A DNA stretch of 64,000 nucleotides, taken from contig NZ_CP102258.1 in the NCBI RefSeq assembly GCF_025146565.1, positions 3,938,001 through 4,002,000 on the forward strand, read 5' to 3'. A model generated the notes under the pieces. It was not told where the DNA came from, did not search any database, and saw only the letters and a list, made by a program, of their open reading frames with translations. This DNA is from Bacteroides eggerthii. GTDB lineage: Bacteria > Bacteroidota > Bacteroidia > Bacteroidales > Bacteroidaceae. Position 1 is the stretch's first letter, and each line of letters starts with the position of its first letter. This document shows positions 1 through 64,000 of this stretch, one piece after another. The position numbers were made by a program, and so were the translations under genes.

Positions 1-796
1 GCGAAAAATCGCATATACGGATTCCGTATTTGTCCTTTAATGCCTGCACCGCATTTTTCCCGGCGGTATCATTATCCAGACAGCAACGGATGCCGTCATA
101 TTGTGAAAGGAAAGAAAAAGCCTTCTGTAAGTTACTGACAGAATTCAACACTATATAATCCCCCTCTTCCAAAGATGGAAAAGCCGGTCTGAAAGACAGA
201 AAATCCATAAACCCCTCAAAAATATAGCAAATCCTGCTTTCCGGCGTGCTAATGATGCGACTGATGTCCTTGGGAGCAATACAAGCCTTGAAATACCTGT
301 TCCTGATTTCGTACCCTCCGGAAATATTAGGGAAAGCGATGGCAAAATAATTCTTCCCATTCCGTTTAAAATGAGCTTCCCTGCATATTTTTCGGGCAGT
401 TTCCAGATCGATGCACCGTTCCTTCAGATAAGTAAGCAGTATCCGGTTGGCAAGAGGAATGATTTTCAGATCTTGAAAGGCGAGATATGCCTTTTCAAAC
501 GGACAGGAAACAGTAACCGGTTTCAGTACGGCTCTTTTATCCCCAATACACTGTAGTACATAACCTATATCTTGTGTCCGATAAATCTCCTTGGCCAACG
601 TTATAATGTCCCCTCCCTTCCCCAGACCGAAATCATACCACAATTCCTTATGGAGGTCAACCTTGAAAGAGGCCTCCTTTTCCGTCCTGAAGGGCGATTT
701 GTACCATACGCTGTTCCCACGCTGTATTACCGGTTCGTATCCGAATCCGGCTAAAAAATCAACAAGTCTGATGTTCTTTGCTTCTTGTATGTTCAT
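1..796 (-). CDS. Toprim-domain DNA primase of a mobile element (3' part missing)
   Basis: 265 codons are present from the ATG at 796-794; the reading frame runs off the left edge. The N-terminus follows a CHC2-like primase zinc-finger layout (SPFRTEKEASF, then WYDFGLGKGGDIITLA), but positions normally held by the zinc Cys/His ligands are Tyr, Arg, Asp and Leu. Residues around 241-250 (DNDTAGKNAV) match the metal-binding Asp-x-Asp motif of a toprim domain. Such small primases are common on Bacteroides mobilizable transposons, where they are thought to prime replication of the excised or transferred strand. The gene has no close upstream neighbour. Family assignment is good; the role in this element is inferred. 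Confidence 0.8.
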   Translation of the reverse strand, partial: MNIQEAKNIRLVDFLAGFGYEPVIQRGNSVWYKSPFRTEKEASFKVDLHKELWYDFGLGKGGDIITLAKEIYRTQDIGYVLQCIGDKRAVLKPVTVSCPFEKAYLAFQDLKIIPLANRILLTYLKERCIDLETARKICREAHFKRNGKNYFAIAFPNISGGYEIRNRYFKACIAPKDISRIISTPESRICYIFEGFMDFLSFRPAFPSLEEGDYIVLNSVSNLQKAFSFLSQYDGIRCCLDNDTAGKNAVQALKDKYGIRICDFS

Positions 797-1275
797 GGCA
801 TCTCATTTTCATGGATTAGTTCACTATTAATACACGACAAAGAACCGCTTTATATCCGAAACATAAAAAGCAGTGTCATCAGATGTCATTAAAAGTCATC
901 AGATGACATCCTGTATATCCTTTTTACATGAATGGCTCAAAAAAACTTTTCTGTTTTGGCATGCACACCTCCTTCATGCAACAATGCCGCAAAGTATGAT
1001 AAAGGCATGAATTATAAGTAAAACAAAACTGTACAAAATAATATTTATGGAGAAGTTATGACATTCTGAATAGTATCTGTATATTTGTAGAATCCAATAA
1101 CACATAATATATTTGAATGGTATAATCTGTAGACATTATATCGAATAAGGTTTTAGGATATTGATAACCAATAGCCCTGTTTCTTTTCTGTATAAACTCT
1201 ATATTTTAATACAATGGAAATTTAAAAACTGTTGACTGCCGCTTTACTATAAACTATTAATTTAAAAAAGTATTT
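797..1275. other. Gene-free AT-rich stretch upstream of the primase gene
   Basis: About 480 bases with no convincing reading frame on either strand. They lie between the start of the leftward primase gene and the rightward membrane-protein gene, so both promoters should be here. The only clear structure is the pair of direct repeats at 874-909. Confidence 0.6.
874..909. repeat. Two 16-bp direct repeats upstream of the primase gene
   Basis: TGTCATCAGATGTCAT (874-889) is repeated as AGTCATCAGATGACAT (894-909), 20 bp start to start, so both copies lie on the same helix face. The second copy contains ATGTCATCTGATGACT on the other strand, so each unit is also a near-palindrome. The position 80 bp upstream of the primase start suggests an operator or iteron-like binding site; which of these is unknown. 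Confidence 0.4.
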
Positions 1276-1917
1276 ATGAACAACATGAAAGATTTGATTG
1301 CGTTATTTGACAACCACAAGATTTATGATACGGATATATGGACAAATGTCCTTATTCTATTGGTGTTTACAGATTTGTATTTAGGTGTGTGTTGTCCCCA
1401 AAAAGAACCTGGAATTACGTTTCAGGATTTAACTCTAATAAACCTGATTCCATTCGTAATATTAGGTATTGTCTGTATTTGGACTGTGAAATTTTTTACT
1501 TGTATCCTCTTTGCATTATGTACACTAGCAGTACCCTTAATTGGGAAATATATTTTTCTATTTAAGGATGAAGAAGTTTCGATATTTATGTTGAAAGAAT
1601 ATGCAATGAAAACCAATAATACTGTGATTGCACAAATTGTAAGCGATATAGAGATACAAAAATCAAGAAAGGTAAAGAGTGCTTTAGGAAAGGTGGGAGC
1701 CATAATCTTATGTTTAGTAGATCTCTTTGCAGGTGCTTTCATGCCCAAGTCAGTTCCAAACTTTTTGGCGCCTAGTGAAATAGTCGTCATTTGTATTTTT
1801 GCTCTTTTAGTGCTTTTGGTTTATTCATGCAAAATAAAGATTCAAGGGGTATATCTTTCTAATGATTTGCGAAGCAAAATTTCCAACTTTAAAGTCAACA
1901 CCCCAAACAATAAATAA
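1276..1917 (+). CDS. Membrane protein of unknown function (mobile-element cargo)
   Basis: 213 aa. I do not recognise a family. Hydrophobic segments lie near residues 25-40, 54-74, 75-96, 140-156 and 167-185, giving about four or five membrane passes. A polar loop with Lys/Glu-rich stretches (about 97-138) separates the two hydrophobic blocks. The gene stands alone inside the element, is clearly richer in A+T than the chromosomal genes to the right, and is preceded by an AT-rich leader. Immunity or defence cargo is a possibility only because of its location; nothing in the protein shows it. Confidence 0.6.
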   Translation: MNNMKDLIALFDNHKIYDTDIWTNVLILLVFTDLYLGVCCPQKEPGITFQDLTLINLIPFVILGIVCIWTVKFFTCILFALCTLAVPLIGKYIFLFKDEEVSIFMLKEYAMKTNNTVIAQIVSDIEIQKSRKVKSALGKVGAIILCLVDLFAGAFMPKSVPNFLAPSEIVVICIFALLVLLVYSCKIKIQGVYLSNDLRSKISNFKVNTPNNK

Positions 1918-1995
1918 ATTCTTAATGCATTTAATTTAGCACATGTTTTTATTTTTTTCTCTTGTTGAAAACTATAATTAAAAGGAATGAAAATA

Positions 1996-2027
1996 TTTGC
2001 AGAAATCGAACCTGTGTATTATATTTG
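1996..2027 (+). promoter_or_regulatory. Bacteroides-type promoter facing outward at the element end
   Basis: TTTG at 1996-1999, a 20-bp spacer and TATATTTG at 2020-2027 match the -33/-7 consensus (TTTG, 19-21 bp, TAnnTTTG). Transcription would start near 2034 and run right across the att site. No gene of useful size follows before the hairpin at 2204-2236, so the expected product is an RNA of about 200 nt. Spacing and both boxes fit well; activity is unproven. Confidence 0.45.
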
Positions 2028-2162
2028 CAGTGTCAAAGAGACAAATTTTGTCAGATTAGTAAAGAAAAACAATGAATTTAGCGTAAGGCCAATTCAATGG
2101 TTTTCATAAAAGATAAAGCAAAAAATGTGCAGTCACTCAAGGAGTTAGAATAAACCGAAGCA

Positions 2163-2188
2163 AAAGGTTCGATTCCTGGTGGCACCAC
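2163..2188 (+). other. att site: 3' end of a tRNA gene
   Basis: GGTTCGATTCC reads as the T loop and T stem of a tRNA, and TGGCACC plus A as the 3' acceptor strand and discriminator. The 5' T-stem bases (AAAGG) only partly pair with CCTGG, and no matching 5' acceptor strand (GGTGCCA) occurs in the preceding 100 bases, so this is a fragment and not a functional tRNA. Such fragments mark the distal att site of elements that integrate into tRNA 3' ends. The tRNA isotype cannot be decided from this end. Confidence 0.7.
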
Positions 2189-2203
2189 TTTGAAGAAAAT
2201 ATG

Positions 2204-2236
2204 ATCCTTGAATTTCCATGAGATTCAAGGATTTTT
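2204..2236 (+). terminator. Intrinsic terminator, probably of the original tRNA gene
   Basis: A perfect 10-bp stem (ATCCTTGAAT, 2204-2213, with ATTCAAGGAT, 2223-2232), a 9-nt loop and a T run at 2232-2236. It begins 15 bases after the tRNA fragment, where a tRNA transcript would be expected to end. Confidence 0.75.
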
Positions 2237-2241
2237 CATTA

Positions 2242-2970
2242 ATGCCCCTACCAAATAGCTTATTAACTATGATCGACTCACAGTATATATTCCCGGCAAC
2301 TCTTTCTGCCCTGACAATTTTGGCAACGGTATTGAATTTTACAGCACATTTTTCGAATAGTGAATATCTTTCATGGAAGGTGTTCAACAGAATATCACTT
2401 GCTACCCTTCTCTCCATGACCGTATGTATTTTCGCCTGGATGATTCACTCACGAGCCGGGATGCTATCATCGCTTCAATTAGTAGAAAATAATCTGGGAA
2501 ATATGGCGCTAACTATTCTGGGAAGTATGTTTGTCGTATATCAAGATTTTATATTGTTCAGGAATGTATTGTCCTGGATAGGACGTGAAGCATTGCCAAT
2601 GGATTTAAGCTATTCCTTATACGCTATTCTTGTTCCATTGGTAGTGATGATTATCAAAATCCCATTCGACAATCCGCTGGATATGTTTCCCAAGAATAAT
2701 ATATGGGGAGCGTTATGTTTCGACTTCGGCTTCTGGCACTTTATGACAGCACTTTCACTGGTATATGCCGTTATTATGATTGTTATTCAATTCATCCAGT
2801 TCGTTACCGCACTACGGCAACACGGTAAACGTCTTCTACTGGTATGTGTAATCTATTTCCCGGTAATGTTTTCCTTATTCATATTATCAATGTATGCCGT
2901 AATAGGAGTGGTGTTTCTCTTCATCATAAAATTGGCATTGGCTCTTATGGAAGAGAATAACAAAAAATAA
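2242..2970 (+). CDS. Polytopic membrane protein of unknown function
   Basis: 242 aa from the ATG at 2242. An in-frame ATG at 2218 lies inside the terminator hairpin and is unlikely to be used; 2269 is another candidate. The protein is almost wholly hydrophobic, with about six or seven membrane segments separated by short polar loops, and a short basic/acidic tail (EENNKK). I do not recognise a family. It is the first gene on the chromosomal side of the att site, and its stop is 12 bases from the end of the convergent nuclease-like gene. Confidence 0.6.
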   Translation: MPLPNSLLTMIDSQYIFPATLSALTILATVLNFTAHFSNSEYLSWKVFNRISLATLLSMTVCIFAWMIHSRAGMLSSLQLVENNLGNMALTILGSMFVVYQDFILFRNVLSWIGREALPMDLSYSLYAILVPLVVMIIKIPFDNPLDMFPKNNIWGALCFDFGFWHFMTALSLVYAVIMIVIQFIQFVTALRQHGKRLLLVCVIYFPVMFSLFILSMYAVIGVVFLFIIKLALALMEENNKK

Positions 2971-2982
2971 ATTAAATAACAA

Positions 2983-3615
2983 TTATTCTATATACATCAA
3001 ACATTTATTGTCCTTCTTCTTAAAACGCTTCAACCGTTCCAGCCTCTCGCTTTCACTTTCTTTGGCAGGAAACGTTATCTGACCAGTGTCCTTGTCATAA
3101 TCATATAATTCCCGCGCAGGAACCACATAAACTTGCTCCGGAGCATCATTAAGCCATCCAAAACCAAAAACGTAAAACAGGCTTTTTATCGGACGGTTCA
3201 GTTGGTTAATATTCATATACACCTCATACTTCTCAATATCTTTCCTTTCAAGATAAAATCCTGCTTTACTTCTCCATTTACATTCTACGGCAATTATCTC
3301 CCCGACCTCATAAATAGCACTCCTATCTACAACACATTCCAATAACAAATCCGGAGATGAAGAAGACAGAGGCCGGTATCCCTCAACATATTTATCACCT
3401 CGCCAATCCAAAAGCCGCCAGAATATTTTTCCTGCATTCAGGTCGGAGCACCCATCTTTACTGATATTGGAATTTTTCACAACCCACTCTTCAAATCTAT
3501 CTCCCAAATATTTATTCTTGTTCCTTTCTTTAAAGTATTGAAAGGTGTCCATAAACCGATATTGAAAAGCATTCACACAGTCATCAATAAACCTATTTAA
3601 TATTTTCATTGCCAT
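2983..3615 (-). CDS. PD-(D/E)xK nuclease-like protein
   Basis: 210 aa (M3 at 3609 is an alternative start). The central part fits the PD-(D/E)xK fold: an early helix with GDRFEEWV (38-45), PDLLLE at 88-93 and VECKWR at 110-115, giving the expected Asp-89, Glu-111 and Lys-113 catalytic set. It has no signal peptide. The C-terminus is very basic and acidic in alternation. Candidate roles are a restriction-like or repair nuclease; no methylase or helicase partner is adjacent. The fold is inferred from motif spacing, and the function is unknown. Confidence 0.55.
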   Translation of the reverse strand: MAMKILNRFIDDCVNAFQYRFMDTFQYFKERNKNKYLGDRFEEWVVKNSNISKDGCSDLNAGKIFWRLLDWRGDKYVEGYRPLSSSSPDLLLECVVDRSAIYEVGEIIAVECKWRSKAGFYLERKDIEKYEVYMNINQLNRPIKSLFYVFGFGWLNDAPEQVYVVPARELYDYDKDTGQITFPAKESESERLERLKRFKKKDNKCLMYIE

Positions 3616-3897
3616 AACAAACTGTTTCTATATCATTATTCATGAGGATGTTTCAGCGAGCTTCATTACTCCGGTACAGATATGACTCACAAGAAACCAT
3701 CTGCAAAAATAAAGCAATATTTATTTCAAACAAATATTTACAAATAAAGAATAAGCATTCTTGATTACAAAACACAAAACAAACATCAAAATAAGAAATC
3801 AGACTTTTTTCTGTTTTTTCCCAATTCTTTCCAGATTCCTGTCCCATCTTTGCAGTACAGAAACAAATAAAGTATTAATCATTAAAAATAAAGAAGT

Positions 3898-4335
3898 ATG
3901 AAAAAGTTTATTATGATGTTAGTTTGTACGTTTGCAATGCACACAATGGTAATGGCGGATAATGACAAGCCAATACAAGTGAGTCAGTTACCTGCAAAGG
4001 CACAGACATTTATCAAGACCTATTTCAAGGATCACAAGGTGGCAATGGCTAAGCTGGAGTCGGGAGTATTCTATAAAAGCTATGATGTAGTTTTCACCAA
4101 CGGCGAGAAAGTGGAGTTTGACAAAGCGGGAGAATGGAAAGAAGTGCGATGCAGACAGAGCGAAGTGCCTGCCCAGATCGTGCCGGAAGCTATCCGTAAC
4201 TATGTAAAAACAAACTATCCGGATGCAAGAATCCTCCAAATTGAATATGACGATAATGAATATGAGATAAAGTTATCCAACCGTTGGGAAATTACATTTG
4301 ACTCTAAGATGAGAGTGATTGATATTGACGATTGA
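3898..4335 (+). CDS. Secreted PepSY-like protein
   Basis: 145 aa with a signal peptide (MKKFIMMLVCTFAMHTMVMA, cut near residue 20). The mature part has two repeats of the PepSY-like pattern: LPAKAQTFIKTYFKDHKV followed by strands ending in an FDKAGEW turn, and VPEAIRNYVKTNYPDARI followed by strands ending in FDSKMRV. Proteins of this type (Pfam PF11396) are periplasmic and common in Bacteroides; a ligand or inhibitor role is suggested but not established. It stands alone, 270 bases upstream of a second, single-repeat relative. Confidence 0.75.
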   Translation: MKKFIMMLVCTFAMHTMVMADNDKPIQVSQLPAKAQTFIKTYFKDHKVAMAKLESGVFYKSYDVVFTNGEKVEFDKAGEWKEVRCRQSEVPAQIVPEAIRNYVKTNYPDARILQIEYDDNEYEIKLSNRWEITFDSKMRVIDIDD

Positions 4336-4398
4336 TGAAAAACCTTTTGCAATCTCCTGTATGCAGATTGATATGATGGAATAAACAAGGAGCACGTT

Positions 4399-4440
4399 GG
4401 AATTCTGTGTAACTATTCCTCAGATGTGTTACTCAATTCC
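4399..4440. repeat. Imperfect inverted repeat between two PepSY-like genes
   Basis: GGAATT and GTAAC (4399-4413) are mirrored by GTTAC and AATTCC (4428-4440) around a 14-nt centre. No T run follows, so it reads better as a binding site or RNA hairpin than as a terminator. A -7-like TATCTTTG at 4526-4533 lies downstream of it and could serve the gene at 4603. Confidence 0.3.
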
Positions 4441-4602
4441 ACAGTGCTCTACGGATTTCCACACTGTACCATTTATAGGATTTCCATTCATTTCGCTATA
4501 AATCAGAAAGATAAGTTTATCCATCTATCTTTGGCATCTTCTTTGTCCTATGATGAGTGTTAGAGATAATATCCCCAAATACTCACTTAAAATCAGAAAG
4601 TT

Positions 4603-4920
4603 ATGAAAAAGGTATTAGTAGCATTAGCAATGGTTCTGGGAACAGGAAGCTCTGTTGTTTTCGCACAGGAAGTAAATAACTCATCAGCAGTTGTGGCAGA
4701 AGCCCAAGTGCCGCAGGATGAATTTGTGAAAATGGATCCGACAGAGTTACCACAGGCCATTCTGCTGACATTGGCAAAGAATTACGAGGGTTCCTCTGTA
4801 AAAGAAGCCTATGTAAAGGTAAAAGATGAAGCAAAGATCTACAAAATCATTATTCTCACTCAAGACGGTCAGGAAACAGAGACAATTCTGAACGAAAAAG
4901 GCGAAGCTGTCAAAGAATAA
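4603..4920 (+). CDS. Small secreted protein, single PepSY-like repeat
   Basis: 105 aa with a clear signal peptide (MKKVLVALAMVLGTGSSVVF, ending AQ near 22). The remainder has the same pattern as the two-repeat protein upstream: LPQAILLTLAKNYEG, a strand with YVKVKDE, a second strand, and a closing NEKGE turn. A -7 box (TATCTTTG, 4526-4533) precedes it, so it probably has its own promoter. Function unknown; the pairing of a two-repeat and a one-repeat PepSY-like protein suggests they respond to the same signal, which is inference. Confidence 0.7.
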   Translation: MKKVLVALAMVLGTGSSVVFAQEVNNSSAVVAEAQVPQDEFVKMDPTELPQAILLTLAKNYEGSSVKEAYVKVKDEAKIYKIIILTQDGQETETILNEKGEAVKE

Positions 4921-5009
4921 CCCTTTTCAGAATATAAATCTCGTGAAAAAAGGATTCCGGTTCGTGATGAATCGGAATTCTTGCATATTACAACGACATG
5001 CGGTTCTTA

Positions 5010-5369
5010 TCAATCCACTTCTTGCTGTACTCCCCGCCGTTCCAGAATATCCGCCATATGCTCCAACGCCCAGCCTACCAGCGATTCTATGTGCGGCATC
5101 AAGCTATGCCCCATCTCCGTAAGGGAATACTCCACACGCGGGGGAACCTCGGCATATACTTTTCTGATGACCAGCCCGTCCGTTTCCAACGAACGCAGCG
5201 TAACCGTAAGCATACGTTGTGAAATGTCCCCAATCGTCTTTTGAATGTCACAGAAGCGCATCGTACCATTCGTCTTTAGTGTAACCATGATAAGCATTGT
5301 CCACTTATCTCCCAACTTACTCAAGACATCCCGTATGGGGCAACCACCTGTGTGATGAAAGTTTTCCAT
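5010..5369 (-). CDS. HxlR-family transcriptional regulator
   Basis: 119 aa, the usual length for the family. The winged helix-turn-helix shows the HxlR signatures CPIRDVLSKLGDKWTMLI (10-27), FCDIQKTIGDISQRMLT and PPRVEYSLTEMG. Cys-10 sits where redox-sensing members (YodB, HypR type) carry their reactive N-terminal cysteine. It is divergent from the DJ-1/PfpI gene at 5535 with a palindrome between them, the classic arrangement for a local regulator that senses electrophiles or oxidants. The inducer is not known from the sequence. Confidence 0.88.
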   Translation of the reverse strand: MENFHHTGGCPIRDVLSKLGDKWTMLIMVTLKTNGTMRFCDIQKTIGDISQRMLTVTLRSLETDGLVIRKVYAEVPPRVEYSLTEMGHSLMPHIESLVGWALEHMADILERRGVQQEVD

Positions 5370-5406
5370 TTTTTAACTTTTACTAATTATCTGAACTTCA
5401 ACAATG

Positions 5407-5422
5407 GTTACATTGCTGTAAC
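5407..5422. promoter_or_regulatory. Candidate HxlR operator (palindrome)
   Basis: GTTAC-N6-GTAAC in the 165-bp gap between hxlR and the DJ-1 gene. It lies upstream of the -33 box of the rightward promoter and close to the start of hxlR, so a bound dimer could repress hxlR and control its neighbour. Assignment rests on symmetry and position. Confidence 0.45.
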
Positions 5423-5444
5423 TATCTAACATTCAAGTGCCTTC

Positions 5445-5475
5445 TTGTTTTAGAGCAACAGCAAAGCTAACTTTG
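5445..5475 (+). promoter_or_regulatory. Promoter of the DJ-1/PfpI gene
   Basis: TTG at 5445-5447, a 20-bp spacer and TAACTTTG at 5468-5475, matching the Bacteroides -33/-7 pattern. Transcription would start near 5482, about 50 bases before the ATG at 5535. Confidence 0.55.
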
Positions 5476-5534
5476 CAGCACAAAAGTAATGAACTTACTG
5501 AAAATAACTATTGTTTTATTTAATAATTAAGATT

Positions 5535-6065
5535 ATGGCAAAGAAAGTTGCAGTTTTAGCAGTAAATCCGGTAAATGGATGCGGTTTGTTCCAATATCTG
5601 GAAGCATTTTTTGAAAATGGCATTTCTTATAAAGTATTCGCGGTAGCGGACAGCAAGGAAATCAAGACAAATTCCGGCATTGTCCTGACAGTGGACGATG
5701 TAGTGGCCAATCTGAAAGGGCATGAAGATGAATACGATGCGCTTGTGTTCGCCTGCGGTGATGCCGTTCCCGTATTCCAGCAAAATGCCGGTAAACCGTA
5801 TAACGTCACCATGCTGGAAATCATCAAGACATTCGGCGAGAAAGGCAAAATCATGATCGGGCACTGTGCAGCTGCTATGATGTTCGATTTTACGGGTATC
5901 ACGAAAGGTAAGAAAGTAGCCGTTCATCCATTGGCCAAACCCGCTATCCGAAACGGAGAAGCAACCGACAATTCCTCCGAAATAGACGGTAACTTCTACA
6001 CAGCGCAGGATGAAAACAATATCCGGACAATGATAGAAAAAATCGTGACCGCCCTAAAAGCATAA
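5535..6065 (+). CDS. DJ-1/PfpI family protein
   Basis: 176 aa from MAKKVAVLAV; an in-frame ATG eight codons upstream lies in an AT-rich leader and is less likely. The fold is class I glutamine-amidotransferase-like, with the nucleophile elbow GHCAAA giving Cys-111, and GCGLFQ near residue 15. Members act in repair or removal of carbonyl damage, as proteases, or as chaperones. The divergent HxlR gene supports a stress role. The same fold occurs again at 7929 in a distant relative. Specific substrate unknown. Confidence 0.8.
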   Translation: MAKKVAVLAVNPVNGCGLFQYLEAFFENGISYKVFAVADSKEIKTNSGIVLTVDDVVANLKGHEDEYDALVFACGDAVPVFQQNAGKPYNVTMLEIIKTFGEKGKIMIGHCAAAMMFDFTGITKGKKVAVHPLAKPAIRNGEATDNSSEIDGNFYTAQDENNIRTMIEKIVTALKA

Positions 6066-6075
6066 CGTAGTACGT

Positions 6076-6124
6076 GAAAGCCCTGTGCCTGATATTCCCT
6101 GACGGCTATGGGGCTTTCTTTTTT
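6076..6124 (+). terminator. Terminator after the DJ-1/PfpI gene
   Basis: GAAAGCCC (6076-6083) pairs with GGGCTTTC (6111-6118) and is followed by a T-rich run. The loop is long (27 nt) and carries some internal pairing. Confidence 0.6.
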
Positions 6125-6196
6125 ATCTGCCAAAGGCATACGCAGTCACAGAGATTATTTGTACATTTGTTGCATCATACCTAGATGCAACATCCT

Positions 6197-6859
6197 ATGA
6201 AAGTCAAGATAGAAGAAAGCTGGCGGCAACGTCTGCAAGAAGAATTCGACAAGCCCTACTTTGAAAGGTTAGTGTCATTTGTGAAAAGCGAATACGGACG
6301 CGCCCATGTGCTCCCGCCAGGACACCTTATCTTCCATGTTTTCAACTCATGTCCTTTTGAAAAGGTAAAAGTGGTTATCTTAGGACAAGACCCCTATCCC
6401 ACCCCCGGACAATATTACGGAATATGCTTTTCTGTGCCGGAAGGAGTAGCCATACCGGGATCACTCGTCAACATATTCAGAGAGATACATCAAGACTTAG
6501 GTAAGCCGATTCCCACTTCCGGCAATCTGGACCGCTGGGTGGCCCAAGGTGTGTTCTCCTTGAACTCCGTCCTTACGGTACGCGCTCACGAAACCGGCTC
6601 ACACCGCAACATGGGCTGGGAAACTTTCACAGACGCGGTAATCAAGAAATTAAGTGATGAACGGGAACACCTCGTTTTTATGCTTTGGGGAGCATACGCC
6701 AAAGAAAAAGCAGCCCTGATAGACAGAAGCAAGCACCTCATACTGACAACCGTCCATCCTTCGCCCCGTTCTGCCGAATACGGTTTCTTCGGATGCAAGC
6801 ATTTCAGCAAAGCCAACAATTATCTGCGGAGCAAAGGCATTGAGGAGATAGATTGGTAG
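6197..6859 (+). CDS. ung: Uracil-DNA glycosylase, family 1 (variant motif)
   Basis: 220 aa from MKVKIEESW (an ATG at 6185 would add four residues). It removes uracil from DNA in base-excision repair. Family 1 motifs are present: GQDPYP with the water-activating Asp (69 counted from the 6185 start), FSLNSVLTVR, and HPSPRSAEYGFFGCKHFS with the catalytic His. The usual GQDPYHGPGQAHG is here GQDPYPTPGQYYG, so the motif His is replaced by Pro. Some Bacteroides species carry two UNG genes, and this may be the more divergent paralogue. It is convergent with the next gene, 13 bases apart. Confidence 0.85.
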   Translation: MKVKIEESWRQRLQEEFDKPYFERLVSFVKSEYGRAHVLPPGHLIFHVFNSCPFEKVKVVILGQDPYPTPGQYYGICFSVPEGVAIPGSLVNIFREIHQDLGKPIPTSGNLDRWVAQGVFSLNSVLTVRAHETGSHRNMGWETFTDAVIKKLSDEREHLVFMLWGAYAKEKAALIDRSKHLILTTVHPSPRSAEYGFFGCKHFSKANNYLRSKGIEEIDW

Positions 6860-6872
6860 AAAGACCCGGAAC

Positions 6873-7580
6873 TTACAACACCCCGTTCACCCCACAGCCG
6901 AACAATGCGAAATCTCCCAAACAAGGATCATCCGGAAAGACTTCCGCCAAGGCTGAGGTTATGTTCCTTACATTCTTTAGAGAGAATGTCTCCGTATCGG
7001 TAAGTCCCAAAAGACGGGCTACCCGGCAAACATGAGTGTCCAAAGGAATCAGCAAATCACGACGGTCAAAACTTTCCCAGATGCCGAAATCCACCTCCGA
7101 CTCTTTCCGTATCATCCAGCGCAGAAACATGTTCAGCTTCTTTTGCGGACTCTTGGCGGAGACTTCCAGAAAAGCACACAACTTTTCCATCGGGATGCCC
7201 GGATAGCCCGAAAGGGCATCTTCCAAACTATCAAACCGAGAATAGGCGTCATGCAAACGGGCAAAATACGTATAAAAATCCGCATGAGAAAGCATGCGGT
7301 AAAAGCTGCTCCGGTCTGCCGGAAGGAAATCTTCTTTCCAGCGGCAGGACAAGACATATTGATGAGGTGAAGCTCCCATCAAGCCATGTAGTTCATCCGC
7401 TTTCTTCAATATCTGCTTGCGGTTTCCAAAGCTCATCAAAGCAGTGAGCAGACCGCTAATCTCAATATCCTGCTTCCGCATATACCGATGCGGGAACTGA
7501 ACAGGGTCACCTTGTATAAAGGCGGCACAATGATATTCCCTTGCCCATTCCAAGAGTTTCAATCGGATTTCCTCAGTCAT
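6873..7580 (-). CDS. TIGR02757 / DUF2400 family protein
   Basis: 235 aa, full length for the family. Recognisable blocks are DIEISGLLTALMSFGNRKQI (37-56), PLDTHVCRVARLLGL and CLGDFALFGCGVNG near the C-terminus. The LDTHV and CLGDFALFG blocks resemble parts of helix-hairpin-helix DNA glycosylases, so a DNA-related role is plausible but not shown. The start region is duplicated: a six-codon frame beginning at 7597 stops in an ATGA overlap with the true start at 7580. Confidence 0.82.
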   Translation of the reverse strand: MTEEIRLKLLEWAREYHCAAFIQGDPVQFPHRYMRKQDIEISGLLTALMSFGNRKQILKKADELHGLMGASPHQYVLSCRWKEDFLPADRSSFYRMLSHADFYTYFARLHDAYSRFDSLEDALSGYPGIPMEKLCAFLEVSAKSPQKKLNMFLRWMIRKESEVDFGIWESFDRRDLLIPLDTHVCRVARLLGLTDTETFSLKNVRNITSALAEVFPDDPCLGDFALFGCGVNGVL

Positions 7581-7928
7581 ATTGTTTCTTCAGTCATATT
7601 TTATAGGATTCAGTTATTCGCAACTTGTGCAATGCCACGTCCTAATAGAAACTAAATCCCTTTCATGTACTTTTTCAAAAGTTATTCTGCACAATGTAAT
7701 CCCTCGCAAAGGTACACATGTTTTATCTTTACCGACAAACCCGACAATGATTATTAACAAACTTCCACCCAACAGATTTCAACAAACCAGATTTATAAGA
7801 ACCTCAGCCAACTTCTCCCCCTTCCTTTTATTTTTGCATCACGAAAAGCCTATGGAACTTTCTTTGCAATATTTGCAAATTTGTAATTTTGTATTCGTAT
7901 TTTTGCAAGGTATCAAACAAAAGCAAAA
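7581..7928. other. Divergent intergenic region, no gene
   Basis: 348 bases between TIGR02757 (leftward) and a DJ-1-like gene (rightward). A rightward open frame here has no coding character. It contains a leftward promoter (7707-7739), a rightward -7 box TATTTTTG at 7898-7905, and the six-codon leader at 7597-7577 on the bottom strand. Confidence 0.6.
7707..7739 (-). promoter_or_regulatory. Promoter of the TIGR02757 gene
   Basis: On the bottom strand, TTTG (7739-7736), a 21-bp spacer and TACCTTTG (7714-7707). It implies a leader of about 120 nt that includes the six-codon frame in front of the gene. Confidence 0.5.
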
Positions 7929-8522
7929 ATGAAGCAAGAAATATTATTCATAATACTCAATGAATACGCCGACTGGGAAGGCGCTTTCATAGCCGCCTGC
8001 CTGAACGCAGGAGTAATGCCGGGCAGCGAAGTGAAATACACCCCGAAAGTAGTTGCCCCGACGTTGGACGCAGTGCGCTCCATCGGCGGTTTCCGCACGT
8101 TGCCCGACTACTGTTTCCAGACTATGCCCACAGATTATGCAGCATTGGTGCTGATAGGAGGTATGCAATGGAATTCCCCAGAAGCAGAGCAAGCAGTTCC
8201 TTTGGTGAAGGATGCCCTACAACGTGGAAAAATCGTTGGCGCCATCTGCAATGCCGCCTCCTTTATGGCGAAGCATGGTTTCCTCAACAACGTAAAGCAT
8301 ACGGGAAATACCATACAGCAACTAAAACTCTGGGGCGGACAGGAGTACACCAACGAAGCAGGCTACGAAGAGAAGCAGGCCGTCAGCGACCAAAATATCG
8401 TCACCGCCAACGGTACAGGACAACTGGAATTCTGCCGCGAACTTCTCTTGTTACTAAAAGCCGATACACCGGAAAATATTCATGCTTCCTATGATTTCTA
8501 TAAAAACGGATTCGTGAGATAA
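7929..8522 (+). CDS. DJ-1/PfpI-like (YdeA-type) amidotransferase-fold protein
   Basis: 197 aa. It starts MKQEILFIILNEYADWEGAF, typical of the AraC-like/YdeA branch of the DJ-1 superfamily, with the acidic residue Glu-17 and the nucleophile elbow GAICNAASF (Cys-107). No signal peptide, so cytoplasmic. It is monocistronic, with a -7 box (TATTTTTG) only about 24 bases before the ATG, implying a very short leader. Enzymatic activity is unknown; members include putative proteases, glyoxalases and stress proteins. Confidence 0.78.
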   Translation: MKQEILFIILNEYADWEGAFIAACLNAGVMPGSEVKYTPKVVAPTLDAVRSIGGFRTLPDYCFQTMPTDYAALVLIGGMQWNSPEAEQAVPLVKDALQRGKIVGAICNAASFMAKHGFLNNVKHTGNTIQQLKLWGGQEYTNEAGYEEKQAVSDQNIVTANGTGQLEFCRELLLLLKADTPENIHASYDFYKNGFVR

Positions 8523-8531
8523 AGAGAGAAC

Positions 8532-9392
8532 TTAGTTCAGGCTCAATCCATACTCGCCTAAAGTCGCCAGTTCGTCTGCCGTATAACTACCCTGCGCCTT
8601 GATGTGCTGTACTTCTCTTATGAATGTCTCAGCATTAGCCAGAAAGTCCCGGAAAGTTTTCATCTCTTGAGGATGCCCTTCCACTATCGGCAGACGTTTG
8701 GCAATGTCCAACTGAATAACCAGTTTCATCATTTTCATGTCCAGCCGAGGCATGTCGGGAGCAGGCTTGCGCATGCACTGTTGCAAAACACCCTGCATCG
8801 TGACCGACATACGGTTCATGGCAAGTATTTGCTCTTTCATCGGATTATCATTCAGCAACACCTTCTGCGCCCCTTCGGCAAAAGGCGACAAAACATCAAG
8901 AATATTCTCTTTATACTCCGCCATCTCAACACTCAAACGGTAATTGGCAGGCAGCAGTTTATCGGCGGCAATCTTATTTTTTACTTTTAGCAAGGAGAGA
9001 TACTGATTGAAATTAGTATAGAATTGCCTTCTTGTCTGGAACAACTGCATAAAATTCTGTTTCAGATTGCGCCGGGCCTCTTCATCAAAATATGTACCGG
9101 GATTGACAACCGATGCAGAGTCCTTCTGAGAGAAAACCGGAGGAATAACAGTTGCCAGCATCGGCGCATTGCCGCCCTGCTCCATATATCCCAGTATGGA
9201 ATTCACATCCTTTTCCAGCACCAGATTCTTCAATAAGGCAAGCGAAGTGTTGTAGTACTTCATCACCTGACCGGCCTGTTCCACTTCCGCAGCAGAATAT
9301 TTTTCGTAAGTTTTCTTCTGAACACCGTTACCGCAAGCAGCCAACATAAAGATAACTGCAAACGTTCCCACAAACATTAAAATCTTTCTCAT
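8532..9392 (-). CDS. Lipoprotein, possibly DUF3829-like
   Basis: 286 aa from the ATG at 9392, chosen because AAAGGAAA lies just before it; an ATG at 9407 is in frame. A lipobox (LAAC, Cys at about residue 20) indicates a lipid-anchored envelope protein. The rest is helical, with YYNTSLALLKN near the N-terminus and long amphipathic segments. This resembles DUF3829 lipoproteins, but I am not certain. It is convergent with the DJ-1-like gene, nine bases apart. Function unknown. Confidence 0.65.
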   Translation of the reverse strand: MRKILMFVGTFAVIFMLAACGNGVQKKTYEKYSAAEVEQAGQVMKYYNTSLALLKNLVLEKDVNSILGYMEQGGNAPMLATVIPPVFSQKDSASVVNPGTYFDEEARRNLKQNFMQLFQTRRQFYTNFNQYLSLLKVKNKIAADKLLPANYRLSVEMAEYKENILDVLSPFAEGAQKVLLNDNPMKEQILAMNRMSVTMQGVLQQCMRKPAPDMPRLDMKMMKLVIQLDIAKRLPIVEGHPQEMKTFRDFLANAETFIREVQHIKAQGSYTADELATLGEYGLSLN

Positions 9393-9531
9393 AAGGTTTC
9401 CTTTCATTTTTTAATATGCATGTACCATTCGCATGTACGCTTTTATTCACTAATTTTGCAATTCATTATGTGGAACAAACAAATGATGAGAGAGATAGGT
9501 TCCGATATATCGTTTAATTTTCAAGAAAAAG

Positions 9532-10431
9532 ATGCGAAACACTACTATAAAAGGTTTTCTATATGCAGCGCTTTCCTCGTCCACATTCGGACTGGCGCCT
9601 TTCTTCAGCATATCATTGCTGATAGCCGGATTTTCATCTTTTGAAGTGCTGACATACCGCTGGGGAATCGCCTCACTCATTTTGGCAATTGCCGGTATCA
9701 TATTGGGAGAGCAGTTCCGAATCAGCAGAAAAGACTGGCAGACCGTATTCATACTAAGCCTGTTCAGAGCCACCACCTCATTCAGTCTCGTGATAGCCTA
9801 TCAAAACATTGCCAGCGGCGTAGCATCCACCATACACTTCATGTACCCTCTGGCGGTAGCCGTCACCATGATGCTGTTTTTCAAGGAAAAAAAGTCTTTC
9901 TCTATCCTGTTTGCAGTGTTCATTTCATTGATAGGTGCAACACTGCTATCAACGGGCGAGATAGATTTCGAAGGCGGAGATACTACAACAGGGCTGGTCG
10001 CTGCCGCCATTTCCATATTCTCTTACGGCGGATATATTATAGGTGTACGAAAAAGTCGCGCTGTCAACATCCCGTCTACGGCACTGACTTGTTATGTTAT
10101 GGGATTCGGAACCCTGTTCTATATTATAGGCGGATGCCTGACAGATGGGATCCGGCTGGCCACAGACAGTCACACATGGCTGAACATCCTCGGACTGGCA
10201 ATACCGGCAACAGCAGTCTCCAATATCAGTCTGGTAAAGGCTATCAAACATGTAGGCCCCACGCTTACATCAATCTTCGGAGCACTGGAACCTCTGACTG
10301 CCATAGTCATCGGATGTTGCGTGTTCAAAGAAAGCTTCACATGGAGCAGCACTATCGGAATCGCCTTGATTGTGACAGCAGTAATAATCGTTATCACGCG
10401 CGAAAACAGCATGGGCAAAGTACGCAAGTAA
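9532..10431 (+). CDS. EamA/DMT-family transporter
   Basis: 299 aa with about ten membrane helices and two EamA halves (residues about 8-140 and 155-290). The second half has the usual SNISLVKAIKHVGPTLTSIF and ALEPLTAIVIG pattern. Family members export amino acids, nucleotides or other small metabolites across the inner membrane; the substrate is not predictable here. A -7 box (TAATTTTG, 9451-9458) precedes it. Its stop is three bases from the end of the convergent amidase gene. Confidence 0.85.
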   Translation: MRNTTIKGFLYAALSSSTFGLAPFFSISLLIAGFSSFEVLTYRWGIASLILAIAGIILGEQFRISRKDWQTVFILSLFRATTSFSLVIAYQNIASGVASTIHFMYPLAVAVTMMLFFKEKKSFSILFAVFISLIGATLLSTGEIDFEGGDTTTGLVAAAISIFSYGGYIIGVRKSRAVNIPSTALTCYVMGFGTLFYIIGGCLTDGIRLATDSHTWLNILGLAIPATAVSNISLVKAIKHVGPTLTSIFGALEPLTAIVIGCCVFKESFTWSSTIGIALIVTAVIIVITRENSMGKVRK

Positions 10432-10433
10432 TC

Positions 10434-11459
10434 CTACTTCGTCCGCTTATAATCCGCAATGAACCCCTCCATCATCCACTTGGCCAATGCCTGACGATTG
10501 GAGCTGATCACAAAACGGCGTTGGTCGAAAGCATTCTGTATATTGCCCAACTCCACAAAAACGGAAGCCGGTGCGGCCTTCAGCAATACGTAGAGGTTGC
10601 GTGAGCTGACCGTCCCTTCAAATCCGCGGTTGGGCTGATGCTTGTCGTATTTCGACTCGAAAGTTCCTTTCATGGCAACAGCCAGCCTCTTTCCCAACAC
10701 ACTTTTCGGAGCATGGTAAAAGAAAACATCCGTCTGTGCACCCTTGCTGCGGCTGTCTACGTGCAGAAATATGGCCCGGCAATACTTATAAATCTTACGG
10801 TCCTTCCGGTAAAGCTCATTGATTTTGGTGCAACGCTGTTGCAGACGAGCCACCTGATTCAACGGAATGGCATCCCCCATACAAGTTTCCCGCTTGCTGT
10901 TGGAGAGGTAGCGGTCATCACGAATCCCGTCTTTGGCATCTTGAATGATGATACGTACTTCGGCCCCTTCCTGCATCAGGTTACGGGCAAGGCGCAAGGC
11001 AACGTCATAGGCATACTCATCCTCATGCAATTCCACCTTTCCTATTTTGCCGATAGCTCCCGGATCGGGTCCTCCATGTCCGCTGACCACATAGAAGCAA
11101 GCGCCCTGCAAGCGGTTAGAGGTCACCTCCACATCGGCAAGTTTCCTCCCGAAGAGGCGTTCACGAACAGTTCCTTTTTTATTGGCGGCAGGCTTGGACG
11201 AAGCAGTGGCAGAAGCCCCTTTCCTCAACGGGGGAAGCACATATTTCACTCCCAGCTGCAACTCCTCTTTTCCGCGCAGACGCTTCTCGTTCAGCCTTAT
11301 AAACTCATTATAATAGGCTTTTCCCGGACGCTTGTTCCGCTCCAGAAAAGCAGAGATGCCCTCACCCGATTTAGGTGCGGCATATTCTCCCTGGGCAGAG
11401 ACATCAAAAACAAGAAAAGCGCAAAAGAAGAAAGCCAGCAAACAAAATATACGTTTCAT
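10434..11459 (-). CDS. N-acetylmuramoyl-L-alanine amidase (Amidase_3)
   Basis: 341 aa from MKRIFCLLAFFFCAF (an in-frame ATG at 11477 adds six residues). A signal peptide ends near VSAQ. A basic, low-complexity linker precedes the catalytic domain, which has the zinc-binding order VVSGHGGPDPGA, HEDEYAYDVALRLARN, IFLHVDS and a late VFVELGNIQN (catalytic Glu). It would cleave the amide bond between MurNAc and the stem peptide in the periplasm, for cell separation or wall turnover. No LysM or SPOR domain is seen; the N-terminal 100 residues may target it. Confidence 0.85.
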   Translation of the reverse strand: MKRIFCLLAFFFCAFLVFDVSAQGEYAAPKSGEGISAFLERNKRPGKAYYNEFIRLNEKRLRGKEELQLGVKYVLPPLRKGASATASSKPAANKKGTVRERLFGRKLADVEVTSNRLQGACFYVVSGHGGPDPGAIGKIGKVELHEDEYAYDVALRLARNLMQEGAEVRIIIQDAKDGIRDDRYLSNSKRETCMGDAIPLNQVARLQQRCTKINELYRKDRKIYKYCRAIFLHVDSRSKGAQTDVFFYHAPKSVLGKRLAVAMKGTFESKYDKHQPNRGFEGTVSSRNLYVLLKAAPASVFVELGNIQNAFDQRRFVISSNRQALAKWMMEGFIADYKRTK

Positions 11460-11617
11460 ATTCCCGTTATTCGTCATTTATTCGTAGTCGGTAGCAGATT
11501 TTCGGCCGCTAAATTATAGCATTTTACCGTTCACGCGTACAAATTTATATTTTTTTCCCTACTTTTGCGACAACTTACGCGTTTTAAAGAAAAGAAACTC
11601 TAAAAACAGATAGCATT

Positions 11618-12898
11618 ATGGCAAAGCAATTCAAGCCGGAGACACTGTGCGTACAGGCAGGGTGGACTCCTAAAAAGGGCGAACCTCGTGTACTCCCCAT
11701 TTATCAAAGTACGACTTTCAAATACGACACCAGCGAACAAATGGCACGCCTGTTCGACCTTGAGGACAGCGGTTATTTCTACACCCGCCTGCAAAACCCC
11801 ACGAACGATGCCGTTGCCGCCAAGATAGCCGCCCTTGAAGGAGGCGTAGCCGCCATGCTGACATCCAGCGGACAGGCAGCGAATTTCTATGCCATCTTCA
11901 ACATCTGCCAGGCAGGCGACCACTTTGTATGTTCGTCCACCATTTACGGCGGAACGTTCAACCTGTTTGGCGTAACCATGAAGAAGCTGGGTGTCGACGT
12001 GACTTTTGTCAATCCGGATGCACCCGAAGAAGAAATCTCCGCCGCTTTCCGTCCGAACACCAAGGCACTGTTCGGCGAAACAATCTCCAACCCCACACTG
12101 GAGGTTCTCGACATTGAAAAGTTTGCCCGCATCGCCCACAAGCATGGCGTGCCCCTGATTGTGGACAACACTTTCCCCACTCCTATCAACTGCCGCCCGT
12201 TTGAATGGGGAGCCGACATCGTGGTGCATTCCACCACCAAATACATGGACGGACATGCCACCAGCGTAGGCGGCGCAATTGTGGACAGCGGCAATTTCGA
12301 TTGGGATGCACACGCCGACAAGTTCCCCGGTCTCTGCACCCCGGATGAATCATATCATGGGCTGACCTATACAAAAGCCTTCGGCAAACTGGCCTATATC
12401 ACGAAAGCTACGGCACAGTTGATGCGTGACCTCGGCAGTATCCAGTCCCCGCAGAATGCATTCTTGCTGAACCTCGGCCTGGAAACACTGCATTTGCGTA
12501 TGCCGCAACACTGTGGCAATGCCCAGAAAGTTGCCGAGTACCTTTCCCGGAACGAAAAAGTGGCATGGGTGAACTATTGCGGGCTGCCCGACAATAAGTA
12601 TTACGAACTGGCACAGAAATATATGCCCAACGGTTCGTGCGGCGTTATCTCTTTCGGACTGAAAGGCGGTCGTGAGGTATCAATCAAGTTCATGGATTCA
12701 CTGAAGCTGGCAGCTATCGTAACCCATGTTGCCGACGCACGTACCTGTGTGCTCCATCCCGCCAGCCACACACACCGCCAGCTCTCGGACGAACAGTTGC
12801 TGGAAGCCGGTATCCGTCCCGACCTGATCCGCTTCTCGGTAGGTATTGAAAACGCGGAGGATATCATTGCAGATATAGAACAGGCGCTAAACGCATAA
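11618..12898 (+). CDS. metY: O-acetylhomoserine (thiol)-lyase / aminocarboxypropyltransferase
   Basis: 426 aa, a PLP enzyme of the Cys/Met-metabolism family. It is expected to make homocysteine (or methionine) from O-acetylhomoserine and sulfide (or methanethiol). Visible features are the substrate-side motif YFYTRLQNPT, IVDNTFPTP with the PLP Asp, and HSTTKYMDGHA with the Schiff-base Lys-208. The length and C-terminal block (CVLHPASHTHRQL, RFSVGIENAEDI) fit MetY rather than cystathionine lyases. A -7 box TACTTTTG lies at 11560-11567. It is monocistronic and divergent from the amidase gene. Confidence 0.92.
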   Translation: MAKQFKPETLCVQAGWTPKKGEPRVLPIYQSTTFKYDTSEQMARLFDLEDSGYFYTRLQNPTNDAVAAKIAALEGGVAAMLTSSGQAANFYAIFNICQAGDHFVCSSTIYGGTFNLFGVTMKKLGVDVTFVNPDAPEEEISAAFRPNTKALFGETISNPTLEVLDIEKFARIAHKHGVPLIVDNTFPTPINCRPFEWGADIVVHSTTKYMDGHATSVGGAIVDSGNFDWDAHADKFPGLCTPDESYHGLTYTKAFGKLAYITKATAQLMRDLGSIQSPQNAFLLNLGLETLHLRMPQHCGNAQKVAEYLSRNEKVAWVNYCGLPDNKYYELAQKYMPNGSCGVISFGLKGGREVSIKFMDSLKLAAIVTHVADARTCVLHPASHTHRQLSDEQLLEAGIRPDLIRFSVGIENAEDIIADIEQALNA

Positions 12899-12934
12899 GC
12901 ACCTTTTCACCTTGCGCTCAGAAGAAAGAAAAAA

Positions 12935-13040
12935 ACAGATGGCCTGTTTTAGTAAAACACATCATCTGTTTTAGTAAAATGCATCATCTGTTTTAGTAAA
13001 ACGCATCATGCGTTTAGCCCAAGCAGATGATGCGTTTTCA
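12935..13040. repeat. Array of 22-bp units forming a bidirectional hairpin
   Basis: Five units start at 12935, 12957, 12979, 13001 and 13023. Each is a 14-bp block related to ACRCATCATCTGTT or its reverse complement, followed by an 8-bp linker (TTAGTAAA in the first three). The last two blocks are inverted relative to each other and form a 12-bp stem (12998-13009 with 13027-13038). The array fills the gap between convergent metY and the hexosaminidase gene and could terminate both. Blocks of the same sequence recur at 31349-31434. Confidence 0.75.
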
Positions 13041-13042
13041 TA

Positions 13043-15544
13043 TTACTCTGTTTTCAACATTATCGGCAGGCTTTCTTTGCCTTGATAGAATGTTTTCGCC
13101 TTCACCACCGGCGCGTCACATTCCACCGGCATTTCCCATAAGGCAGATTGCATAGTCGGCTCGGAGCCATCCGTTGTATAGCGTATCCCGGCGCCTTGAA
13201 TGGCTGCATTGGCATATAGTTTGCCATCCTTCACCAGCAGTCCCGGATGCGGCAAGCGGAAATTGATGCCGTTCTTTGCCCAATAGGGCATCTCTATTTC
13301 ACTGATTTTCTCATAATACAATGCCAGAGCTTTGTCGAAAGCCTGCTGCTCCTGTGCGCCTTGCAGACCCTCCCATGCCGGGTAAGCGTTCCATCCACGT
13401 TCCGCCAGTCCCATGATTTTCGGGAAAAGAAGATATTCCACGCCGTCGAAGCTGCGGATAGTCTCAGCAAACAATTGGCCCTGCACGCCCAGAATATTCT
13501 TCTTGCCCACTGCCGTCAGAGCGGTTTTTCCTTTTCCGGTTTGCTCCAAGTCGACTGGATTTCCCGCCCTGTCGGTACGCAATGACCGGTAGATGCTGAA
13601 AGGAAGCATGGAGAAGGAGACAGCCTCATCCACATAACCTCCCCAGTCGAGCCCGCGCTCGTCAGGATGACCGTTGTAGGCCATATCCATATAGAAATTG
13701 CCTACATTGCAGAGAATCACCGGATAACCGTCGTTGGCAATCCGGTAGACCACCTCCTCATACCCCGGAACTGTGTTCCAGCAATACACACCTGCCGCCT
13801 GACTCTTCAACTGCCGGTGCGCCTCTTCGGTATGTCCCAAAGCCACTTCCTGCCAACCGCTGAACTTCAAACCGTTCTTTTGCATGATGTCCGCCATTTG
13901 TGTAATGAAATACTCGGCCAAATCCTGCGGCTTCGTCATCCCCTTCTCTTTCATCAGCGCCATGCACTTGGGTGATCCCAGCCATACCCCATGCGCCACT
14001 TCATCACCGCCAAGATGCACCGTAGACAGCGGTACGCCCGCTTCCTTATACATGGCTGCGAGTTCCCGAATCACTTTCTCCATAAAGCGGTAGGACGAAG
14101 GCAGAGCGACGTTTATCACATTGTCTGTGTAGTACTGGACGGACTCATAGCGGGAGGTGTCTTCCGGCTCGCTCAGCAGATATTCGGTGGCCTTTGCCAT
14201 GTCCGTCTCCTTGTATTTATTATAACGCGCCTTCATGGAGACGATAGCCGCACGCGCATGTCCGGGCGATTCTATCTCCGGTATGACACGAATATGCCTT
14301 TCGGCGGCATAGCGCAACAGGCCGATGAAGTCCTCGCGGGAATAATGCCCGTTTCCAACGGTGGCAGCATCAGGATCGCATCCGCCGTCGTAGCATGGAT
14401 AGAGGCACCGGCTTTCGTCAACGGTATGTCCGCGACGGCTTCCCACCGCGGTCAGCTCCTCCAAACCGGGAATGTCCAGACGCCACGCTTCGTCATCGGC
14501 AAAATGGAAGTGCAGCACGTTCATTTTGTAGGAAGCGAAAATGTCTATCAGTTTTTTAAGGTTGTCTACGGTGGTGAAATTACGGGCAATGTCTATCATC
14601 TGTCCGCGATACAAGAGGTCGGGGTAATCTTCCACAGACATAGCTTCCAGCCGGTAAGGCACCGCCTTGCCTTTCAGTATTGACAGCAAAGTCTGTGTAC
14701 CGTTGAAAATGCCATGCGGAGTAGCGGCGGTAATCTTTATCAGGGAATCTCCTATAACCAAATTATAATATTCAGCGTTCACTGCCTTCGCCTTGTCGGA
14801 CAGTTCTTCCAAAACAATCGTTACTGGAGCCTCATCTGCCACTTCCAAACCGTACAAAGCGGCCAGCTTCTCTTTCAGCAGCTTTGCTTCGCCGGCATAT
14901 TCGTCCGGATAGGTCAAAGCCACCTTAGCATCCAGCACGACATGCCCTCCGGCAGGTGTCACTTTCTTTACCGACGGCAGCCTGTCCCACTGCCTCAAAG
15001 CCGGCACACTGTCCAGACGGAGGTTCGATGCGTATATTTTGGCGGCATCCGGATAACCGGGAAGCGCTTCCGGTGAGGGCAACGGCAGCACGTCCAACGC
15101 TACGGGAAGCGGCTTGCCTTCCTTGCCGTCCGTCGTAGCCACCCAATAAGTACCTTCAGGCGCATGCGAGTTCCGATCCAATTTATAAGAACAAAGGAAA
15201 GTGATGCGCATGGAGTCACCGGGAGCCAACGGCACAAAATCGTCCGTAGGATACATTTTAAAGAAGTTTCCGTTCACCGCCTCCACCCTGACGGCGGGAG
15301 TTCCTTCCTGCTTCACATAGCGGGGAAGCTGTGAGTAATAGATTGCCCAGTCTTTGAAAAGAGGAGCACCGGAGATATTCTTAAGAACAAAGGAGTTCTC
15401 ATAATACCCGGGGTCAATGTCACTCGCACCCATTTCCCAAGTCAGGGAAACCGGTGCTTCCGGTTTGTCACCTGTTCCGCATCCTGCCCAAAACGGCATT
15501 GTGCAAAACAATAATCCTGCAAGAGGACGTCTGAAAATTTTCAT
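13043..15544 (-). CDS. Beta-N-acetylhexosaminidase, GH20 lipoprotein
   Basis: 833 aa. The lipobox WAGC puts the lipidated Cys at 22, so it is envelope-anchored. Domain order: a carbohydrate-binding-like N-terminal domain (about 30-155), the GH20 pre-domain (about 190-305), the GH20 barrel (about 310-690), and a C-terminal beta domain (about 750-833). The catalytic Asp-Glu pair of GH20 is D514-E515 in HLGGDEVAHG. It would release terminal GlcNAc or GalNAc from glycans and probably serves host or dietary glycan use in the periplasm or at the surface. No SusC/D genes are adjacent, so it is not part of a polysaccharide utilization locus here. Confidence 0.92.
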   Translation of the reverse strand: MKIFRRPLAGLLFCTMPFWAGCGTGDKPEAPVSLTWEMGASDIDPGYYENSFVLKNISGAPLFKDWAIYYSQLPRYVKQEGTPAVRVEAVNGNFFKMYPTDDFVPLAPGDSMRITFLCSYKLDRNSHAPEGTYWVATTDGKEGKPLPVALDVLPLPSPEALPGYPDAAKIYASNLRLDSVPALRQWDRLPSVKKVTPAGGHVVLDAKVALTYPDEYAGEAKLLKEKLAALYGLEVADEAPVTIVLEELSDKAKAVNAEYYNLVIGDSLIKITAATPHGIFNGTQTLLSILKGKAVPYRLEAMSVEDYPDLLYRGQMIDIARNFTTVDNLKKLIDIFASYKMNVLHFHFADDEAWRLDIPGLEELTAVGSRRGHTVDESRCLYPCYDGGCDPDAATVGNGHYSREDFIGLLRYAAERHIRVIPEIESPGHARAAIVSMKARYNKYKETDMAKATEYLLSEPEDTSRYESVQYYTDNVINVALPSSYRFMEKVIRELAAMYKEAGVPLSTVHLGGDEVAHGVWLGSPKCMALMKEKGMTKPQDLAEYFITQMADIMQKNGLKFSGWQEVALGHTEEAHRQLKSQAAGVYCWNTVPGYEEVVYRIANDGYPVILCNVGNFYMDMAYNGHPDERGLDWGGYVDEAVSFSMLPFSIYRSLRTDRAGNPVDLEQTGKGKTALTAVGKKNILGVQGQLFAETIRSFDGVEYLLFPKIMGLAERGWNAYPAWEGLQGAQEQQAFDKALALYYEKISEIEMPYWAKNGINFRLPHPGLLVKDGKLYANAAIQGAGIRYTTDGSEPTMQSALWEMPVECDAPVVKAKTFYQGKESLPIMLKTE

Positions 15545-15719
15545 AAAACACTTGTGTTAAGTTAGTAAATTGGGGGTAATACTTAAATATACTGCCAAAA
15601 ATAAGCATTTTTAGTTTATTTACTAATAAATTCAATAGAAATTATTAGTCGCAGGCTACGATTTAGAACTTTTATCTCTAAATTTGCGACCAATTTATAA
15701 CCATTTTAACTAATCTATC

Positions 15720-18008
15720 ATGGCTAAGATAACCAAAGAAGCCGCTTTGCTCTATCACTCGCAAGGCAAACCAGGAAAAATTGAGGTAGTGCCAACCAAG
15801 CCCTACAGTACGCAAACCGACCTTTCACTCGCTTATTCCCCGGGCGTGGCAGAGCCATGTCTTGAAATAGAAAAGAACCCGCAGGACGCATACAAATATA
15901 CAGCCAAAGGCAATCTGGTGGCTGTAATCTCCAACGGAACCGCCGTTCTCGGACTGGGCGATATAGGCGCAATGGCAGGCAAACCCGTAATGGAAGGCAA
16001 AGGACTGCTGTTCAAAATCTATGGCGGCATTGACGTGTTCGACATCGAAGTGAATGAAAAAGATCCCGACAAATTTATCGAGGCTGTAAAAGCCATCGCC
16101 CCCACTTTCGGCGGTATCAACCTGGAAGATATCAAAGCTCCCGAATGTTTTGAGATAGAACGCCGCCTGAAAGAGGAGCTCGACATCCCCGTAATGCACG
16201 ACGACCAGCATGGTACGGCCATCATCTCCAGCGCCGGACTGCTGAACGCCCTGGAAGTGGCAGGCAAGAAGATAGAGGATGTGAAGATCGTTGTGAACGG
16301 CGCCGGGGCGGCAGCCATCTCCTGCACCAAGCTCTATGAAGCATTGGGTGCCACCCACGAAAATATCATCATGCTCGACTCCAAAGGCGTCATCACCAGC
16401 GACCGCCAAGGACTGAACGAAACCAAACGGTACTTTGCCACCGATCGCCGCGACATCCACACACTGGAAGAAGCCGTACGGGGCGCCGACGTATTCCTCG
16501 GACTTTCCAAAGGCAACGTGCTGACACAAGATATGGTGCGCAGCATGGCGGCTCACCCCATCGTGTTCGCCCTTGCCAACCCCGTACCCGAAATCTCTTA
16601 CGAAGATGCTATGGAAGCGCGCCCAGACGTACTGATGTCAACCGGACGCTCGGATTATCCGAACCAAATCAATAACGTAATCGGTTTCCCCTATATCTTC
16701 CGCGGCGCTCTGGACGTAGCTGCCACCGCCATCAACGAAGAAATGAAATTGGCAGCCGTACGCGCCATTGCTTCACTTGCCAAACAGCCCGTACCCGATG
16801 TGGTGAACGAAGCATACCACGTCAACAACTTCAGCTTCGGTCCCGACTACTTCATCCCGAAGCCCGTTGACCCGCGCCTCATCACCGAAGTCTCCATGGC
16901 AGTGGCCAAAGCAGCCATGGAAAGCGGCGTGGCACGCAAACAAATCACCGACTGGGAAGCCTATCGGCAGCATCTGAAAGAACTGATGGGACAGGAAAGC
17001 AAACTGACCCGCCAGCTCTACGACACCGCCCGCCGCAATCCGCAGCGCGTGGTCTTCGCCGAAGGAATCCACCCCACGATGCTGAAAGCCGCCGTTGAAG
17101 CCAAAGCCGAAGGAATCTGCCATCCTATTATATTAGGAAATGACGAGGCCATCGAGAAACTGGCAAAACAACTCGACCTCAACCTCGAAGGCATCGAAAT
17201 CGTAAACCTGCGCCACCCCAACGAAGCGGAACGCCGCGAACGCTATGCACGCATCCTCTCCGAAAAACGCGCCCGCGAAGGCGTTACCTATGAAGAGGCC
17301 AACGACAAGATGTTCGAACGCAACTATTTCGGCATGATGATGGTGGAAACCGGCGAAGCCGACGCATTCATCACCGGATTGTACACCAAATACAGCAATA
17401 CCATCAAGGTGGCCAAAGAAGTCATCGGCATCCGCCCTGAGTACAAGCACTTCGGCACGATGCACATCCTCAACTCCAAGAAAGGTACGTACTTCCTTGC
17501 CGATACGCTCATCAACCGCCATCCCAATGCAGAAACACTGATTGACATTGCCAAGCTGGCGGAACATACCGTACGCTTCTTCAACCATACGCCTGTCATG
17601 GCCATGCTGAGCTACTCCAATTTCGGTGCAGACAAGGAGGGAAGCCCCGTAAGCGTGCACGAAGCCGTAGAATACATGCAGCAAAATTATCCCGAACTTG
17701 CCATAGACGGCGAAATGCAGGTAAACTTTGCCATGAACCGCACGCTGCGCGATGCCAAATATCCGTTTACCCGCCTGAAAGGAAAGGACGTAAATACACT
17801 TGTTTTCCCGAACCTGAGTTCCGCAAACTCCGCTTACAAATTGCTGCAAGCAATGAATACGGATGCCGAACTTATCGGTCCGATACAGATGGGATTGAAC
17901 AAGCCTATCCACTTCACCGACTTTGAAAGCTCCGTACGCGATATAGTAAACATCACTGCAGTGGCAGTCATCGACGCCATCGTAGACAAAAAGAAAGCCG
18001 GTAAATGA
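15720..18008 (+). CDS. maeB: NADP-dependent malic enzyme with phosphotransacetylase-like domain
   Basis: 762 aa. Residues 1 to about 410 are the malic enzyme, converting malate to pyruvate and CO2 ([30 protein letters not shown] dinucleotide-binding loop). Residues about 430-762 are a phosphate acetyl/butyryltransferase-like domain, which in MaeB-type enzymes is regulatory (acetyl-CoA responsive) and lacks transferase activity. The length is standard for this fusion. A -7 box TAAATTTG (15679-15686) sits 35 bases before the ATG. The stop overlaps the start of a 57-codon gene (ATGA), so the two are translationally coupled. Confidence 0.92.
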
Positions 18009-18178
18009 AAAGACAATTATCCAAATTCCAAATAGTTTGTATTACGCTCCTTTGGGCGGCACTTTGTTACATAGTTCTGACATCTGCCGAACGAATTGAC
18101 GGTCCGATCATTCTGACGCTTGTCATTTCGGCGGCATTAGTGTTCATTCCTGTAATAAAAGCGCTCAAAAGAGGATAA
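18005..18178 (+). CDS. Small membrane protein coupled to malic enzyme
   Basis: 57 aa. The ATG overlaps the malic enzyme stop as ATGA, so the ribosome can re-initiate directly. The protein begins basic (MKRQLSKFQ), then has two hydrophobic segments (about 10-26 and 34-51) split by the polar turn SAERIDGP, and ends in KALKRG, the shape of a two-pass membrane peptide. It is followed at once by a strong terminator, which supports it being the last gene of the unit. No family is recognised. Confidence 0.6.
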   Translation: MKRQLSKFQIVCITLLWAALCYIVLTSAERIDGPIILTLVISAALVFIPVIKALKRG

Positions 18179-18201
18179 ATAATATCTTTTTATTCCTTTT
18201 T

Positions 18202-18240
18202 ACGGGATAAAACAACAAAAATGTTGTTTTATCCCGTATT
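18202..18240 (+). terminator. Strong terminator after the malic enzyme unit
   Basis: A perfect 15-bp stem (18202-18216 with 18223-18237), a 6-nt loop and ATTTTATTT after it. Confidence 0.9.
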
Positions 18241-18254
18241 TTATTTATAAAATG

Positions 18255-18285
18255 TTTGTTTGTTCCATTTTTATGTTTACTTTTG
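18255..18285 (+). promoter_or_regulatory. Promoter of the NADP-type glutamate dehydrogenase gene
   Basis: TTTG at 18255-18258 (repeated at 18259-18262) and TACTTTTG at 18278-18285. The 18255 copy gives a 19-bp spacer, the consensus arrangement. The start would be near 18292, with a 40-nt leader. Confidence 0.65.
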
Positions 18286-18333
18286 CAACCGCAATAAAGC
18301 AATGAGATAAGTAACCAATAAAAGCAATAGATT

Positions 18334-19671
18334 ATGAATGCAGCAAAGGTATTAGAAGATCTGAAAAGACGGTTCCCCAACGAACCGGAGTATCATCAAG
18401 CAGTAGAAGAAGTTCTTGCTACCATTGAAGAAGAGTACAACAAACATCCGGAGTTTGACAAAGCTAATCTGATTGAGCGTCTTTGCATCCCCGATCGCGT
18501 TTACCAATTCCGAGTTACCTGGGTGGATGATAAGGGCAACGTACAAACCAACATGGGTTATCGCGTACAGCACAACAACGCCATTGGCCCGTACAAAGGC
18601 GGCGTTCGTTTCCATGCTTCTGTAAACCTGTCCATTCTGAAATTCCTTGCCTTTGAGCAGACTTTCAAAAACTCACTGACCACACTTCCTATGGGTGGCG
18701 GTAAAGGCGGTTCGGACTTCTCTCCGCGCGGCAAGTCCAATTCTGAAGTTATGCGTTTCGTACAGGCTTTCATGCTGGAATTGTGGCGCCACATCGGTCC
18801 GGAAACCGACGTTCCTGCCGGTGACATCGGTGTGGGTGGTCGTGAAGTAGGATTCATGTTCGGCATGTACAAGAAACTGGCTCAGGAATTTACCGGAACA
18901 TTTACAGGCAAAGGCCGCGAATTCGGTGGTTCGCTGATCCGTCCGGAAGCTACCGGCTATGGTAACATCTACTTCCTGCTGGAAATGTTGAAGACCAAAG
19001 GCACAGACTTGAAAGGCAAGACTTGCCTGATTTCAGGTTCCGGCAACGTAGCTCAATATACAGCGGAAAAAGTGTTGGAAATGGGTGGTAAAGTTCTAAC
19101 CATGTCCGATTCCGACGGTTACGTATATGATCCCGCAGGTATCGACCGCGAAAAACTGGACTACATCATGGAACTTAAAAACCTCTATCGTGGACGTATC
19201 CGCGAATATGCCGAGCAATATCCGGGCGTTAAGTATGTAGAAGGAGCTAAACCTTGGGGTGAGAAAGCCGACATTGCTTTGCCTTCTGCAACTCAAAACG
19301 AATTGAACGGCGACCATGCCCGTCAATTGGTGGCCAATGGCTGTATAGCTGTGAGCGAAGGTGCCAACATGCCTTCTACTCCGGAAGCCATCAAAGTATT
19401 TCAGGATGCCAAAATCCTGTACGCTCCGGGCAAGGCAGCCAATGCGGGCGGTGTATCTGTATCAGGCCTCGAAATGACTCAGAATTCTATCAAACTGAGC
19501 TGGAGTAGCGAAGAAGTAGACGAAAAATTGAAGAGCATCATGAAGAACATCCACGCTGCTTGCGTACAATACGGTACGGAAGAAGACGGTTATGTAAACT
19601 ACGTGAAGGGTGCTAACGTGGCCGGATTCATGAAGGTAGCCAAAGCCATGATGGCACAAGGCATCCTGTAA
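18334..19671 (+). CDS. gdhA: Glutamate dehydrogenase, NADP-type signature
   Basis: 445 aa, typical of hexameric bacterial enzymes that join ammonia and 2-oxoglutarate. The glutamate/Lys region is PMGGGKGGSDFSPRG (catalytic Lys-124). The nucleotide loop reads SGSGNVAQYTAEK and the following strand ends LTMSDSDG, as in E. coli GdhA, which uses NADPH. A second copy of identical length lies at 35685-37022 on the other strand, with a different nucleotide loop. A promoter (18255-18285) and flanking terminators show it is monocistronic. The symbol is by likeness; Bacteroides naming of the two genes varies. Confidence 0.92.
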   Translation: MNAAKVLEDLKRRFPNEPEYHQAVEEVLATIEEEYNKHPEFDKANLIERLCIPDRVYQFRVTWVDDKGNVQTNMGYRVQHNNAIGPYKGGVRFHASVNLSILKFLAFEQTFKNSLTTLPMGGGKGGSDFSPRGKSNSEVMRFVQAFMLELWRHIGPETDVPAGDIGVGGREVGFMFGMYKKLAQEFTGTFTGKGREFGGSLIRPEATGYGNIYFLLEMLKTKGTDLKGKTCLISGSGNVAQYTAEKVLEMGGKVLTMSDSDGYVYDPAGIDREKLDYIMELKNLYRGRIREYAEQYPGVKYVEGAKPWGEKADIALPSATQNELNGDHARQLVANGCIAVSEGANMPSTPEAIKVFQDAKILYAPGKAANAGGVSVSGLEMTQNSIKLSWSSEEVDEKLKSIMKNIHAACVQYGTEEDGYVNYVKGANVAGFMKVAKAMMAQGIL

Positions 19672-19696
19672 CGACAGACAGCCATAGCATAATAAA

Positions 19697-19740
19697 AAAT
19701 AGAGGTGGGAAGCACACAATGTTTCCCGCCTCTATTTTTT
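19697..19740 (+). terminator. Terminator after glutamate dehydrogenase
   Basis: ATAGAGGTGGGAA (19699-19711) pairs with TTCCCGCCTCTAT (19723-19735) with one G-T pair, followed by a T run. Confidence 0.88.
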
Positions 19741-19785
19741 TATTTAATAATATTGCCTACATTTGAAACTGCAAAAAGAAATCAT

Positions 19786-20754
19786 ATGAAACAACTGTTT
19801 TTACTCCTATTCGGTTTAGCCTTGTTTGTCCTTCCTTATTGCCAGGCACAACCCCTCACATCCGAAGAGCATCCCGTAACATTAAACACCGCCAGCGGTA
19901 GTATCAATGGGAAACTTCTTCTACCGGCACATGCAAAATCCTGTCATGTAGTAGTGCTCATTGCCGGTTCCGGCCCCACCGACATGGACGGCAATAACCC
20001 CATGATGAAAAATAATTCACTGAAGTTCCTCGCAGAAGGACTGGCATTGAAAGGCATAGCCTCACTACGTTTTGACAAGCGTGGCATAGCCAGCAGCGCC
20101 TCTGCCGGTAAGGAAGAGTCCAAACTCCGCTTGGAAGATTACGTAAACGACGTTACGGGGTGGATAGACCTTCTTGCCAAAGACAAACGTTTCACCGGTA
20201 TAACAGTGGCAGGGCATAGTGAAGGATCACTTATCGGAATGTTAACCTGCCGGAAACGGCCTGAAGTAAAAGGCTTTATTTCCATTGCCGGTGCAGGAAG
20301 CCCCGCATACGACCTGATAGAAAAGCAGGTGGCCGCCCAAATGACACCGGAATCTATACGGAAAGAAGTGGCAAGCATCAATGAGTCCCTGAAAAACGGG
20401 AAAGAAGTGGCACAGGTTCCCGCTTATCTGCAAACATTGTTTCGCCCTTCCGTACAGCCCTATCTCATTTCATGGTACAAATACAACCCACAGACCGTCA
20501 TTGCTTCCCTAAAGATGCCCATACTGATTCTTCAAGGGAAAAAAGACATTCAAGTACAGGAAGAAGAAGCGGCGCGGCTGAAAAAAGCATCTCCCCAAGC
20601 CGAACTGATACTGATAGACAAAATGAACCATGTATTGAAAGATTGCGAAAGCATCAATCCGCAACAACAAATGGCTGTATATAATAATCCGTCATTACCC
20701 GTTAACGCCGCTTTGATAAACGCAATAGCTGAATTCATCAAGAAAAACAAATAA
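19786..20754 (+). CDS. Secreted alpha/beta hydrolase
   Basis: 322 aa from MKQLFLLLFGLALFVLPYCQ; the frame is open upstream through the terminator, but the signal peptide fixes the start. The oxyanion region is VVLIAGSGPTDMDGNN, the nucleophile elbow is VAGHSEGSLIG (Ser), the acid is in GKKDIQV and the His in DKMNHVLK. This layout is typical of dienelactone-hydrolase or acyl-esterase-like proteins in the periplasm. Substrate unknown. The next gene follows after 26 bases and may be co-transcribed. Confidence 0.82.
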   Translation: MKQLFLLLFGLALFVLPYCQAQPLTSEEHPVTLNTASGSINGKLLLPAHAKSCHVVVLIAGSGPTDMDGNNPMMKNNSLKFLAEGLALKGIASLRFDKRGIASSASAGKEESKLRLEDYVNDVTGWIDLLAKDKRFTGITVAGHSEGSLIGMLTCRKRPEVKGFISIAGAGSPAYDLIEKQVAAQMTPESIRKEVASINESLKNGKEVAQVPAYLQTLFRPSVQPYLISWYKYNPQTVIASLKMPILILQGKKDIQVQEEEAARLKKASPQAELILIDKMNHVLKDCESINPQQQMAVYNNPSLPVNAALINAIAEFIKKNK

Positions 20755-20780
20755 CAACCAGATAGAGATTCAAAATCAAT

Positions 20781-22040
20781 ATGACAACAAAAGAAATTCC
20801 CGTACTGCTTCTCACCGGTTATCTGGGAAGTGGCAAAACAACTTTAGTAAACCATATCCTTAGCAATAAACAAGGGATCAAGTTTGCCGTCATTGTCAAC
20901 GACATAGGCGAAGTGAACATTGATGCAGACCTTATTCAGAAAGGCGGTATCGTTGGCAAAAAAGATGAAAGCCTTGTCGCACTTCAAAACGGATGCATCT
21001 GCTGCACCCTGAAGATGGATTTGATAGAACAAATAGGCGAAATCCTGCGAATGGAGCGTTTCGACTATATCGTCATTGAAGCCAGCGGCATTTGCGAACC
21101 GGAACCTATCGCCCAGACCATCTGTTCCATACCCCGAATGGGCGGCATGTACACCAAATACGGCGTCTGCCGCTTGGACTGCATCACTACCGTAGTGGAT
21201 GCCTTGCGCCTGCAAAGTGAATTTTCTTGCGGCAACGATCTTACCCGAAAAGGAATTGATGACGAGGACATCGAGAATCTTATCATCCAGCAGATTGAAT
21301 TCTGTAATATCATCCTGCTGAACAAGGTAGCGGAAGTCAAGCCCGAAGAAGTGAAACGCATCAGGCAAATCATACACACCTTGCAACCCGGAGCCGAAAT
21401 AATCGAATGTAATTATGCGGACGTAGACTTGAAAAAAATCATCCATACAGAAATGTTCAACTTCGAACATGTAGCCACCTCAGCCGGCTGGATCCGCGGA
21501 ATAGAAAGCCAAGTTACCGAAGAGGAGGAGAAAGAAGCTCATAGGCATCACAACCATAAGGAAGATGAGCATCAGCACGAAGAACATGAACATCAGCATG
21601 AAGAACATGAACATCAGCATGAAGGACATAGCCATCATCACCATCATCATCATGAAGAGGGCGAAGCTGAAGAATATGGTATCAGCACTTTTGTCTATTA
21701 CCGCCGCCCGGCTTTCGACATTCACAAGTTCGACCATTTTATCGCTACCCAATGGAGCCGTCATATTATTCGCACCAAAGGCGTATGTTATTTCAGCCAT
21801 AACCGCGACATGTCCTACCTCTTCGAACAAGCAGGCACTCAGAAGCAACTGACTGAAGCCGGACTATGGTATGCCACCGCCTCCGAAGAAGATCTGATTG
21901 AGTTGATGCGTCAGGAACCGGGATTATTACGCGACTGGGATGAAAAGTACGGAGACCGTATGCAGAAGATTGTCTTCATTGGCCAGCATATGGACAAGGA
22001 GCAGATCATACGCGATCTTGACGAATGTCTGGAAGAGTGA
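20781..22040 (+). CDS. CobW/COG0523 metallochaperone GTPase with His-rich insert
   Basis: 419 aa. G-domain with P-loop GYLGSGKTT (13-21), the family metal motif GCICC (71-75; Cys-72, -74, -75), EASG (Walker B region) and NKVAEVKPEE (guanine recognition). A spacer at about 253-293 is a tandem repeat of EHQHEEH units ending in seven consecutive His residues, a metal-binding tract. The C-terminal CobW_C domain follows (about 297-419). COG0523 proteins deliver zinc or other metals to client enzymes; the His tract favours Zn, Ni or Co. No Zur-like site was identified upstream. Confidence 0.88.
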   Translation: MTTKEIPVLLLTGYLGSGKTTLVNHILSNKQGIKFAVIVNDIGEVNIDADLIQKGGIVGKKDESLVALQNGCICCTLKMDLIEQIGEILRMERFDYIVIEASGICEPEPIAQTICSIPRMGGMYTKYGVCRLDCITTVVDALRLQSEFSCGNDLTRKGIDDEDIENLIIQQIEFCNIILLNKVAEVKPEEVKRIRQIIHTLQPGAEIIECNYADVDLKKIIHTEMFNFEHVATSAGWIRGIESQVTEEEEKEAHRHHNHKEDEHQHEEHEHQHEEHEHQHEGHSHHHHHHHEEGEAEEYGISTFVYYRRPAFDIHKFDHFIATQWSRHIIRTKGVCYFSHNRDMSYLFEQAGTQKQLTEAGLWYATASEEDLIELMRQEPGLLRDWDEKYGDRMQKIVFIGQHMDKEQIIRDLDECLEE

Positions 22041-22049
22041 CAATAAAAC

Positions 22050-22604
22050 TCATCTTAATGCCTCATAAACAGCCGGGTGCAGGAAATAACGCACATCCCT
22101 GCCCTCTTCCATTGCTTGGCGGATAAAGGTAGAGCTGATTTCGAAGGTAGGCGAAGAAGCCAATTTCACATTTTGAGGTAAAGTTTCTTCGTCTACCACA
22201 CAACCCGGACGGGGATAAATGAGGATTGGATTTTCTGCAAGAATACGTTCCGACTGATACCAGCGGGGAAAAAGCGCCCAGTTATCAGCTCCTATAATAA
22301 GATGGAAAGTATCTTGCGGATAGGCCTCTTTCAGTTTATCAAGTGTGTGAACAGTATAAGACGGACGCGGCAAATGAAACTCAAAGTCGGAAGCCCGGAA
22401 TTTAGGATACCCCGCAATGGCAAGCCGCACCAGCTTCAATCGCAAAGCATCGTCCATCAACAAGGTTTCCTCTTTCAGCGGATTATGCGGCGTCACCATG
22501 AACCATATCTCATCCAGACCTTCGTATTCACAAAGATAATTGGCAAGAGCCAAATGCCCGATATGTACCGGGTTGAACGAACCGCTAAAGATACCTATAT
22601 CCAC
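22050..22604 (-). CDS. nadD: Nicotinate-nucleotide adenylyltransferase
   Basis: 184 aa. It makes nicotinate adenine dinucleotide from NaMN and ATP in NAD synthesis. The nucleotidyltransferase signature is [10 protein letters not shown] (8-17, HIGH at 14-17), with a late [20 protein letters not shown] block. The start is GTG: an in-frame TAA lies shortly upstream and no ATG precedes the signature. It is the last gene of the yicC-gmk-small-protein-nadD cluster. Confidence 0.92.
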
Positions 22605-22637
22605 TTGACAAACTTATAAATTAAAAGTTAAGAGATA

Positions 22638-22847
22638 TCAGAGTTGCCCTTTCAGGCGTTTCCAGCACCCATAAATATTGATGCCGCTTATGAGCATAAC
22701 GATAAACATGGCTACCGCCGGAATATACTCTTTCAAATCAATATTCAATACCGCCAAAACAATAGCACCCAAAAACAAGACTATATTCAAAACCAGCAGG
22801 AACTTATTGGCTCCCGGTGATAAACTTCTGCGTCTTGTCTGTTTCAT
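22638..22847 (-). CDS. Small membrane protein between gmk and nadD
   Basis: 69 aa. A basic N-terminus (MKQTRRRSLSPGANK) is followed by two hydrophobic segments (about 16-34 and 40-60) and a short basic tail (CWKRLKGQL). Its start overlaps the gmk stop by four bases, so it is translationally coupled. Function unknown; its place in the operon supports that it is real. Confidence 0.72.
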   Translation of the reverse strand: MKQTRRRSLSPGANKFLLVLNIVLFLGAIVLAVLNIDLKEYIPAVAMFIVMLISGINIYGCWKRLKGQL

Positions 22848-23407
22848 TGGTTCAAGAATTGAGTTATCACCTTCAAAGCAGTTGCTTTGGCAGTCTCCAA
22901 ATCATCATTCACAATTACGGCATCGAATTTCGGAGCGAAACTTAGTTCGTATTCGGCTTTCGCTATACGGCTTTCAATTACTTCGGGAGTATCGGTGCCA
23001 CGCCCCACAAGGCGCTTACGCAATTCTTCCACCGAAGGCGGCTGTATGAAAACGGACAAAGCACGCTCGCCATAGAACTTCTTGATGTTACAACCGCCAA
23101 CTACATCTACATCAAACACAACATTCTGTCCGGCAGCCAACTGCTTTTCCACCTGCGCTTTCAACGTTCCGTAGAAACGGTCTTGATACACTTCTTCATA
23201 TTCCAAAAACTCATCATTCGCTATGCGGCTCCGGAATTCATCGGGAGAAAGAAAAAAGTATTCCACACCATTCTGCTCTGTACCACGCGGCGGACGACTG
23301 GTGGCGGAGATAGAGAAAGCCAAATTCAACTCCTGCGTCAGCAGATAGTTAATGATAGTGGACTTTCCCGAACCGGAAGGGGCGGAGAATATAATCAGTT
23401 TACCCAT
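22844..23407 (-). CDS. gmk: Guanylate kinase
   Basis: 187 aa, standard length. It phosphorylates GMP to GDP. P-loop SAPSGSGKST (8-17), GMP-binding SATSRPPRGTE, and VVFDVDVVGGCNIKK. The gene follows yicC in the same direction after 85 bases, an order seen in many bacteria. Confidence 0.95.
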   Translation of the reverse strand: MGKLIIFSAPSGSGKSTIINYLLTQELNLAFSISATSRPPRGTEQNGVEYFFLSPDEFRSRIANDEFLEYEEVYQDRFYGTLKAQVEKQLAAGQNVVFDVDVVGGCNIKKFYGERALSVFIQPPSVEELRKRLVGRGTDTPEVIESRIAKAEYELSFAPKFDAVIVNDDLETAKATALKVITQFLNQ

Positions 23408-23492
23408 TTATGGTATTTATTATTTGACAATTTACTATTTAATGCTCTTACCAATAACAACATACTTTCGTGTAACATGCAGAAGCTTCCCT

Positions 23493-24371
23493 TTACATTA
23501 CATTCAAGACCTGTTCCTTAATTTGCTCCAGCTCATCCTTCATCTGCACTACAATCTTCTGCATCTCGGCATGATTGGACTTGCTACCCAAAGTATTGAT
23601 TTCGCGTCCCATTTCCTGTGCGATAAAGCCCAGTTTCTTACCTTGTCCGCTACCGCTTTCGAGCGTGCTGATAAAGTATTTCAGATGATTGGAAAGACGT
23701 TGTTTCTCTTCATTGATGTCCAGTTTCTCAATATAGTAAATAAGCTCCTGCTCCAAGCGGTTCTTATCATAATCCACACTCAAAGTTTTTTCAAGGGCAT
23801 CAGTAATGCGTTCTTTAACCTTGCCCACCCGTTCCTGCTCGTACGGAGCAACAGTTTCGAGCAAATGGGCGATATTGGCTATTTTCTCACGGAACTTCTT
23901 CTCCAGCGCAGCACCTTCCTGCTTACGGAAATCAACCAGATGATTGATAGCTTCCATCACCGCCACATGAACCACTTCCCACTCTTCAGCGCTCAGTTCC
24001 TGAGTTTCATTCTTTGTCATCACATCCGGCATACGGAGCAGAGTAGCAAACCAGTCGGCTGGTTCGGGAATACCGGCAGCAGCCGAAATCTCTTTAATCC
24101 GTTTATAGTAAGCCTCCACCAAGTCCTGATTGATAGGGGTAGCCATTTGTTCTGCATCTTTCTTTTCAATCCAAAGGCTGAAATCGACTTTGCCACGCTC
24201 CAGCATCTTGGATATTTCATTACGGATTTGCATTTCCTTCTCCCTGTAAAGAGGAGCGATACGTGCAGACAAATCCATTGCCTTACTGTTGAGTGACTTA
24301 ATCTCAACATTGATTTTCTTATCGGACAACTCGGCTGTTGCTTTGCCGTAGCCCGTCATAGATTGTATCAT
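23493..24371 (-). CDS. yicC: YicC-family endoribonuclease
   Basis: 292 aa, full length. It has the N-terminal MIQSMTGYGKA signature, then VEIKSLNSKAMDLSARI, and the C-terminal EKQRLSNHLKYF and GKKLGFIAQEMGREINTLG block, which defines the family. E. coli YicC has been described as a divalent-metal-dependent endoribonuclease. It leads the bottom-strand cluster, and its promoter is in the divergent gap to tsaB. Confidence 0.93.
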   Translation of the reverse strand: MIQSMTGYGKATAELSDKKINVEIKSLNSKAMDLSARIAPLYREKEMQIRNEISKMLERGKVDFSLWIEKKDAEQMATPINQDLVEAYYKRIKEISAAAGIPEPADWFATLLRMPDVMTKNETQELSAEEWEVVHVAVMEAINHLVDFRKQEGAALEKKFREKIANIAHLLETVAPYEQERVGKVKERITDALEKTLSVDYDKNRLEQELIYYIEKLDINEEKQRLSNHLKYFISTLESGSGQGKKLGFIAQEMGREINTLGSKSNHAEMQKIVVQMKDELEQIKEQVLNVM

Positions 24372-24388
24372 AATGTTATAGTTTTGCG

Positions 24389-24436
24389 CAAAATTACACG
24401 ATTATTTTAATTACTGAAAATAATCACGTAAATTTG
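24389..24436. promoter_or_regulatory. Divergent -7 elements for yicC and tsaB
   Basis: Bottom strand: TAATTTTG at 24396-24389, for yicC. Top strand: TAAATTTG at 24429-24436, for tsaB, 27 bases before the ATG. Clear -33 boxes were not found for either. Confidence 0.45.
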
Positions 24437-24462
24437 CCACAATAAAATTCAGAATAGAAGCT

Positions 24463-25155
24463 ATGTCATGTATCTTGCATATTGAAACGTCCACTTCGGC
24501 TTGCTCCGTAGCTGTGAGTGAGGACGGGCAGAATGTTTTCAAAAAAGAAGACCTGAACGGTCCTTCACACGCAGTTTCATTGGGTGTATTCGTGGACGAA
24601 GCGTTGTCATTTGCCGACAGCCACGCCATGCCGCTGGATGCTGTTGCTGTGAGTTGCGGTCCCGGCTCGTACACAGGATTACGCATCGGTGTATCCATGG
24701 CCAAAGGCATCTGCTACGGCCGCAACCTGCCCCTTATCGGGCTTCCCACCCTGAAAGTACAATGCGTACCTGTATTGCTTTACCACGAAGAGCTACCGGA
24801 GGATGCACTGCTGTGCCCGATGATTGATGCCCGGCGCATGGAAGTGTATGCCGCCGTTTATGACCGCGCCCTGAAGCCCGTACGCGATATTGCAGCAGAC
24901 ATTGTGGACGAAAACTCATACCGGGAGTTTCTGGACAGCCATCCCGTCTACTTCTTTGGTGACGGCGCAGCCAAATGCAAGGAAAAGATTGTACATCCCA
25001 ATGCACATTTCATCGACGGTATCCGTCCGCTGGCAAGCATGATGTTTCCGCTGGCAGAAAAGGCAATAGCCGAAGAGGACTTCAAGGACGTCGCTTATTT
25101 CGAACCATTCTATTTGAAAGAGTTCGTGGCAAGCCAACCGAAAAAACTTATTTAG
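24463..25155 (+). CDS. tsaB: tRNA threonylcarbamoyladenosine biosynthesis protein TsaB
   Basis: 230 aa. An ASKHA-fold protein, inactive as an enzyme, that dimerises with TsaD in making t6A37 of ANN-decoding tRNAs. Diagnostic blocks are ILHIETSTSACSVAVSEDG (4-22) and AVSCGPGSYTGLRIGVSMAKG. It opens a top-strand series running to rseP. The 106-base gap after it carries AATCACTAA repeats. Confidence 0.92.
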   Translation: MSCILHIETSTSACSVAVSEDGQNVFKKEDLNGPSHAVSLGVFVDEALSFADSHAMPLDAVAVSCGPGSYTGLRIGVSMAKGICYGRNLPLIGLPTLKVQCVPVLLYHEELPEDALLCPMIDARRMEVYAAVYDRALKPVRDIAADIVDENSYREFLDSHPVYFFGDGAAKCKEKIVHPNAHFIDGIRPLASMMFPLAEKAIAEEDFKDVAYFEPFYLKEFVASQPKKLI

Positions 25156-25163
25156 TGATGGGT

Positions 25164-25244
25164 GTTTAGTGATTAGCGGACTGCGCAATTATGCCGCATG
25201 GCATTAATCACTAAACATTAATCACTAAACATTAATCACTAATC
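25164..25244. repeat. AATCACTAA-type intergenic repeat with hairpin
   Basis: Three copies of ATTAATCACTAAAC with exact 14-bp period (25203-25216, 25217-25230, 25231-25244, the last ending TC). GTTTAGTGATTA at 25164-25175 pairs with the first copy to form a 12-bp stem. The same AATCACTAAT motif recurs at 34264-34347 and 35577-35588. Confidence 0.7.
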
Positions 25245-25261
25245 GCTAAAACTAAAAGATT

Positions 25262-25882
25262 ATGCAATATAACACTCAACAAAAACGGATGCCTTTACCA
25301 GAATATGGCCGCAGCATCCAAAATATGGTAGACCATGCCCTGACAATCGAGGACCGTTCCGAACGCCAACGTTGCGCAAACACAATCATCAACATCATGG
25401 GAAATATGTTTCCTCATTTGCGTGATGTACCCGACTTCAAACATAAACTTTGGGATCATCTTGCCATCATGTCCGATTTTAAGTTGGACATCGACTATCC
25501 ATACGAAATTATCCGCAAAGACAATCTGATAACCAAACCGGAAGTAGTTCCTTACCCCAGCACTAAAATCCGTTACCGCCATTACGGCCGTACTTTGGAA
25601 GTGCTGATCAAGAAAGCAATCGACTTCCCCGAAGGAGAAGAAAAACAGAATCTCGTTGCACTGATATGCAACCACATGAAGAAAGATTACATGTCTTGGA
25701 ACAAAGACACTGTCGATGACCGCAAAATAGCAGATGACCTCGCAGAACTGTCGGACGGCAAGCTGCAAATCACCGATAGTATTCTTCGCCTGATGGCCGA
25801 ACGGATCGAACAGAATTACCGTCCGAAGATGAACAATCAGAACAACAGGAACAACAACAGAAACAATAAAAGAAAGTACTAA
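25262..25882 (+). CDS. DUF4290 family protein
   Basis: 206 aa. The N-terminal LPEYGRSIQNMVDHALTIEDR and NMFPHLRDVPDFKHKLWDHLAIM blocks match the Bacteroidota-specific DUF4290 family. The tail is a low-complexity Asn/Arg/Lys stretch (MNNQNNRNNNRNN...). No signal peptide. It sits directly before murA (16 bases), a conserved pairing in the phylum that suggests a link to the cell wall, though its function is unknown. Confidence 0.85.
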   Translation: MQYNTQQKRMPLPEYGRSIQNMVDHALTIEDRSERQRCANTIINIMGNMFPHLRDVPDFKHKLWDHLAIMSDFKLDIDYPYEIIRKDNLITKPEVVPYPSTKIRYRHYGRTLEVLIKKAIDFPEGEEKQNLVALICNHMKKDYMSWNKDTVDDRKIADDLAELSDGKLQITDSILRLMAERIEQNYRPKMNNQNNRNNNRNNKRKY

Positions 25883-25898
25883 AATCTAAAATCATACC

Positions 25899-27203
25899 AT
25901 GGCATCATTTGTTATAGAAGGCGGACACAGCCTCTCCGGTGACATTTATCCTCAAGGGGCAAAGAACGAGGTGTTGCAGATAATCTGCGCCACGCTGCTC
26001 ACTGCCGAAGAAGTGACTGTACACAACATACCGGATATACTGGACGTGAACAACCTGATTCAATTGATGCGGGATATGGGAGTGAACGTTTCAAAGAAAG
26101 ATATCGATACATATAGCTTTCAGGCTGCCAATGTAGATTTGACCTATCTGGAAAGCGATGAATTCCTGAAACGGTGCTCCAGCCTGCGCGGTTCGGTTAT
26201 GCTGGTAGGACCAATGGTAGCACGTTTCGGCAAGGCTATGATTTCCAAGCCGGGCGGAGACAAGATAGGTCGCCGCCGCCTGGATACGCATTTCATCGGT
26301 ATACAGAATTTGGGAGCAGACTTCGCGTATAACGAAAAGCGGGAAGTCTACGAAATATCCGCCCGACAGTTACAGGGCACTTATATGCTGCTGGATGAAG
26401 CATCTGTAACGGGAACGGCCAATATCCTAATGGCAGCTGTACTGGCAAAAGGGAAAACCACCATTTACAATGCCGCATGCGAACCCTATATACAGCAATT
26501 ATGCCGGATGCTGAACCGCATGGGAGCCCGGATAGAGGGCATCGCCTCCAATCTGCTCACCATTGAAGGTGTGGATGAGCTGCATGGAACAGAGCATACT
26601 ATCCTTCCGGACATGATTGAAGTAGGAAGTTTCATCGGCATGGCAGCCATGACGAAAAGCGAACTCACCATCAAGAATGTCTCACACGAAAATCTGGGTA
26701 TTATCCCCGACAGCTTCCGACGCCTGGGCATCAAAATGGAGCAGCGCGGTGACGACATTCACGTTCCTGCACAGGAAACCTACCAGATAGAGTCTTTCAT
26801 TGACGGTTCCATTATGACAATTGCCGATGCCCCATGGCCCGGACTCACTCCGGACCTGCTGAGTGTGTTGCTTGTGGTTGCCACACAAGCAAAAGGCAGT
26901 GTGCTGATACATCAAAAAATGTTCGAAAGCCGCCTGTTTTTTGTGGACAAGCTGATAGACATGGGGGCACAAATCATCCTATGCGATCCTCACCGGGCCG
27001 TAGTGATCGGGCACAATCATGGTTTCAGACTGCGTGGCGGAAACATGACATCTCCGGACATTCGTGCCGGCATCGCCTTACTGATAGCCGCCATGAGTGC
27101 CGACGGAATCAGCCGTATACACAATATCGAACAGATAGACCGCGGATACCAGGATATAGAAAGGCGGTTGAATTCGCTCGGAGCAAGAATAACAAGAATA
27201 TGA
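25899..27203 (+). CDS. murA: UDP-N-acetylglucosamine 1-carboxyvinyltransferase, Cys-to-Asp type
   Basis: 434 aa. It performs the first committed step of peptidoglycan synthesis, moving enolpyruvate from PEP to UDP-GlcNAc. Conserved blocks are PQGAKNEVLQII (K22-N23), MLVGPMVARFG, RLDTHFIGIQNLGA and SPDIRAG. The loop that in E. coli reads PGGC115 reads PGGD here, so the catalytic/fosfomycin-binding Cys is Asp-121 (codon 26259-26261). The same change makes the mycobacterial and chlamydial enzymes fosfomycin-insensitive. It is co-directional and close-packed with DUF4290 and rimM. Confidence 0.95.
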   Translation: MASFVIEGGHSLSGDIYPQGAKNEVLQIICATLLTAEEVTVHNIPDILDVNNLIQLMRDMGVNVSKKDIDTYSFQAANVDLTYLESDEFLKRCSSLRGSVMLVGPMVARFGKAMISKPGGDKIGRRRLDTHFIGIQNLGADFAYNEKREVYEISARQLQGTYMLLDEASVTGTANILMAAVLAKGKTTIYNAACEPYIQQLCRMLNRMGARIEGIASNLLTIEGVDELHGTEHTILPDMIEVGSFIGMAAMTKSELTIKNVSHENLGIIPDSFRRLGIKMEQRGDDIHVPAQETYQIESFIDGSIMTIADAPWPGLTPDLLSVLLVVATQAKGSVLIHQKMFESRLFFVDKLIDMGAQIILCDPHRAVVIGHNHGFRLRGGNMTSPDIRAGIALLIAAMSADGISRIHNIEQIDRGYQDIERRLNSLGARITRI

Positions 27204-27239
27204 TGACAAGGTGATTAAGTGGTAAGCTGATAGAACGAT

Positions 27240-27776
27240 ATGATACGAAAAGAAGAAGTTTATAAGATAGGTATATTCAACAAGCCTCATGGTATTCATG
27301 GAGAATTGTCATTCACCTTTACGGATGACATTTTCGACCGCGTGGAAGCTGAATATCTCATTTGCTTGTTGGACGGGATATTTGTACCGTTCTTTATAGA
27401 AGAATATCGTTTTCGGTCGGACACTACGGCTCTCGTCAAACTTGAAGGAGTAGATACAGCCGAACGTGCACGCATGTTCACCAACATTGAGGTTTATTTT
27501 CCGGTGAAGCATGCGGAAGAAGCCGGACCGGGAGAGCTTAGTTGGGATTTCTTCGTAGGGTTCCGCATGGAAGAAATTCATTACGGCAAGTTAGGCGAAG
27601 TGACGGACGTGGATACCGCTACCCTGAATACACTGTTCGTGGTAGATTATAAAGGAGAAGAGCTACTGATTCCGGCACAGGAAGATTTTATTATAGATAT
27701 TGACCGGAAGCATAAAGTCATTACGATGGACCTGCCGGAAGGGTTATTGGCTTTGGACGATATGGAAGAGGTGTAG
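27240..27776 (+). CDS. rimM: Ribosome maturation factor RimM
   Basis: 178 aa, full length. It binds ribosomal protein S19 and assists 16S rRNA/30S maturation. The N-terminal [15 protein letters not shown] block and the C-terminal PRC-barrel ([11 protein letters not shown], then [13 protein letters not shown]) are clear. It follows murA by 36 bases. Confidence 0.93.
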
Positions 27777-27855
27777 AACAGGTGTGCAATAAAGCAATAA
27801 AAAGTCGGTAAGGCAATAAGATTCAATTTACAAATAGCAAAACAAAAGTATATAA

Positions 27856-28725
27856 GTGACAGCAAATAAGAAGAAAAAAAGAAGAAAGGCTTTTTGGAGT
27901 AATATCAAGTTCAAGTACAGACTGACCATTACGAATGAGAATACCCTTGAGGATATTATCACGTTGCGTGTGTCCAAACTGAACGGGCTCTCCGTTTTGC
28001 TTTCCGTACTGACGATACTCTTTCTGGTTGCTTCCCTGATTGTTGCTTTTACCCCATTGCGCAACTATCTGCCCGGATACATGAACAGTGAAATTCGTGC
28101 GCAGGTTGTGGAGAATGCCTTGCGTGTAGATTCTCTCCAGCAGTTGGTAGACAGGCAGAACCTGTACATAATGAATATCCAAGATATTTTCCAAGGTAAA
28201 ATAAAAGCCGATACCATCCACTCCATCGACTCGCTGACCACTGTGCGTGAAGACTCACTCATGGAGCGGACGCAACGCGAAGCGGAATTCCGTAAGCAAT
28301 ACGAAGAAACGGAAAAATACAACCTGACAAGTATCACCTCCCGCCCCGATGTGGACGGATTGATATTCTACCGCCCCACCCGCGGCATGATTTCATCTCC
28401 TTTCAATGCAGAAAAGAAGCATTTCGGAACAGATATAGCCGCCAATCCGGGTGAAAGTGTATTGGCAACTTTGGACGGGACAGTCATCCTAAGTACCTAT
28501 ACAGCCGAAACCGGCTATTTGATAGAAGTACAGCACAATCAGGATTTTGTGTCTGTCTACAAGCATTGCGGTTCCCTCCTGAAACGTGAAGGCGATATCG
28601 TAAAAGGCGGAGAAGCCATTGCATTAGTAGGGAACACCGGACAACAGACCACCGGACCTCATCTGCACTTCGAGCTATGGCATAAAGGAAGAGCTGTGAA
28701 TCCGGAACTTTATATTGTATTTTGA
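27856..28725 (+). CDS. M23 family metallopeptidase with membrane anchor
   Basis: 289 aa with a GTG start, fixed by an in-frame TAA directly before it and by the conserved basic N-terminus. One membrane helix (about 46-66) is followed by a coiled-coil-like stretch (about 80-155) and a C-terminal LytM/M23 domain. Zinc ligands are His-189 and Asp-193 (HFGTD) and His-271 (HLHFE, 269-273). It is expected to cut peptidoglycan cross-links or to activate amidases in the periplasm. It lies between rimM and dxr, as is usual in Bacteroides. Confidence 0.88.
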   Translation: MTANKKKKRRKAFWSNIKFKYRLTITNENTLEDIITLRVSKLNGLSVLLSVLTILFLVASLIVAFTPLRNYLPGYMNSEIRAQVVENALRVDSLQQLVDRQNLYIMNIQDIFQGKIKADTIHSIDSLTTVREDSLMERTQREAEFRKQYEETEKYNLTSITSRPDVDGLIFYRPTRGMISSPFNAEKKHFGTDIAANPGESVLATLDGTVILSTYTAETGYLIEVQHNQDFVSVYKHCGSLLKREGDIVKGGEAIALVGNTGQQTTGPHLHFELWHKGRAVNPELYIVF

Positions 28726-28794
28726 GAGTGAAATATTTAGGTATAAAGTATGAAGTATAAGATATAAAATCTGAAATCATAAATTATAAAGCTG

Positions 28795-29952
28795 ATGAAG
28801 AAACAAATTGCCATACTTGGCTCTACCGGTTCTATCGGTACGCAGGCATTGCAAGTCATAGAGGAACATCCTGACCGGTACGAAGCCTACGTGCTGACAG
28901 CCAACAACCGGGTGGATGATCTGATTGCCCAGGCCCGTAAGTTCAAGCCTGAAGCAGTGGTAATAGCAAACGAAACCAAATATCAACAACTGAAAGACGC
29001 TCTTGCCGACCTGCCTATCAAAGTATATGCCGGCGAGGAAGCCTTGTGCCAGATTGTAGCGGAAACTCCCATTGACATAGTGTTGACCGCCATGGTGGGT
29101 TATGCCGGACTGAAACCGACCATGAACGCCATCCGCGCACGTAAAGTAATAGCCCTTGCCAACAAAGAGACATTGGTCGTGGCAGGCGAACTCATCAATG
29201 ACCTGGCACGTTTCAGCGGTACTCCAATCCTGCCGGTAGACTCCGAGCACTCTGCTGTGTTCCAGTGTTTGACCGGAGAGGCAGACAACCCTATCGAAAA
29301 AGTTATACTGACAGCTTCCGGCGGCCCGTTCCGCACCTGCACAATGGAGCAGCTTGCCACCGTAACCAAAGCACAGGCCCTGAAACATCCCAACTGGGAT
29401 ATGGGAGCCAAAATCACCATAGACTCCGCTTCCATGATGAACAAAGGTTTCGAAGTGATTGAAGCCAAATGGCTGTTCGGTGTACGTCCCGATCAAATAG
29501 AAGTAGTGGTACATCCGCAATCAGTCATTCACTCAATGGTACAGTTTGAGGACGGAGCAGTGAAGGCACAGTTGGGGATGCCGGATATGCGCCTGCCCAT
29601 CCAATACGCTTTCTCATATCCCGAACGCCTGAAAGCATCTTTCCCGCGGCTGGACTTCAAGCTCTGCACAGACTTGACATTTGAGCAACCGGATACAAAA
29701 CGTTTCCGTAACCTGGCACTGGCATACGAAGCGTTGCATCGCGCAGGCAACATGCCATGCATCGTCAATGCCGCCAATGAAATAGTGGTAGCCGCTTTCT
29801 TGCGTGACGAAATATCCTTCCTTGGCATGAGTGATGTCATTGAAAAGACAATGGCACACGTATCCTTCATACAAAAGCCTACCTACGAAGACTATGTAGC
29901 AACGGATGCGGAAGCCCGGCGGATAGCAAAAGAACTGATAAATGGAAATTGA
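28795..29952 (+). CDS. dxr: 1-deoxy-D-xylulose 5-phosphate reductoisomerase
   Basis: 385 aa. It converts DXP to MEP with NADPH in isoprenoid synthesis. NADPH loop LGSTGSIGTQAL (8-19), metal site LPVDSEHSA (Asp-149, Glu-151), and HPNWDMGAKITIDSAS as the substrate block. The gap before it is AT-rich and holds no promoter of note; rseP follows after 44 bases, the common dxr-rseP pairing. Confidence 0.95.
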   Translation: MKKQIAILGSTGSIGTQALQVIEEHPDRYEAYVLTANNRVDDLIAQARKFKPEAVVIANETKYQQLKDALADLPIKVYAGEEALCQIVAETPIDIVLTAMVGYAGLKPTMNAIRARKVIALANKETLVVAGELINDLARFSGTPILPVDSEHSAVFQCLTGEADNPIEKVILTASGGPFRTCTMEQLATVTKAQALKHPNWDMGAKITIDSASMMNKGFEVIEAKWLFGVRPDQIEVVVHPQSVIHSMVQFEDGAVKAQLGMPDMRLPIQYAFSYPERLKASFPRLDFKLCTDLTFEQPDTKRFRNLALAYEALHRAGNMPCIVNAANEIVVAAFLRDEISFLGMSDVIEKTMAHVSFIQKPTYEDYVATDAEARRIAKELINGN

Positions 29953-29996
29953 TAGTTAAACAATAAATTGTAAATCATAAAATAATAAATAATTAG

Positions 29997-31328
29997 ATGG
30001 AAACATTCTTGATTCGTGCCCTGCAACTCATTATGAGCCTTTCGTTGCTCGTCATCATTCATGAAGGAGGGCACTTTCTCTTCGCTCGCTTATTCAAAAC
30101 ACGAGTTGAAAAGTTCTGCTTATTCTTTGACCCCTGGTTCACCCTATTCAAATTTAAACCGAAAAACAGCGAAACAGAATACGGCATCGGCTGGCTGCCT
30201 TTAGGCGGATATGTCAAAATTGCCGGTATGATAGACGAATCTATGGATACCGAGCAGATGAAACAGCCGGTGCAACCTTGGGAGTTTCGCGCCAAACCGG
30301 CATGGCAACGTCTTCTGATCATGGTGGGCGGCGTGCTGTTCAACTTTATCTTAGCACTGTTCATTTACTCCATGATACTCTTTACGTGGGGTTCAGAATA
30401 TGTTCCCTTGCAAAAAGTGGCATTGGGTATGGACTTCAACGAAACAGCCAAAGCCGTTGGTTTCCGCGACGGTGACATACTGGTTTCCGCCGATGGCGTT
30501 CCTTTGGAGCGTTACAACAGTGACATGCTGACCAGCATTGTTGATGCCCGTCAAGTAACCGTATTGCGCAACGGAAGCGAAGCCTCCATCTATATCCCTG
30601 AAGACATGATGGAGCGCCTGCTTGCAGACAGCGTGCGCTTTGCCTCTTTCCGCACTCCGTTTGTGATAGACAGTATCCCAGCCGGTACTCCTGCCTCCCT
30701 TGCCGGACTGTTGCCGGGTGACAACATTACCCACGTGGACGGAAAGGCAATCTCCTACTCCGACTTTGAAGAGGACAAGATGCGCCGCAAACAAACCAAT
30801 GCATCGCACGACCTGCACTTAACGTATATCCGCAACGGCGTTACAGATACACTGACACTGACCAGCGACTCCTTATACAATATAGGAGTATACCCAACCA
30901 TGCAAACATCCAAATTGCTGCCTATCGTGAAAGAAGAATACAGCTTCTTCGCTTCTATCCCTGCCGGAATATCCCTGGGAGTAAGCACGCTGAAAGGTTA
31001 CGTCAGCCAGATGAAGTATCTTTTCTCCAAAGAGGGCGTTAAGCAACTCGGCGGTTTCGGAACAATCGGCAGTATCTTCCCTGCAACGTGGGACTGGCAT
31101 CAGTTCTGGTACATGACGGCATTCCTTTCCATTATCCTTGCTTTCATGAATATCCTGCCCATTCCGGCATTGGACGGCGGACATGTTTTATTCCTGATCT
31201 ACGAGATTGTGGCACGCCGTAAACCCAGCGACAAGTTCATGGAACGTGCGCAAATGGTAGGTATGTTCCTGCTGTTTGGCCTACTTATTTGGGCAAACTT
31301 CAACGATATTCTCCGGTTCTTCTTCTGA
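29997..31328 (+). CDS. rseP: RIP metalloprotease RseP (site-2 protease)
   Basis: 443 aa. An intramembrane zinc protease that cleaves anti-sigma factors or other membrane-spanning substrates. Zinc motif HEGGH (22-26) in the first helix, PDZ-like domains in the middle (about 130-300), and the second active-site helix with PALDGGHVLF near residue 390. It is the last gene of the tsaB-rseP series and ends in the hairpin array at 31349-31434. Confidence 0.94.
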   Translation: METFLIRALQLIMSLSLLVIIHEGGHFLFARLFKTRVEKFCLFFDPWFTLFKFKPKNSETEYGIGWLPLGGYVKIAGMIDESMDTEQMKQPVQPWEFRAKPAWQRLLIMVGGVLFNFILALFIYSMILFTWGSEYVPLQKVALGMDFNETAKAVGFRDGDILVSADGVPLERYNSDMLTSIVDARQVTVLRNGSEASIYIPEDMMERLLADSVRFASFRTPFVIDSIPAGTPASLAGLLPGDNITHVDGKAISYSDFEEDKMRRKQTNASHDLHLTYIRNGVTDTLTLTSDSLYNIGVYPTMQTSKLLPIVKEEYSFFASIPAGISLGVSTLKGYVSQMKYLFSKEGVKQLGGFGTIGSIFPATWDWHQFWYMTAFLSIILAFMNILPIPALDGGHVLFLIYEIVARRKPSDKFMERAQMVGMFLLFGLLIWANFNDILRFFF

Positions 31329-31348
31329 TGAGATAGGATATAAAAAAA

Positions 31349-31434
31349 CACATCATCTGTTCCGGCAGAACAGATGATGTGTTTAAGGCAAACAGATGAT
31401 GCATTTCCAGCAAACGCATCATCTGTTTTTTTTA
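31349..31434. repeat. Array of 22-bp units forming two hairpins and a terminator
   Basis: Four 22-bp units start at 31349, 31371, 31393 and 31415: 14-bp blocks (ACACATCATCTGTT, ACAGATGATGTGTT, ACAGATGATGCATT, ACGCATCATCTGTT) plus 8-bp linkers. Units 1/2 form a perfect 16-bp stem (31347-31362 with 31370-31385) and units 3/4 a 13-bp stem (31391-31403 with 31417-31429) ending in seven or more T. It separates convergent rseP and ddh. The unit length and block sequence match the array at 12935-13040. Confidence 0.82.
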
Positions 31435-31439
31435 TGCTC

Positions 31440-32339
31440 TTATACCAAATGTGCAATCCACTCCTCGCGGTCGCCCGGCAGAAGGTCAATGACGGGAATC
31501 TCCACCATTGTGTAGCAACCCGGTTGCTGACGCATGGCGGCACGCGCCACGCACACCAGCACTTGTGCTGTGAGGGCAGGGTTGTTGATACGCATATTGA
31601 ATTCGAACAACTGGTTCTGAGTTTTCCCGGAAACGCCCTTGCGAGTCAGGTTCACCCCATGTCCCATATCGAGCAATGCATCCACGCTCGGAACAAGCTT
31701 CACATGCGTCTCATCGTTCACGAAATACGGGTCTGCCTTGATAGCGGCAGCTACCTTGTCGAACTCATAGCCGTCGTTCAGCTCAATGTAAACCATACGG
31801 CGGTGTATGCCCGTACCGGTAGGAATGGTCATTGAGAGTGCTGCTTTCACGCCTTCAATAGCTTTCACCGCTACCGTATGTCCCATGCTCATACCCGGAC
31901 CAAAGTTAGTGTACGTAATACCTTTCGGGGCAATAGCTTCCAGCAAGGTACGCACAACGGAGTCACTTCCCGGATCCCAACCGGCAGAAATAACAGACAC
32001 TGTGTTATGAGCTTTCGCCTCGGCATCCAACGTGCGGCGCAATGCCGGAATACCTGTATGGATGTCGAAACTATCTACTGTATGAATTCCCAATGCCAAT
32101 ATTTCTTTGGCATATTTCTCAACGCTGCGAGTAGGGGTACAAAGGATTGCAACATCCACATCCTTCAACTCTTTAATATCTTTCACTACGGAATACTCAC
32201 TCAGTTCTGCAGGACGGTTCTCTGCTCCTGCACGACGCACCACTCCGGCGATTTCAAAATCGGGAGCTGCCTGCAACGCCTCAAGTACAAAATGTCCGAT
32301 ATTGCCATAACCAACGATGGCTGCTCTTACTTTTTTCAT
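31440..32339 (-). CDS. ddh: meso-diaminopimelate D-dehydrogenase
   Basis: 299 aa from MKKVRAAIVGYGNIG; a TTG eight codons upstream is in frame but the Rossmann strand fixes this start. It aminates tetrahydrodipicolinate with NADPH in one step to meso-DAP, a shortcut in lysine and peptidoglycan synthesis. Signatures are GYGNIG, CTPTRSVEKYAKEIL, DSFDIHTGIP and SAGWDPGSDS. A -7 box (TACTTTTG on the bottom strand, 32389-32382) lies just upstream. Monocistronic. Confidence 0.93.
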   Translation of the reverse strand: MKKVRAAIVGYGNIGHFVLEALQAAPDFEIAGVVRRAGAENRPAELSEYSVVKDIKELKDVDVAILCTPTRSVEKYAKEILALGIHTVDSFDIHTGIPALRRTLDAEAKAHNTVSVISAGWDPGSDSVVRTLLEAIAPKGITYTNFGPGMSMGHTVAVKAIEGVKAALSMTIPTGTGIHRRMVYIELNDGYEFDKVAAAIKADPYFVNDETHVKLVPSVDALLDMGHGVNLTRKGVSGKTQNQLFEFNMRINNPALTAQVLVCVARAAMRQQPGCYTMVEIPVIDLLPGDREEWIAHLV

Positions 32340-32511
32340 CTTTTTATCGGTTTTAGTTATCAACTTTCTATTTTATGAGGACAAAAGTAAGCATTTTCAT
32401 TTATATCTTAGTAAAGAAAGGGACAAGTTTTACAGAGTTTTTCTTTTTTTAGAGTCTAAAAGTCAATAATAATTCCTACATTCGCCAATTAATAGGTCAT
32501 AAAGTGGTAAT

Positions 32512-33108
32512 ATGATAGAATACATAAAAGGCGAAATCGCCGAACTAAGTCCGGCAAACGCAATTATAGACTGTAACGGCCTGGGATATGCCGTCAATAT
32601 CTCCTTGAACACATATGCCGCCATACAAGGGAAAAAGGAGTGCAAGCTGTACATCTACGAAGCCATCCGCGAAGACGCGTACGTTCTTTACGGGTTTATC
32701 GACAAACAAGAACGCGAACTGTTCCTACTATTGATTTCCGTATCAGGCATCGGAGGCAATACGGCCCGCATGATCCTTTCGGCCCTGTCCCCTTCCGAAT
32801 TGATAAACGCCATCAGTACAGGAAATGCCAATCTGCTGAAAACAGTAAAAGGCATCGGTCTAAAAACCGCCCAACGTGTGATAGTCGATTTGAAAGACAA
32901 GATAAAGCCCGGTGGAATAGCCGCCGGAACAACCGATATCTCCGCCTTCACTGCCGCCAATGCACAGGTGCAGGAAGAAGCCATAGCCGCCCTCACAATG
33001 CTGGGATTTGCACAGGCCCCTTCACAAAAGGTTGTAATGGCCATTTTAAAGGAAGATGCCGGCGCTCCGGTGGAGCAAGTCATCAAACTGGCTCTGAAAA
33101 GGCTATAA
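32512..33108 (+). CDS. ruvA: Holliday junction branch-migration protein RuvA
   Basis: 198 aa, standard length. The N-terminal OB fold ([20 protein letters not shown]), two helix-hairpin-helix motifs ([14 protein letters not shown] and [19 protein letters not shown]) and the C-terminal domain III ([12 protein letters not shown]) are all present. It binds Holliday junctions and loads RuvB. ruvB is not in the window. Confidence 0.95.
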
Positions 33109-33144
33109 TCCCAATACATAATTATTCACACATAAAAACAAACA

Positions 33145-34143
33145 ATGAAACCAACTCTTATCTCCATGAAGCAATGGCTAAGCGCCAATGAACGTACACG
33201 TACGCTGCCCGGTGACCAATGGTACATCAATTTTGCAGCAAAAGTATTTCCGATAGTAAAACAATCTCTGTTATTTAAAGAAAATGACTACATGCAGAAG
33301 AATGTAACGATCTCGCTCTGCATGTACTTTCAGGACGCCATTGCCCAAACAGGAGGTTGGAAGATATTCTCCGAATCATACTATTCGTTATACAACACGT
33401 ATCTTCCTTTTTATCAGCTATCGGACGGTTATATTCCTGATGAGATTAATAAAGAAGACATAGCATTCGTGTTGTGGACGTTAAAGTCCCATGCCGCACT
33501 CTACGAACCGGACGAATATACACTGCAAGACCCGTATGATAAAGACTTGTTGGCTTTAGCCCAAGAGGTCTACACACTAATGGATGAGGATTTTGAAAAG
33601 GCTCCCATTAATGAAGAGCCTTCCTCCATGCTATGGGTAATGGGCCCTGACTTGTTGGAGATGCCTTTAACTCCCCTCCCCGAAATCACACCGGAAACGA
33701 AGCTGAGCAAGAACGCCGAATATTGTCTGGAGTATAGCGGGGGCAAACCGTTGCTGTATTTTGCCACCTACAAAGAACTATGCAAATTCTTTGTTGATGT
33801 CTTAAAGTGGGAGAACTCCCCTTCTTCCCTACTTCCTGACCTGCAGGATAAAAAAGAATTTGTAGTATACGCCAATGCCAAAGGCATGCTAATAGCGCAT
33901 AATGTAGCCGCCTATTTTTGTGAAGAACATAATCCGATGTACAACGCCGAACGCGCTGCCGCCGAAGGCTACAAACTCTTTTGTCGTCCGGAAGCCTGCC
34001 CGTTCGACCTGATAAAATATGGAATGGCCAAAGGGATATTGCCGGATGTACAGCTTCCTTTCCCCAACGGCAAAGAAATATTGCACCGGAATTGGGACTT
34101 TATCGCCCGTTATTACTTATGCGAGTATTATGAAGGGGACTAA
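33145..34143 (+). CDS. Uncharacterised protein, DUF3843-like
   Basis: 332 aa. Cytoplasmic by composition, rich in aromatic and acidic residues. It begins LISMKQWLSANERTRTLPGDQWYINFAAK, and has a WTLKSHAALYEPDEY block and a C-terminal NWDFIARYYLCEYYEG end. I associate this with Bacteroidota DUF3843, with moderate certainty. It follows ruvA by 36 bases and may share its transcript. No catalytic motif is seen. Confidence 0.6.
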   Translation: MKPTLISMKQWLSANERTRTLPGDQWYINFAAKVFPIVKQSLLFKENDYMQKNVTISLCMYFQDAIAQTGGWKIFSESYYSLYNTYLPFYQLSDGYIPDEINKEDIAFVLWTLKSHAALYEPDEYTLQDPYDKDLLALAQEVYTLMDEDFEKAPINEEPSSMLWVMGPDLLEMPLTPLPEITPETKLSKNAEYCLEYSGGKPLLYFATYKELCKFFVDVLKWENSPSSLLPDLQDKKEFVVYANAKGMLIAHNVAAYFCEEHNPMYNAERAAAEGYKLFCRPEACPFDLIKYGMAKGILPDVQLPFPNGKEILHRNWDFIARYYLCEYYEGD

Positions 34144-34255
34144 AAGGACACAACCACATCCCCGCCGGAACAATAAAGCCCAACCGACGGGAAAAAGAAT
34201 AGGCAAATCCAAACCCTCAAAAGCCAACAACCAATTGAACAGAAGAGTGAAGTGA
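34130..34255 (+). CDS. Possible tiny basic protein
   Basis: 41 codons, beginning inside the end of the DUF3843-like gene (ATG at 34130). The product is strongly basic (MKGTKRTQPHPRRNNKAQP..., ending NNQLNRRVK) and contains no hydrophobic segment. It could be a coupled nucleic-acid-binding peptide or a chance frame; the overlap and the basic bias are the only support. Confidence 0.25.
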   Translation: MKGTKRTQPHPRRNNKAQPTGKRIGKSKPSKANNQLNRRVK

Positions 34256-34263
34256 GGAAATTT

Positions 34264-34337
34264 AATGATTAGTGATTTGTTTGTGTTTAAGTTATATCAT
34301 TGTCCGCATGAAAAGCACAGACAAATCACTAATCATT
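34264..34337. terminator. Bidirectional hairpin built from AATCACTAAT repeats
   Basis: AATGATTAGTGATTTGT (34264-34280) pairs perfectly over 17 bp with ACAAATCACTAATCATT (34321-34337). It lies between convergent genes (33145+ and 34347-), and an extra AATCACTAATC copy follows at 34338. The loop is 40 nt, so it may act as a cruciform or RNA-stabilising stem as well as a terminator. Confidence 0.55.
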
Positions 34338-34346
34338 AATCACTAA

Positions 34347-35510
34347 TCAAAGTTCTACGATCTCTTCTCCACACAGAGTCAGTTTTTCCAAGCCCTCTGT
34401 TGTTACAACCCAGGAATTTTCAATCCCGACAGGGCCTATGTCCGGCAAAACAATCTTCGGTTCCAATGCAAATACCATTCCCGGCTCCAACTCCTGCTTC
34501 ATGCGCGGAGCCAATACCGGCATCTCATTTATCTCCAGTCCGATGCCATGCCCTATGAACTTCGCTTTTTGACTAACTCCCATAAAGTAATCCGCAAAAC
34601 CGGCTTTAGTTACTATATCAATGGCCTTGTTGTACATATCTTCGCAAGCAGTCCCCGGTTTTGCCATTGCAGTAACCTCTTCTTGCACCTCCATACAAGT
34701 CTGATGCGCAGCATACGCTTGTTCCGGCAATTTACCGATGGAGAACACGCGGCTCATATCCCCCATATAGCCATAGAAGTTTCCACCCATATCCACCATG
34801 AAACACTGTCCCGCTTTCAGAAGCGTTCCACTCACCCCACCGGGCAATGACGGGTCAAGTCCTTTACCTCCCAACGCAAAATCATACGGGGAAGGGACTG
34901 CTGCATTATCACCGGCCAAAAGACTTCCCATAAAGATTTCCATGCTCTGCCCGAATACGCGGAAAATGCCCAAGCAACCTTCCAGACGCATCAACCGTTC
35001 TATTTCGATGGACAACTGCCGGTCCGTCATCCCCGGCTGATAAACGGAAGGGATTTGTTCATACGCTTTTGCATGGGCAGCTCCGGAACGGCGGAACAGT
35101 TCAATTTCCATCGGAGTCTTTATGCTTCGCGCCTGGCGGATCAATGCCGTACCGCAAGGCACAACTTCTGCTTCAGGGAAACAGGCAGCCAGACGGTTAT
35201 ATTCCGTAAAAGGCAGCTCATCGCCCTCCAGCATCAGTTTGGTTGGCAAAGGCAAGCCATATTCTTTCAACAATTCAGAAATCTGTTCCGGTTTACGGAT
35301 AGAATGGATATGTTCGCCCTCAATGTCATTAGGACGTTTTAAGAACAAGCGCGCAGGAGCATTCAGCGGTAAATACAAATATCCGCTGACTACGCGTCCG
35401 TATGTATAGATTAAATTTACATTACAAGTGATAAGGGCGGCATCAATGTCCTGCTGCACCATGAGGGCACGTATCTTATCACGTCTCAATTTCAATTCAG
35501 GTTGTAACAT
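34347..35510 (-). CDS. Xaa-Pro aminopeptidase/dipeptidase (M24)
   Basis: 387 aa from MLQPELKLRRDKIRA; the frame can be extended to a TTG at 35540 but that overlaps the promoter. The N-terminal creatinase-like domain (about 1-130) is followed by a pita-bread M24 domain with FMVDMGGNFYGYMGDMSRVF-type metal Asp residues, IGHGIGLEINEMP (His) and FALEPKIV plus GPVGIENSWVV (Glu ligands). It would cut Xaa-Pro dipeptides or N-terminal Xaa-Pro bonds. A -7 box TACCTTTG (35545-35538, bottom strand) gives a leader of about 20 nt. Confidence 0.88.
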   Translation of the reverse strand: MLQPELKLRRDKIRALMVQQDIDAALITCNVNLIYTYGRVVSGYLYLPLNAPARLFLKRPNDIEGEHIHSIRKPEQISELLKEYGLPLPTKLMLEGDELPFTEYNRLAACFPEAEVVPCGTALIRQARSIKTPMEIELFRRSGAAHAKAYEQIPSVYQPGMTDRQLSIEIERLMRLEGCLGIFRVFGQSMEIFMGSLLAGDNAAVPSPYDFALGGKGLDPSLPGGVSGTLLKAGQCFMVDMGGNFYGYMGDMSRVFSIGKLPEQAYAAHQTCMEVQEEVTAMAKPGTACEDMYNKAIDIVTKAGFADYFMGVSQKAKFIGHGIGLEINEMPVLAPRMKQELEPGMVFALEPKIVLPDIGPVGIENSWVVTTEGLEKLTLCGEEIVEL

Positions 35511-35537
35511 CTCTTTGTTTTTTATAATTTCAAGATG

Positions 35538-35545
35538 CAAAGGTA
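35538..35545 (-). promoter_or_regulatory. -7 element of the Xaa-Pro peptidase gene
   Basis: TACCTTTG on the bottom strand, 28 bases before the ATG at 35510. It argues against use of the TTG start at 35540. Confidence 0.45.
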
Positions 35546-35554
35546 CGAAAAAAC

Positions 35555-35603
35555 AGTAATTAGTGGTGAGCGATTAGTGATTAATCACTCACCACTAATT
35601 ACT
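35555..35603. repeat. Large cruciform-like AATCACTAAT repeat
   Basis: AGTAATTAGTGGTGAG (35555-35570) pairs with CTCACCACTAATTACT (35588-35603), 16 bp, and the loop contains the palindrome GTGATTAATCAC (35577-35588). It lies between the 3' end of the second glutamate dehydrogenase gene and the promoter of the peptidase gene. Confidence 0.65.
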
Positions 35604-35609
35604 ATAAAA

Positions 35610-35648
35610 AAAGCACTGCCCATACCTTCACAGGCAAGGGCAGCACAA
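35610..35648 (-). terminator. Terminator of the second glutamate dehydrogenase gene
   Basis: On the bottom strand GCTGCCC pairs with GGGCAGTGC (one bulge) around a 16-nt loop and is followed by seven T. Confidence 0.7.
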
Positions 35649-35684
35649 ACCACAAATACAAATACAACTAAACAAAGTTTTTCT

Positions 35685-37022
35685 TTAGATAATTCCCTGC
35701 CCCATCATGGCATGGGCTACTTTCATGAAACCGGCTATATTAGCACCTTTCACATAATTGATGTAGCCGTCGGGTTCAGTTCCGTATTTCACACACTGGG
35801 TATGGATTCCATGCATAATGGCATGCAATTTTTCATCCACCTCGGCAGCACTCCAGCTGATGTGCATGGCATTCTGCGACATTTCCAAACCGCTGGTGGC
35901 TACACCACCTGCATTCACAGCCTTACCCGGTGCATACATAATCTTATTCTCAATAAAGAGGTCAATGGCCTCAGGCGTACATCCCATATTAGAAATTTCG
36001 CCTACACAAGTCACATTATTATCAATCAAGTGCTGTGCATCTTCGCCGTTCAGCTCGTTCTGTGTTGCGCAAGGCAAAGCGATATCCGCCTTTACCTCCC
36101 ATGGGCGTTTGCCCGGAACAAAAGTGGAGCCGGGGAATTCGTCGGCATACGGAGCTACAATATCATTGCCCGATGCGCGAAGTTCCAGCATATAATCAAT
36201 CTTTTCACCGCTAATACCGTTCGGATCATAGATATAACCGTCCGGACCGGAGATGGTAATGACTTTCGCTCCCAACTGGGTAGCCTTCGTAGCAGCGCCC
36301 CAAGCCACATTTCCGAAACCGGAGATAGCAACGGTCTTGCCTTTAATGTCAATGCCTTTGGTCTCCAGCATCTGATGTACAAAATATAATCCGCCAAAGC
36401 CGGTTGCTTCGGGACGTATCAATGAGCCACCGAATTCCAGACCTTTGCCAGTGAAAGTTCCCGTAAACTCACGTGTCAATTTTTTATACATACCGAACAT
36501 ATAGCCCACTTCACGACCGCCCACACCGATGTCACCGGCAGGCACATCCATATCGGGACCAAGATGACGCCACAACTCCAACATGAATGCCTGGCAGAAA
36601 CGCATCACTTCCGCATCACTCTTACCGCGCGGAGAGAAGTCCGAACCGCCTTTACCGCCGCCCATAGGCAGAGTGGTCAAAGCATTCTTGAAAGTCTGTT
36701 CAAAACCCAAGAACTTCAAAATAGAGAGGTTCACAGAGGCATGGAAACGAATACCGCCCTTATACGGACCAATAGCATTGTTGAACTGTACACGATAACC
36801 GAGGTTGGTCTGCACTTCACCCTTATCATCCACCCACGTGACGCGGAAAGTAAAAATACGGTCGGGTTCAACCAATCGTTCTATGATCTTTGCTTTCTCG
36901 AACTCAGGATGCTGATTGTAGATATCTTCGATAGAAAGAAGTACTTCCTTTACGGCTTGAAGATATTCAGACTCGCCGGGATGCTTTGCCTCCAAAGAGG
37001 ACATGATACGTTCGATATTCAT
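35685..37022 (-). CDS. Glutamate dehydrogenase, NAD-type signature
   Basis: 445 aa, the same length as the enzyme at 18334 and similar to it throughout, including PMGGGKGGSDFSPRG with Lys-124. The nucleotide loop differs: SGFGNVAWGAATKATQLGAK followed by ISGPDGYIYDPNGI, nearly the pattern of the NAD-specific Clostridium symbiosum enzyme. It is therefore probably the catabolic, NAD-linked paralogue. A -7 box TATATTTG (37102-37095, bottom strand) precedes a leader of about 65 nt. It is followed by its own terminator. Confidence 0.92.
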   Translation of the reverse strand: MNIERIMSSLEAKHPGESEYLQAVKEVLLSIEDIYNQHPEFEKAKIIERLVEPDRIFTFRVTWVDDKGEVQTNLGYRVQFNNAIGPYKGGIRFHASVNLSILKFLGFEQTFKNALTTLPMGGGKGGSDFSPRGKSDAEVMRFCQAFMLELWRHLGPDMDVPAGDIGVGGREVGYMFGMYKKLTREFTGTFTGKGLEFGGSLIRPEATGFGGLYFVHQMLETKGIDIKGKTVAISGFGNVAWGAATKATQLGAKVITISGPDGYIYDPNGISGEKIDYMLELRASGNDIVAPYADEFPGSTFVPGKRPWEVKADIALPCATQNELNGEDAQHLIDNNVTCVGEISNMGCTPEAIDLFIENKIMYAPGKAVNAGGVATSGLEMSQNAMHISWSAAEVDEKLHAIMHGIHTQCVKYGTEPDGYINYVKGANIAGFMKVAHAMMGQGII

Positions 37023-37312
37023 AATATTACGTTTTAAAGGTTCTTATCACGTTAGCCAATCGTTGTTTAGACAAAGTGTCAACGAACAACACTGCAAATA
37101 TAGGAAAACTTTTCAAAACACCTAAACTTAACAGCAATATTTTAATCAAATAATGATAAAACGTCAGGCCGCACAAAACATGAAGGATTAACAAATTGAA
37201 GTTAAGCCATGCCATGCCAATATATCGCACCGGTAATTCTTTATTCTTCTATTCCTCATTCTTCATTTTAATTGTTACTTTTGTCCTCCGAACTAATAAA
37301 CCATGAGAGAAC

Positions 37313-40282
37313 ATGCTTAGTAAGTTTAAATTAAACCAGCTATATTTCAAAGATACGCAGTTCGCCAACCTCATGACGCGGCGTATTTTCAATGTGCTTT
37401 TAATCGCCAACCCTTATGACGCTTTCATGCTGGAGGACGACGGACGCATCGATGAGAAAATCTTCAATGAATACACCTCGCTTTCCCTGCGCTACCCGCC
37501 GCGTTTCACCCAGGTTTCCACTTGCGAGGAAGCATTGGCGCAACTGTCTTCCATGCCATACGACCTTATTATATGCATGCCGGGCACAGGAGACAACGAG
37601 GGGTTTGACGTAGCACGAACCATCAAAGGTCAATACGAGCATATTCCCATGGTGATTTTAACGCCGTTCAGTCATGGTATCACCAAACGCATTGCCAACG
37701 AAGACCTCAGTTCGTTCGACTATATTTTCTGTTGGCTGGGAAACACCGATTTGCTGGTATCCATCATCAAGCTGATTGAAGACAAGATGAATCTGGAGCA
37801 TGACGTCAGTGAAGTCGGCGTGCAGATTATTCTTCTGGTAGAAGACGGCATCCGTTTCTACTCTTCCATCCTGCCCAACCTCTATAAATTCGTATTGAAG
37901 CAGAGTCAGGAGTTCTCCACCGAGGCGTTGAATGCACACCAGCGTACGCTGCGTATGAGAGGGCGTCCCAAAATAGTTCTTGCGCGTACCTATGATGAAG
38001 CAATCGGCATTTACGAAAAGTACAAGAACAACATCCTTGGAGTCATTACGGACGTCCGTTTTCCCCGCGTAGAACGTGGTGAGAAAGATGCGCTTGCGGG
38101 TATAAAATTATGTGCGGCCATACGCAAGGAAGACCCGTTCGTGCCATTGATCATACAATCTTCCGAATCGGAAAATGTGTTGTATGCAGCCAAATATGAC
38201 GCAGCCTTTATCGATAAGAACTCCAAGAAAATGGATGTGGACTTACGCCGTATCGTATCGGATAATTTCGGTTTCGGCGACTTTATCTTCCGCAATCCCG
38301 ATACGCTGGAAGAGATTGCCCGCGTCAAAAACCTGAAAGAGCTCCAGAACATTCTCTTTGCTGTTCCGGCGGAGTCATTCCTCTATCACATCAGCCGCAA
38401 CCATGTGAGCCGCTGGCTTTATTCACGCGCCATGTTCCCCATTGGAGAGTTCTTGAAACCTATCACATGGAACAGCCTTCAGGATGTGGACGCTCACCGT
38501 AAGATCATTTTCGAGGCTATCGTGAAGTACCGCAAAATGAAAAACCAGGGTGTGGTGGCGGTATTCAAACGCGACCGTTTTGACCGCTACTCGAACTTTG
38601 CCCGCATCGGCGACGGCTCATTGGGCGGGAAAGGCCGCGGCTTGGCATTTATCGACAATATGGTGAAGCACCACCCTGAATTTGAAGAGTTTGAGAATGC
38701 ACGCGTTGCCATACCCAAGACCGTAGTGCTCTGTACAGATGTATTCGACGAGTTCATGGATACCAACAACCTGTATCAGATAGCCCTGTCCGATGCAGAT
38801 GATGATGTGATTCTCCGCTACTTCCTGAAAGCCAAACTGCCCGACCGTCTGGTTGAGGACTTTTTCACTTTCTTCGATGTAGTGAAATCGCCCATTGCCA
38901 TCCGTTCTTCCTCTCTATTGGAAGATTCGCACTACCAGCCTTTCGCCGGGATCTACAATACTTATATGATTCCCTACCTGGACGATAAGTATGAAATGCT
39001 CCGCATGCTCAGTGATGCAATCAAAGGAGTTTACGCCTCTGTATATTTCCGCGACTCCAAAGCCTATATGCAGGCCACAAGCAATGTCATCGACCAGGAA
39101 AAGATGGCTGTCATCCTGCAAGAAGTGGTGGGCAACCAGTACGGTGACCGCTATTATCCTTCCATGTCGGGTGTGGCACGTTCGCTCAACTACTACCCCA
39201 TCGGAGATGAGAGAGCGGAAGAAGGCATCGTAAACCTGGCGCTCGGCTTGGGTAAGTATATCGTGGACGGCGGCATGACCCTCCGTTTCTCTCCCTATCA
39301 TCCCAACCAAGTCCTGCAAACCAGTGAAATGGAAATTGCACTGAAAGAAACCCAGACGCGCTTCTACGCTCTCGACTTGCGCAATGCCGGCCATGATTTC
39401 TCTATCGATGACGGCTTCAACCTGTTGAAACTGCACGTAAAAGAAGCGGAAAAAGACGGTTCGCTCAACTATATAGCTTCCACCTACGACCCGTATGACC
39501 AGATTATCCGCGACGGTTTATATCCGGGAGGGCGCAAAGTTATTACCTTCGCCAATATCCTGCAACATGATGTGTTTCCACTGTCCCGCATCCTGCAACT
39601 GGCATTGAAGTATGGGCAGCAGGAAATGCGTCGTCCCGTAGAGATTGAATTTGCAGCTACCATGAGCCGGGAAAAAGACAAGACAGGCACTTTCTATCTC
39701 CTGCAGATCCGCCCGATTGTCGACAGCAAGGAGATGCTCGATGAAGATCTCACAGCTATCCCCGACGAGCAATTGCTGCTCCGTTCCAATAATTCCTTAG
39801 GGCATGGAATCATGAACGAACTGCAAGATGTGGTCTATGTAAAGACCGATGATTACAGCGCTTCCCACAATCAGGATATTGCCTGGGAGATAGAAAAGCT
39901 GAACCAGCAATTCTTGAATGAAGGAAAGAATTATGTCCTGATAGGTCCGGGACGTTGGGGTAGCAGTGACACGTGGCTCGGAATTCCTGTTAAATGGCCG
40001 CATATCAGTGCAGCGCGCATCATTGTAGAAGCCGGGCTGACGAATTATCGCGTCGATCCCAGTCAGGGGACACACTTTTTTCAGAACCTGACTTCCTTCG
40101 GAGTAGGCTATTTCACGATCAATGCTTTTATGAACGACGGAGTATACAATCAGGACTTCTTGAATACGCAACCTGCTGTGCATGAGACTAAATACCTGCG
40201 CCATGTCCATTTTGAACATCCGATAGTGGCCAAGATGGACGGGAAAAAGAAACAAGGAGTGGTATTGCTGCCCGATTCCTAA
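37313..40282 (+). CDS. Two-receiver-like, ATP-grasp (PPDK_N) protein without PEP-synthase catalytic domains
   Basis: 989 aa. Residues about 25-125 and 165-300 look like two receiver-type folds (YDLIICMPGTGDNEGFDVA, then ILGVITDVRFPRVE and VPLIIQSSES). From about 430 to 805 is a PPDK N-terminal ATP-grasp domain (GDGSLGGKGRGLAFI at 433, PIAIRSSSLLEDS at 528, FYLLQIRPIVD at its end). The C-terminal 180 residues are unassigned (VLIGPGRWGSSDTWLGIPV is notable). The swivelling phospho-His domain and the PEP/pyruvate TIM barrel are absent, so the common label of PEP synthase should not be used. It may be a signalling phosphotransferase. Monocistronic, with a terminator after it. Confidence 0.75.
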   Translation: MLSKFKLNQLYFKDTQFANLMTRRIFNVLLIANPYDAFMLEDDGRIDEKIFNEYTSLSLRYPPRFTQVSTCEEALAQLSSMPYDLIICMPGTGDNEGFDVARTIKGQYEHIPMVILTPFSHGITKRIANEDLSSFDYIFCWLGNTDLLVSIIKLIEDKMNLEHDVSEVGVQIILLVEDGIRFYSSILPNLYKFVLKQSQEFSTEALNAHQRTLRMRGRPKIVLARTYDEAIGIYEKYKNNILGVITDVRFPRVERGEKDALAGIKLCAAIRKEDPFVPLIIQSSESENVLYAAKYDAAFIDKNSKKMDVDLRRIVSDNFGFGDFIFRNPDTLEEIARVKNLKELQNILFAVPAESFLYHISRNHVSRWLYSRAMFPIGEFLKPITWNSLQDVDAHRKIIFEAIVKYRKMKNQGVVAVFKRDRFDRYSNFARIGDGSLGGKGRGLAFIDNMVKHHPEFEEFENARVAIPKTVVLCTDVFDEFMDTNNLYQIALSDADDDVILRYFLKAKLPDRLVEDFFTFFDVVKSPIAIRSSSLLEDSHYQPFAGIYNTYMIPYLDDKYEMLRMLSDAIKGVYASVYFRDSKAYMQATSNVIDQEKMAVILQEVVGNQYGDRYYPSMSGVARSLNYYPIGDERAEEGIVNLALGLGKYIVDGGMTLRFSPYHPNQVLQTSEMEIALKETQTRFYALDLRNAGHDFSIDDGFNLLKLHVKEAEKDGSLNYIASTYDPYDQIIRDGLYPGGRKVITFANILQHDVFPLSRILQLALKYGQQEMRRPVEIEFAATMSREKDKTGTFYLLQIRPIVDSKEMLDEDLTAIPDEQLLLRSNNSLGHGIMNELQDVVYVKTDDYSASHNQDIAWEIEKLNQQFLNEGKNYVLIGPGRWGSSDTWLGIPVKWPHISAARIIVEAGLTNYRVDPSQGTHFFQNLTSFGVGYFTINAFMNDGVYNQDFLNTQPAVHETKYLRHVHFEHPIVAKMDGKKKQGVVLLPDS

Positions 40283-40340
40283 CGTATTGTTGTTAAAAAT
40301 AAGCAAAAAAAGCAATGACAGGCTCTTCTTTTTTTGCTGG

Positions 40341-40370
40341 AAATGGAACAAATGATGTTCCATTTTTCAT
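40341..40370 (+). terminator. Terminator after the ATP-grasp protein gene
   Basis: AAATGGAAC (40341-40349) pairs with GTTCCATTT (40357-40365) around a 7-nt loop, followed by T-rich sequence. Confidence 0.75.
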
Positions 40371-40421
40371 TTTTGCATGTAAAACGGAGCTTTATAGGAG
40401 CTTTTTATTGCCTAAAAGCAA

Positions 40422-40429
40422 TATCTTTG
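40422..40429 (+). promoter_or_regulatory. -7 element ahead of the eight-gene lipoprotein operon
   Basis: TATCTTTG, a full match to TAnnTTTG, 48 bases before the first ATG at 40478. No good TTTG -33 box is at the expected distance, so an activator or alternative factor may be needed. Confidence 0.4.
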
Positions 40430-40477
40430 TACCCGAAAAGAGAACTAATAAGTGAAAAAGATAATCAAGTTTTGCAA

Positions 40478-41914
40478 ATGGGCAACACACATGCAACTGT
40501 TCTAATCTTACTTGCAACAATGTGCACCCTGTTATCCGGATGTACTAAAGACAATGACTACACAGTCACAACAGGCAAGGGGCGCCTCAACATCAGGTTG
40601 ATTGCTGACGGCAGCACACAGGATGTAGCTACGCGGGTGGAAGAAACATTACCCGATATAAACGATTTTGCAATATCTGTTTTGAAAGGTGATGAAGTGA
40701 AATACTCCTGCGATAAGTTCAGCCAATATTCGGATGAAGTCTTATTTCCCATCGGGCAATATACTCTAAAAGCCTCTTACGGGCAACTTCATAACGAAGG
40801 ATTCAACAAGCCCTGCTTCACAGGTCTGCAAGAGTTCTCGATTGAAGACCAGAAGGAAACAAATGTGGAAGTGACCTGTCATCTTGCCAATGTCAAGGTG
40901 TCGGCCACTTATACGGAAAGTTTCAAGAAATACTTTTCCGATTACAGTCTGAAAGTAAATTCGGAAGGCAACTCTCCCATCCAGTTTGCCAAAGAGGAGA
41001 CACGTTCCTGCTATTTCAAGCCCGGCAAACTGACCCTCACACTGAACCTGACCAAAAGAGACGGCGGCGTCCAGTCCTCCTACCAGCCCATTGTTATAGA
41101 CAATGCGCTGGCACAACATCATTATAAGTTTAATTTTGATGTCAACGCAGGAAGTGCAACCGTAAACATCACCTTTACGGACAGGACCGAAACAGTGACG
41201 CACACCATTGATGTGTCAGACGGGACTATGCGTATAGATCCTCCTTTCTTCATACTTAATGGATTTACCAGTAATACGGCATTAGACATCAAAGAAGGAA
41301 AGGAAGCCGATCATCCTTTATCCTTATATTTGAATGCGCGTTCCGGCATCGAGGAGTGCATATTAACCACATCGTCCTCCTCGCTCATTTCACAAGGCTG
41401 GCCTGCCTATATAGATTTGGCCGACTTATCTACCGACAAGCTGCAATTATTGCAATCTTTCGGTTTGCAGCTTAAGGGGCTCGGAGCCAACAAAGACAAG
41501 ATTGCCACGATTGATTTCACCAACGTCATTCCCCATATAGAATATGACAACGGGGTTCTCAGCACCTTTAAGCTCGTGGCCAAGGACAAACTGAAAAAAG
41601 TGAATAAAGAGGAGGTTATATTGGCGATAAACAGTCTTAGCAACCAATTTGCAGTGGTTCCTCCCGAAGCGTTGCCATCGGGTTCCACCTACATTGACCT
41701 GGTGGTCACTTTGGATGGCAAACCGGAAACCATAAAAGCCAGTTGTATATTATACGGCGCTTCACAAGATTTGAAATGCGGACTTTTATCTACTGAAGGT
41801 GATGGCATCACACATCATATCCGCGTCACGTTCCCTGTCAAGATAACGTCATCCACGCAAATGACAGTAACCTGCGGACGCAAAAAAGCAACATTCACTT
41901 TATCCGTAAACTAA
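40478..41914 (+). CDS. DUF4493-like fimbrillin-type lipoprotein (operon gene 1)
   Basis: 478 aa from MGNTHATVLILLATMC; the frame is open further upstream but the signal peptide and lipobox (LLSGC, Cys-22) set the start. After the Cys comes a strand (GRLNIRLIADG) and then ATR with Thr-52/Arg-53, followed by the DUF4493-type block FAISVLKGDE, FPIGQYTLKASYG and VEVTCHLANVKVSATY. The C-terminal half (about 270-478) is further beta-rich sequence ending in a strand (KKATFLSVN-like). The Arg resembles fimbrillin processing sites. First gene of the operon; 19 bases before the next. Confidence 0.75.
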   Translation: MGNTHATVLILLATMCTLLSGCTKDNDYTVTTGKGRLNIRLIADGSTQDVATRVEETLPDINDFAISVLKGDEVKYSCDKFSQYSDEVLFPIGQYTLKASYGQLHNEGFNKPCFTGLQEFSIEDQKETNVEVTCHLANVKVSATYTESFKKYFSDYSLKVNSEGNSPIQFAKEETRSCYFKPGKLTLTLNLTKRDGGVQSSYQPIVIDNALAQHHYKFNFDVNAGSATVNITFTDRTETVTHTIDVSDGTMRIDPPFFILNGFTSNTALDIKEGKEADHPLSLYLNARSGIEECILTTSSSSLISQGWPAYIDLADLSTDKLQLLQSFGLQLKGLGANKDKIATIDFTNVIPHIEYDNGVLSTFKLVAKDKLKKVNKEEVILAINSLSNQFAVVPPEALPSGSTYIDLVVTLDGKPETIKASCILYGASQDLKCGLLSTEGDGITHHIRVTFPVKITSSTQMTVTCGRKKATFTLSVN

Positions 41915-41933
41915 TTGAACATATACTTTCGAT

Positions 41934-43208
41934 ATGAAGAAATCAGTATGCATAATAGTACTCTCTTTAGTGTATGTGCTCGCATTTGTTTCATGCGAGC
42001 GTGAGCAATACTCCACCGAAGAGGGAAATAAGGTAGAAACAGTTTCGGAAGGGCAGATAAACCTTTCTTCCTTGAAACTGACGGTAAACGTCAACGCCAA
42101 TGCTGCAACACGTGCCGATATAGATACAAAAAACTATATCATCCGCATCTATAATCGTGACAACGATAACAAACTCGTACAAGAATGGAAATACAGTGAG
42201 ATGCCGGAGATTTTCTCATTAAAGGTGGGCAACTACACCGTAGCCGCATTCTCGCACGATGTTCTTCCCGCCGAGTTCGAGCATCCCTATTACTACGGGA
42301 AAGAAGACTTTGAAATCCTAAAAGACCAAATCACCGACATCATAGACCTGCAATGCGTATTGCGCAGCGTCATGGTGACAGTGGAGTATGACGAAAAGCT
42401 ACTGACCCTATTGGGCAATGATGTAAAGGCAAATGTCACTTTAGGCCAAGGCTCACTGGATTTTGTAAAAGATGAAACACGCGCCGGTTACTATCAGGCG
42501 ATCAATGAAAACGCCAATGTAATCACCACACGCCTCACCGGAACCGTAGAGGGTGAAAGCGTGGATATATCAAAAGGATTTCCGCAAGTGAAAGCAGGCG
42601 CCCATAAGATTATCAGATATACACTGAAAGATGTGGACGAAAACGGCAGCTCCGAGGGAGGCAATGCGGACATCAGCATCCGAATCGACGTGACTTGCAC
42701 CACCGTAGAGCAGGATATCATAGTAGACCCCGATGAAGATATCGTTCCCGACGAGCCCGATGAGCCGGACAACCCGGACAATCCTTCCGGAGAGCAACCC
42801 ACCATCAAGGGGGACGGATTCAACATATCCAAAGCTATCGTATTGCCTGAGACGACCTCTCCCGATAATCCTTATCCGGTAGTGGTGAACATCGCCGCTG
42901 TCAACGGCATCGCCAACCTGAAAGTCACGATAGACTCCGACGTCTTGGATGAAGACGCATTGGCAGATGTCGGCCTGAAGAAAGACTTCGACTTGGCCCA
43001 TCCCGAAGAGCTGAAAGACGCCTTGGAAGGATTAGGCTTCCCCGTAGGCGAAGATGTTGCCGGAAAGACAGAGTTGATATTCAATATTACCAAGTTCACC
43101 GGATTATTGACAATGCTGAATCCCGGCACCCACAATTTCATTATTACGGTTGTAGACACCAAGAACAATAAGACAACTGAAACATTAACACTTGTCTGGA
43201 GTAACTAA
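41934..43208 (+). CDS. DUF4493-like lipoprotein (operon gene 2)
   Basis: 424 aa. Lipobox FVSC (Cys-21), a first strand LKLTVNVNANA, then ATR (Thr-59/Arg-60) and the DUF4493-type pattern (YIIRIYNRDN, SLKVGNYTVAAFSH, IDLQCVLRSVMVTVEYDE). A Pro/Asp/Glu-rich linker (DPDEDIVPDEPDEPDNPDNP, about 263-283) joins it to a second beta-rich domain (about 290-424) that resembles the C-terminal part of operon gene 1. Probably surface or periplasm facing. Six bases separate it from the next gene. Confidence 0.75.
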   Translation: MKKSVCIIVLSLVYVLAFVSCEREQYSTEEGNKVETVSEGQINLSSLKLTVNVNANAATRADIDTKNYIIRIYNRDNDNKLVQEWKYSEMPEIFSLKVGNYTVAAFSHDVLPAEFEHPYYYGKEDFEILKDQITDIIDLQCVLRSVMVTVEYDEKLLTLLGNDVKANVTLGQGSLDFVKDETRAGYYQAINENANVITTRLTGTVEGESVDISKGFPQVKAGAHKIIRYTLKDVDENGSSEGGNADISIRIDVTCTTVEQDIIVDPDEDIVPDEPDEPDNPDNPSGEQPTIKGDGFNISKAIVLPETTSPDNPYPVVVNIAAVNGIANLKVTIDSDVLDEDALADVGLKKDFDLAHPEELKDALEGLGFPVGEDVAGKTELIFNITKFTGLLTMLNPGTHNFIITVVDTKNNKTTETLTLVWSN

Positions 43209-43214
43209 CTATTT

Positions 43215-45392
43215 ATGAAACGGACTATTTATAACATATCGGCATTACTTTTTCTCATTCTCGCAACCACCGGTTGTCGCGAAAAAGACCTGAACGAGAG
43301 TGGGTTGCTCAGATTGAGCATCGGGATAAAAGACAAGGTGGAAACCGTTACCCGCACACTGTCCGACGAGGAACAGAATGCCTTGAAGGGAAATGCTAAA
43401 ATCCGCATATACAGCGGTAAAGGGCTTGTACGCAAATACAATGGGACAGCCGAAATGCCGGCAGAAATGCAACTTGCAGCAGGTGACTACAACATCAAAG
43501 TAGCAGCCGGTGACTCCGTTGCCGCTTCTTTTGACAAGACATTCTATCGGGGAGAAAAGGATTTCAGCATCCATGCCGGTCAATCCTCTTCCGTCAGCGT
43601 GGAATGCATCATTGCCAACACGCTGGTTACCGTAGAGTTTGCCAAAAGCCTGACGCAGGCATTCCAAAGCTACGAAGTGCAGGTAGCCTCATCGGCAGGC
43701 AGCCTGACATTTACCGCCGACAACCCCAATGCCATTGGCTATTACATGATTCCCGCCGATGACGCGCAGTTGTCTTGGACGTTCAAGGCAACGACACTCA
43801 GCGGAAATGAGTACACCCGTACAAATACCCTGACCGTTGCGCCAACCACACGCTACGACCTGACTTTCGGATATGAAGACAGCGGAGAAAGCTACGATGA
43901 CGGTGGTTCTACCCTGACACTGGACATAAATACCGAGCCATTAGAAACAAGCACCGTTGAGGTTCCGGTTTACAGGCGTCCCAGCATCACCGGAAAAAAC
44001 TTCGGGAATGAGAACGAGCTGTTTGTCGAATTAAACAAAGGTACAGAACAGGAGTTTTGGATAGCCACCTCTTCCATCCTGACAAAAGCTCTGGTAAGCT
44101 GCGACCAATTCACAAGTTTGGGACTCCCCGTCAATTCATTCGACATATTGGCCATGAATGCCGAGGACAAAAGCCTGTTCAGCAGCTACGGTGTGAACAT
44201 TGTGTCCAAGTACAATGTCAACACCGGTCAAGGTAATACCAAAATAGGGCTTTCGGAGGCCTTCATGCAGAAGCTGTCACAGAAAGAAGGAGTATATGAC
44301 ATACAAATCAATGCAACGGACGACAATAAGTTGCAACGCTCTTCTGTGTTCCGTTTCATCGTATCGGATGCAATAGTGGTCACCACTAACGTAATAGATG
44401 CGGAAGTATGGGCAACAAAAGCCACCATACGCGCCTCGTTGGCAAAAGAGACGGAAGAGGCTTTGGCCTTTAAATACCGCATAAAAGGTACAACGGGCGA
44501 ATTTACCGTTCCCGCTCAAAGAGTAAACGGTTCCAAACTGCTTTATGCCAACATCAAGAATCTGGCTCCCGGTACAACTTATGAATACTGGGCGCTGGCA
44601 GGAGCTTCGCCCTCAACAATCATCAGCCAGTTCACTACCGAAGCAACCACCCAATTGGAAAATGCGGGATTTGAATATTGGACAGACGGCACGCCAATGC
44701 TTGTTTTCGGTTCCGGACAGTCCATGTGGTGGGATAGTGGAAACCATGGTTCCGCCACTGCCAGCATAAACATCACAACTTACAGTACAGAATATAAAAA
44801 CAGCGGAAATTTCTCTGCCAAATTGCAATCCAAGAAAGCCGGCATGATGGGCGTGTATCAATTCGCAGCAGGCAACCTGTTTGCCGGGAAGTACATAGCT
44901 ACGGAAATGTCCGGTGTCAGGGGCAACGGCGTCTTGGGTTGGGGACGTCCTTTCAGCTCCCGCCCCGTAGCCTTGAAAGGTTACATCCGCTACGAGCCCA
45001 AAGCAGTCGACATGACCAACAATTGCAGCTACATCAATGCGGGCGATATGGACAAAGGGTGCATATACATCGCTTTGGGCGACTGGGTAGGCGAGACAGC
45101 CAACGGTGAGACATGGCCCGTCATCGTTAAAACCAATTTCAAAGACGGCAACAGCGCCAAGCTCTTCAATCCCAACGACATTCACATCATTGCCTATGGT
45201 GAAAAGACGTGGGATGAAGCCACCGCCGGAGACGGGATGGTTGAGTTCGAGATTCCCATCGAGTATCGCAACATGGATACCAAGCCCACCAGTATCGTGC
45301 TGGTAGCTTCCTCCAGCAAATACGGAGACTATTTCACAGGCGGCGTAGACAGTACAATGTGGCTCGACGATCTTAAGTTGGTATATGAATAA
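43215..45392 (+). CDS. DUF4493 plus PCMD-type lipoprotein (operon gene 3)
   Basis: 725 aa, the largest product of the operon. Lipobox TTGC (Cys-21), first strand LLRLSIGI, VTR (Thr-46/Arg-47), then DUF4493-type sequence to about 230. A middle beta-rich region (to about 385) matches the domain in genes 1 and 2. A fibronectin-III-like domain (about 390-475, with NLAPGTTYEYWALAG) leads into a PCMD-type domain (about 478-725; FEYWTDG, AAGNLFAGKY, YIALGDW, ASSSKYGDYFTGG). The PCMD family is described as putatively carbohydrate-related; a glycan-binding tip is inference. Confidence 0.78.
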   Translation: MKRTIYNISALLFLILATTGCREKDLNESGLLRLSIGIKDKVETVTRTLSDEEQNALKGNAKIRIYSGKGLVRKYNGTAEMPAEMQLAAGDYNIKVAAGDSVAASFDKTFYRGEKDFSIHAGQSSSVSVECIIANTLVTVEFAKSLTQAFQSYEVQVASSAGSLTFTADNPNAIGYYMIPADDAQLSWTFKATTLSGNEYTRTNTLTVAPTTRYDLTFGYEDSGESYDDGGSTLTLDINTEPLETSTVEVPVYRRPSITGKNFGNENELFVELNKGTEQEFWIATSSILTKALVSCDQFTSLGLPVNSFDILAMNAEDKSLFSSYGVNIVSKYNVNTGQGNTKIGLSEAFMQKLSQKEGVYDIQINATDDNKLQRSSVFRFIVSDAIVVTTNVIDAEVWATKATIRASLAKETEEALAFKYRIKGTTGEFTVPAQRVNGSKLLYANIKNLAPGTTYEYWALAGASPSTIISQFTTEATTQLENAGFEYWTDGTPMLVFGSGQSMWWDSGNHGSATASINITTYSTEYKNSGNFSAKLQSKKAGMMGVYQFAAGNLFAGKYIATEMSGVRGNGVLGWGRPFSSRPVALKGYIRYEPKAVDMTNNCSYINAGDMDKGCIYIALGDWVGETANGETWPVIVKTNFKDGNSAKLFNPNDIHIIAYGEKTWDEATAGDGMVEFEIPIEYRNMDTKPTSIVLVASSSKYGDYFTGGVDSTMWLDDLKLVYE

Positions 45393-45404
45393 TCCGATAT
45401 TCTC

Positions 45405-46139
45405 GTGAAAAGGACTGTTATATATATATGTATCCTGCTGTTTATACTGCCTCATGCTGCCATGCAGGCGCAAGAGTTTAAACGGTCTATTGAGTTGAAG
45501 ACCTTTGTTCCCAAAGGGCAATGGATTCTGGGAAATTCCATTTCCTATTCGGAACACAATGAAAGCAACTACAACTTCCTTATTATAGAGGGCATCAACT
45601 CCGACGGATATACCTTTAAGGTGAGTCCGATGCTGTGCTATGCATTCAAAGACAATTTAGCGGCGGGCGGCCGTTTCAGCTATGCCCGCACACTCACCAA
45701 GCTGAGCGGAGTTACTATCAATGTAGATGACGACAACCAATTCGATCTGGACGACATGTACCAGTTGAAACATTCCTATGCAGCTATGGCAATGATGCGC
45801 AGCTACATCAGTCTGGGAAACAGCAAGCGCTTCGGACTCTATTGCGACATACAGCTGCAAATGGGTGGCAGCCAGTCCAAGGTGGTCAGCGGTACGGGCG
45901 AAGACGTTACAGGTACCTATTCCACTTCAACCGATCTCAACATCGGCGTAGCTCCGGGAATGGTTGCATTCATCAACAACTATACGGCAGTAGAGGTCAG
46001 CGTAGGCGTATTGGGTTTCGACTTTAGCAAAACCCGGCAAACGACGAACCAAGTATATATAGGCGAACGTTCCCTTAATTCCGCGAATTTCCGCATCAAC
46101 CTGTTTTCCATAGGCTTGGGCATCGCATTTTATTTGTAA
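45405..46139 (+). CDS. Small outer-membrane barrel-like protein (operon gene 4)
   Basis: 244 aa with a GTG start, the only one possible after the in-frame stop of gene 3. A signal peptide ends near MQAQ. The rest alternates short amphipathic strands with polar turns (VPKGQWILGNSISYSEH, KVSPMLCYAFKDNLAAGGRFSY) and ends in a hydrophobic strand with a final aromatic-aliphatic pair (IAFYL), as outer-membrane barrels do. It is related to gene 5. It may anchor or export the lipoproteins, or be a surface porin-like partner. No catalytic motif. Confidence 0.7.
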   Translation: MKRTVIYICILLFILPHAAMQAQEFKRSIELKTFVPKGQWILGNSISYSEHNESNYNFLIIEGINSDGYTFKVSPMLCYAFKDNLAAGGRFSYARTLTKLSGVTINVDDDNQFDLDDMYQLKHSYAAMAMMRSYISLGNSKRFGLYCDIQLQMGGSQSKVVSGTGEDVTGTYSTSTDLNIGVAPGMVAFINNYTAVEVSVGVLGFDFSKTRQTTNQVYIGERSLNSANFRINLFSIGLGIAFYL

Positions 46140-46144
46140 GAAAG

Positions 46145-47050
46145 ATGAAGAAACGAACGATACTGACATATGTACTCTGTGGCATGGCAAGCATTTGTTT
46201 CGCACATACACAAACGGGTGATACGCTCCGTTCCATAAGCGGCCGCGATTCACTGATCCGCGAAACGGTGTTTGTGCATGATACAGTCTACCTGCAAGCG
46301 CCAAAGACAACAGCCAAACCGGAAGATATAATCCGCACCAAGGCTATTGGACGTTACGACCGCGGCATCATCAACTACCGTTTCATACCCAAAGGCAAAT
46401 GGATTGGCGGAGCTACGGCATCCTATGTGGATTTTGACAGTCAGGACAGCCGCCTGTTGTTCTCTTTGCTGAAAGATTTCGATTGCCATGCCCGCACAGT
46501 TTCTGTGAAGCCGTTCATCGGATATGCCGTACGGAACAACATCGTCATCGGTGCCAAGCTGGGCTATAACCACACCGTTGCCCAGTTGGATAATCTGGCT
46601 CTGAACATGGACGACCTCGATTTTTCACTAAAGGACATACGCTATACGGAAGATACTTACAGCCTTGGGCTTTTCCACCGTTCCTATGTAGGGCTGGATG
46701 CCGGCAGACGTTTCGGGCTGTTCAACGAAACAACGCTTTCATTCAATACGGGCACCACGCGGTTCTCTCGTGGCACAGAAAATGCCGAAGCGGCAGCAAC
46801 TGATTCGGAAAACGCTTTCAAAAGTACAGAAACCACGCTCTATGAGCTTCACTTGGGCATAAACCCCGGAGTAGCCGTATTTATCATGCAGAATGTTTCT
46901 GCCGAAGTCTCTTTCGGAGTGATCGGCTTTAAATATAGCAGCGAAACGCAAAAGAACAATCTGGGAGAAACCGGCAAGCGCCACAACAGCGGTGCGAACT
47001 TCAAGATTAATTTGTTCAATATCAATATAGGTATCACCCTTTGTTTGTAA
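46145..47050 (+). CDS. Paralogous outer-membrane barrel-like protein (operon gene 5)
   Basis: 301 aa with a signal peptide (to about CFA-H). After a polar N-terminal extension of about 65 residues it follows gene 4 strand for strand: FIPKGKWIGGATASYVDF against FVPKGQWILGNSISYSEH, KPFIGYAVRNNIVIGAKLGY against SPMLCYAFKDNLAAGGRFSY, and VSAEVSFGVIGFKYS against TAVEVSVGVLGFDFS. It ends ITLCL. The pair looks like a tandem duplication with later divergence. Confidence 0.7.
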   Translation: MKKRTILTYVLCGMASICFAHTQTGDTLRSISGRDSLIRETVFVHDTVYLQAPKTTAKPEDIIRTKAIGRYDRGIINYRFIPKGKWIGGATASYVDFDSQDSRLLFSLLKDFDCHARTVSVKPFIGYAVRNNIVIGAKLGYNHTVAQLDNLALNMDDLDFSLKDIRYTEDTYSLGLFHRSYVGLDAGRRFGLFNETTLSFNTGTTRFSRGTENAEAAATDSENAFKSTETTLYELHLGINPGVAVFIMQNVSAEVSFGVIGFKYSSETQKNNLGETGKRHNSGANFKINLFNINIGITLCL

Positions 47051-47060
47051 GATTGAGAGT

Positions 47061-48689
47061 ATGCATCAGAAAGTCTATATACAGATCCGTTTAGGATGTT
47101 TCTTGCTAATGGCCGCTTTCCTGAGCGCCTGCATCGAGAACGATGTACCCTATCCGTACATCAAGCTCTTTGTTACCGGCACTGAAATTGACGGCCAAAT
47201 AGGAAGCGCCGTCATTTCGAATGACGACCGCACCGTAACGGTCAACCTGGAGGACACCGTCAACATGAAGAAAGTGCGCGTGAAAAGCATCAGCGTAACC
47301 GAAGGAGGGCGTTGCAGCCTGCCTGACGATACGATTATAGACCTCAGCAACCCCTATCCGCTGACCCTCTCATTATATCAGGACTACCAATGGACTTTGA
47401 AAGCCAATCAAACCATTGAACGGCGGTTTACCGTAGAGCACCAAGTGGGCGCTGCTACATTCGATGAAAAGGAGCATTTCGCCTCAGTCAACATCAGCAC
47501 CAAAGGCAGTTTGAAAGACATCCGGCTAACCGACCTAAAGCTGGGGCCTACCGGCTCCACTGTCAACATGAGCAGCGGCATTCCCTATTTGGAATGGCAG
47601 CAAATGGGCAACTACGCCAAAGCAAACGTGGTGGTGAACTTCCGCGATTTCATTGTAATGGAAGAATGGACGCTCTACGTATTCCAAGTAGAGACCAACG
47701 TAGTCACCAAGTCGGCAGACGGTTGGGTAAATGTGGCATGGCTCTATGGGGAAGGCGTGGAAGGCATGGAAAACGGCTTTGAGCTGAAAGAGAAAGATGC
47801 AGAGGAATGGCAGCCGGTAGATGCCTCCTACATCACCGCCAATGGCGGAAGCTTTACGGCACGCGTTCCTCATCTGAAAGCGGGAACCTCTTATGTGTGT
47901 CGTGCTTATTCGGGCGAAGACAAGGGTGAAGAAATAGAGTTTACCACCGGGACGGCCGTAGAGCTTCCCAACGGTTCGTTCGACGAATGGCACAAGGTGA
48001 ACAAGGTGTGGGAACCATGGGCGGAAGGCGGCAATCCTATCTGGGACAGCGGAAATGACGGTGCAACCACTTTGGGCGAAAGCATCACTGTACCCACAAG
48101 CGACACATGGAGCGGTGCACCTGCCGGAGGACAGGCTGCACAGTTAGGCTCAAAGTTCGTCGGGCTGGGCGGTGTGGGCAAGTTTGCCGCCGGCAACCTG
48201 TTCATCGGCGAATATGTCCGCACAGACGGCACCAATGGCATTTTGAGTTTCGGCAAGGAGTTTACGGCACGCCCCACAAAGCTGAAAGGCTACTATAAAT
48301 ATGCCACAGCACCTATTACCTATCTGCCTTCCAAGTCGAATACGGACGACTACAACCGTTTTCTCCCCTATAAGGACAAGCCGGATACATGCGCCATATA
48401 TATAGCTTTAGGCGATTGGGACAAACCGGTAGAAATCAGGACCAATCCCAGAGACCGCAAATTGTTCGACAAGAATGACCCGCATGTCATCGCTTATGCA
48501 GAGTTCAACAGCGGTACGAGTGTGGACAGTTACACCCCACTGGAGCTGACTTTACAATACAAATCAACCAGCCGCGTACCCACTCATCTCATAGTGGTAT
48601 GCTCGGCAAGCAAATATGGCGACTACTTCACCGGAGGAGCAGGAGCCACGTTGACCATAGATGAATTCAGTTTGGAATATGATTATTAA
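47061..48689 (+). CDS. FN3-like plus PCMD-type lipoprotein (operon gene 6)
   Basis: 542 aa. Lipobox LSAC (Cys-24). Unlike genes 1, 2, 3, 7 and 8 it has no DUF4493 block and no Thr-Arg site; the N-terminal 200 residues are two beta-rich modules (TGTEIDGQIGSAVIS..., ASVNISTKGSLKDIRL...). A fibronectin-III-like domain (about 215-300; WVNVAWLYGEG, LKAGTSYVCRAYSG) precedes a PCMD-type domain (about 303-542; GSFDEWHKVN, AAGNLFIGEY, CSASKYGDYFTGG). The PCMD part is close to that of gene 3. Lack of a processing site suggests an anchor or assembly role, which is inference. Confidence 0.75.
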   Translation: MHQKVYIQIRLGCFLLMAAFLSACIENDVPYPYIKLFVTGTEIDGQIGSAVISNDDRTVTVNLEDTVNMKKVRVKSISVTEGGRCSLPDDTIIDLSNPYPLTLSLYQDYQWTLKANQTIERRFTVEHQVGAATFDEKEHFASVNISTKGSLKDIRLTDLKLGPTGSTVNMSSGIPYLEWQQMGNYAKANVVVNFRDFIVMEEWTLYVFQVETNVVTKSADGWVNVAWLYGEGVEGMENGFELKEKDAEEWQPVDASYITANGGSFTARVPHLKAGTSYVCRAYSGEDKGEEIEFTTGTAVELPNGSFDEWHKVNKVWEPWAEGGNPIWDSGNDGATTLGESITVPTSDTWSGAPAGGQAAQLGSKFVGLGGVGKFAAGNLFIGEYVRTDGTNGILSFGKEFTARPTKLKGYYKYATAPITYLPSKSNTDDYNRFLPYKDKPDTCAIYIALGDWDKPVEIRTNPRDRKLFDKNDPHVIAYAEFNSGTSVDSYTPLELTLQYKSTSRVPTHLIVVCSASKYGDYFTGGAGATLTIDEFSLEYDY

Positions 48690-48693
48690 AGAT

Positions 48694-50337
48694 ATGAGAA
48701 TATTACGTTACATATTGGCAACACTCGCTGTACTGGCAACATTCACCGCTTGCCGGGAAGAGGACGAATTGAACAAAGCGAAAGGCCGGGTAGTATTAGG
48801 AGAAATAAGGATAGAAGCAGAAGAGGCAAACACCCGCGCCATTTCAATTCCCACTCCTCAGCCCGAAGATTTAACCATAGAAATAATAGATCCGGACGGC
48901 TACACAATAGAAAGCGGAAAGATAGACCATTATGCCAATGGAATAGATCTTTTCGTAGCCTCATATACATTGCGTGCCTACTACGGCAATAAACAGCAAA
49001 TGGGGAATAGTCCCTATTTTGAAGGAATTGCCGAGTTTTCCATCTCCGAAGGGCAGACCACCCAAATAGGAACTGTCACTGCCAAACTTGCAAACGCTGT
49101 CATTATTCCAAACATACCTACCAATATCATAGACCACTTTATCGGCGTGCCCACATTCTATGTCTGTAAAGGAGAAGAGAAAAAAGAGGTTACTAACGGA
49201 CAGGCATTGTATGTGCTGCCGGGAGAATATACATTGACACTGGAAGGAAAGAATAAAGCGGAAATTGAGGTCAAGCAAACAATAGCCACATTGAACGCAC
49301 AAGCCCAAAAGGCATATAATATCAATTGCGACTTATCACTGCCTAATTTAACATTACCAGACCAACAGGCAGGTGCATGGGCAAAACGGCTTTATATAAC
49401 TCCTGCCACTGCAACAGATAAGAATGGAAAAGAAATAGATACGCCTAAAGGTATCATATACCAGTTGCTACCGGAGAATTCATCTGATTGGAGTACCGCT
49501 ATAACGAAAAAAGATAATGGGAACCAAGGAGACGTTGTTTTCACTGAGCTTGCTCCCAATACTACATATAAACTTAGAGCATCATTAGGGGAAGATATGG
49601 TAACTGATATTGTGCCTTTTACAACAGAAACTATCATTGATATTCCTAATGGAAGTTTAGATGAATATTCAATTACGGCAGGAAAAGATAATGATAATTG
49701 GGGAGGTGGAAGTCTTTTTTCTAAGGGGCGTGGAGCTGTTTATGAATTTTATTCAGATAGAAACCCTAACAACAGTCCATGGAGGACTAATAATGAAACA
49801 AAATGTCCTCTAAATACAGGATATATTTATAGTTGGAGTTCACGTTCAGGAACACGCCCTGATACAAACTCCAAATCCAATAATTGTGCAAAAATAATGA
49901 CGAGTGGATATGGGATTACCGGAGTATCACTGACAGCCCCCGATAGTCCCAGAAATGTAGCAATCGGCAGTCTCTATACCGACAAAGTGAATTGTAAATC
50001 AAGACCCTCAGCATTAGCTTTTTATTATAAATATATCCCATATAAGGAAACTGACAGCCCAATTATAAAGATAAATATCTATAACAATAATACAATAATA
50101 GGAAATGCACAACTGGTATCTTCTTCTTACGATAAAAAGTATCAAGCCGAAAAATGTAAATTAGTTATAGACTATCACAATAACTTCAGAGTTGAAGCCA
50201 CACACTATGAAATAATGTTTGAATCTGGAACAAATACAGATGTATATATGCGTGAGGATAGTAACAAGGATGATGAAATGCCAATGTTTATCGGCAGCGA
50301 ATTATTTATAGACGAAGTCGAACTTATTTACGAATAA
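48694..50337 (+). CDS. DUF4493-like plus divergent PCMD-like lipoprotein (operon gene 7)
   Basis: 547 aa from MRILRYILATLAVLATFTAC; an upstream in-frame ATG at 48661 would overlap gene 6. Lipobox Cys-20, first strand RVVLGEIRIE, NTR (Thr-47/Arg-48), DUF4493-type block to about 220, FN3-like domain (about 225-315; LAPNTTYKLRAS) and a PCMD-like C-terminal domain (about 320-547) that keeps the layout (NGSLDEYS, AFYYKYIP, LFIDEVELIYE) but little of the sequence. From about 49400 the base composition becomes clearly AT-rich, unlike its neighbours, which suggests the 3' half was exchanged. Confidence 0.72.
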   Translation: MRILRYILATLAVLATFTACREEDELNKAKGRVVLGEIRIEAEEANTRAISIPTPQPEDLTIEIIDPDGYTIESGKIDHYANGIDLFVASYTLRAYYGNKQQMGNSPYFEGIAEFSISEGQTTQIGTVTAKLANAVIIPNIPTNIIDHFIGVPTFYVCKGEEKKEVTNGQALYVLPGEYTLTLEGKNKAEIEVKQTIATLNAQAQKAYNINCDLSLPNLTLPDQQAGAWAKRLYITPATATDKNGKEIDTPKGIIYQLLPENSSDWSTAITKKDNGNQGDVVFTELAPNTTYKLRASLGEDMVTDIVPFTTETIIDIPNGSLDEYSITAGKDNDNWGGGSLFSKGRGAVYEFYSDRNPNNSPWRTNNETKCPLNTGYIYSWSSRSGTRPDTNSKSNNCAKIMTSGYGITGVSLTAPDSPRNVAIGSLYTDKVNCKSRPSALAFYYKYIPYKETDSPIIKINIYNNNTIIGNAQLVSSSYDKKYQAEKCKLVIDYHNNFRVEATHYEIMFESGTNTDVYMREDSNKDDEMPMFIGSELFIDEVELIYE

Positions 50338-50357
50338 CCCATAACCCTATATTAGCA

Positions 50358-51149
50358 ATGAAACAATATTTATCTCTCATTTTATTTCTCTTTCTTTTGG
50401 CAGCATGCGACAGCAGCGATGCTCCCGAAGCAACCGGGTATGGATATATCAACCTGAACATAGGCACCAATCCCGAAATATCCGTAGCTACGACACGTGC
50501 AGGGGATACCGATACGGATGTCTCCACATACCTGATTACCATTAAAAGCGGCACCACCACCTATCTGAGTCAAAAGCCTTATAGCATTATCCAATCCACT
50601 CCTTTGAGGTTTGAAGCGGGTACTTATAGCATAATAGCAGAAAGCTGCATAAGCACTGACGCTGAGTCGGCCAATGACCGTTGGGGCAAAGCGCGTTATT
50701 ACGGAAGTCAGGACATAACCGTTGTCACCTCACAAACCGTCAACGCAGACATTATATGCACCATGCAGAACGCCAAGGTCAATGTGGAATACGATCAAAC
50801 CTTCAAAGACATCTTCGGCAAGAACCCTGAAGAGCCGTATAGTGTCACCCTCTACCGGGAAGGGCGTCAAGAACGGCTTTTGAAATTTGATGAGAACGCC
50901 TCCTTCAGTACCCGTTCCGCTTATTTCAACATATTGGAGAATGCCAGCAACAAGCTCATATACACCATTACAGGTTATTACAACGGGAAGAAAGTGATGA
51001 AAGAAGGCGAAATAAATTCACTTGAACCGCAGAAATGGGTGAAGCTGACTATCAAAGCCACACAAACCGGAAAAATAGAACTGGGAGTGGCGGTAGATTC
51101 ATCGGTCACAGAAGAAAACAAGGATTTTGACGTGAATCCCTATGCCTGA
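50358..51149 (+). CDS. DUF4493-only lipoprotein (operon gene 8)
   Basis: 263 aa, the shortest of the five. Lipobox LLAAC (Cys-17), first strand YGYINLNIG, then TTR (Thr-46/Arg-47) and the DUF4493-type sequence (YLITIKSGTTTYL, FEAGTYSIIAESC, VNADIICTMQNAKVNVEYD). It stops after that domain, so it may be the simplest, perhaps main, subunit if the operon builds a polymer. Last gene of the operon; the next gene is on the other strand. Confidence 0.74.
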   Translation: MKQYLSLILFLFLLAACDSSDAPEATGYGYINLNIGTNPEISVATTRAGDTDTDVSTYLITIKSGTTTYLSQKPYSIIQSTPLRFEAGTYSIIAESCISTDAESANDRWGKARYYGSQDITVVTSQTVNADIICTMQNAKVNVEYDQTFKDIFGKNPEEPYSVTLYREGRQERLLKFDENASFSTRSAYFNILENASNKLIYTITGYYNGKKVMKEGEINSLEPQKWVKLTIKATQTGKIELGVAVDSSVTEENKDFDVNPYA

Positions 51150-51201
51150 CAAGTCATGGTTTTCTCCCCGTCCCCCACTCCTCTTGCTTCATAAACCCGC
51201 C

Positions 51202-52107
51202 TCATGGGCGTGAAAGCAGTGTGATCACCACTACCTCGCTCGGTGCGAAGAGACGGACATTCTTGTTGGAAGTACCAATGCCGTTGGTTATGATAATCGG
51301 CGTGTTACTTGAGTTATACTTCAGTCCCGTAAGGAAGCGCTGTCCGTAGTGAGACGGAATGATAGGAGCATACAAACCGAACACAGTCACCTGCCCGCCA
51401 TGCGTATGTCCGGCAAGCACTAAGTCGGTATTGGTAATGGGCACATCTTCGGCATAGTCGGGAGTATGCGTCAGCAAAACAACGAAGTCCTCCGGAGCAA
51501 GGGAAAGAGTGGGCGACTGTCCGTTCTGCCCTATATCGAAAGGATTGCGTACACCGGCTATCACGATATGTTCGCCATTCCGCCTCAAGGTGTCCGCCTT
51601 ATGCTCCAGCAGATGTATGCCCTGCCGTTCCATTTCCTTCAGGATATCATCATAACACGCTTCATAATCGTTGTTTCCAAGAACGGCATAAGTGCCCAAA
51701 GGCGTTTTCACCGCTCCCAGCGCAGCAATAACATCCGGAACATACTCGCACCCCTCATGCAGATCGCCGCCTATCAACAGGGCGTCAGGATGCAAATCGT
51801 TCAGCAAGCGGGTTATGTCCTCCAGTCCCTCCTTTTTCAGCAGGCTCCTGTAATGCAAGTCGGAGATAAAAGCCAGCCTGCATCCGTTGAACGCCGCAGG
51901 AACATCACGATGAGCAAACTCATACTGCCTGACGCGTTTCACATTCTTGTATCCGGATGCAGAAGACCGGGACATGCGGACAGTATATTCCTCCGGAAGA
52001 GGCGAAACGAACTGCCGGGTGGACCGGCACGAGGAAAAGAGTAACAACACCAAAGCCGACAGACACAGCAGATTCCTCAACTCCCTATAAAACAGCGCTT
52101 GACACAT
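51202..52107 (-). CDS. Calcineurin-like metallophosphoesterase, membrane or lipid anchored
   Basis: 301 aa. An N-terminal hydrophobic segment ending LLFSSC (possible lipobox, Cys about 27) is followed by a phosphoesterase domain with all metal blocks: FISDLHYR, IGGDLHEG, LGNNDYE, LLTHTPDY and AGHTHGGQ. The pattern is that of YaeI/LpxG-type enzymes; some hydrolyse UDP-2,3-diacylglucosamine in lipid A synthesis. Exported localisation makes that role uncertain here. It is divergent from menA with overlapping promoters. Confidence 0.82.
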   Translation of the reverse strand: MCQALFYRELRNLLCLSALVLLLFSSCRSTRQFVSPLPEEYTVRMSRSSASGYKNVKRVRQYEFAHRDVPAAFNGCRLAFISDLHYRSLLKKEGLEDITRLLNDLHPDALLIGGDLHEGCEYVPDVIAALGAVKTPLGTYAVLGNNDYEACYDDILKEMERQGIHLLEHKADTLRRNGEHIVIAGVRNPFDIGQNGQSPTLSLAPEDFVVLLTHTPDYAEDVPITNTDLVLAGHTHGGQVTVFGLYAPIIPSHYGQRFLTGLKYNSSNTPIIITNGIGTSNKNVRLFAPSEVVVITLLSRP

Positions 52108-52157
52108 AAGCCTTTCTTTATTGTTTAATGAAATAATAAATTTTACCTTGACAGCAG

Positions 52158-52191
52158 TACAAAGATAATAATTCCTTTCCTTATCTTTGTA
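52158..52191. promoter_or_regulatory. Mirror-image divergent promoters
   Basis: TACAAAGATAA (52158-52168) and TTATCTTTGTA (52181-52191) form a perfect 11-bp inverted repeat around 12 bases. Each arm contains TATCTTTG, a -7 element, on opposite strands, facing the phosphoesterase gene (left) and menA (right). The two promoters overlap, so they may exclude each other or share a regulator. Confidence 0.5.
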
Positions 52192-52214
52192 CTATAACTT
52201 TCTAAAAATCCGAC

Positions 52215-53129
52215 ATGAAAGCAATAACAACCAACTCATTCCACGCATGGGTGCTTGCCGCCCGTCCCAAGACCCTGACCGGAGCAATCATCCCGGTATT
52301 GATAGGCTCCGCACTGGCTTTTGCCGACGGCAAGTCCGACCTGATACCGGCGCTGCTGTGCGCACTGTTTGCCTGCGGCATGCAAATCGCAGCCAACTTC
52401 ATCAACGACCTCTACGATTACCTGAAAGGCAGCGACCGTACCGACCGTCTCGGCCCGGAACGCGCCTGTGCACAAGGCTGGATCACCCCCATAGCCATGA
52501 AACGGGGCATAATGGGGATGCTGGTTTTCTCCTGCCTCATAGGCTGCGCACTGCTGCGCCAATGCTGGGGACAACTGCCTCATGGCGGCTGGGAACTGAT
52601 ATTGCTGGGGCTACTCTGCGTGATATTCGCCTTCTTATATACCACCGTCCTCTCCTACCGGGGTTGGGGAGATCTGCTCGTGCTGGTCTTCTTCGGATTC
52701 ATCCCCGTAGGCGGAACCTACTATGTGCAAGCCCACGCCATTACCGCCGACGTATGGATAGCCTCACTCATCTGCGGACTGGTGATAGACACCTTATTGG
52801 TGGTGAACAACTACCGCGACCGCGAACAAGATGCCCTTAGCGGCAAACGCACGCTGGTTGTCCGCTTCGGCGAGCCCTTCGGGCGTTACCTGTACCTCGG
52901 ATTGGGCGTGTCGGCCGTCTTGCTCAGCCTATGGTTTGTACATGCCGGCAAGATAGAACCGCTTGCTTTCATTTGGGCCCCCTGCGTCTACCTGTACTTG
53001 CACGTGCTGACGTGGCGCAAAATGGCAGCCATACGGAACGGCCGAAAACTAAACAGCATATTAGGTGAGACTTCACGTAATATGCTGTTCTTCGGACTCT
53101 TACTAAGCGCTGCACTGATGCAGGCTTAA
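52215..53129 (+). CDS. menA: 1,4-dihydroxy-2-naphthoate polyprenyltransferase
   Basis: 304 aa, eight or nine membrane helices. It attaches a polyprenyl chain to DHNA in menaquinone synthesis at the inner membrane. UbiA-family Asp motifs are NDLYDYLKG (Asp-65, Asp-68) and NNYRDREQD (near 198-206). The N-terminal AWVLAARPKTLTGAIIPVLIG is typical of MenA. It stands alone; no other men genes are in the window. Confidence 0.92.
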   Translation: MKAITTNSFHAWVLAARPKTLTGAIIPVLIGSALAFADGKSDLIPALLCALFACGMQIAANFINDLYDYLKGSDRTDRLGPERACAQGWITPIAMKRGIMGMLVFSCLIGCALLRQCWGQLPHGGWELILLGLLCVIFAFLYTTVLSYRGWGDLLVLVFFGFIPVGGTYYVQAHAITADVWIASLICGLVIDTLLVVNNYRDREQDALSGKRTLVVRFGEPFGRYLYLGLGVSAVLLSLWFVHAGKIEPLAFIWAPCVYLYLHVLTWRKMAAIRNGRKLNSILGETSRNMLFFGLLLSAALMQA

Positions 53130-53144
53130 AAGGAAAGGGACGGT

Positions 53145-54284
53145 TTATTTCTTCCCGTACATCCTTTCATAATATTTCTGGTAATCGCCGCTGGTCACTT
53201 CTTCCACCCAGTCCTGATTATTCAAATACCACTCGATGGTCTTGACGATGCCCGTTTCAAACTTCGTTTCGGGATACCAGCCTAAAGCCTCCGTTATCTT
53301 GGCGGGGTCTATGGCATAACGTTGGTCGTGGCCGAGACGGTCTTTCACGAACGTTATCAGGCCTTCGTTTATCCAACTGATGTCAATCTGTCCGTCGTCG
53401 CCCTTGACCTGCTTTTTCAGGACTGCGCGATACTCCGGTTTTTCTTCCATCAGGCGGCGGATAGTGGCGATGGTCAGCTTCACAATCTCCAGATTGGTCT
53501 TTTCGTTGTGGCCGCCCACATTATACACTTCGCCTTCCACCCCTTTGCGCACCACAAGGTCAATGGCTTTGCAATGGTCTTCCACATACAGCCAATCGCG
53601 CACATTGCTGCCGTCACCATACACCGGAAGCGGCTTGCCTTCAAGGATATTCTTTATGATCAGCGGTATCAGCTTCTCCGGGAAGTGGTACGGGCCATAG
53701 TTGTTGGAACAGCGGGTAATGGTGACCGGCATCCTATAAGTGTCATGGTATGCCATTACCACCATATCGGCACTTGTCTTGGAAGCGCTGTACGGGCTAT
53801 GCGGGCAAAGCGGGGTGTTCTCCGTAAAGAAACCTTCGGCGCCCAACGAGCCGTAAACTTCATCCGTAGACACCTGATGATAGCGCACTCCCTTGCGCCA
53901 TGTGGGATAACCCTGTTCGTCCTTACCCGTCACCCATGCACGACGGGCGGCGTCAAGCAGGTTCTGAGTACCCAGAATATTCGTCATCAGGAAGAGCTGC
54001 GGATTCTCGATGCTGCGGTCCACATGGCTTTCAGCGGCAAAGTTCACCACATAGTCGAATTTGTATTTGGCAAACAGCTCGTCGGCAAGAATACGGTCAC
54101 AGATATCACCTTTGACAAAGAAGCAACGTTCCTCATCAATATCTTTGGCAATCGTGCCCAGATTTCCGGCATAGGTCAGGGCATCCAGTATCACCACTTT
54201 TATATCATCATGCTTTGCCAGAATATATTTTATATAGTTGGCTCCGATAAATCCGGCAGCACCGGTTACAAGATAAGTTTTCAT
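53145..54284 (-). CDS. rfbB: dTDP-glucose 4,6-dehydratase
   Basis: 379 aa, extended SDR family. It converts dTDP-glucose to the 4-keto-6-deoxy sugar. NAD loop TGAAGFIG (7-14), STDEVYG (Thr-140, Asp-141, Glu-142) and the YxxxK pair Tyr-165/Lys-169 in SPYSASK. It follows rfbA in the same direction after a 54-base gap. rfbC and rfbD are not in the window. Confidence 0.95.
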   Translation of the reverse strand: MKTYLVTGAAGFIGANYIKYILAKHDDIKVVILDALTYAGNLGTIAKDIDEERCFFVKGDICDRILADELFAKYKFDYVVNFAAESHVDRSIENPQLFLMTNILGTQNLLDAARRAWVTGKDEQGYPTWRKGVRYHQVSTDEVYGSLGAEGFFTENTPLCPHSPYSASKTSADMVVMAYHDTYRMPVTITRCSNNYGPYHFPEKLIPLIIKNILEGKPLPVYGDGSNVRDWLYVEDHCKAIDLVVRKGVEGEVYNVGGHNEKTNLEIVKLTIATIRRLMEEKPEYRAVLKKQVKGDDGQIDISWINEGLITFVKDRLGHDQRYAIDPAKITEALGWYPETKFETGIVKTIEWYLNNQDWVEEVTSGDYQKYYERMYGKK

Positions 54285-54338
54285 GCAATTATGAATTATA
54301 AGTTATAGTTATGTATGAGTTTAAAGGCGGTCGTCACA

Positions 54339-55211
54339 TCAACGGTACGAGTCGGCAAGTTCCATCAGATATTTGCCATATTCCGTTTTGCCCAGTTGTT
54401 CGCCCAGATGATAGAGCTGGTCAAGATCAATCCATCCCTTGCGCCATGCTATCTCCTCGATGCAGCTCACGCGGAATCCCTGGCGGTTCTGTATGGTGGC
54501 AACGAAGTTGCTTGCTTCGAGCAGGCTGTCACAATTGCCGGTGTCGAGCCAGGCAAAGCCACGACCGAAAAGTTCCACTTTCAGCGTGCCTTCTTGCAGA
54601 TAAAGGCGGTTAAGGTCGGTAATCTCATATTCGCCGCGGGCCGACGGTTTCAGGGCTGCGGCCTTTTCTGTCACAGTGGAGTCGTAGAAGTATAGTCCCG
54701 GAACGGCATAATTGCTTTTGGGCTGTGCAGGTTTTTCTTCCAACGAAATGGCCTTGCCGTCGGCATCGAACTCCACCACCCCGTATGCACGCGGGTCTTT
54801 CACATAATAGCCGAAGATGCACGCACCTTTCTCGATAGAAGCGGCACGTTTCAGCATTGCAGAGAATCCCTGTCCATAGAACATGTTGTCGCCCAAGATA
54901 AGGCATCCCGGCTCACCGTTCAGGAATTCCGCTCCGAGCACAAAGGCCTGTGCCAGTCCATTCGGTTTCTCCTGTACCTTATAAGAGAAAGACATGCCGA
55001 GCTCCTCGCCCGTTCCCAACAGGTCACGAAACATGGGCAAATCGCGCGGAGTGGAGATAATCAGCACTTCACGTATGCCTGCCAACATCAGTGTGGAGAG
55101 GGGATAATAGATCATGGGCTTGTCGTAGACCGGCATAATCTGCTTGGAGATAGCCTTGGACAATGGATAGAGACGAGTGGCGCTGCCACCTGCAAGAATA
55201 ATTCCTTTCAT
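54339..55211 (-). CDS. rfbA: Glucose-1-phosphate thymidylyltransferase
   Basis: 290 aa, full length. It makes dTDP-glucose from Glc-1-P and dTTP, the first step towards dTDP-rhamnose and other deoxysugars for surface polysaccharides. Signature [17 protein letters not shown] (8-24; the usual GGSGTRL has Ala for the second Gly), LGDNMFYG and GFAWLDTGN. It heads the rfbA-rfbB pair. Confidence 0.94.
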
Positions 55212-55370
55212 ATTTCAGTTCTTTATTGGATTGACTTCAAATGTAGAATAAAATAAGAAGGAGGACAATGCCCCACGGCTCTCGTTGCTATTCAGAGTGC
55301 AAAGTTCGACAAAAATCAGAAAATTACAAAATTTCAAGAGAAGAAAAGTGGGATTACTAACCACTAATCC

Positions 55371-55862
55371 CTAACCGGCAAGCTCTATCACTTCAAGGTC
55401 CTTAAACACACCGCCGTCAATGGTGAAACGCACCATAGTGCGCACCTTATGGAAGCCGTAGATGCCGGCTGCGCCCGGATTGATATGGAGCATGCCCAAT
55501 GTCTTGTCGAACTTCACCTTCAGTATATGCGAATGGCCGCTGACAAACAGCTTGGGCGGACGCACCATGATGCTCCCCTGTACGGACGGATCGTACTTGC
55601 CGGGATAGCCCCCTATGTGTTTCATCAGCACTTCCGCGCCGTCCACCGTAAAACGGAGCACTTGCGGATAGAGCTTGCGCAAGTCCTGCCCGTCTATATT
55701 GCCATATACCGCACGAAACGGCCGGAACGCCGCCAGCTTCTGCGCCACTTCCAATGTTCCTATATCACCGGCATGCCATATTTCATCGCACGACTCAAAG
55801 TATTGCAGGTACTTCTCATCCCAATATCCATGCGTATCCGACAGTAAACCAACTTTTGTCAT
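55371..55862 (-). CDS. YfcE/MJ0936-type phosphodiesterase
   Basis: 163 aa, cytoplasmic. A compact calcineurin-like fold with metal blocks LLSDTHGYWDE (Asp-8, His-10), HAGDIG, YGNIDG and VSGHSHILKV. Related proteins hydrolyse phosphodiesters in vitro; the natural substrate is unknown. It is divergent from ppk, with the two -7 boxes side by side in the gap. Confidence 0.88.
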   Translation of the reverse strand: MTKVGLLSDTHGYWDEKYLQYFESCDEIWHAGDIGTLEVAQKLAAFRPFRAVYGNIDGQDLRKLYPQVLRFTVDGAEVLMKHIGGYPGKYDPSVQGSIMVRPPKLFVSGHSHILKVKFDKTLGMLHINPGAAGIYGFHKVRTMVRFTIDGGVFKDLEVIELAG

Positions 55863-55882
55863 TTTTCCTTTGTTTATATGTG

Positions 55883-55900
55883 CAAAGGTAGCTATATTTG
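55883..55900. promoter_or_regulatory. Adjacent divergent -7 elements for the phosphodiesterase gene and ppk
   Basis: Bottom strand TACCTTTG (55890-55883) and top strand TATATTTG (55893-55900), two bases apart; together they read as CAAA-N10-TTTG. The ppk leader would be only about 15 nt. Confidence 0.5.
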
Positions 55901-55920
55901 GAAAATAAACCTAATCTTAT

Positions 55921-57975
55921 ATGGAAAGCAGATATTTCAAACGCGACATCAGCTGGCTGTCATTCAACTACCGGGTGCTGCTGGAGGCAGAGGACGACAC
56001 GCTGCCGCTGTACGAGCGCATCAACTTCATATCCATATACTCGTCCAACCTGGAAGAGTTCTACAAGATACGCGTGGCCGACCACAAGGCCATTGCCACC
56101 GGCGCCGCGCATAGCGACGAGGAGAGCGTACAGTCCGCCATGCAGCTGGTGACCGAAATCAACGAAGAGGTGAACCGCCAACTGGAAGAACGCATCCGCA
56201 TCTACGAACAGAAGATACTGCCCGCACTGCGGCAACATCACATAATTTTCTACCAGAGCCGCAACGTGGAGCCTTTCCATAAAGAGTTCCTGAGACGCTT
56301 CTTCCGCGAAGAGATTTTCCCGTATCTCTCGCCCGTACCGGTGAGCAAGGACAAGGTCATCTCCTTCCTGCGCGACAACCGCCTTTACCTTGCCGTACGC
56401 CTGCATTCCAAAGGCACTTTGCCGGGCGACCCCGACCATACGCAATATTTCGTGATGAAGCTGCCTTACAGCAAGGTGCCCCGTTTCATCGAGCTTCCCA
56501 AACAGGACAAGAACTACTATCTGATGTTCATCGAGGACATTATCAAAGCCAATATCGACACGATTTTCCCCGGCTATGACGTGGACAGCAGCTATTGCAT
56601 CAAGATCTCGCGGGATGCGGACATACTGATAGACGAATCGGCCAATACCTCCGAGATCATAGAGCAGGTAAAGACAAAGGTAAAGAAGCGCAAGATAGGA
56701 GCCGTCTGCCGTTTTGTGTACGACCGCGCCATGCCGGATGACTTTCTGGACTTTCTGGTAGACGCCTTCCGCATCAACCGCCAAGAGCTGGTTCCGGGCG
56801 ACAAGCACCTCAACATGGAAGACCTGCGCCACCTGCCCAACCCTAACAATGCCGTACGCCCCATCCGCAAGCCACAGCCCATGAAACTGGCCTGTCTGGA
56901 CGAGCGTGAATCCATCTTCCGCTATGTGGAGAAGAAAGACCTGCTGCTGCATTACCCCTACCACTCTTTCGAACACTTCATCCATTTCCTGTACGAAGCA
57001 GTGCACGAGCCTACCGTCCGCGAGATCATGGTGACCCAATACCGCGTTGCCGAAAACTCCGCCGTCATCAACACCTTGATAGCCGCCGCACAGAACGGCA
57101 AGAAAGTGACCGTCTTCGTAGAACTGAAAGCACGTTTCGATGAAGAGAACAACTTGGCAACCGCCGAGATGATGAAAGCCGCCGGCATCAACATCCTGTT
57201 CAGCCTGCCCGGACTGAAGGTGCATGCCAAAGTGGCGCTCGTGCTGCGCCGCGACAAGCAGGGACACAAACTGCCCAGCTACGCCTATATAAGCACCGGA
57301 AACTTCAACGAGAAAACCGCCACCCTCTATGCCGACTGCGGGTTGTTCACCTGCAATCCGGTACTTGTGAACGACCTGCACAACCTCTTCCGCACATTCC
57401 AAGGCAAGGAGAATCCCGTATTCCACCGCCTGCTGGTGGCGCGCTTCAACCTGATACCCGAACTCAACCGCCTCATCGACCATGAGATAGAACTCGCCAA
57501 AAGCGGTAAGCAGGGAAGGATAATACTCAAAATGAACGCCCTGCAAGACCCCGCCATGATAGAACGGCTGTATGAGGCATCACAAGCCGGGGTGAAGATA
57601 GACCTCATCGTACGAGGCATCTGCTGCCTCATCTCCGGACGGAAATACAGCCGTAACATCCGCGTCACACGCATTGTGGACACCTTCCTCGAACATGCAC
57701 GCGTGTGGTACTTCGGCAACGGCGGAAAGCCGAAACTGTTTCTCGGCTCGCCCGACTGGATGCGCCGCAACCTGTACCGCCGCATTGAAGCCGTAACCCC
57801 CATTCTGGACCCGGACCTGAAGCGCGAGCTGTCGGACATGCTTTCCATCCAACTGTCGGACAAGCGCAAGGCATGCTTTGTGGACGACCACCTGTGCAAC
57901 CGCTGGAAATCGGCACGTCCGCAAAAAGAAAAGATACGTTCGCAATATACTTTCTACGAATACCTGAAGGGTTGA
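55921..57975 (+). CDS. ppk: Polyphosphate kinase 1
   Basis: 684 aa, full length. It polymerises the gamma-phosphate of ATP into polyphosphate and runs in reverse. The N-terminal domain starts FKRDISWLSFNYRVL, and RINFISIYSSNLEEFYKIR follows. The catalytic His residues are His-435 (LKVHAKVAL, the autophosphorylated one) and His-592 (FLEHARVWYFGNG), the same numbers as in E. coli. ISTGNFNE marks the PLD-like domain. It lies 550 bases upstream of a phosphate transporter gene. Confidence 0.96.
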   Translation: MESRYFKRDISWLSFNYRVLLEAEDDTLPLYERINFISIYSSNLEEFYKIRVADHKAIATGAAHSDEESVQSAMQLVTEINEEVNRQLEERIRIYEQKILPALRQHHIIFYQSRNVEPFHKEFLRRFFREEIFPYLSPVPVSKDKVISFLRDNRLYLAVRLHSKGTLPGDPDHTQYFVMKLPYSKVPRFIELPKQDKNYYLMFIEDIIKANIDTIFPGYDVDSSYCIKISRDADILIDESANTSEIIEQVKTKVKKRKIGAVCRFVYDRAMPDDFLDFLVDAFRINRQELVPGDKHLNMEDLRHLPNPNNAVRPIRKPQPMKLACLDERESIFRYVEKKDLLLHYPYHSFEHFIHFLYEAVHEPTVREIMVTQYRVAENSAVINTLIAAAQNGKKVTVFVELKARFDEENNLATAEMMKAAGINILFSLPGLKVHAKVALVLRRDKQGHKLPSYAYISTGNFNEKTATLYADCGLFTCNPVLVNDLHNLFRTFQGKENPVFHRLLVARFNLIPELNRLIDHEIELAKSGKQGRIILKMNALQDPAMIERLYEASQAGVKIDLIVRGICCLISGRKYSRNIRVTRIVDTFLEHARVWYFGNGGKPKLFLGSPDWMRRNLYRRIEAVTPILDPDLKRELSDMLSIQLSDKRKACFVDDHLCNRWKSARPQKEKIRSQYTFYEYLKG

Positions 57976-58013
57976 AAACGGAGAGCGAAAAGTTATAATT
58001 ACATAAAATAAAA

Positions 58014-58039
58014 AAAGCCTCGCGTAAAAACGAGGCTTT
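58014..58039. terminator. Bidirectional terminator between ppk and a small gene
   Basis: AAAGCCTCG (58014-58022) pairs with CGAGGCTTT (58031-58039) around 8 nt. The T run is strongest on the bottom strand, serving the leftward small gene, but it also follows ppk. Confidence 0.82.
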
Positions 58040-58044
58040 ATGCT

Positions 58045-58146
58045 TTATAAAGAACCAAACCATCTTTTGCCCTTAGGAGTAACGATGTACAATAAGAATC
58101 CACCGCATCCAACAGCTATCAGGCCAAATAATACCACTAATTCCAT
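58045..58146 (-). CDS. Very small membrane protein
   Basis: 33 aa from the ATG at 58146, chosen because AAAAAAGGAG lies six bases upstream, a strong Shine-Dalgarno site and rare in this genome. An in-frame ATG at 58218 would give 57 aa with a second hydrophobic stretch (ISVVLSAILGFVLF). The core is one membrane helix (LVVLFGLIAVGCGGFLLYIV) followed by a basic tail (TPKGKRWFGSL). A terminator follows the stop. Function unknown; composition and flanking signals make it likely to be expressed. Confidence 0.55.
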   Translation of the reverse strand: MELVVLFGLIAVGCGGFLLYIVTPKGKRWFGSL

Positions 58147-58445
58147 AATCACTCCTTTTTTAAATAACACAAAACCAAGTATAGCAGACAAAACGACAGA
58201 AATACCCGGCTTCTTCATACAATGCCTTTCGTGACGTATTATCGTTTTTCACCATGATAATTAAAGTTTCGCTATGCAAATATAAACAACTTTATGATAA
58301 TATCCTCATATTAACGCCAAAAACCGACCATCTTCACAGATAACCGGGGACTACAAACTTCAAATGCCCGACATTGAAGAACTGAAAAAACTGCTATGAT
58401 TTAATAAACAGCGGAGAATTGAAAAGTTAAGAGCGAAAAGTTTCT

Positions 58446-58475
58446 TGTAACATTTCTGTAACATGTATGACATTT
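58446..58475 (+). promoter_or_regulatory. Pho-box-like triple direct repeat
   Basis: TGTAACAT at 58446 and 58457 and TGACATTT at 58468, exactly 11 bp apart. Direct repeats with 11-bp spacing are how PhoB/PhoP response regulators bind. The third repeat occupies the -33 position relative to the -7-like TTCCTTTG at 58495-58502, as in PhoB-activated promoters that lack a good -35. The downstream gene is a phosphate transporter. Regulator identity is inferred. Confidence 0.6.
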
Positions 58476-58525
58476 CCCTGCAACACAAATAACGTTCCTT
58501 TGCAGCCAGAAATAAAATACATCTT

Positions 58526-60769
58526 ATGGAAACTATCTATCTATGCATTGTCATCTTCCTGTTCGTCCTCGCGGTTTTCGACCTCATCGTGGGTGTCAGC
58601 AATGATGCAGTAAACTTTCTTCAGTCTGCTGTCGGAGCCAAAGCAGCATCTTTCAAAACCGTACTGTTTATAGCGGGCATCGGCGTCTTTATCGGCGCTT
58701 CCCTGTCCAACGGCATGATGGACATCGCCCGGCATGGCATCTACCAGCCGGAGCATTTCTATTTTGCCGAAATCATGTGTATCCTGCTGGCCGTCATGCT
58801 GACCGACGTAGTGCTGCTGGACGTATTCAACACAATGGGGATGCCTACATCCACCACCGTATCCATGGTATTCGAACTGCTGGGCGGAACATTCGCCCTG
58901 GCGCTCATCAAGGTGCATGGCAGTGACACGCTGGGATTCGGCGACCTCATCAATACGGACAAAGCCCTGTCCGTCATCATGGGTATTTTCCTTTCCGTAG
59001 CCATTGCCTTCTTCTTCGGTATGCTGGTGCAATGGCTGGCGCGTGTGGTGTTCACCTTCAACTACACCAAGAAGATGAAGTACAGCATCGGCATCTTCGG
59101 TGGCATCGCAGCAACCTCCATTATCTATTTCATGCTGATAAAAGGGCTGAAAGACAGCTCATTCATGACCCCGGAAAACAAGCAGTGGATACAAGATAAC
59201 ACCACCCTGCTGATCGGTTGTTTCTTTGTGTTCTTCACCCTGTTGATGCAGGTGCTACACTGGCGGAAGGTCAACGTGTTCAAGGTCGTGGTGCTTCTGG
59301 GAACCTTTGCCCTTGCCCTCGCCTTTGCGGGTAACGACTTGGTGAACTTCATCGGTGTGCCCCTTGCCGGCTACTCCTCTTTCATCGACTACACCACCAA
59401 CGGCGCCGCCGCAGGTCCCGACGGCTTCCTCATGGACTCGTTGCTGGGTCCGGCCAAAACGCCCTGGTATTTCCTTATCGGTGCGGGAGTCATCATGGTC
59501 TACTCGCTGTGCACCTCCAAGAAGGCCCATAACGTAATCAAGACTTCCGTCGACCTCTCCCGTCAGGATGAAGGCGAAGAGAGCTTCGGCAGCACCCCCA
59601 TAGCACGTACACTGGTACGCTTCAGCATGACAATAGCCAACGGGCTGTCCAAAACGATGCCCGAAAGCAGCAAACGCTGGATAGAAACCCGCTTCCGGAA
59701 GGACGAAGCCATCATTGCCGACGGCGCAGCGTTCGACTTGGTACGCGCCTCCGTCAACCTTGTACTCGCCGGCTTGCTGATTGCCCTCGGTACTTCCCTG
59801 AAACTTCCCCTCTCCACAACCTACGTCACCTTCATGGTGGCCATGGGTACCTCCCTTGCCGACCGCGCTTGGGGACGCGACTCCGCCGTATTCCGCATCA
59901 CCGGCGTACTGAGCGTCATCGGCGGCTGGTTCATCACTGCCGGAGCTGCATTCACAATCTGTTTCTTCGTGGCCTTGATCATCTATTTCGGCGGCACAGT
60001 CGCCATTATCGCACTGATCGGCTTGGCAGTGTTCATGCTGATACGCAGCCAAGTGATGTACAAGAAACGCAAGGAGAAAGAAAAGGGCAACGCCACTATC
60101 AAGCAACTGATGCAAAGCACAGACAACATGGAGATTCTGGAACTTTTGCGTCGCCACACCCGCGAGGAGCTGTGCAAGATACTGGAGTTTACGGAAGACA
60201 ACTTCGAACGCACCGTCACCGCCTTCCTGCACGAGAACCTGCGCGGACTGCGCCGGGCAATGGGTGCTGTGAAGTTCGAGAAGCAACTGATCAAACAGAT
60301 GAAGCGCACCGGCACGCTCGCCATGTGTCGTCTGGACAACAATACGGTGCTCGAAAAAGGGCTCTATTACTATCAGGGCAACGACTTTGCCAGTGAGCTG
60401 ATTTATAGTGTAGGACGCTTGTGCGAACCATGTCTGGAACATATCGACAATAACTTCAAGCCGCTGGATGCAGTGCAGAAAGGCGAGTTTGCCGACGTAA
60501 CGGAAGACATCGTCTATCTGTTGCAAGTATGCCGCCATAAGCTGGAGCATAACGATTACAGCGACTTCGAAGAAGAAGTGCGCAGGGCAAACGAGCTGAA
60601 CGGACAACTCGCCCACCTGAAACGTGAAGAGCTGCAACGCATCCAGAGCCAGTCCGGAAGCATCAAAGTCAGCATGGTATACCTGACAATGATACAGGAA
60701 GCGCAGAATATAGTGACCTACTCCACCAACCTGATGAAGGTGAGCAGAAAGTTCCAAGCCGAAGAGTAA
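58526..60769 (+). CDS. PiT-family inorganic phosphate transporter with PhoU-like C-terminus
   Basis: 747 aa. The two inverted PiT signature repeats are GVSNDAVNFLQSAVGAKAAS (from 23) and FAGNDLVNFIGVPLAGYSS (near 265). About ten to twelve membrane helices span residues 5-515. The last 230 residues are soluble, helical and charged (ILELLRRHTREELCKILEF, ENLRGLRRAMGAVKFEKQL, YLLQVCRHKLEHNDY) and resemble a PhoU-type bundle, which in other systems senses or regulates phosphate uptake. Transport would be H+- or Na+-coupled phosphate (or metal-phosphate) symport at the inner membrane. Preceded by a Pho-box-like repeat. Confidence 0.9.
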   Translation: METIYLCIVIFLFVLAVFDLIVGVSNDAVNFLQSAVGAKAASFKTVLFIAGIGVFIGASLSNGMMDIARHGIYQPEHFYFAEIMCILLAVMLTDVVLLDVFNTMGMPTSTTVSMVFELLGGTFALALIKVHGSDTLGFGDLINTDKALSVIMGIFLSVAIAFFFGMLVQWLARVVFTFNYTKKMKYSIGIFGGIAATSIIYFMLIKGLKDSSFMTPENKQWIQDNTTLLIGCFFVFFTLLMQVLHWRKVNVFKVVVLLGTFALALAFAGNDLVNFIGVPLAGYSSFIDYTTNGAAAGPDGFLMDSLLGPAKTPWYFLIGAGVIMVYSLCTSKKAHNVIKTSVDLSRQDEGEESFGSTPIARTLVRFSMTIANGLSKTMPESSKRWIETRFRKDEAIIADGAAFDLVRASVNLVLAGLLIALGTSLKLPLSTTYVTFMVAMGTSLADRAWGRDSAVFRITGVLSVIGGWFITAGAAFTICFFVALIIYFGGTVAIIALIGLAVFMLIRSQVMYKKRKEKEKGNATIKQLMQSTDNMEILELLRRHTREELCKILEFTEDNFERTVTAFLHENLRGLRRAMGAVKFEKQLIKQMKRTGTLAMCRLDNNTVLEKGLYYYQGNDFASELIYSVGRLCEPCLEHIDNNFKPLDAVQKGEFADVTEDIVYLLQVCRHKLEHNDYSDFEEEVRRANELNGQLAHLKREELQRIQSQSGSIKVSMVYLTMIQEAQNIVTYSTNLMKVSRKFQAEE

Positions 60770-60814
60770 GGACGTTTTCCCTCATCAACCGGAGAACCGG
60801 AAGATATGCATTTT

Positions 60815-60982
60815 CGTCTCGTGAGATGCCCTGTTTCATCTCACGAGACGATTTGTTTTATCCCGCGGGATGAATATTTCTGCCTTACGGGACGAATATT
60901 TCCGTCCTGCAAGATAAATATTTCCGTCCCGCAGGGTGAATGCTTCCGCCTTACGAAACGGATATCTTCATCTCATGGCGCG
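60815..60982. repeat. Eight-unit 22-bp repeat array with hairpins
   Basis: Units start every 22 bp from 60815. Each has a variable 14-bp pseudo-palindrome (CGTCTCGTGAGATG, CATCTCACGAGACG, TATCCCGCGGGATG and so on) and an 8-bp linker that is ATTTGTTT, AATATTTC or close. Units 1 and 2 pair as a perfect 14-bp stem (60815-60828 with 60837-60850) and could end PiT transcription. The architecture (14 + 8) is the same as at 12935 and 31349, although the block sequence differs. Confidence 0.75.
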
Positions 60983-61052
60983 GATTCTGTGTATTCGCAA
61001 AAAGGAAAAAGGAACATATATGTATGCTATTTTTACCAAAGGCAAATTACTG

Positions 61053-61529
61053 TTTAGGGTTCATTTAGGGGTCATTTCCTTATAGCCCCTAAAACACCAC
61101 CCATTTCAGGGATATTCATCTGATTTATAGCATATTGACAACCTTCACAAACTGACAGTTCATAGGTCGTTTCCGCCATAAGGGATTACTGCGTTGTAAA
61201 GAAATATCCATTATTACCGATTGAAAGGAACATTTATCAGGCTGTTTAAAAAAGCATTTATCAGCACCGACTGAAAGTAACATCTATCAGCACTGACTGA
61301 AAGGAACATCTGTCAGCACCGACTGAAAGGAACATCTATCAGCACCGACTGAAAGGAACATCTGTCAGCACTGACTGAAAAAAGCATCTATCAGTCTGTT
61401 TGTAGGATATATGCCAAAGAAAGCCAGACAGGAGCATAGTAAAAAAACAAGTCATCTCATGTATTTTTAGGCCTATTTTCAGGGGGGAATGGGGGTCATA
61501 AGGGAAATGAACCCTAAATGAACCCTAAG
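61053..61529. repeat. 477-bp module bounded by inverted repeats
   Basis: The left end contains TTAGGGTTCATTTAGGG, then GTCATTTCC and TTATAGCCCC (61054-61089). The right end (61491-61529) is its reverse complement with few changes (GGGAAATGAACCCTAAATGA at the core). No open frame lies between them; the 26-bp array does. No clear target-site duplication was found. It may be a MITE-like element or a long-range RNA/DNA structure. Confidence 0.55.
61269..61398. repeat. 26-bp tandem repeats
   Basis: GACTGAAAGGAACATCTATC plus AGCACC repeats with exact 26-bp period from 61269, 61295, 61321, 61347 and 61373, with 1-3 changes per copy and decayed copies further left (about 61218). Each unit includes TCAG-N6-CTGA, a 14-bp pseudo-palindrome. 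Confidence 0.85.
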
Positions 61530-61688
61530 CCTTTGAAAAAACAAAGTGATATTTCTACATAACCAATTAAAAATCAAGTTAATAAGTTCATATTCCCAAA
61601 TTTTCTTCCTCCGACTTATTCCTCAGAGCCTCCTATTATCCCCCCCTATTTTTCGAAGCGCCACATTAAGAAAAAACATGTCAAAACC

Positions 61689-63113
61689 CTATTTCAGTCC
61701 CATCTTTTCCGCCCGTTGCAGCATAAATGCGCGTGCAGCCTCGTAGTCATTGGGAATGACGCCGTCCAATATGGCATCCTTGATAGCGCTTTTCAATGCG
61801 CCCACTTGCCGGCAGGGCGGCAGATTGAATGTTTTCATAATCTCCTCACCGCTGACAGGAGGCTGGAAGTTACGGATGCGGTCGCGCTCCTCCAAGTCCT
61901 TCAGCTTCTGGCGCACCAGTTGGAAGTTGTTCAGGAAGCGTTGCTTACGCTCCATGTTCTTGGAAGTGATATCGGCCTCGCACAGGGTCATAAGGTCGTC
62001 TATGTCATCGCCCGCCTCAAACAAAAGGCGGCGTACAGCCGAGTCCGTCACCACATCATCGGCTATCACAATGGGACGCATGTGCAGGCTCACGAGCTTC
62101 TGTACATACTTCATTTTCTCATTCATCGGGAGCTTCATCCTGCGAAAAATCTCAGGAATCATCTTCTCACCAATGAAGTTGTGGTTGTGGAACGTCCACC
62201 CGGCACGAGGCTCCCAACGCTTGGTTGCCGGCTTGGCAATGTCGTGAAGCAGGGCTGCCCAACGAAGCCATAGGTTGTCGGTCTTCTTACTTATATTATC
62301 GAGCACTTCGAGCGTATGGTAGAAATTATCCTTATGCGCCCTGCCGTTACGGGTTTCAACGCCTTGCAAGGCAACCAGCTCCGGGAAGATGAGCTGCAAC
62401 AGTCCGGAACGGTCCAAGTCTATCAGCCCTTTGGACGGGACGGGAGACAGCAATATCTTGTTCAGCTCATCCGCAATGCGCTCCCTGGATATGATAGAGA
62501 TGCGCTCCTTGTTGCGGCACAAAGACTCGAAGGTGTCATCGTCGATATAGAAATTCAGTTGGGTGGCAAAGCGGATGCAACGCATCATACGCAAGGGGTC
62601 GTCACTGAAGGTAATGTCCGGATCGAGCGGCGTGCGGATGGTCTTTTCACGCATGTCCTCCATTCCTCCGAAAGGATCCACCAGCTCTCCATAACGCTGC
62701 CTGTTGAGGCAGACCGCCAAGGCATTGATAGTGAAGTCCCGGCGGTTCTGGTCGTCCTCCAACGAACCGTCTTCCACAACCGGCTTGCGCGAATCGTGCG
62801 TGTAGGACTCCTTGCGGGCGCCCACAAACTCCACTTCCGTACCATGATACTTCAGTTGCGCCGTACCGAAATTCTTGAAAACAGAAAGGTGTGCACCACG
62901 CCCCAAGCGTTTGGCAAGCGCCTCCGCCATTGCAATGCCGCTGCCCACCACTACCACATCAATATCTTTGGAAGGGCGTTGCAGGAAAATGTCGCGCACG
63001 TAGCCGCCTACCACGTAACATTCCAGTCCCAGTTCATCTGCCGTCTCGGAAATCCGTCCGAATATATTGTCACTGAAACGCTGTTTCAGCTCTTCTGTTG
63101 TCAATTCAATCAT
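61689..63113 (-). CDS. CCA-adding / poly(A) polymerase-type nucleotidyltransferase with HD domain
   Basis: 474 aa from MIELTTEELKQRF; the frame extends to a GTG at 63125, less likely. Class II nucleotidyltransferase head with GGYVRD (36-41) and KDIDVVVVG (Asp-50, Asp-52), RRDFTINAL, and a D-x-x-R type DDPLRMMRCIRFATQL. An HD domain follows (LLHDIAKP near 268, then HNHNFIGE). This arrangement is that of tRNA CCA-adding enzymes that also carry phosphohydrolase activity, completing or repairing tRNA 3' ends. The tRNA fragment at 2163 lacks an encoded CCA, so such an enzyme is needed. Confidence 0.9.
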   Translation of the reverse strand: MIELTTEELKQRFSDNIFGRISETADELGLECYVVGGYVRDIFLQRPSKDIDVVVVGSGIAMAEALAKRLGRGAHLSVFKNFGTAQLKYHGTEVEFVGARKESYTHDSRKPVVEDGSLEDDQNRRDFTINALAVCLNRQRYGELVDPFGGMEDMREKTIRTPLDPDITFSDDPLRMMRCIRFATQLNFYIDDDTFESLCRNKERISIISRERIADELNKILLSPVPSKGLIDLDRSGLLQLIFPELVALQGVETRNGRAHKDNFYHTLEVLDNISKKTDNLWLRWAALLHDIAKPATKRWEPRAGWTFHNHNFIGEKMIPEIFRRMKLPMNEKMKYVQKLVSLHMRPIVIADDVVTDSAVRRLLFEAGDDIDDLMTLCEADITSKNMERKQRFLNNFQLVRQKLKDLEERDRIRNFQPPVSGEEIMKTFNLPPCRQVGALKSAIKDAILDGVIPNDYEAARAFMLQRAEKMGLK

Positions 63114-63194
63114 ATATAATGGCACATTATCACATTAAAAGACTGCAAAGATACGGATATTATTTTTTATTTTTGTCCCCTGTTAATATCAAGA

Positions 63195-64000
63195 ATGAAA
63201 ATTATGAAGAAAGCAACCTTCCTTGCGTGCCTCTGTTGCACGCTCTTCTCTTGCAGCAATGTGGAGAAAAAAGCCGGTGAAAGGCTCCAGACCGCCCGCG
63301 CAGCTTTTGAACGCGGCGATTACAGCGAAGCGAAAATGCAGATTGACAGCATCAAGATACTCTACCCGAAAGCATTTGAAACCAGACGCGAGGGCATCGG
63401 ACTCATGCAGCAGGTGGAACTGAAAGAACAGGAAAAGACGCTTGCCTACCTCGACAGCATGTTGCAGGAAAAGCAGGAAGCCGTAGACGCCATTAAAGGC
63501 AACTATGCCTTCGAGAAAGACGCCGAGTACCAGAGGATAGGCAATTACCTGCATCCTTCGCAAGTGATAGAAAAGAACCTCCACCGTTCTTACCTGCGTT
63601 TTCAGGTGGACGAGAACGGCGTCATGAGCATGACCTCCATCTATTGCGGCCCGCACAACATCCACCATTTAGCAGTGAAGGTCACCGCCCCCGACGGCAG
63701 CTTTGCCGAAACTCCGGCGTCCAAAGACAGCTATGAGACCACCGACTTGGGAGAGAAAATAGAAAAAGCGGATTACAAGGTAGGAGAAGACGGCAACGTA
63801 ATCGCTTTCCTCAACCTGAACAAGGATAAAAACATCCGCGTCAACTATCTTGGCGAACGCTCCTACGCCACCACCATGACTCCCAACGACCGCAAAGCCG
63901 TAGCGGCAGTCTACGAACTGGCGCAACTGCTGTCCGCCATCACCGAGATTAAAAAGAACAAGGACGAAGCCAACCTGAAGATTGAATTCGTGAAACGGAA
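63195..64000 (+). CDS. Lipoprotein of unknown function (3' end outside window)
   Basis: 268 codons from the ATG at 63195 (a second ATG at 63204 is possible) to the window end. Signal peptide and lipobox LFSC (Cys near 20). The N-terminal part is helical and TPR-like (AGERLQTARAAFERGDYSEAKMQIDSIKILYPKA, in 34-residue register), then a coiled stretch, then a beta domain with YLRFQVDENGVMSMTSIYCG. I do not recognise a named family. Probably an envelope protein; it is divergent from the nucleotidyltransferase gene. Confidence 0.7.
   Translation, partial: MKIMKKATFLACLCCTLFSCSNVEKKAGERLQTARAAFERGDYSEAKMQIDSIKILYPKAFETRREGIGLMQQVELKEQEKTLAYLDSMLQEKQEAVDAIKGNYAFEKDAEYQRIGNYLHPSQVIEKNLHRSYLRFQVDENGVMSMTSIYCGPHNIHHLAVKVTAPDGSFAETPASKDSYETTDLGEKIEKADYKVGEDGNVIAFLNLNKDKNIRVNYLGERSYATTMTPNDRKAVAAVYELAQLLSAITEIKKNKDEANLKIEFVKR

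Follow-up and report, generated by a model that had tools for sequence, protein, structure and literature searches.

The closest described systems to the locus reported here are the type V pili, which include the FimA and Mfa1 fimbriae and the fimbrillins of gut Bacteroides. As described in passages of PMC5789003 and PMC12632263, their subunits are surface lipoproteins of two beta domains with an N-terminal strand 1 and a basic residue that lies in the following loop or ahead of it, several different subunits are encoded per operon, and the tip subunits carry extra C-terminal parts. In Mfa1, Mfa3 and Mfa4 the first strand is followed by a flexible loop with a basic site, and Mfa2 is described as having no Rgp or Kgp site and as retaining its N-terminus (sections of PMC5789003). 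According to part of a review (PMC12632263), fragipain cuts and releases numerous surface lipoproteins. The locus that we analysed lies in a window of 64,000 nucleotides from Bacteroides eggerthii (NZ_CP102258.1, positions 3,938,001 to 4,002,000) and appears to be similar to type V pili in the lipidation, two beta domains, N-terminal strand 1 and basic residue of its subunits, in their number per operon and in their extra C-terminal parts. It differs from them in that the subunits belong to another Pfam family, DUF4493, in that the operon also has two small barrels and a lipoprotein with PCMD, and in that it is without a clear long shaft subunit.

Positions 40478-51149 of the window hold eight co-directional open reading frames on the + strand, separated from gene 1 to gene 8 by 19, 6, 12, 5, 10, 4 and 20 bp (with the ATG of gene 7 set at 48694), in agreement with the same-direction genes spaced by 4-20 bases that an earlier, sequence-only reading of this DNA had described. 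The class letters A-G used here are our own assignment from position and best window match, and signal peptides and lipoboxes were called by simple sequence rules. Genes 1 (class A, 40478..41914, 478 aa), 2 (class B, 41934..43208, 424 aa), 3 (class C, 43215..45392, 725 aa), 7 (class F, 48694..50337, 547 aa counted from this ATG) and 8 (class G, 50358..51149, 263 aa), all on the + strand, encode predicted lipoproteins that match DUF4493 above the curated cut-off. Pfam lists this family as a domain of unknown function, and we found no mention of it in the CC0, CC BY and CC BY-SA papers of PubMed Central. Gene 8 is DUF4493 only, gene 3 combines DUF4493 (residues 28-249) with a PCMD domain (residues 486-723), and gene 2 has a C-terminal extension that is Ig-like by a weak Pfam match alone (E 0.07). 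The lipobox cysteine falls at Cys22, Cys21, Cys21, Cys20 and Cys17 in genes 1, 2, 3, 7 and 8, as the sequence-only reading had it, and the same simple rule finds one in 208 of 214 DUF4493 proteins, so that by this rule they are, like type V pilus subunits, lipoprotein precursors for signal peptidase II. None of the five proteins matched the Pfam fimbrillin models (Mfa_like_1, Mfa2, FimA) at E ≤ 1.

Modelled with AlphaFold (pLDDT 84.6), gene 8 is similar to type V pilins along about 200 residues, and its DUF4493 domain is predicted to have their two-domain beta-sandwich fold with an N-terminal strand 1; a fimbrillin-like fold, on which the idea of a fimbria-like structure depended, is thus what the model gives. 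Sheet membership of strand 1 was judged from alignments, and the pilin fold of genes 1, 2, 3 and 7 was judged by the shared Pfam domain, gene 8 alone being modelled. At E ≤ 0.001, 24 of the 33 Foldseek matches were Bacteroidota adhesin, fimbrial or related entries, with low TM-scores to the pilins (0.29-0.46 by query length) and a high rmsd (about 8-13 Å). At the C-terminus, where shaft subunits of type V pili have a donor strand, gene 8 has past its last strand a low-confidence tail of about 16 residues, in which residues 249-259 are below pLDDT 50, and its terminal motif is non-uniform among orthologues, so that a donor strand there would be conjectural.

Remote sequence comparison pointed to Mfa2/FimB (PF08842), the best match of DUF4493 among those tried, together with a fold match to 5nfi. 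The score of the DUF4493 profile against Mfa2 was above all 100 shuffles, over 114 columns at 10% identity, and the trimmed profile gave no match to Mfa_like_1 by hhalign (prob 0.6%). These results replace untrimmed runs with the signal peptides still in, which had given 66.7% against Mfa_like_1 over 47 columns and 95% against a mixed Mfa2 set; the latter was replaced by a trimmed run using match columns only. Mfa2 nevertheless differs from the DUF4493 proteins, which the Pfam Mfa2 model does not match and most of which carry the basic site that Mfa2 is described as lacking (parts of PMC5789003). When gene 8 or the DUF4493 profile was compared with PDB sequences, no pilin was among the matches listed; a designed protein found there, 6czj (1.3e-4), was judged to be a chance match.

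A lipidated N-terminus followed by a first strand and a Thr-Arg pair at Arg-53, -60, -47, -48 and -47 was the shared design that the sequence-only reading described, and the pairs are where it placed them. The candidate processing sites, all on the + strand, are Thr52-Arg53 of gene 1 (40631..40636), Thr59-Arg60 of gene 2 (42108..42113), Thr46-Arg47 of gene 3 (43350..43355) and Thr47-Arg48 of gene 7 (48832..48837). In gene 8, Thr46-Arg47 (50493..50498, + strand) lies in a low-confidence loop (residues 43-49) behind the first strand (residues 28-37), a placement of strand and loop like that described for Mfa1, Mfa3 and Mfa4 in parts of PMC5789003.

The family as a whole retains this feature. Among 195 distinct DUF4493 proteins, 172 have [ST][RK] at the site position; Thr-Arg is therefore kept in most relatives, and its reading as a candidate processing site is not contradicted. 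The motif [ST][RK][AST] occurs 12-42 residues past the lipid cysteine in 68% of the 195 proteins, compared with 3-19% in six other 30-residue windows, and the looser [ST][RK] in 83% compared with 18-46%. With one common lipobox rule for both sets, [ST][RK][AST] was found in 125/180 DUF4493 proteins and 7/47 other lipoproteins (Fisher p 1.7e-11, a value that ignores kinship), and [ST][RK] in 147/180 and 15/47. Because it is enriched over both the other windows and the control lipoproteins, the position of Thr-Arg is beyond chance. As in type V subunits, an Arg or Lys thus ends strand 1 or lies in the following loop. [ST][RK] is absent in 23 of the 195, and in nine of these no basic residue was seen by eye at the position; among the proteins counted as having the motif, some (class A of L067 and L072) offer only a Thr-Lys outside the loop. 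For alignment A3 we took gene 8 and 125 of the 135 DUF4493 stretches, and its consensus is biased toward Thr-Arg because the ten omitted stretches, low-scoring and divergent, include several without the site; the count of 172 and the window counts are independent of it. Peptidase_C11 (clostripain) has one match in the genome.

Gene 4 (class D, 45405..46139, + strand, 244 aa, GTG start) is predicted to be a small outer-membrane barrel with a transmembrane fold like the OmpA N-domain. Its best structural matches, from which the strand number was taken, are the N-domains of OprF and OmpA, at 8-9% identity; in contrast to OmpA, no OmpA C-terminal domain is among its Pfam matches at E ≤ 1, and its match to OMP_b-brl (2.3e-5) is below the curated cut-off. 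Gene 5 (class D2, 46145..47050, + strand, 301 aa) has an N-terminal extension and no significant Pfam match, and is a barrel by homology to gene 4 (E about 1e-34). For the barrel alignment, A6, open reading frames with X, with E above 1e-40 or on the minus strand were dropped, and the set of 148 rows was reduced to 111 plus gene 4. We considered the barrels as subunit translocators or an export pore and set this aside, since the model of gene 4 has its best matches in OmpA/OprF barrels and weaker ones in FapF (rows with E 0.002-0.007). Because these barrels are narrow, a role of gene 4 as an anchor or partner seems likelier. The earlier proposal that the barrels are outer-membrane partners is thus strengthened as to a predicted location for gene 4, the barrel being of the narrow type.

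Gene 6 (class E, 47061..48689, + strand, 542 aa) encodes a predicted lipoprotein with no DUF4493 match and a weak fn3 match (E 0.024). PCMD is C-terminal in both gene 6 (47976..48674, + strand) and gene 3 (44670..45383, + strand), where it is a candidate binding module, and is above the Pfam curated cut-off in each. Gene 6 matches the PCMD proteins 3s30, 3hbz, 4jrl and 4het (E 3e-10 to 4e-5) over its C-terminal 210-215 residues, and its N-terminal half lies outside the match; these entries were deposited in the PDB as putative glycoside hydrolases. Neither PCMD, PF13201 nor "putative carbohydrate metabolism domain" was found mentioned in CC0, CC BY or CC BY-SA papers of PubMed Central. At E ≤ 1 in Pfam, no Mfa2/FimB-type anchor (PF08842) is among the eight proteins, and gene 6 may be a candidate substitute for one. 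Its relatives have [ST][RK] in 27 of 93 proteins.

The gene order recurs across Bacteroidales. DUF4493 is present in 34 of 295 genomes drawn evenly from the order; nine of the 34 have no barrel, and DUF4493 stands alone in the nine stretches that were read. Conversely, only 4 of 29 barrel genomes are without DUF4493, and in three of these four the barrel match is weak. A genome with a weak DUF4493 match (G119) was left out, as were second DUF4493 matches at other places in G343 and G428. In loci seeded on gene 6, a scan rich in Muribaculaceae bins, 78 of 80 have a barrel upstream; among the 63 whose flank was long enough, a profile search found an upstream DUF4493 gene in 46 and none in 17, one of which is partly masked. 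From these loci we first favoured the barrels and gene 6 as an ancestral core; because the evenly drawn sample has so few barrel genomes without DUF4493, this view reflects in part the choice of seed, and we kept it only as part of an alternative discussed below.

Since the five DUF4493 proteins share a pilin fold, as judged above, and a probable cutting site, the operon may build an adhesive fibre. Our tentative but preferred reading, which we hold to be quite possible, is that of a type V pilus-like surface adhesin that is divergent, perhaps short, and unusual in its base. The products of genes 1, 2, 3, 7 and 8 would be exported to the cell surface as pilin-fold lipoproteins, and a clostripain-type Arg protease would probably cut each of them in the loop that follows the first strand, after Thr-Arg. 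This cut would free the subunit from its lipid and open a groove, to be filled by a neighbouring subunit through strand exchange, giving a short mixed fibre. The extra C-terminal modules (PCMD in gene 3, others in genes 1, 2 and 7) might bind a glycan or other ligand, and gene 6, without DUF4493 or the conserved site, would keep its lipid and form the base with the two small barrels. The fimbria-like part of the sequence-only reading thus gains from the fold and loop of gene 8 and from site conservation, and loses from the 17 gene-6 loci without DUF4493, from lone DUF4493 genes outside such operons and from the missing Mfa2-type gene. More doubtful is the wider claim of a new branch of type V pili, spread widely though patchily among gut Bacteroidales, in which different, individually decorated DUF4493 pilins, and not one repeated shaft subunit, would be matured by clostripain and form a short fibre, with two OmpA-like barrels and a lipoprotein with PCMD as its base.

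The same cut could instead release single pilin-fold lipoproteins into the medium or vesicles, the fold being kept by descent and no polymer formed. Such release is what part of PMC12632263 reports for fragipain, lone DUF4493 genes exist, and several class members have an extra C-terminal part, so that few could donate a C-terminal strand. We nonetheless consider this rather unlikely, as independent released proteins would hardly account for five ordered paralogues that stay linked from genus to genus, and the site is in the same loop as in polymerising pilins (parts of PMC5789003). A glycan-handling outer-membrane complex without a fibre, in which the barrels and the gene 6 lipoprotein form the core and DUF4493 proteins are lipidated arms holding binding modules, would fit the gene-6-seeded loci, where the barrel is more constant than DUF4493, and the putative hydrolase annotation of the PCMD relatives. 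It is unlikely given the seeding and composition of that scan compared with the evenly drawn sample, the lack of any enzyme family above Pfam cut-off in the operon and the OmpA/OprF-like gene 4 model with no large channel, and it leaves the conserved Thr-Arg loop unexplained.

Finally, DUF4493 could be a transthyretin-like beta protein unrelated to pilins, with Thr-Arg as a pair of ordinary loop residues. Beta sandwiches easily reach middling structural scores, and the top VIA Z of the gene 8 model (9.7) was to a PepT2 domain over 97 residues and not to a pilin, PepT scoring as high as the pilins. However, the PepT and HGSNAT domains match about 90-98 residues in the second half of the model, whereas the pilins match both domains and strand 1; with the Mfa2 profile score exceeding every shuffle and the site enriched over other windows and other lipoproteins, chance resemblance is very improbable.

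Once DUF4493 is tied to the fold of type V pilins and to a conserved processing site, these unexplained Bacteroidales operons can be tested for a role in adhesion. A fibre, if there is one, would be a pilus whose base differs and whose subunits are mixed; if none forms, pilin folds would have been put to another use, such as release. Upstream of gene 1, the full promoter pattern TTTG-N17-23-TANNTTTG had no match and inverted repeats within 39900-41000 are of 10-13 nt only; the sequence TAtcTTTG is present there, which we take to be a -7-like promoter motif.

An ORF check of the window confirmed the eight co-directional genes at 40478..51149 on the + strand, in the layout that the sequence-only reading had given, with gaps of 4–20 bp throughout when the start of gene 7 is taken as the ATG at 48694. 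Pfam placed DUF4493 in genes 1, 2, 3, 7 and 8 and PCMD in genes 3 and 6. In the 4.2-Mb genome, all five reported DUF4493 matches fall inside the operon, as do both barrel matches (genes 4 and 5) at E ≤ 1e-10, with 8 of the 16 candidates in this genome scored, and two of the five PCMD matches. Among the best 80 of 507 stretches found with gene 6, its nearest named relative is in Bacteroides cutis (L051, 88% identity), and the same eight gene kinds are present at that locus.

DUF4493 matches occurred in 17 of 151 family genomes, this one included, and the 16 above the cut-off carry 3–11 copies each, mostly in one cluster; within the genus they were seen in 2 of the 10 genomes tabulated, again counting this one. 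For order comparison, clusters from 15 other genomes were mapped as simple ORFs, and we gave class letters from position and best match in the window (A, B, C, F and G for DUF4493 genes 1, 2, 3, 7 and 8, D for the barrel, E for gene 6). The order A-B-C-D-E-F-G was found in 8/15 clusters, and the other seven have contig-end cuts, ORF-caller gaps or varying order. Enlarged clusters adjoin the core operon in two genomes (L038-L041 in G138 and G095, with 11 and 10 DUF4493 matches per genome); G095 has an additional barrel gene there and G138 a 1425-aa ORF.

We also scanned GTDB genomes with a gene-6 alignment. Of the 507 stretches confirmed we used the best 80; since the search patterns sit in the PCMD region, other PCMD proteins may be among the 507. 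A barrel lay upstream of gene 6 in 78 of these 80 loci and two barrels in 75, the last being at most 300 bp from gene 6 in 76. Where at least 8.5 kb was available upstream (63 loci), our own profile found DUF4493 genes there in 46, exactly three in 37, and none in 17, one of which (L054) is partly masked. Downstream DUF4493 genes were found in 6 of the 80 loci, some of which end short on that side. Thus the operon of the window seems to correspond to the common six-gene arrangement (A-B-C-D-D2-E, with two barrels) with genes 7 and 8 added. Barrel-barrel-gene 6 triplets at L085, L087, L092, L118 and L082 had no DUF4493 gene found alongside. Three loci of this Bacteroidales type (L081, L104, L117) come from records whose titles name Pseudoflavonifractor, Clostridiales and Clostridium, suggesting that these metagenome bins are mislabelled or mixed.

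Across 295 genomes of the order, DUF4493 was present in 34, the barrel in 29 and both in 25, where about 3 would be expected if they were independent (hand count). Four genomes had a barrel but no DUF4493; in three of these the barrel match is weak (E 1e-11 to 6e-20). Nine had DUF4493 without a barrel, as a single gene in the one stretch taken per genome, with no neighbour matching our own barrel, gene-6, PCMD, Mfa2 or Mfa_like_1 profiles. When 191 DUF4493 domains were placed on a tree with FastTree (local supports 0.60–1.00), classes B (52/52) and F (17/17) formed exact splits and class G fell 16/16 within a side of 18; classes A (53/53 within a side of 70) and C (38/51 in a pure side) were less clean. 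Lone DUF4493 lipoprotein genes of ~420 aa in other Bacteroidales (L186:5155-6429, L187:6666-7943, L188:7550-8815) have Lys-Ser at the place of the operon proteins' Thr-Arg, and they lie near genes that by eye look like sugar-nucleotide or exopolysaccharide genes.

The Arg of this Thr-Arg pair, a candidate processing site, had been placed at 53, 60, 47, 48 and 47 in the five lipoproteins, exactly as we read it. [ST][RK] lies 12–44 residues past the lipid Cys in 172/195 distinct DUF4493 proteins (Arg in 153, Lys in 19), a few of these (for example in the class A proteins at L067 and L072) being Thr-Lys outside the loop, and Ala follows in 98 of the 172. The motif was present in 83% at 12–42 residues vs 18–46% in six later intervals, and [ST][RK][AST] in 68% vs 3–19%. 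Under one lipobox rule, 147/180 DUF4493 proteins had [ST][RK] vs 15/47 other lipoproteins (125/180 vs 7/47 for [ST][RK][AST]). Gene-6 proteins had [ST][RK] in 27/93 and [ST][RK][AST] in 14/93. By eye, the 23 exceptions comprise 12 with Arg after another residue, one Ser-Arg slightly downstream, one Lys and nine with no basic residue at that place, chiefly long upstream proteins from Muribaculaceae and similar bins. Fimbrillins of the same genome have the same pair, with T45 invariant and R46 at ≥90% in 11 aligned Mfa_like_1 proteins; [ST][RK] occurs in 11/12 Mfa_like_1 vs 8/28 Mfa2-type proteins.

PMC5789003 reports that mature Mfa1, Mfa3 and Mfa4 begin after Arg49, Arg43 and Arg54, that cleaved subunits have a long, flexible strand 1-strand 2 loop, that the anchor Mfa2 lacks such a site, and that two donor-strand models, by the new N-terminus or the C-terminus, were open at that time. 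The operon resembles a type V pilus by anatomy; however, no Mfa2-type anchor gene was found in it and its proteins did not match the Pfam fimbrillin models (both at E ≤ 1), and we therefore regard it as pilus-like but outside the canonical type V class.

What computation shows is the gene set and its order, the folds predicted for genes 8 and 4, a conserved site and co-occurrence. Going beyond this, our preferred model is that the DUF4493 lipoproteins, whose predicted pilin fold is very likely, would be exported to the cell surface, since at least two of the six residues after the lipid Cys are acidic in 161/208 DUF4493 proteins, and are probably cleaved. Strand exchange between cleaved subunits could then build a short mixed fibre whose binding modules would take ligand, with gene 6 and the barrels as its putative base. 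We propose the fibre itself only tentatively, at somewhat under even chances. The weak points of the model are the donor strand, given C-terminal tails that are short and variable, the missing Mfa2-type gene and the loci without DUF4493. The genome has one Peptidase_C11 match, and according to a review (PMC12632263) surface clostripain cleaves pilins and also frees many other lipoproteins, so the site alone fits release as well as assembly.

Just upstream of the operon, 37313-40282 encodes a protein that matches a response regulator and has a PPDK ATP-binding domain; by eye, a gene like it also lies ahead of the operon in L053, L055 and L063. The window also holds two glutamate dehydrogenase genes (18334-19671 and 35685-37022), and a similar gene was seen by eye near the operon in L036, L042, L047 and L055.
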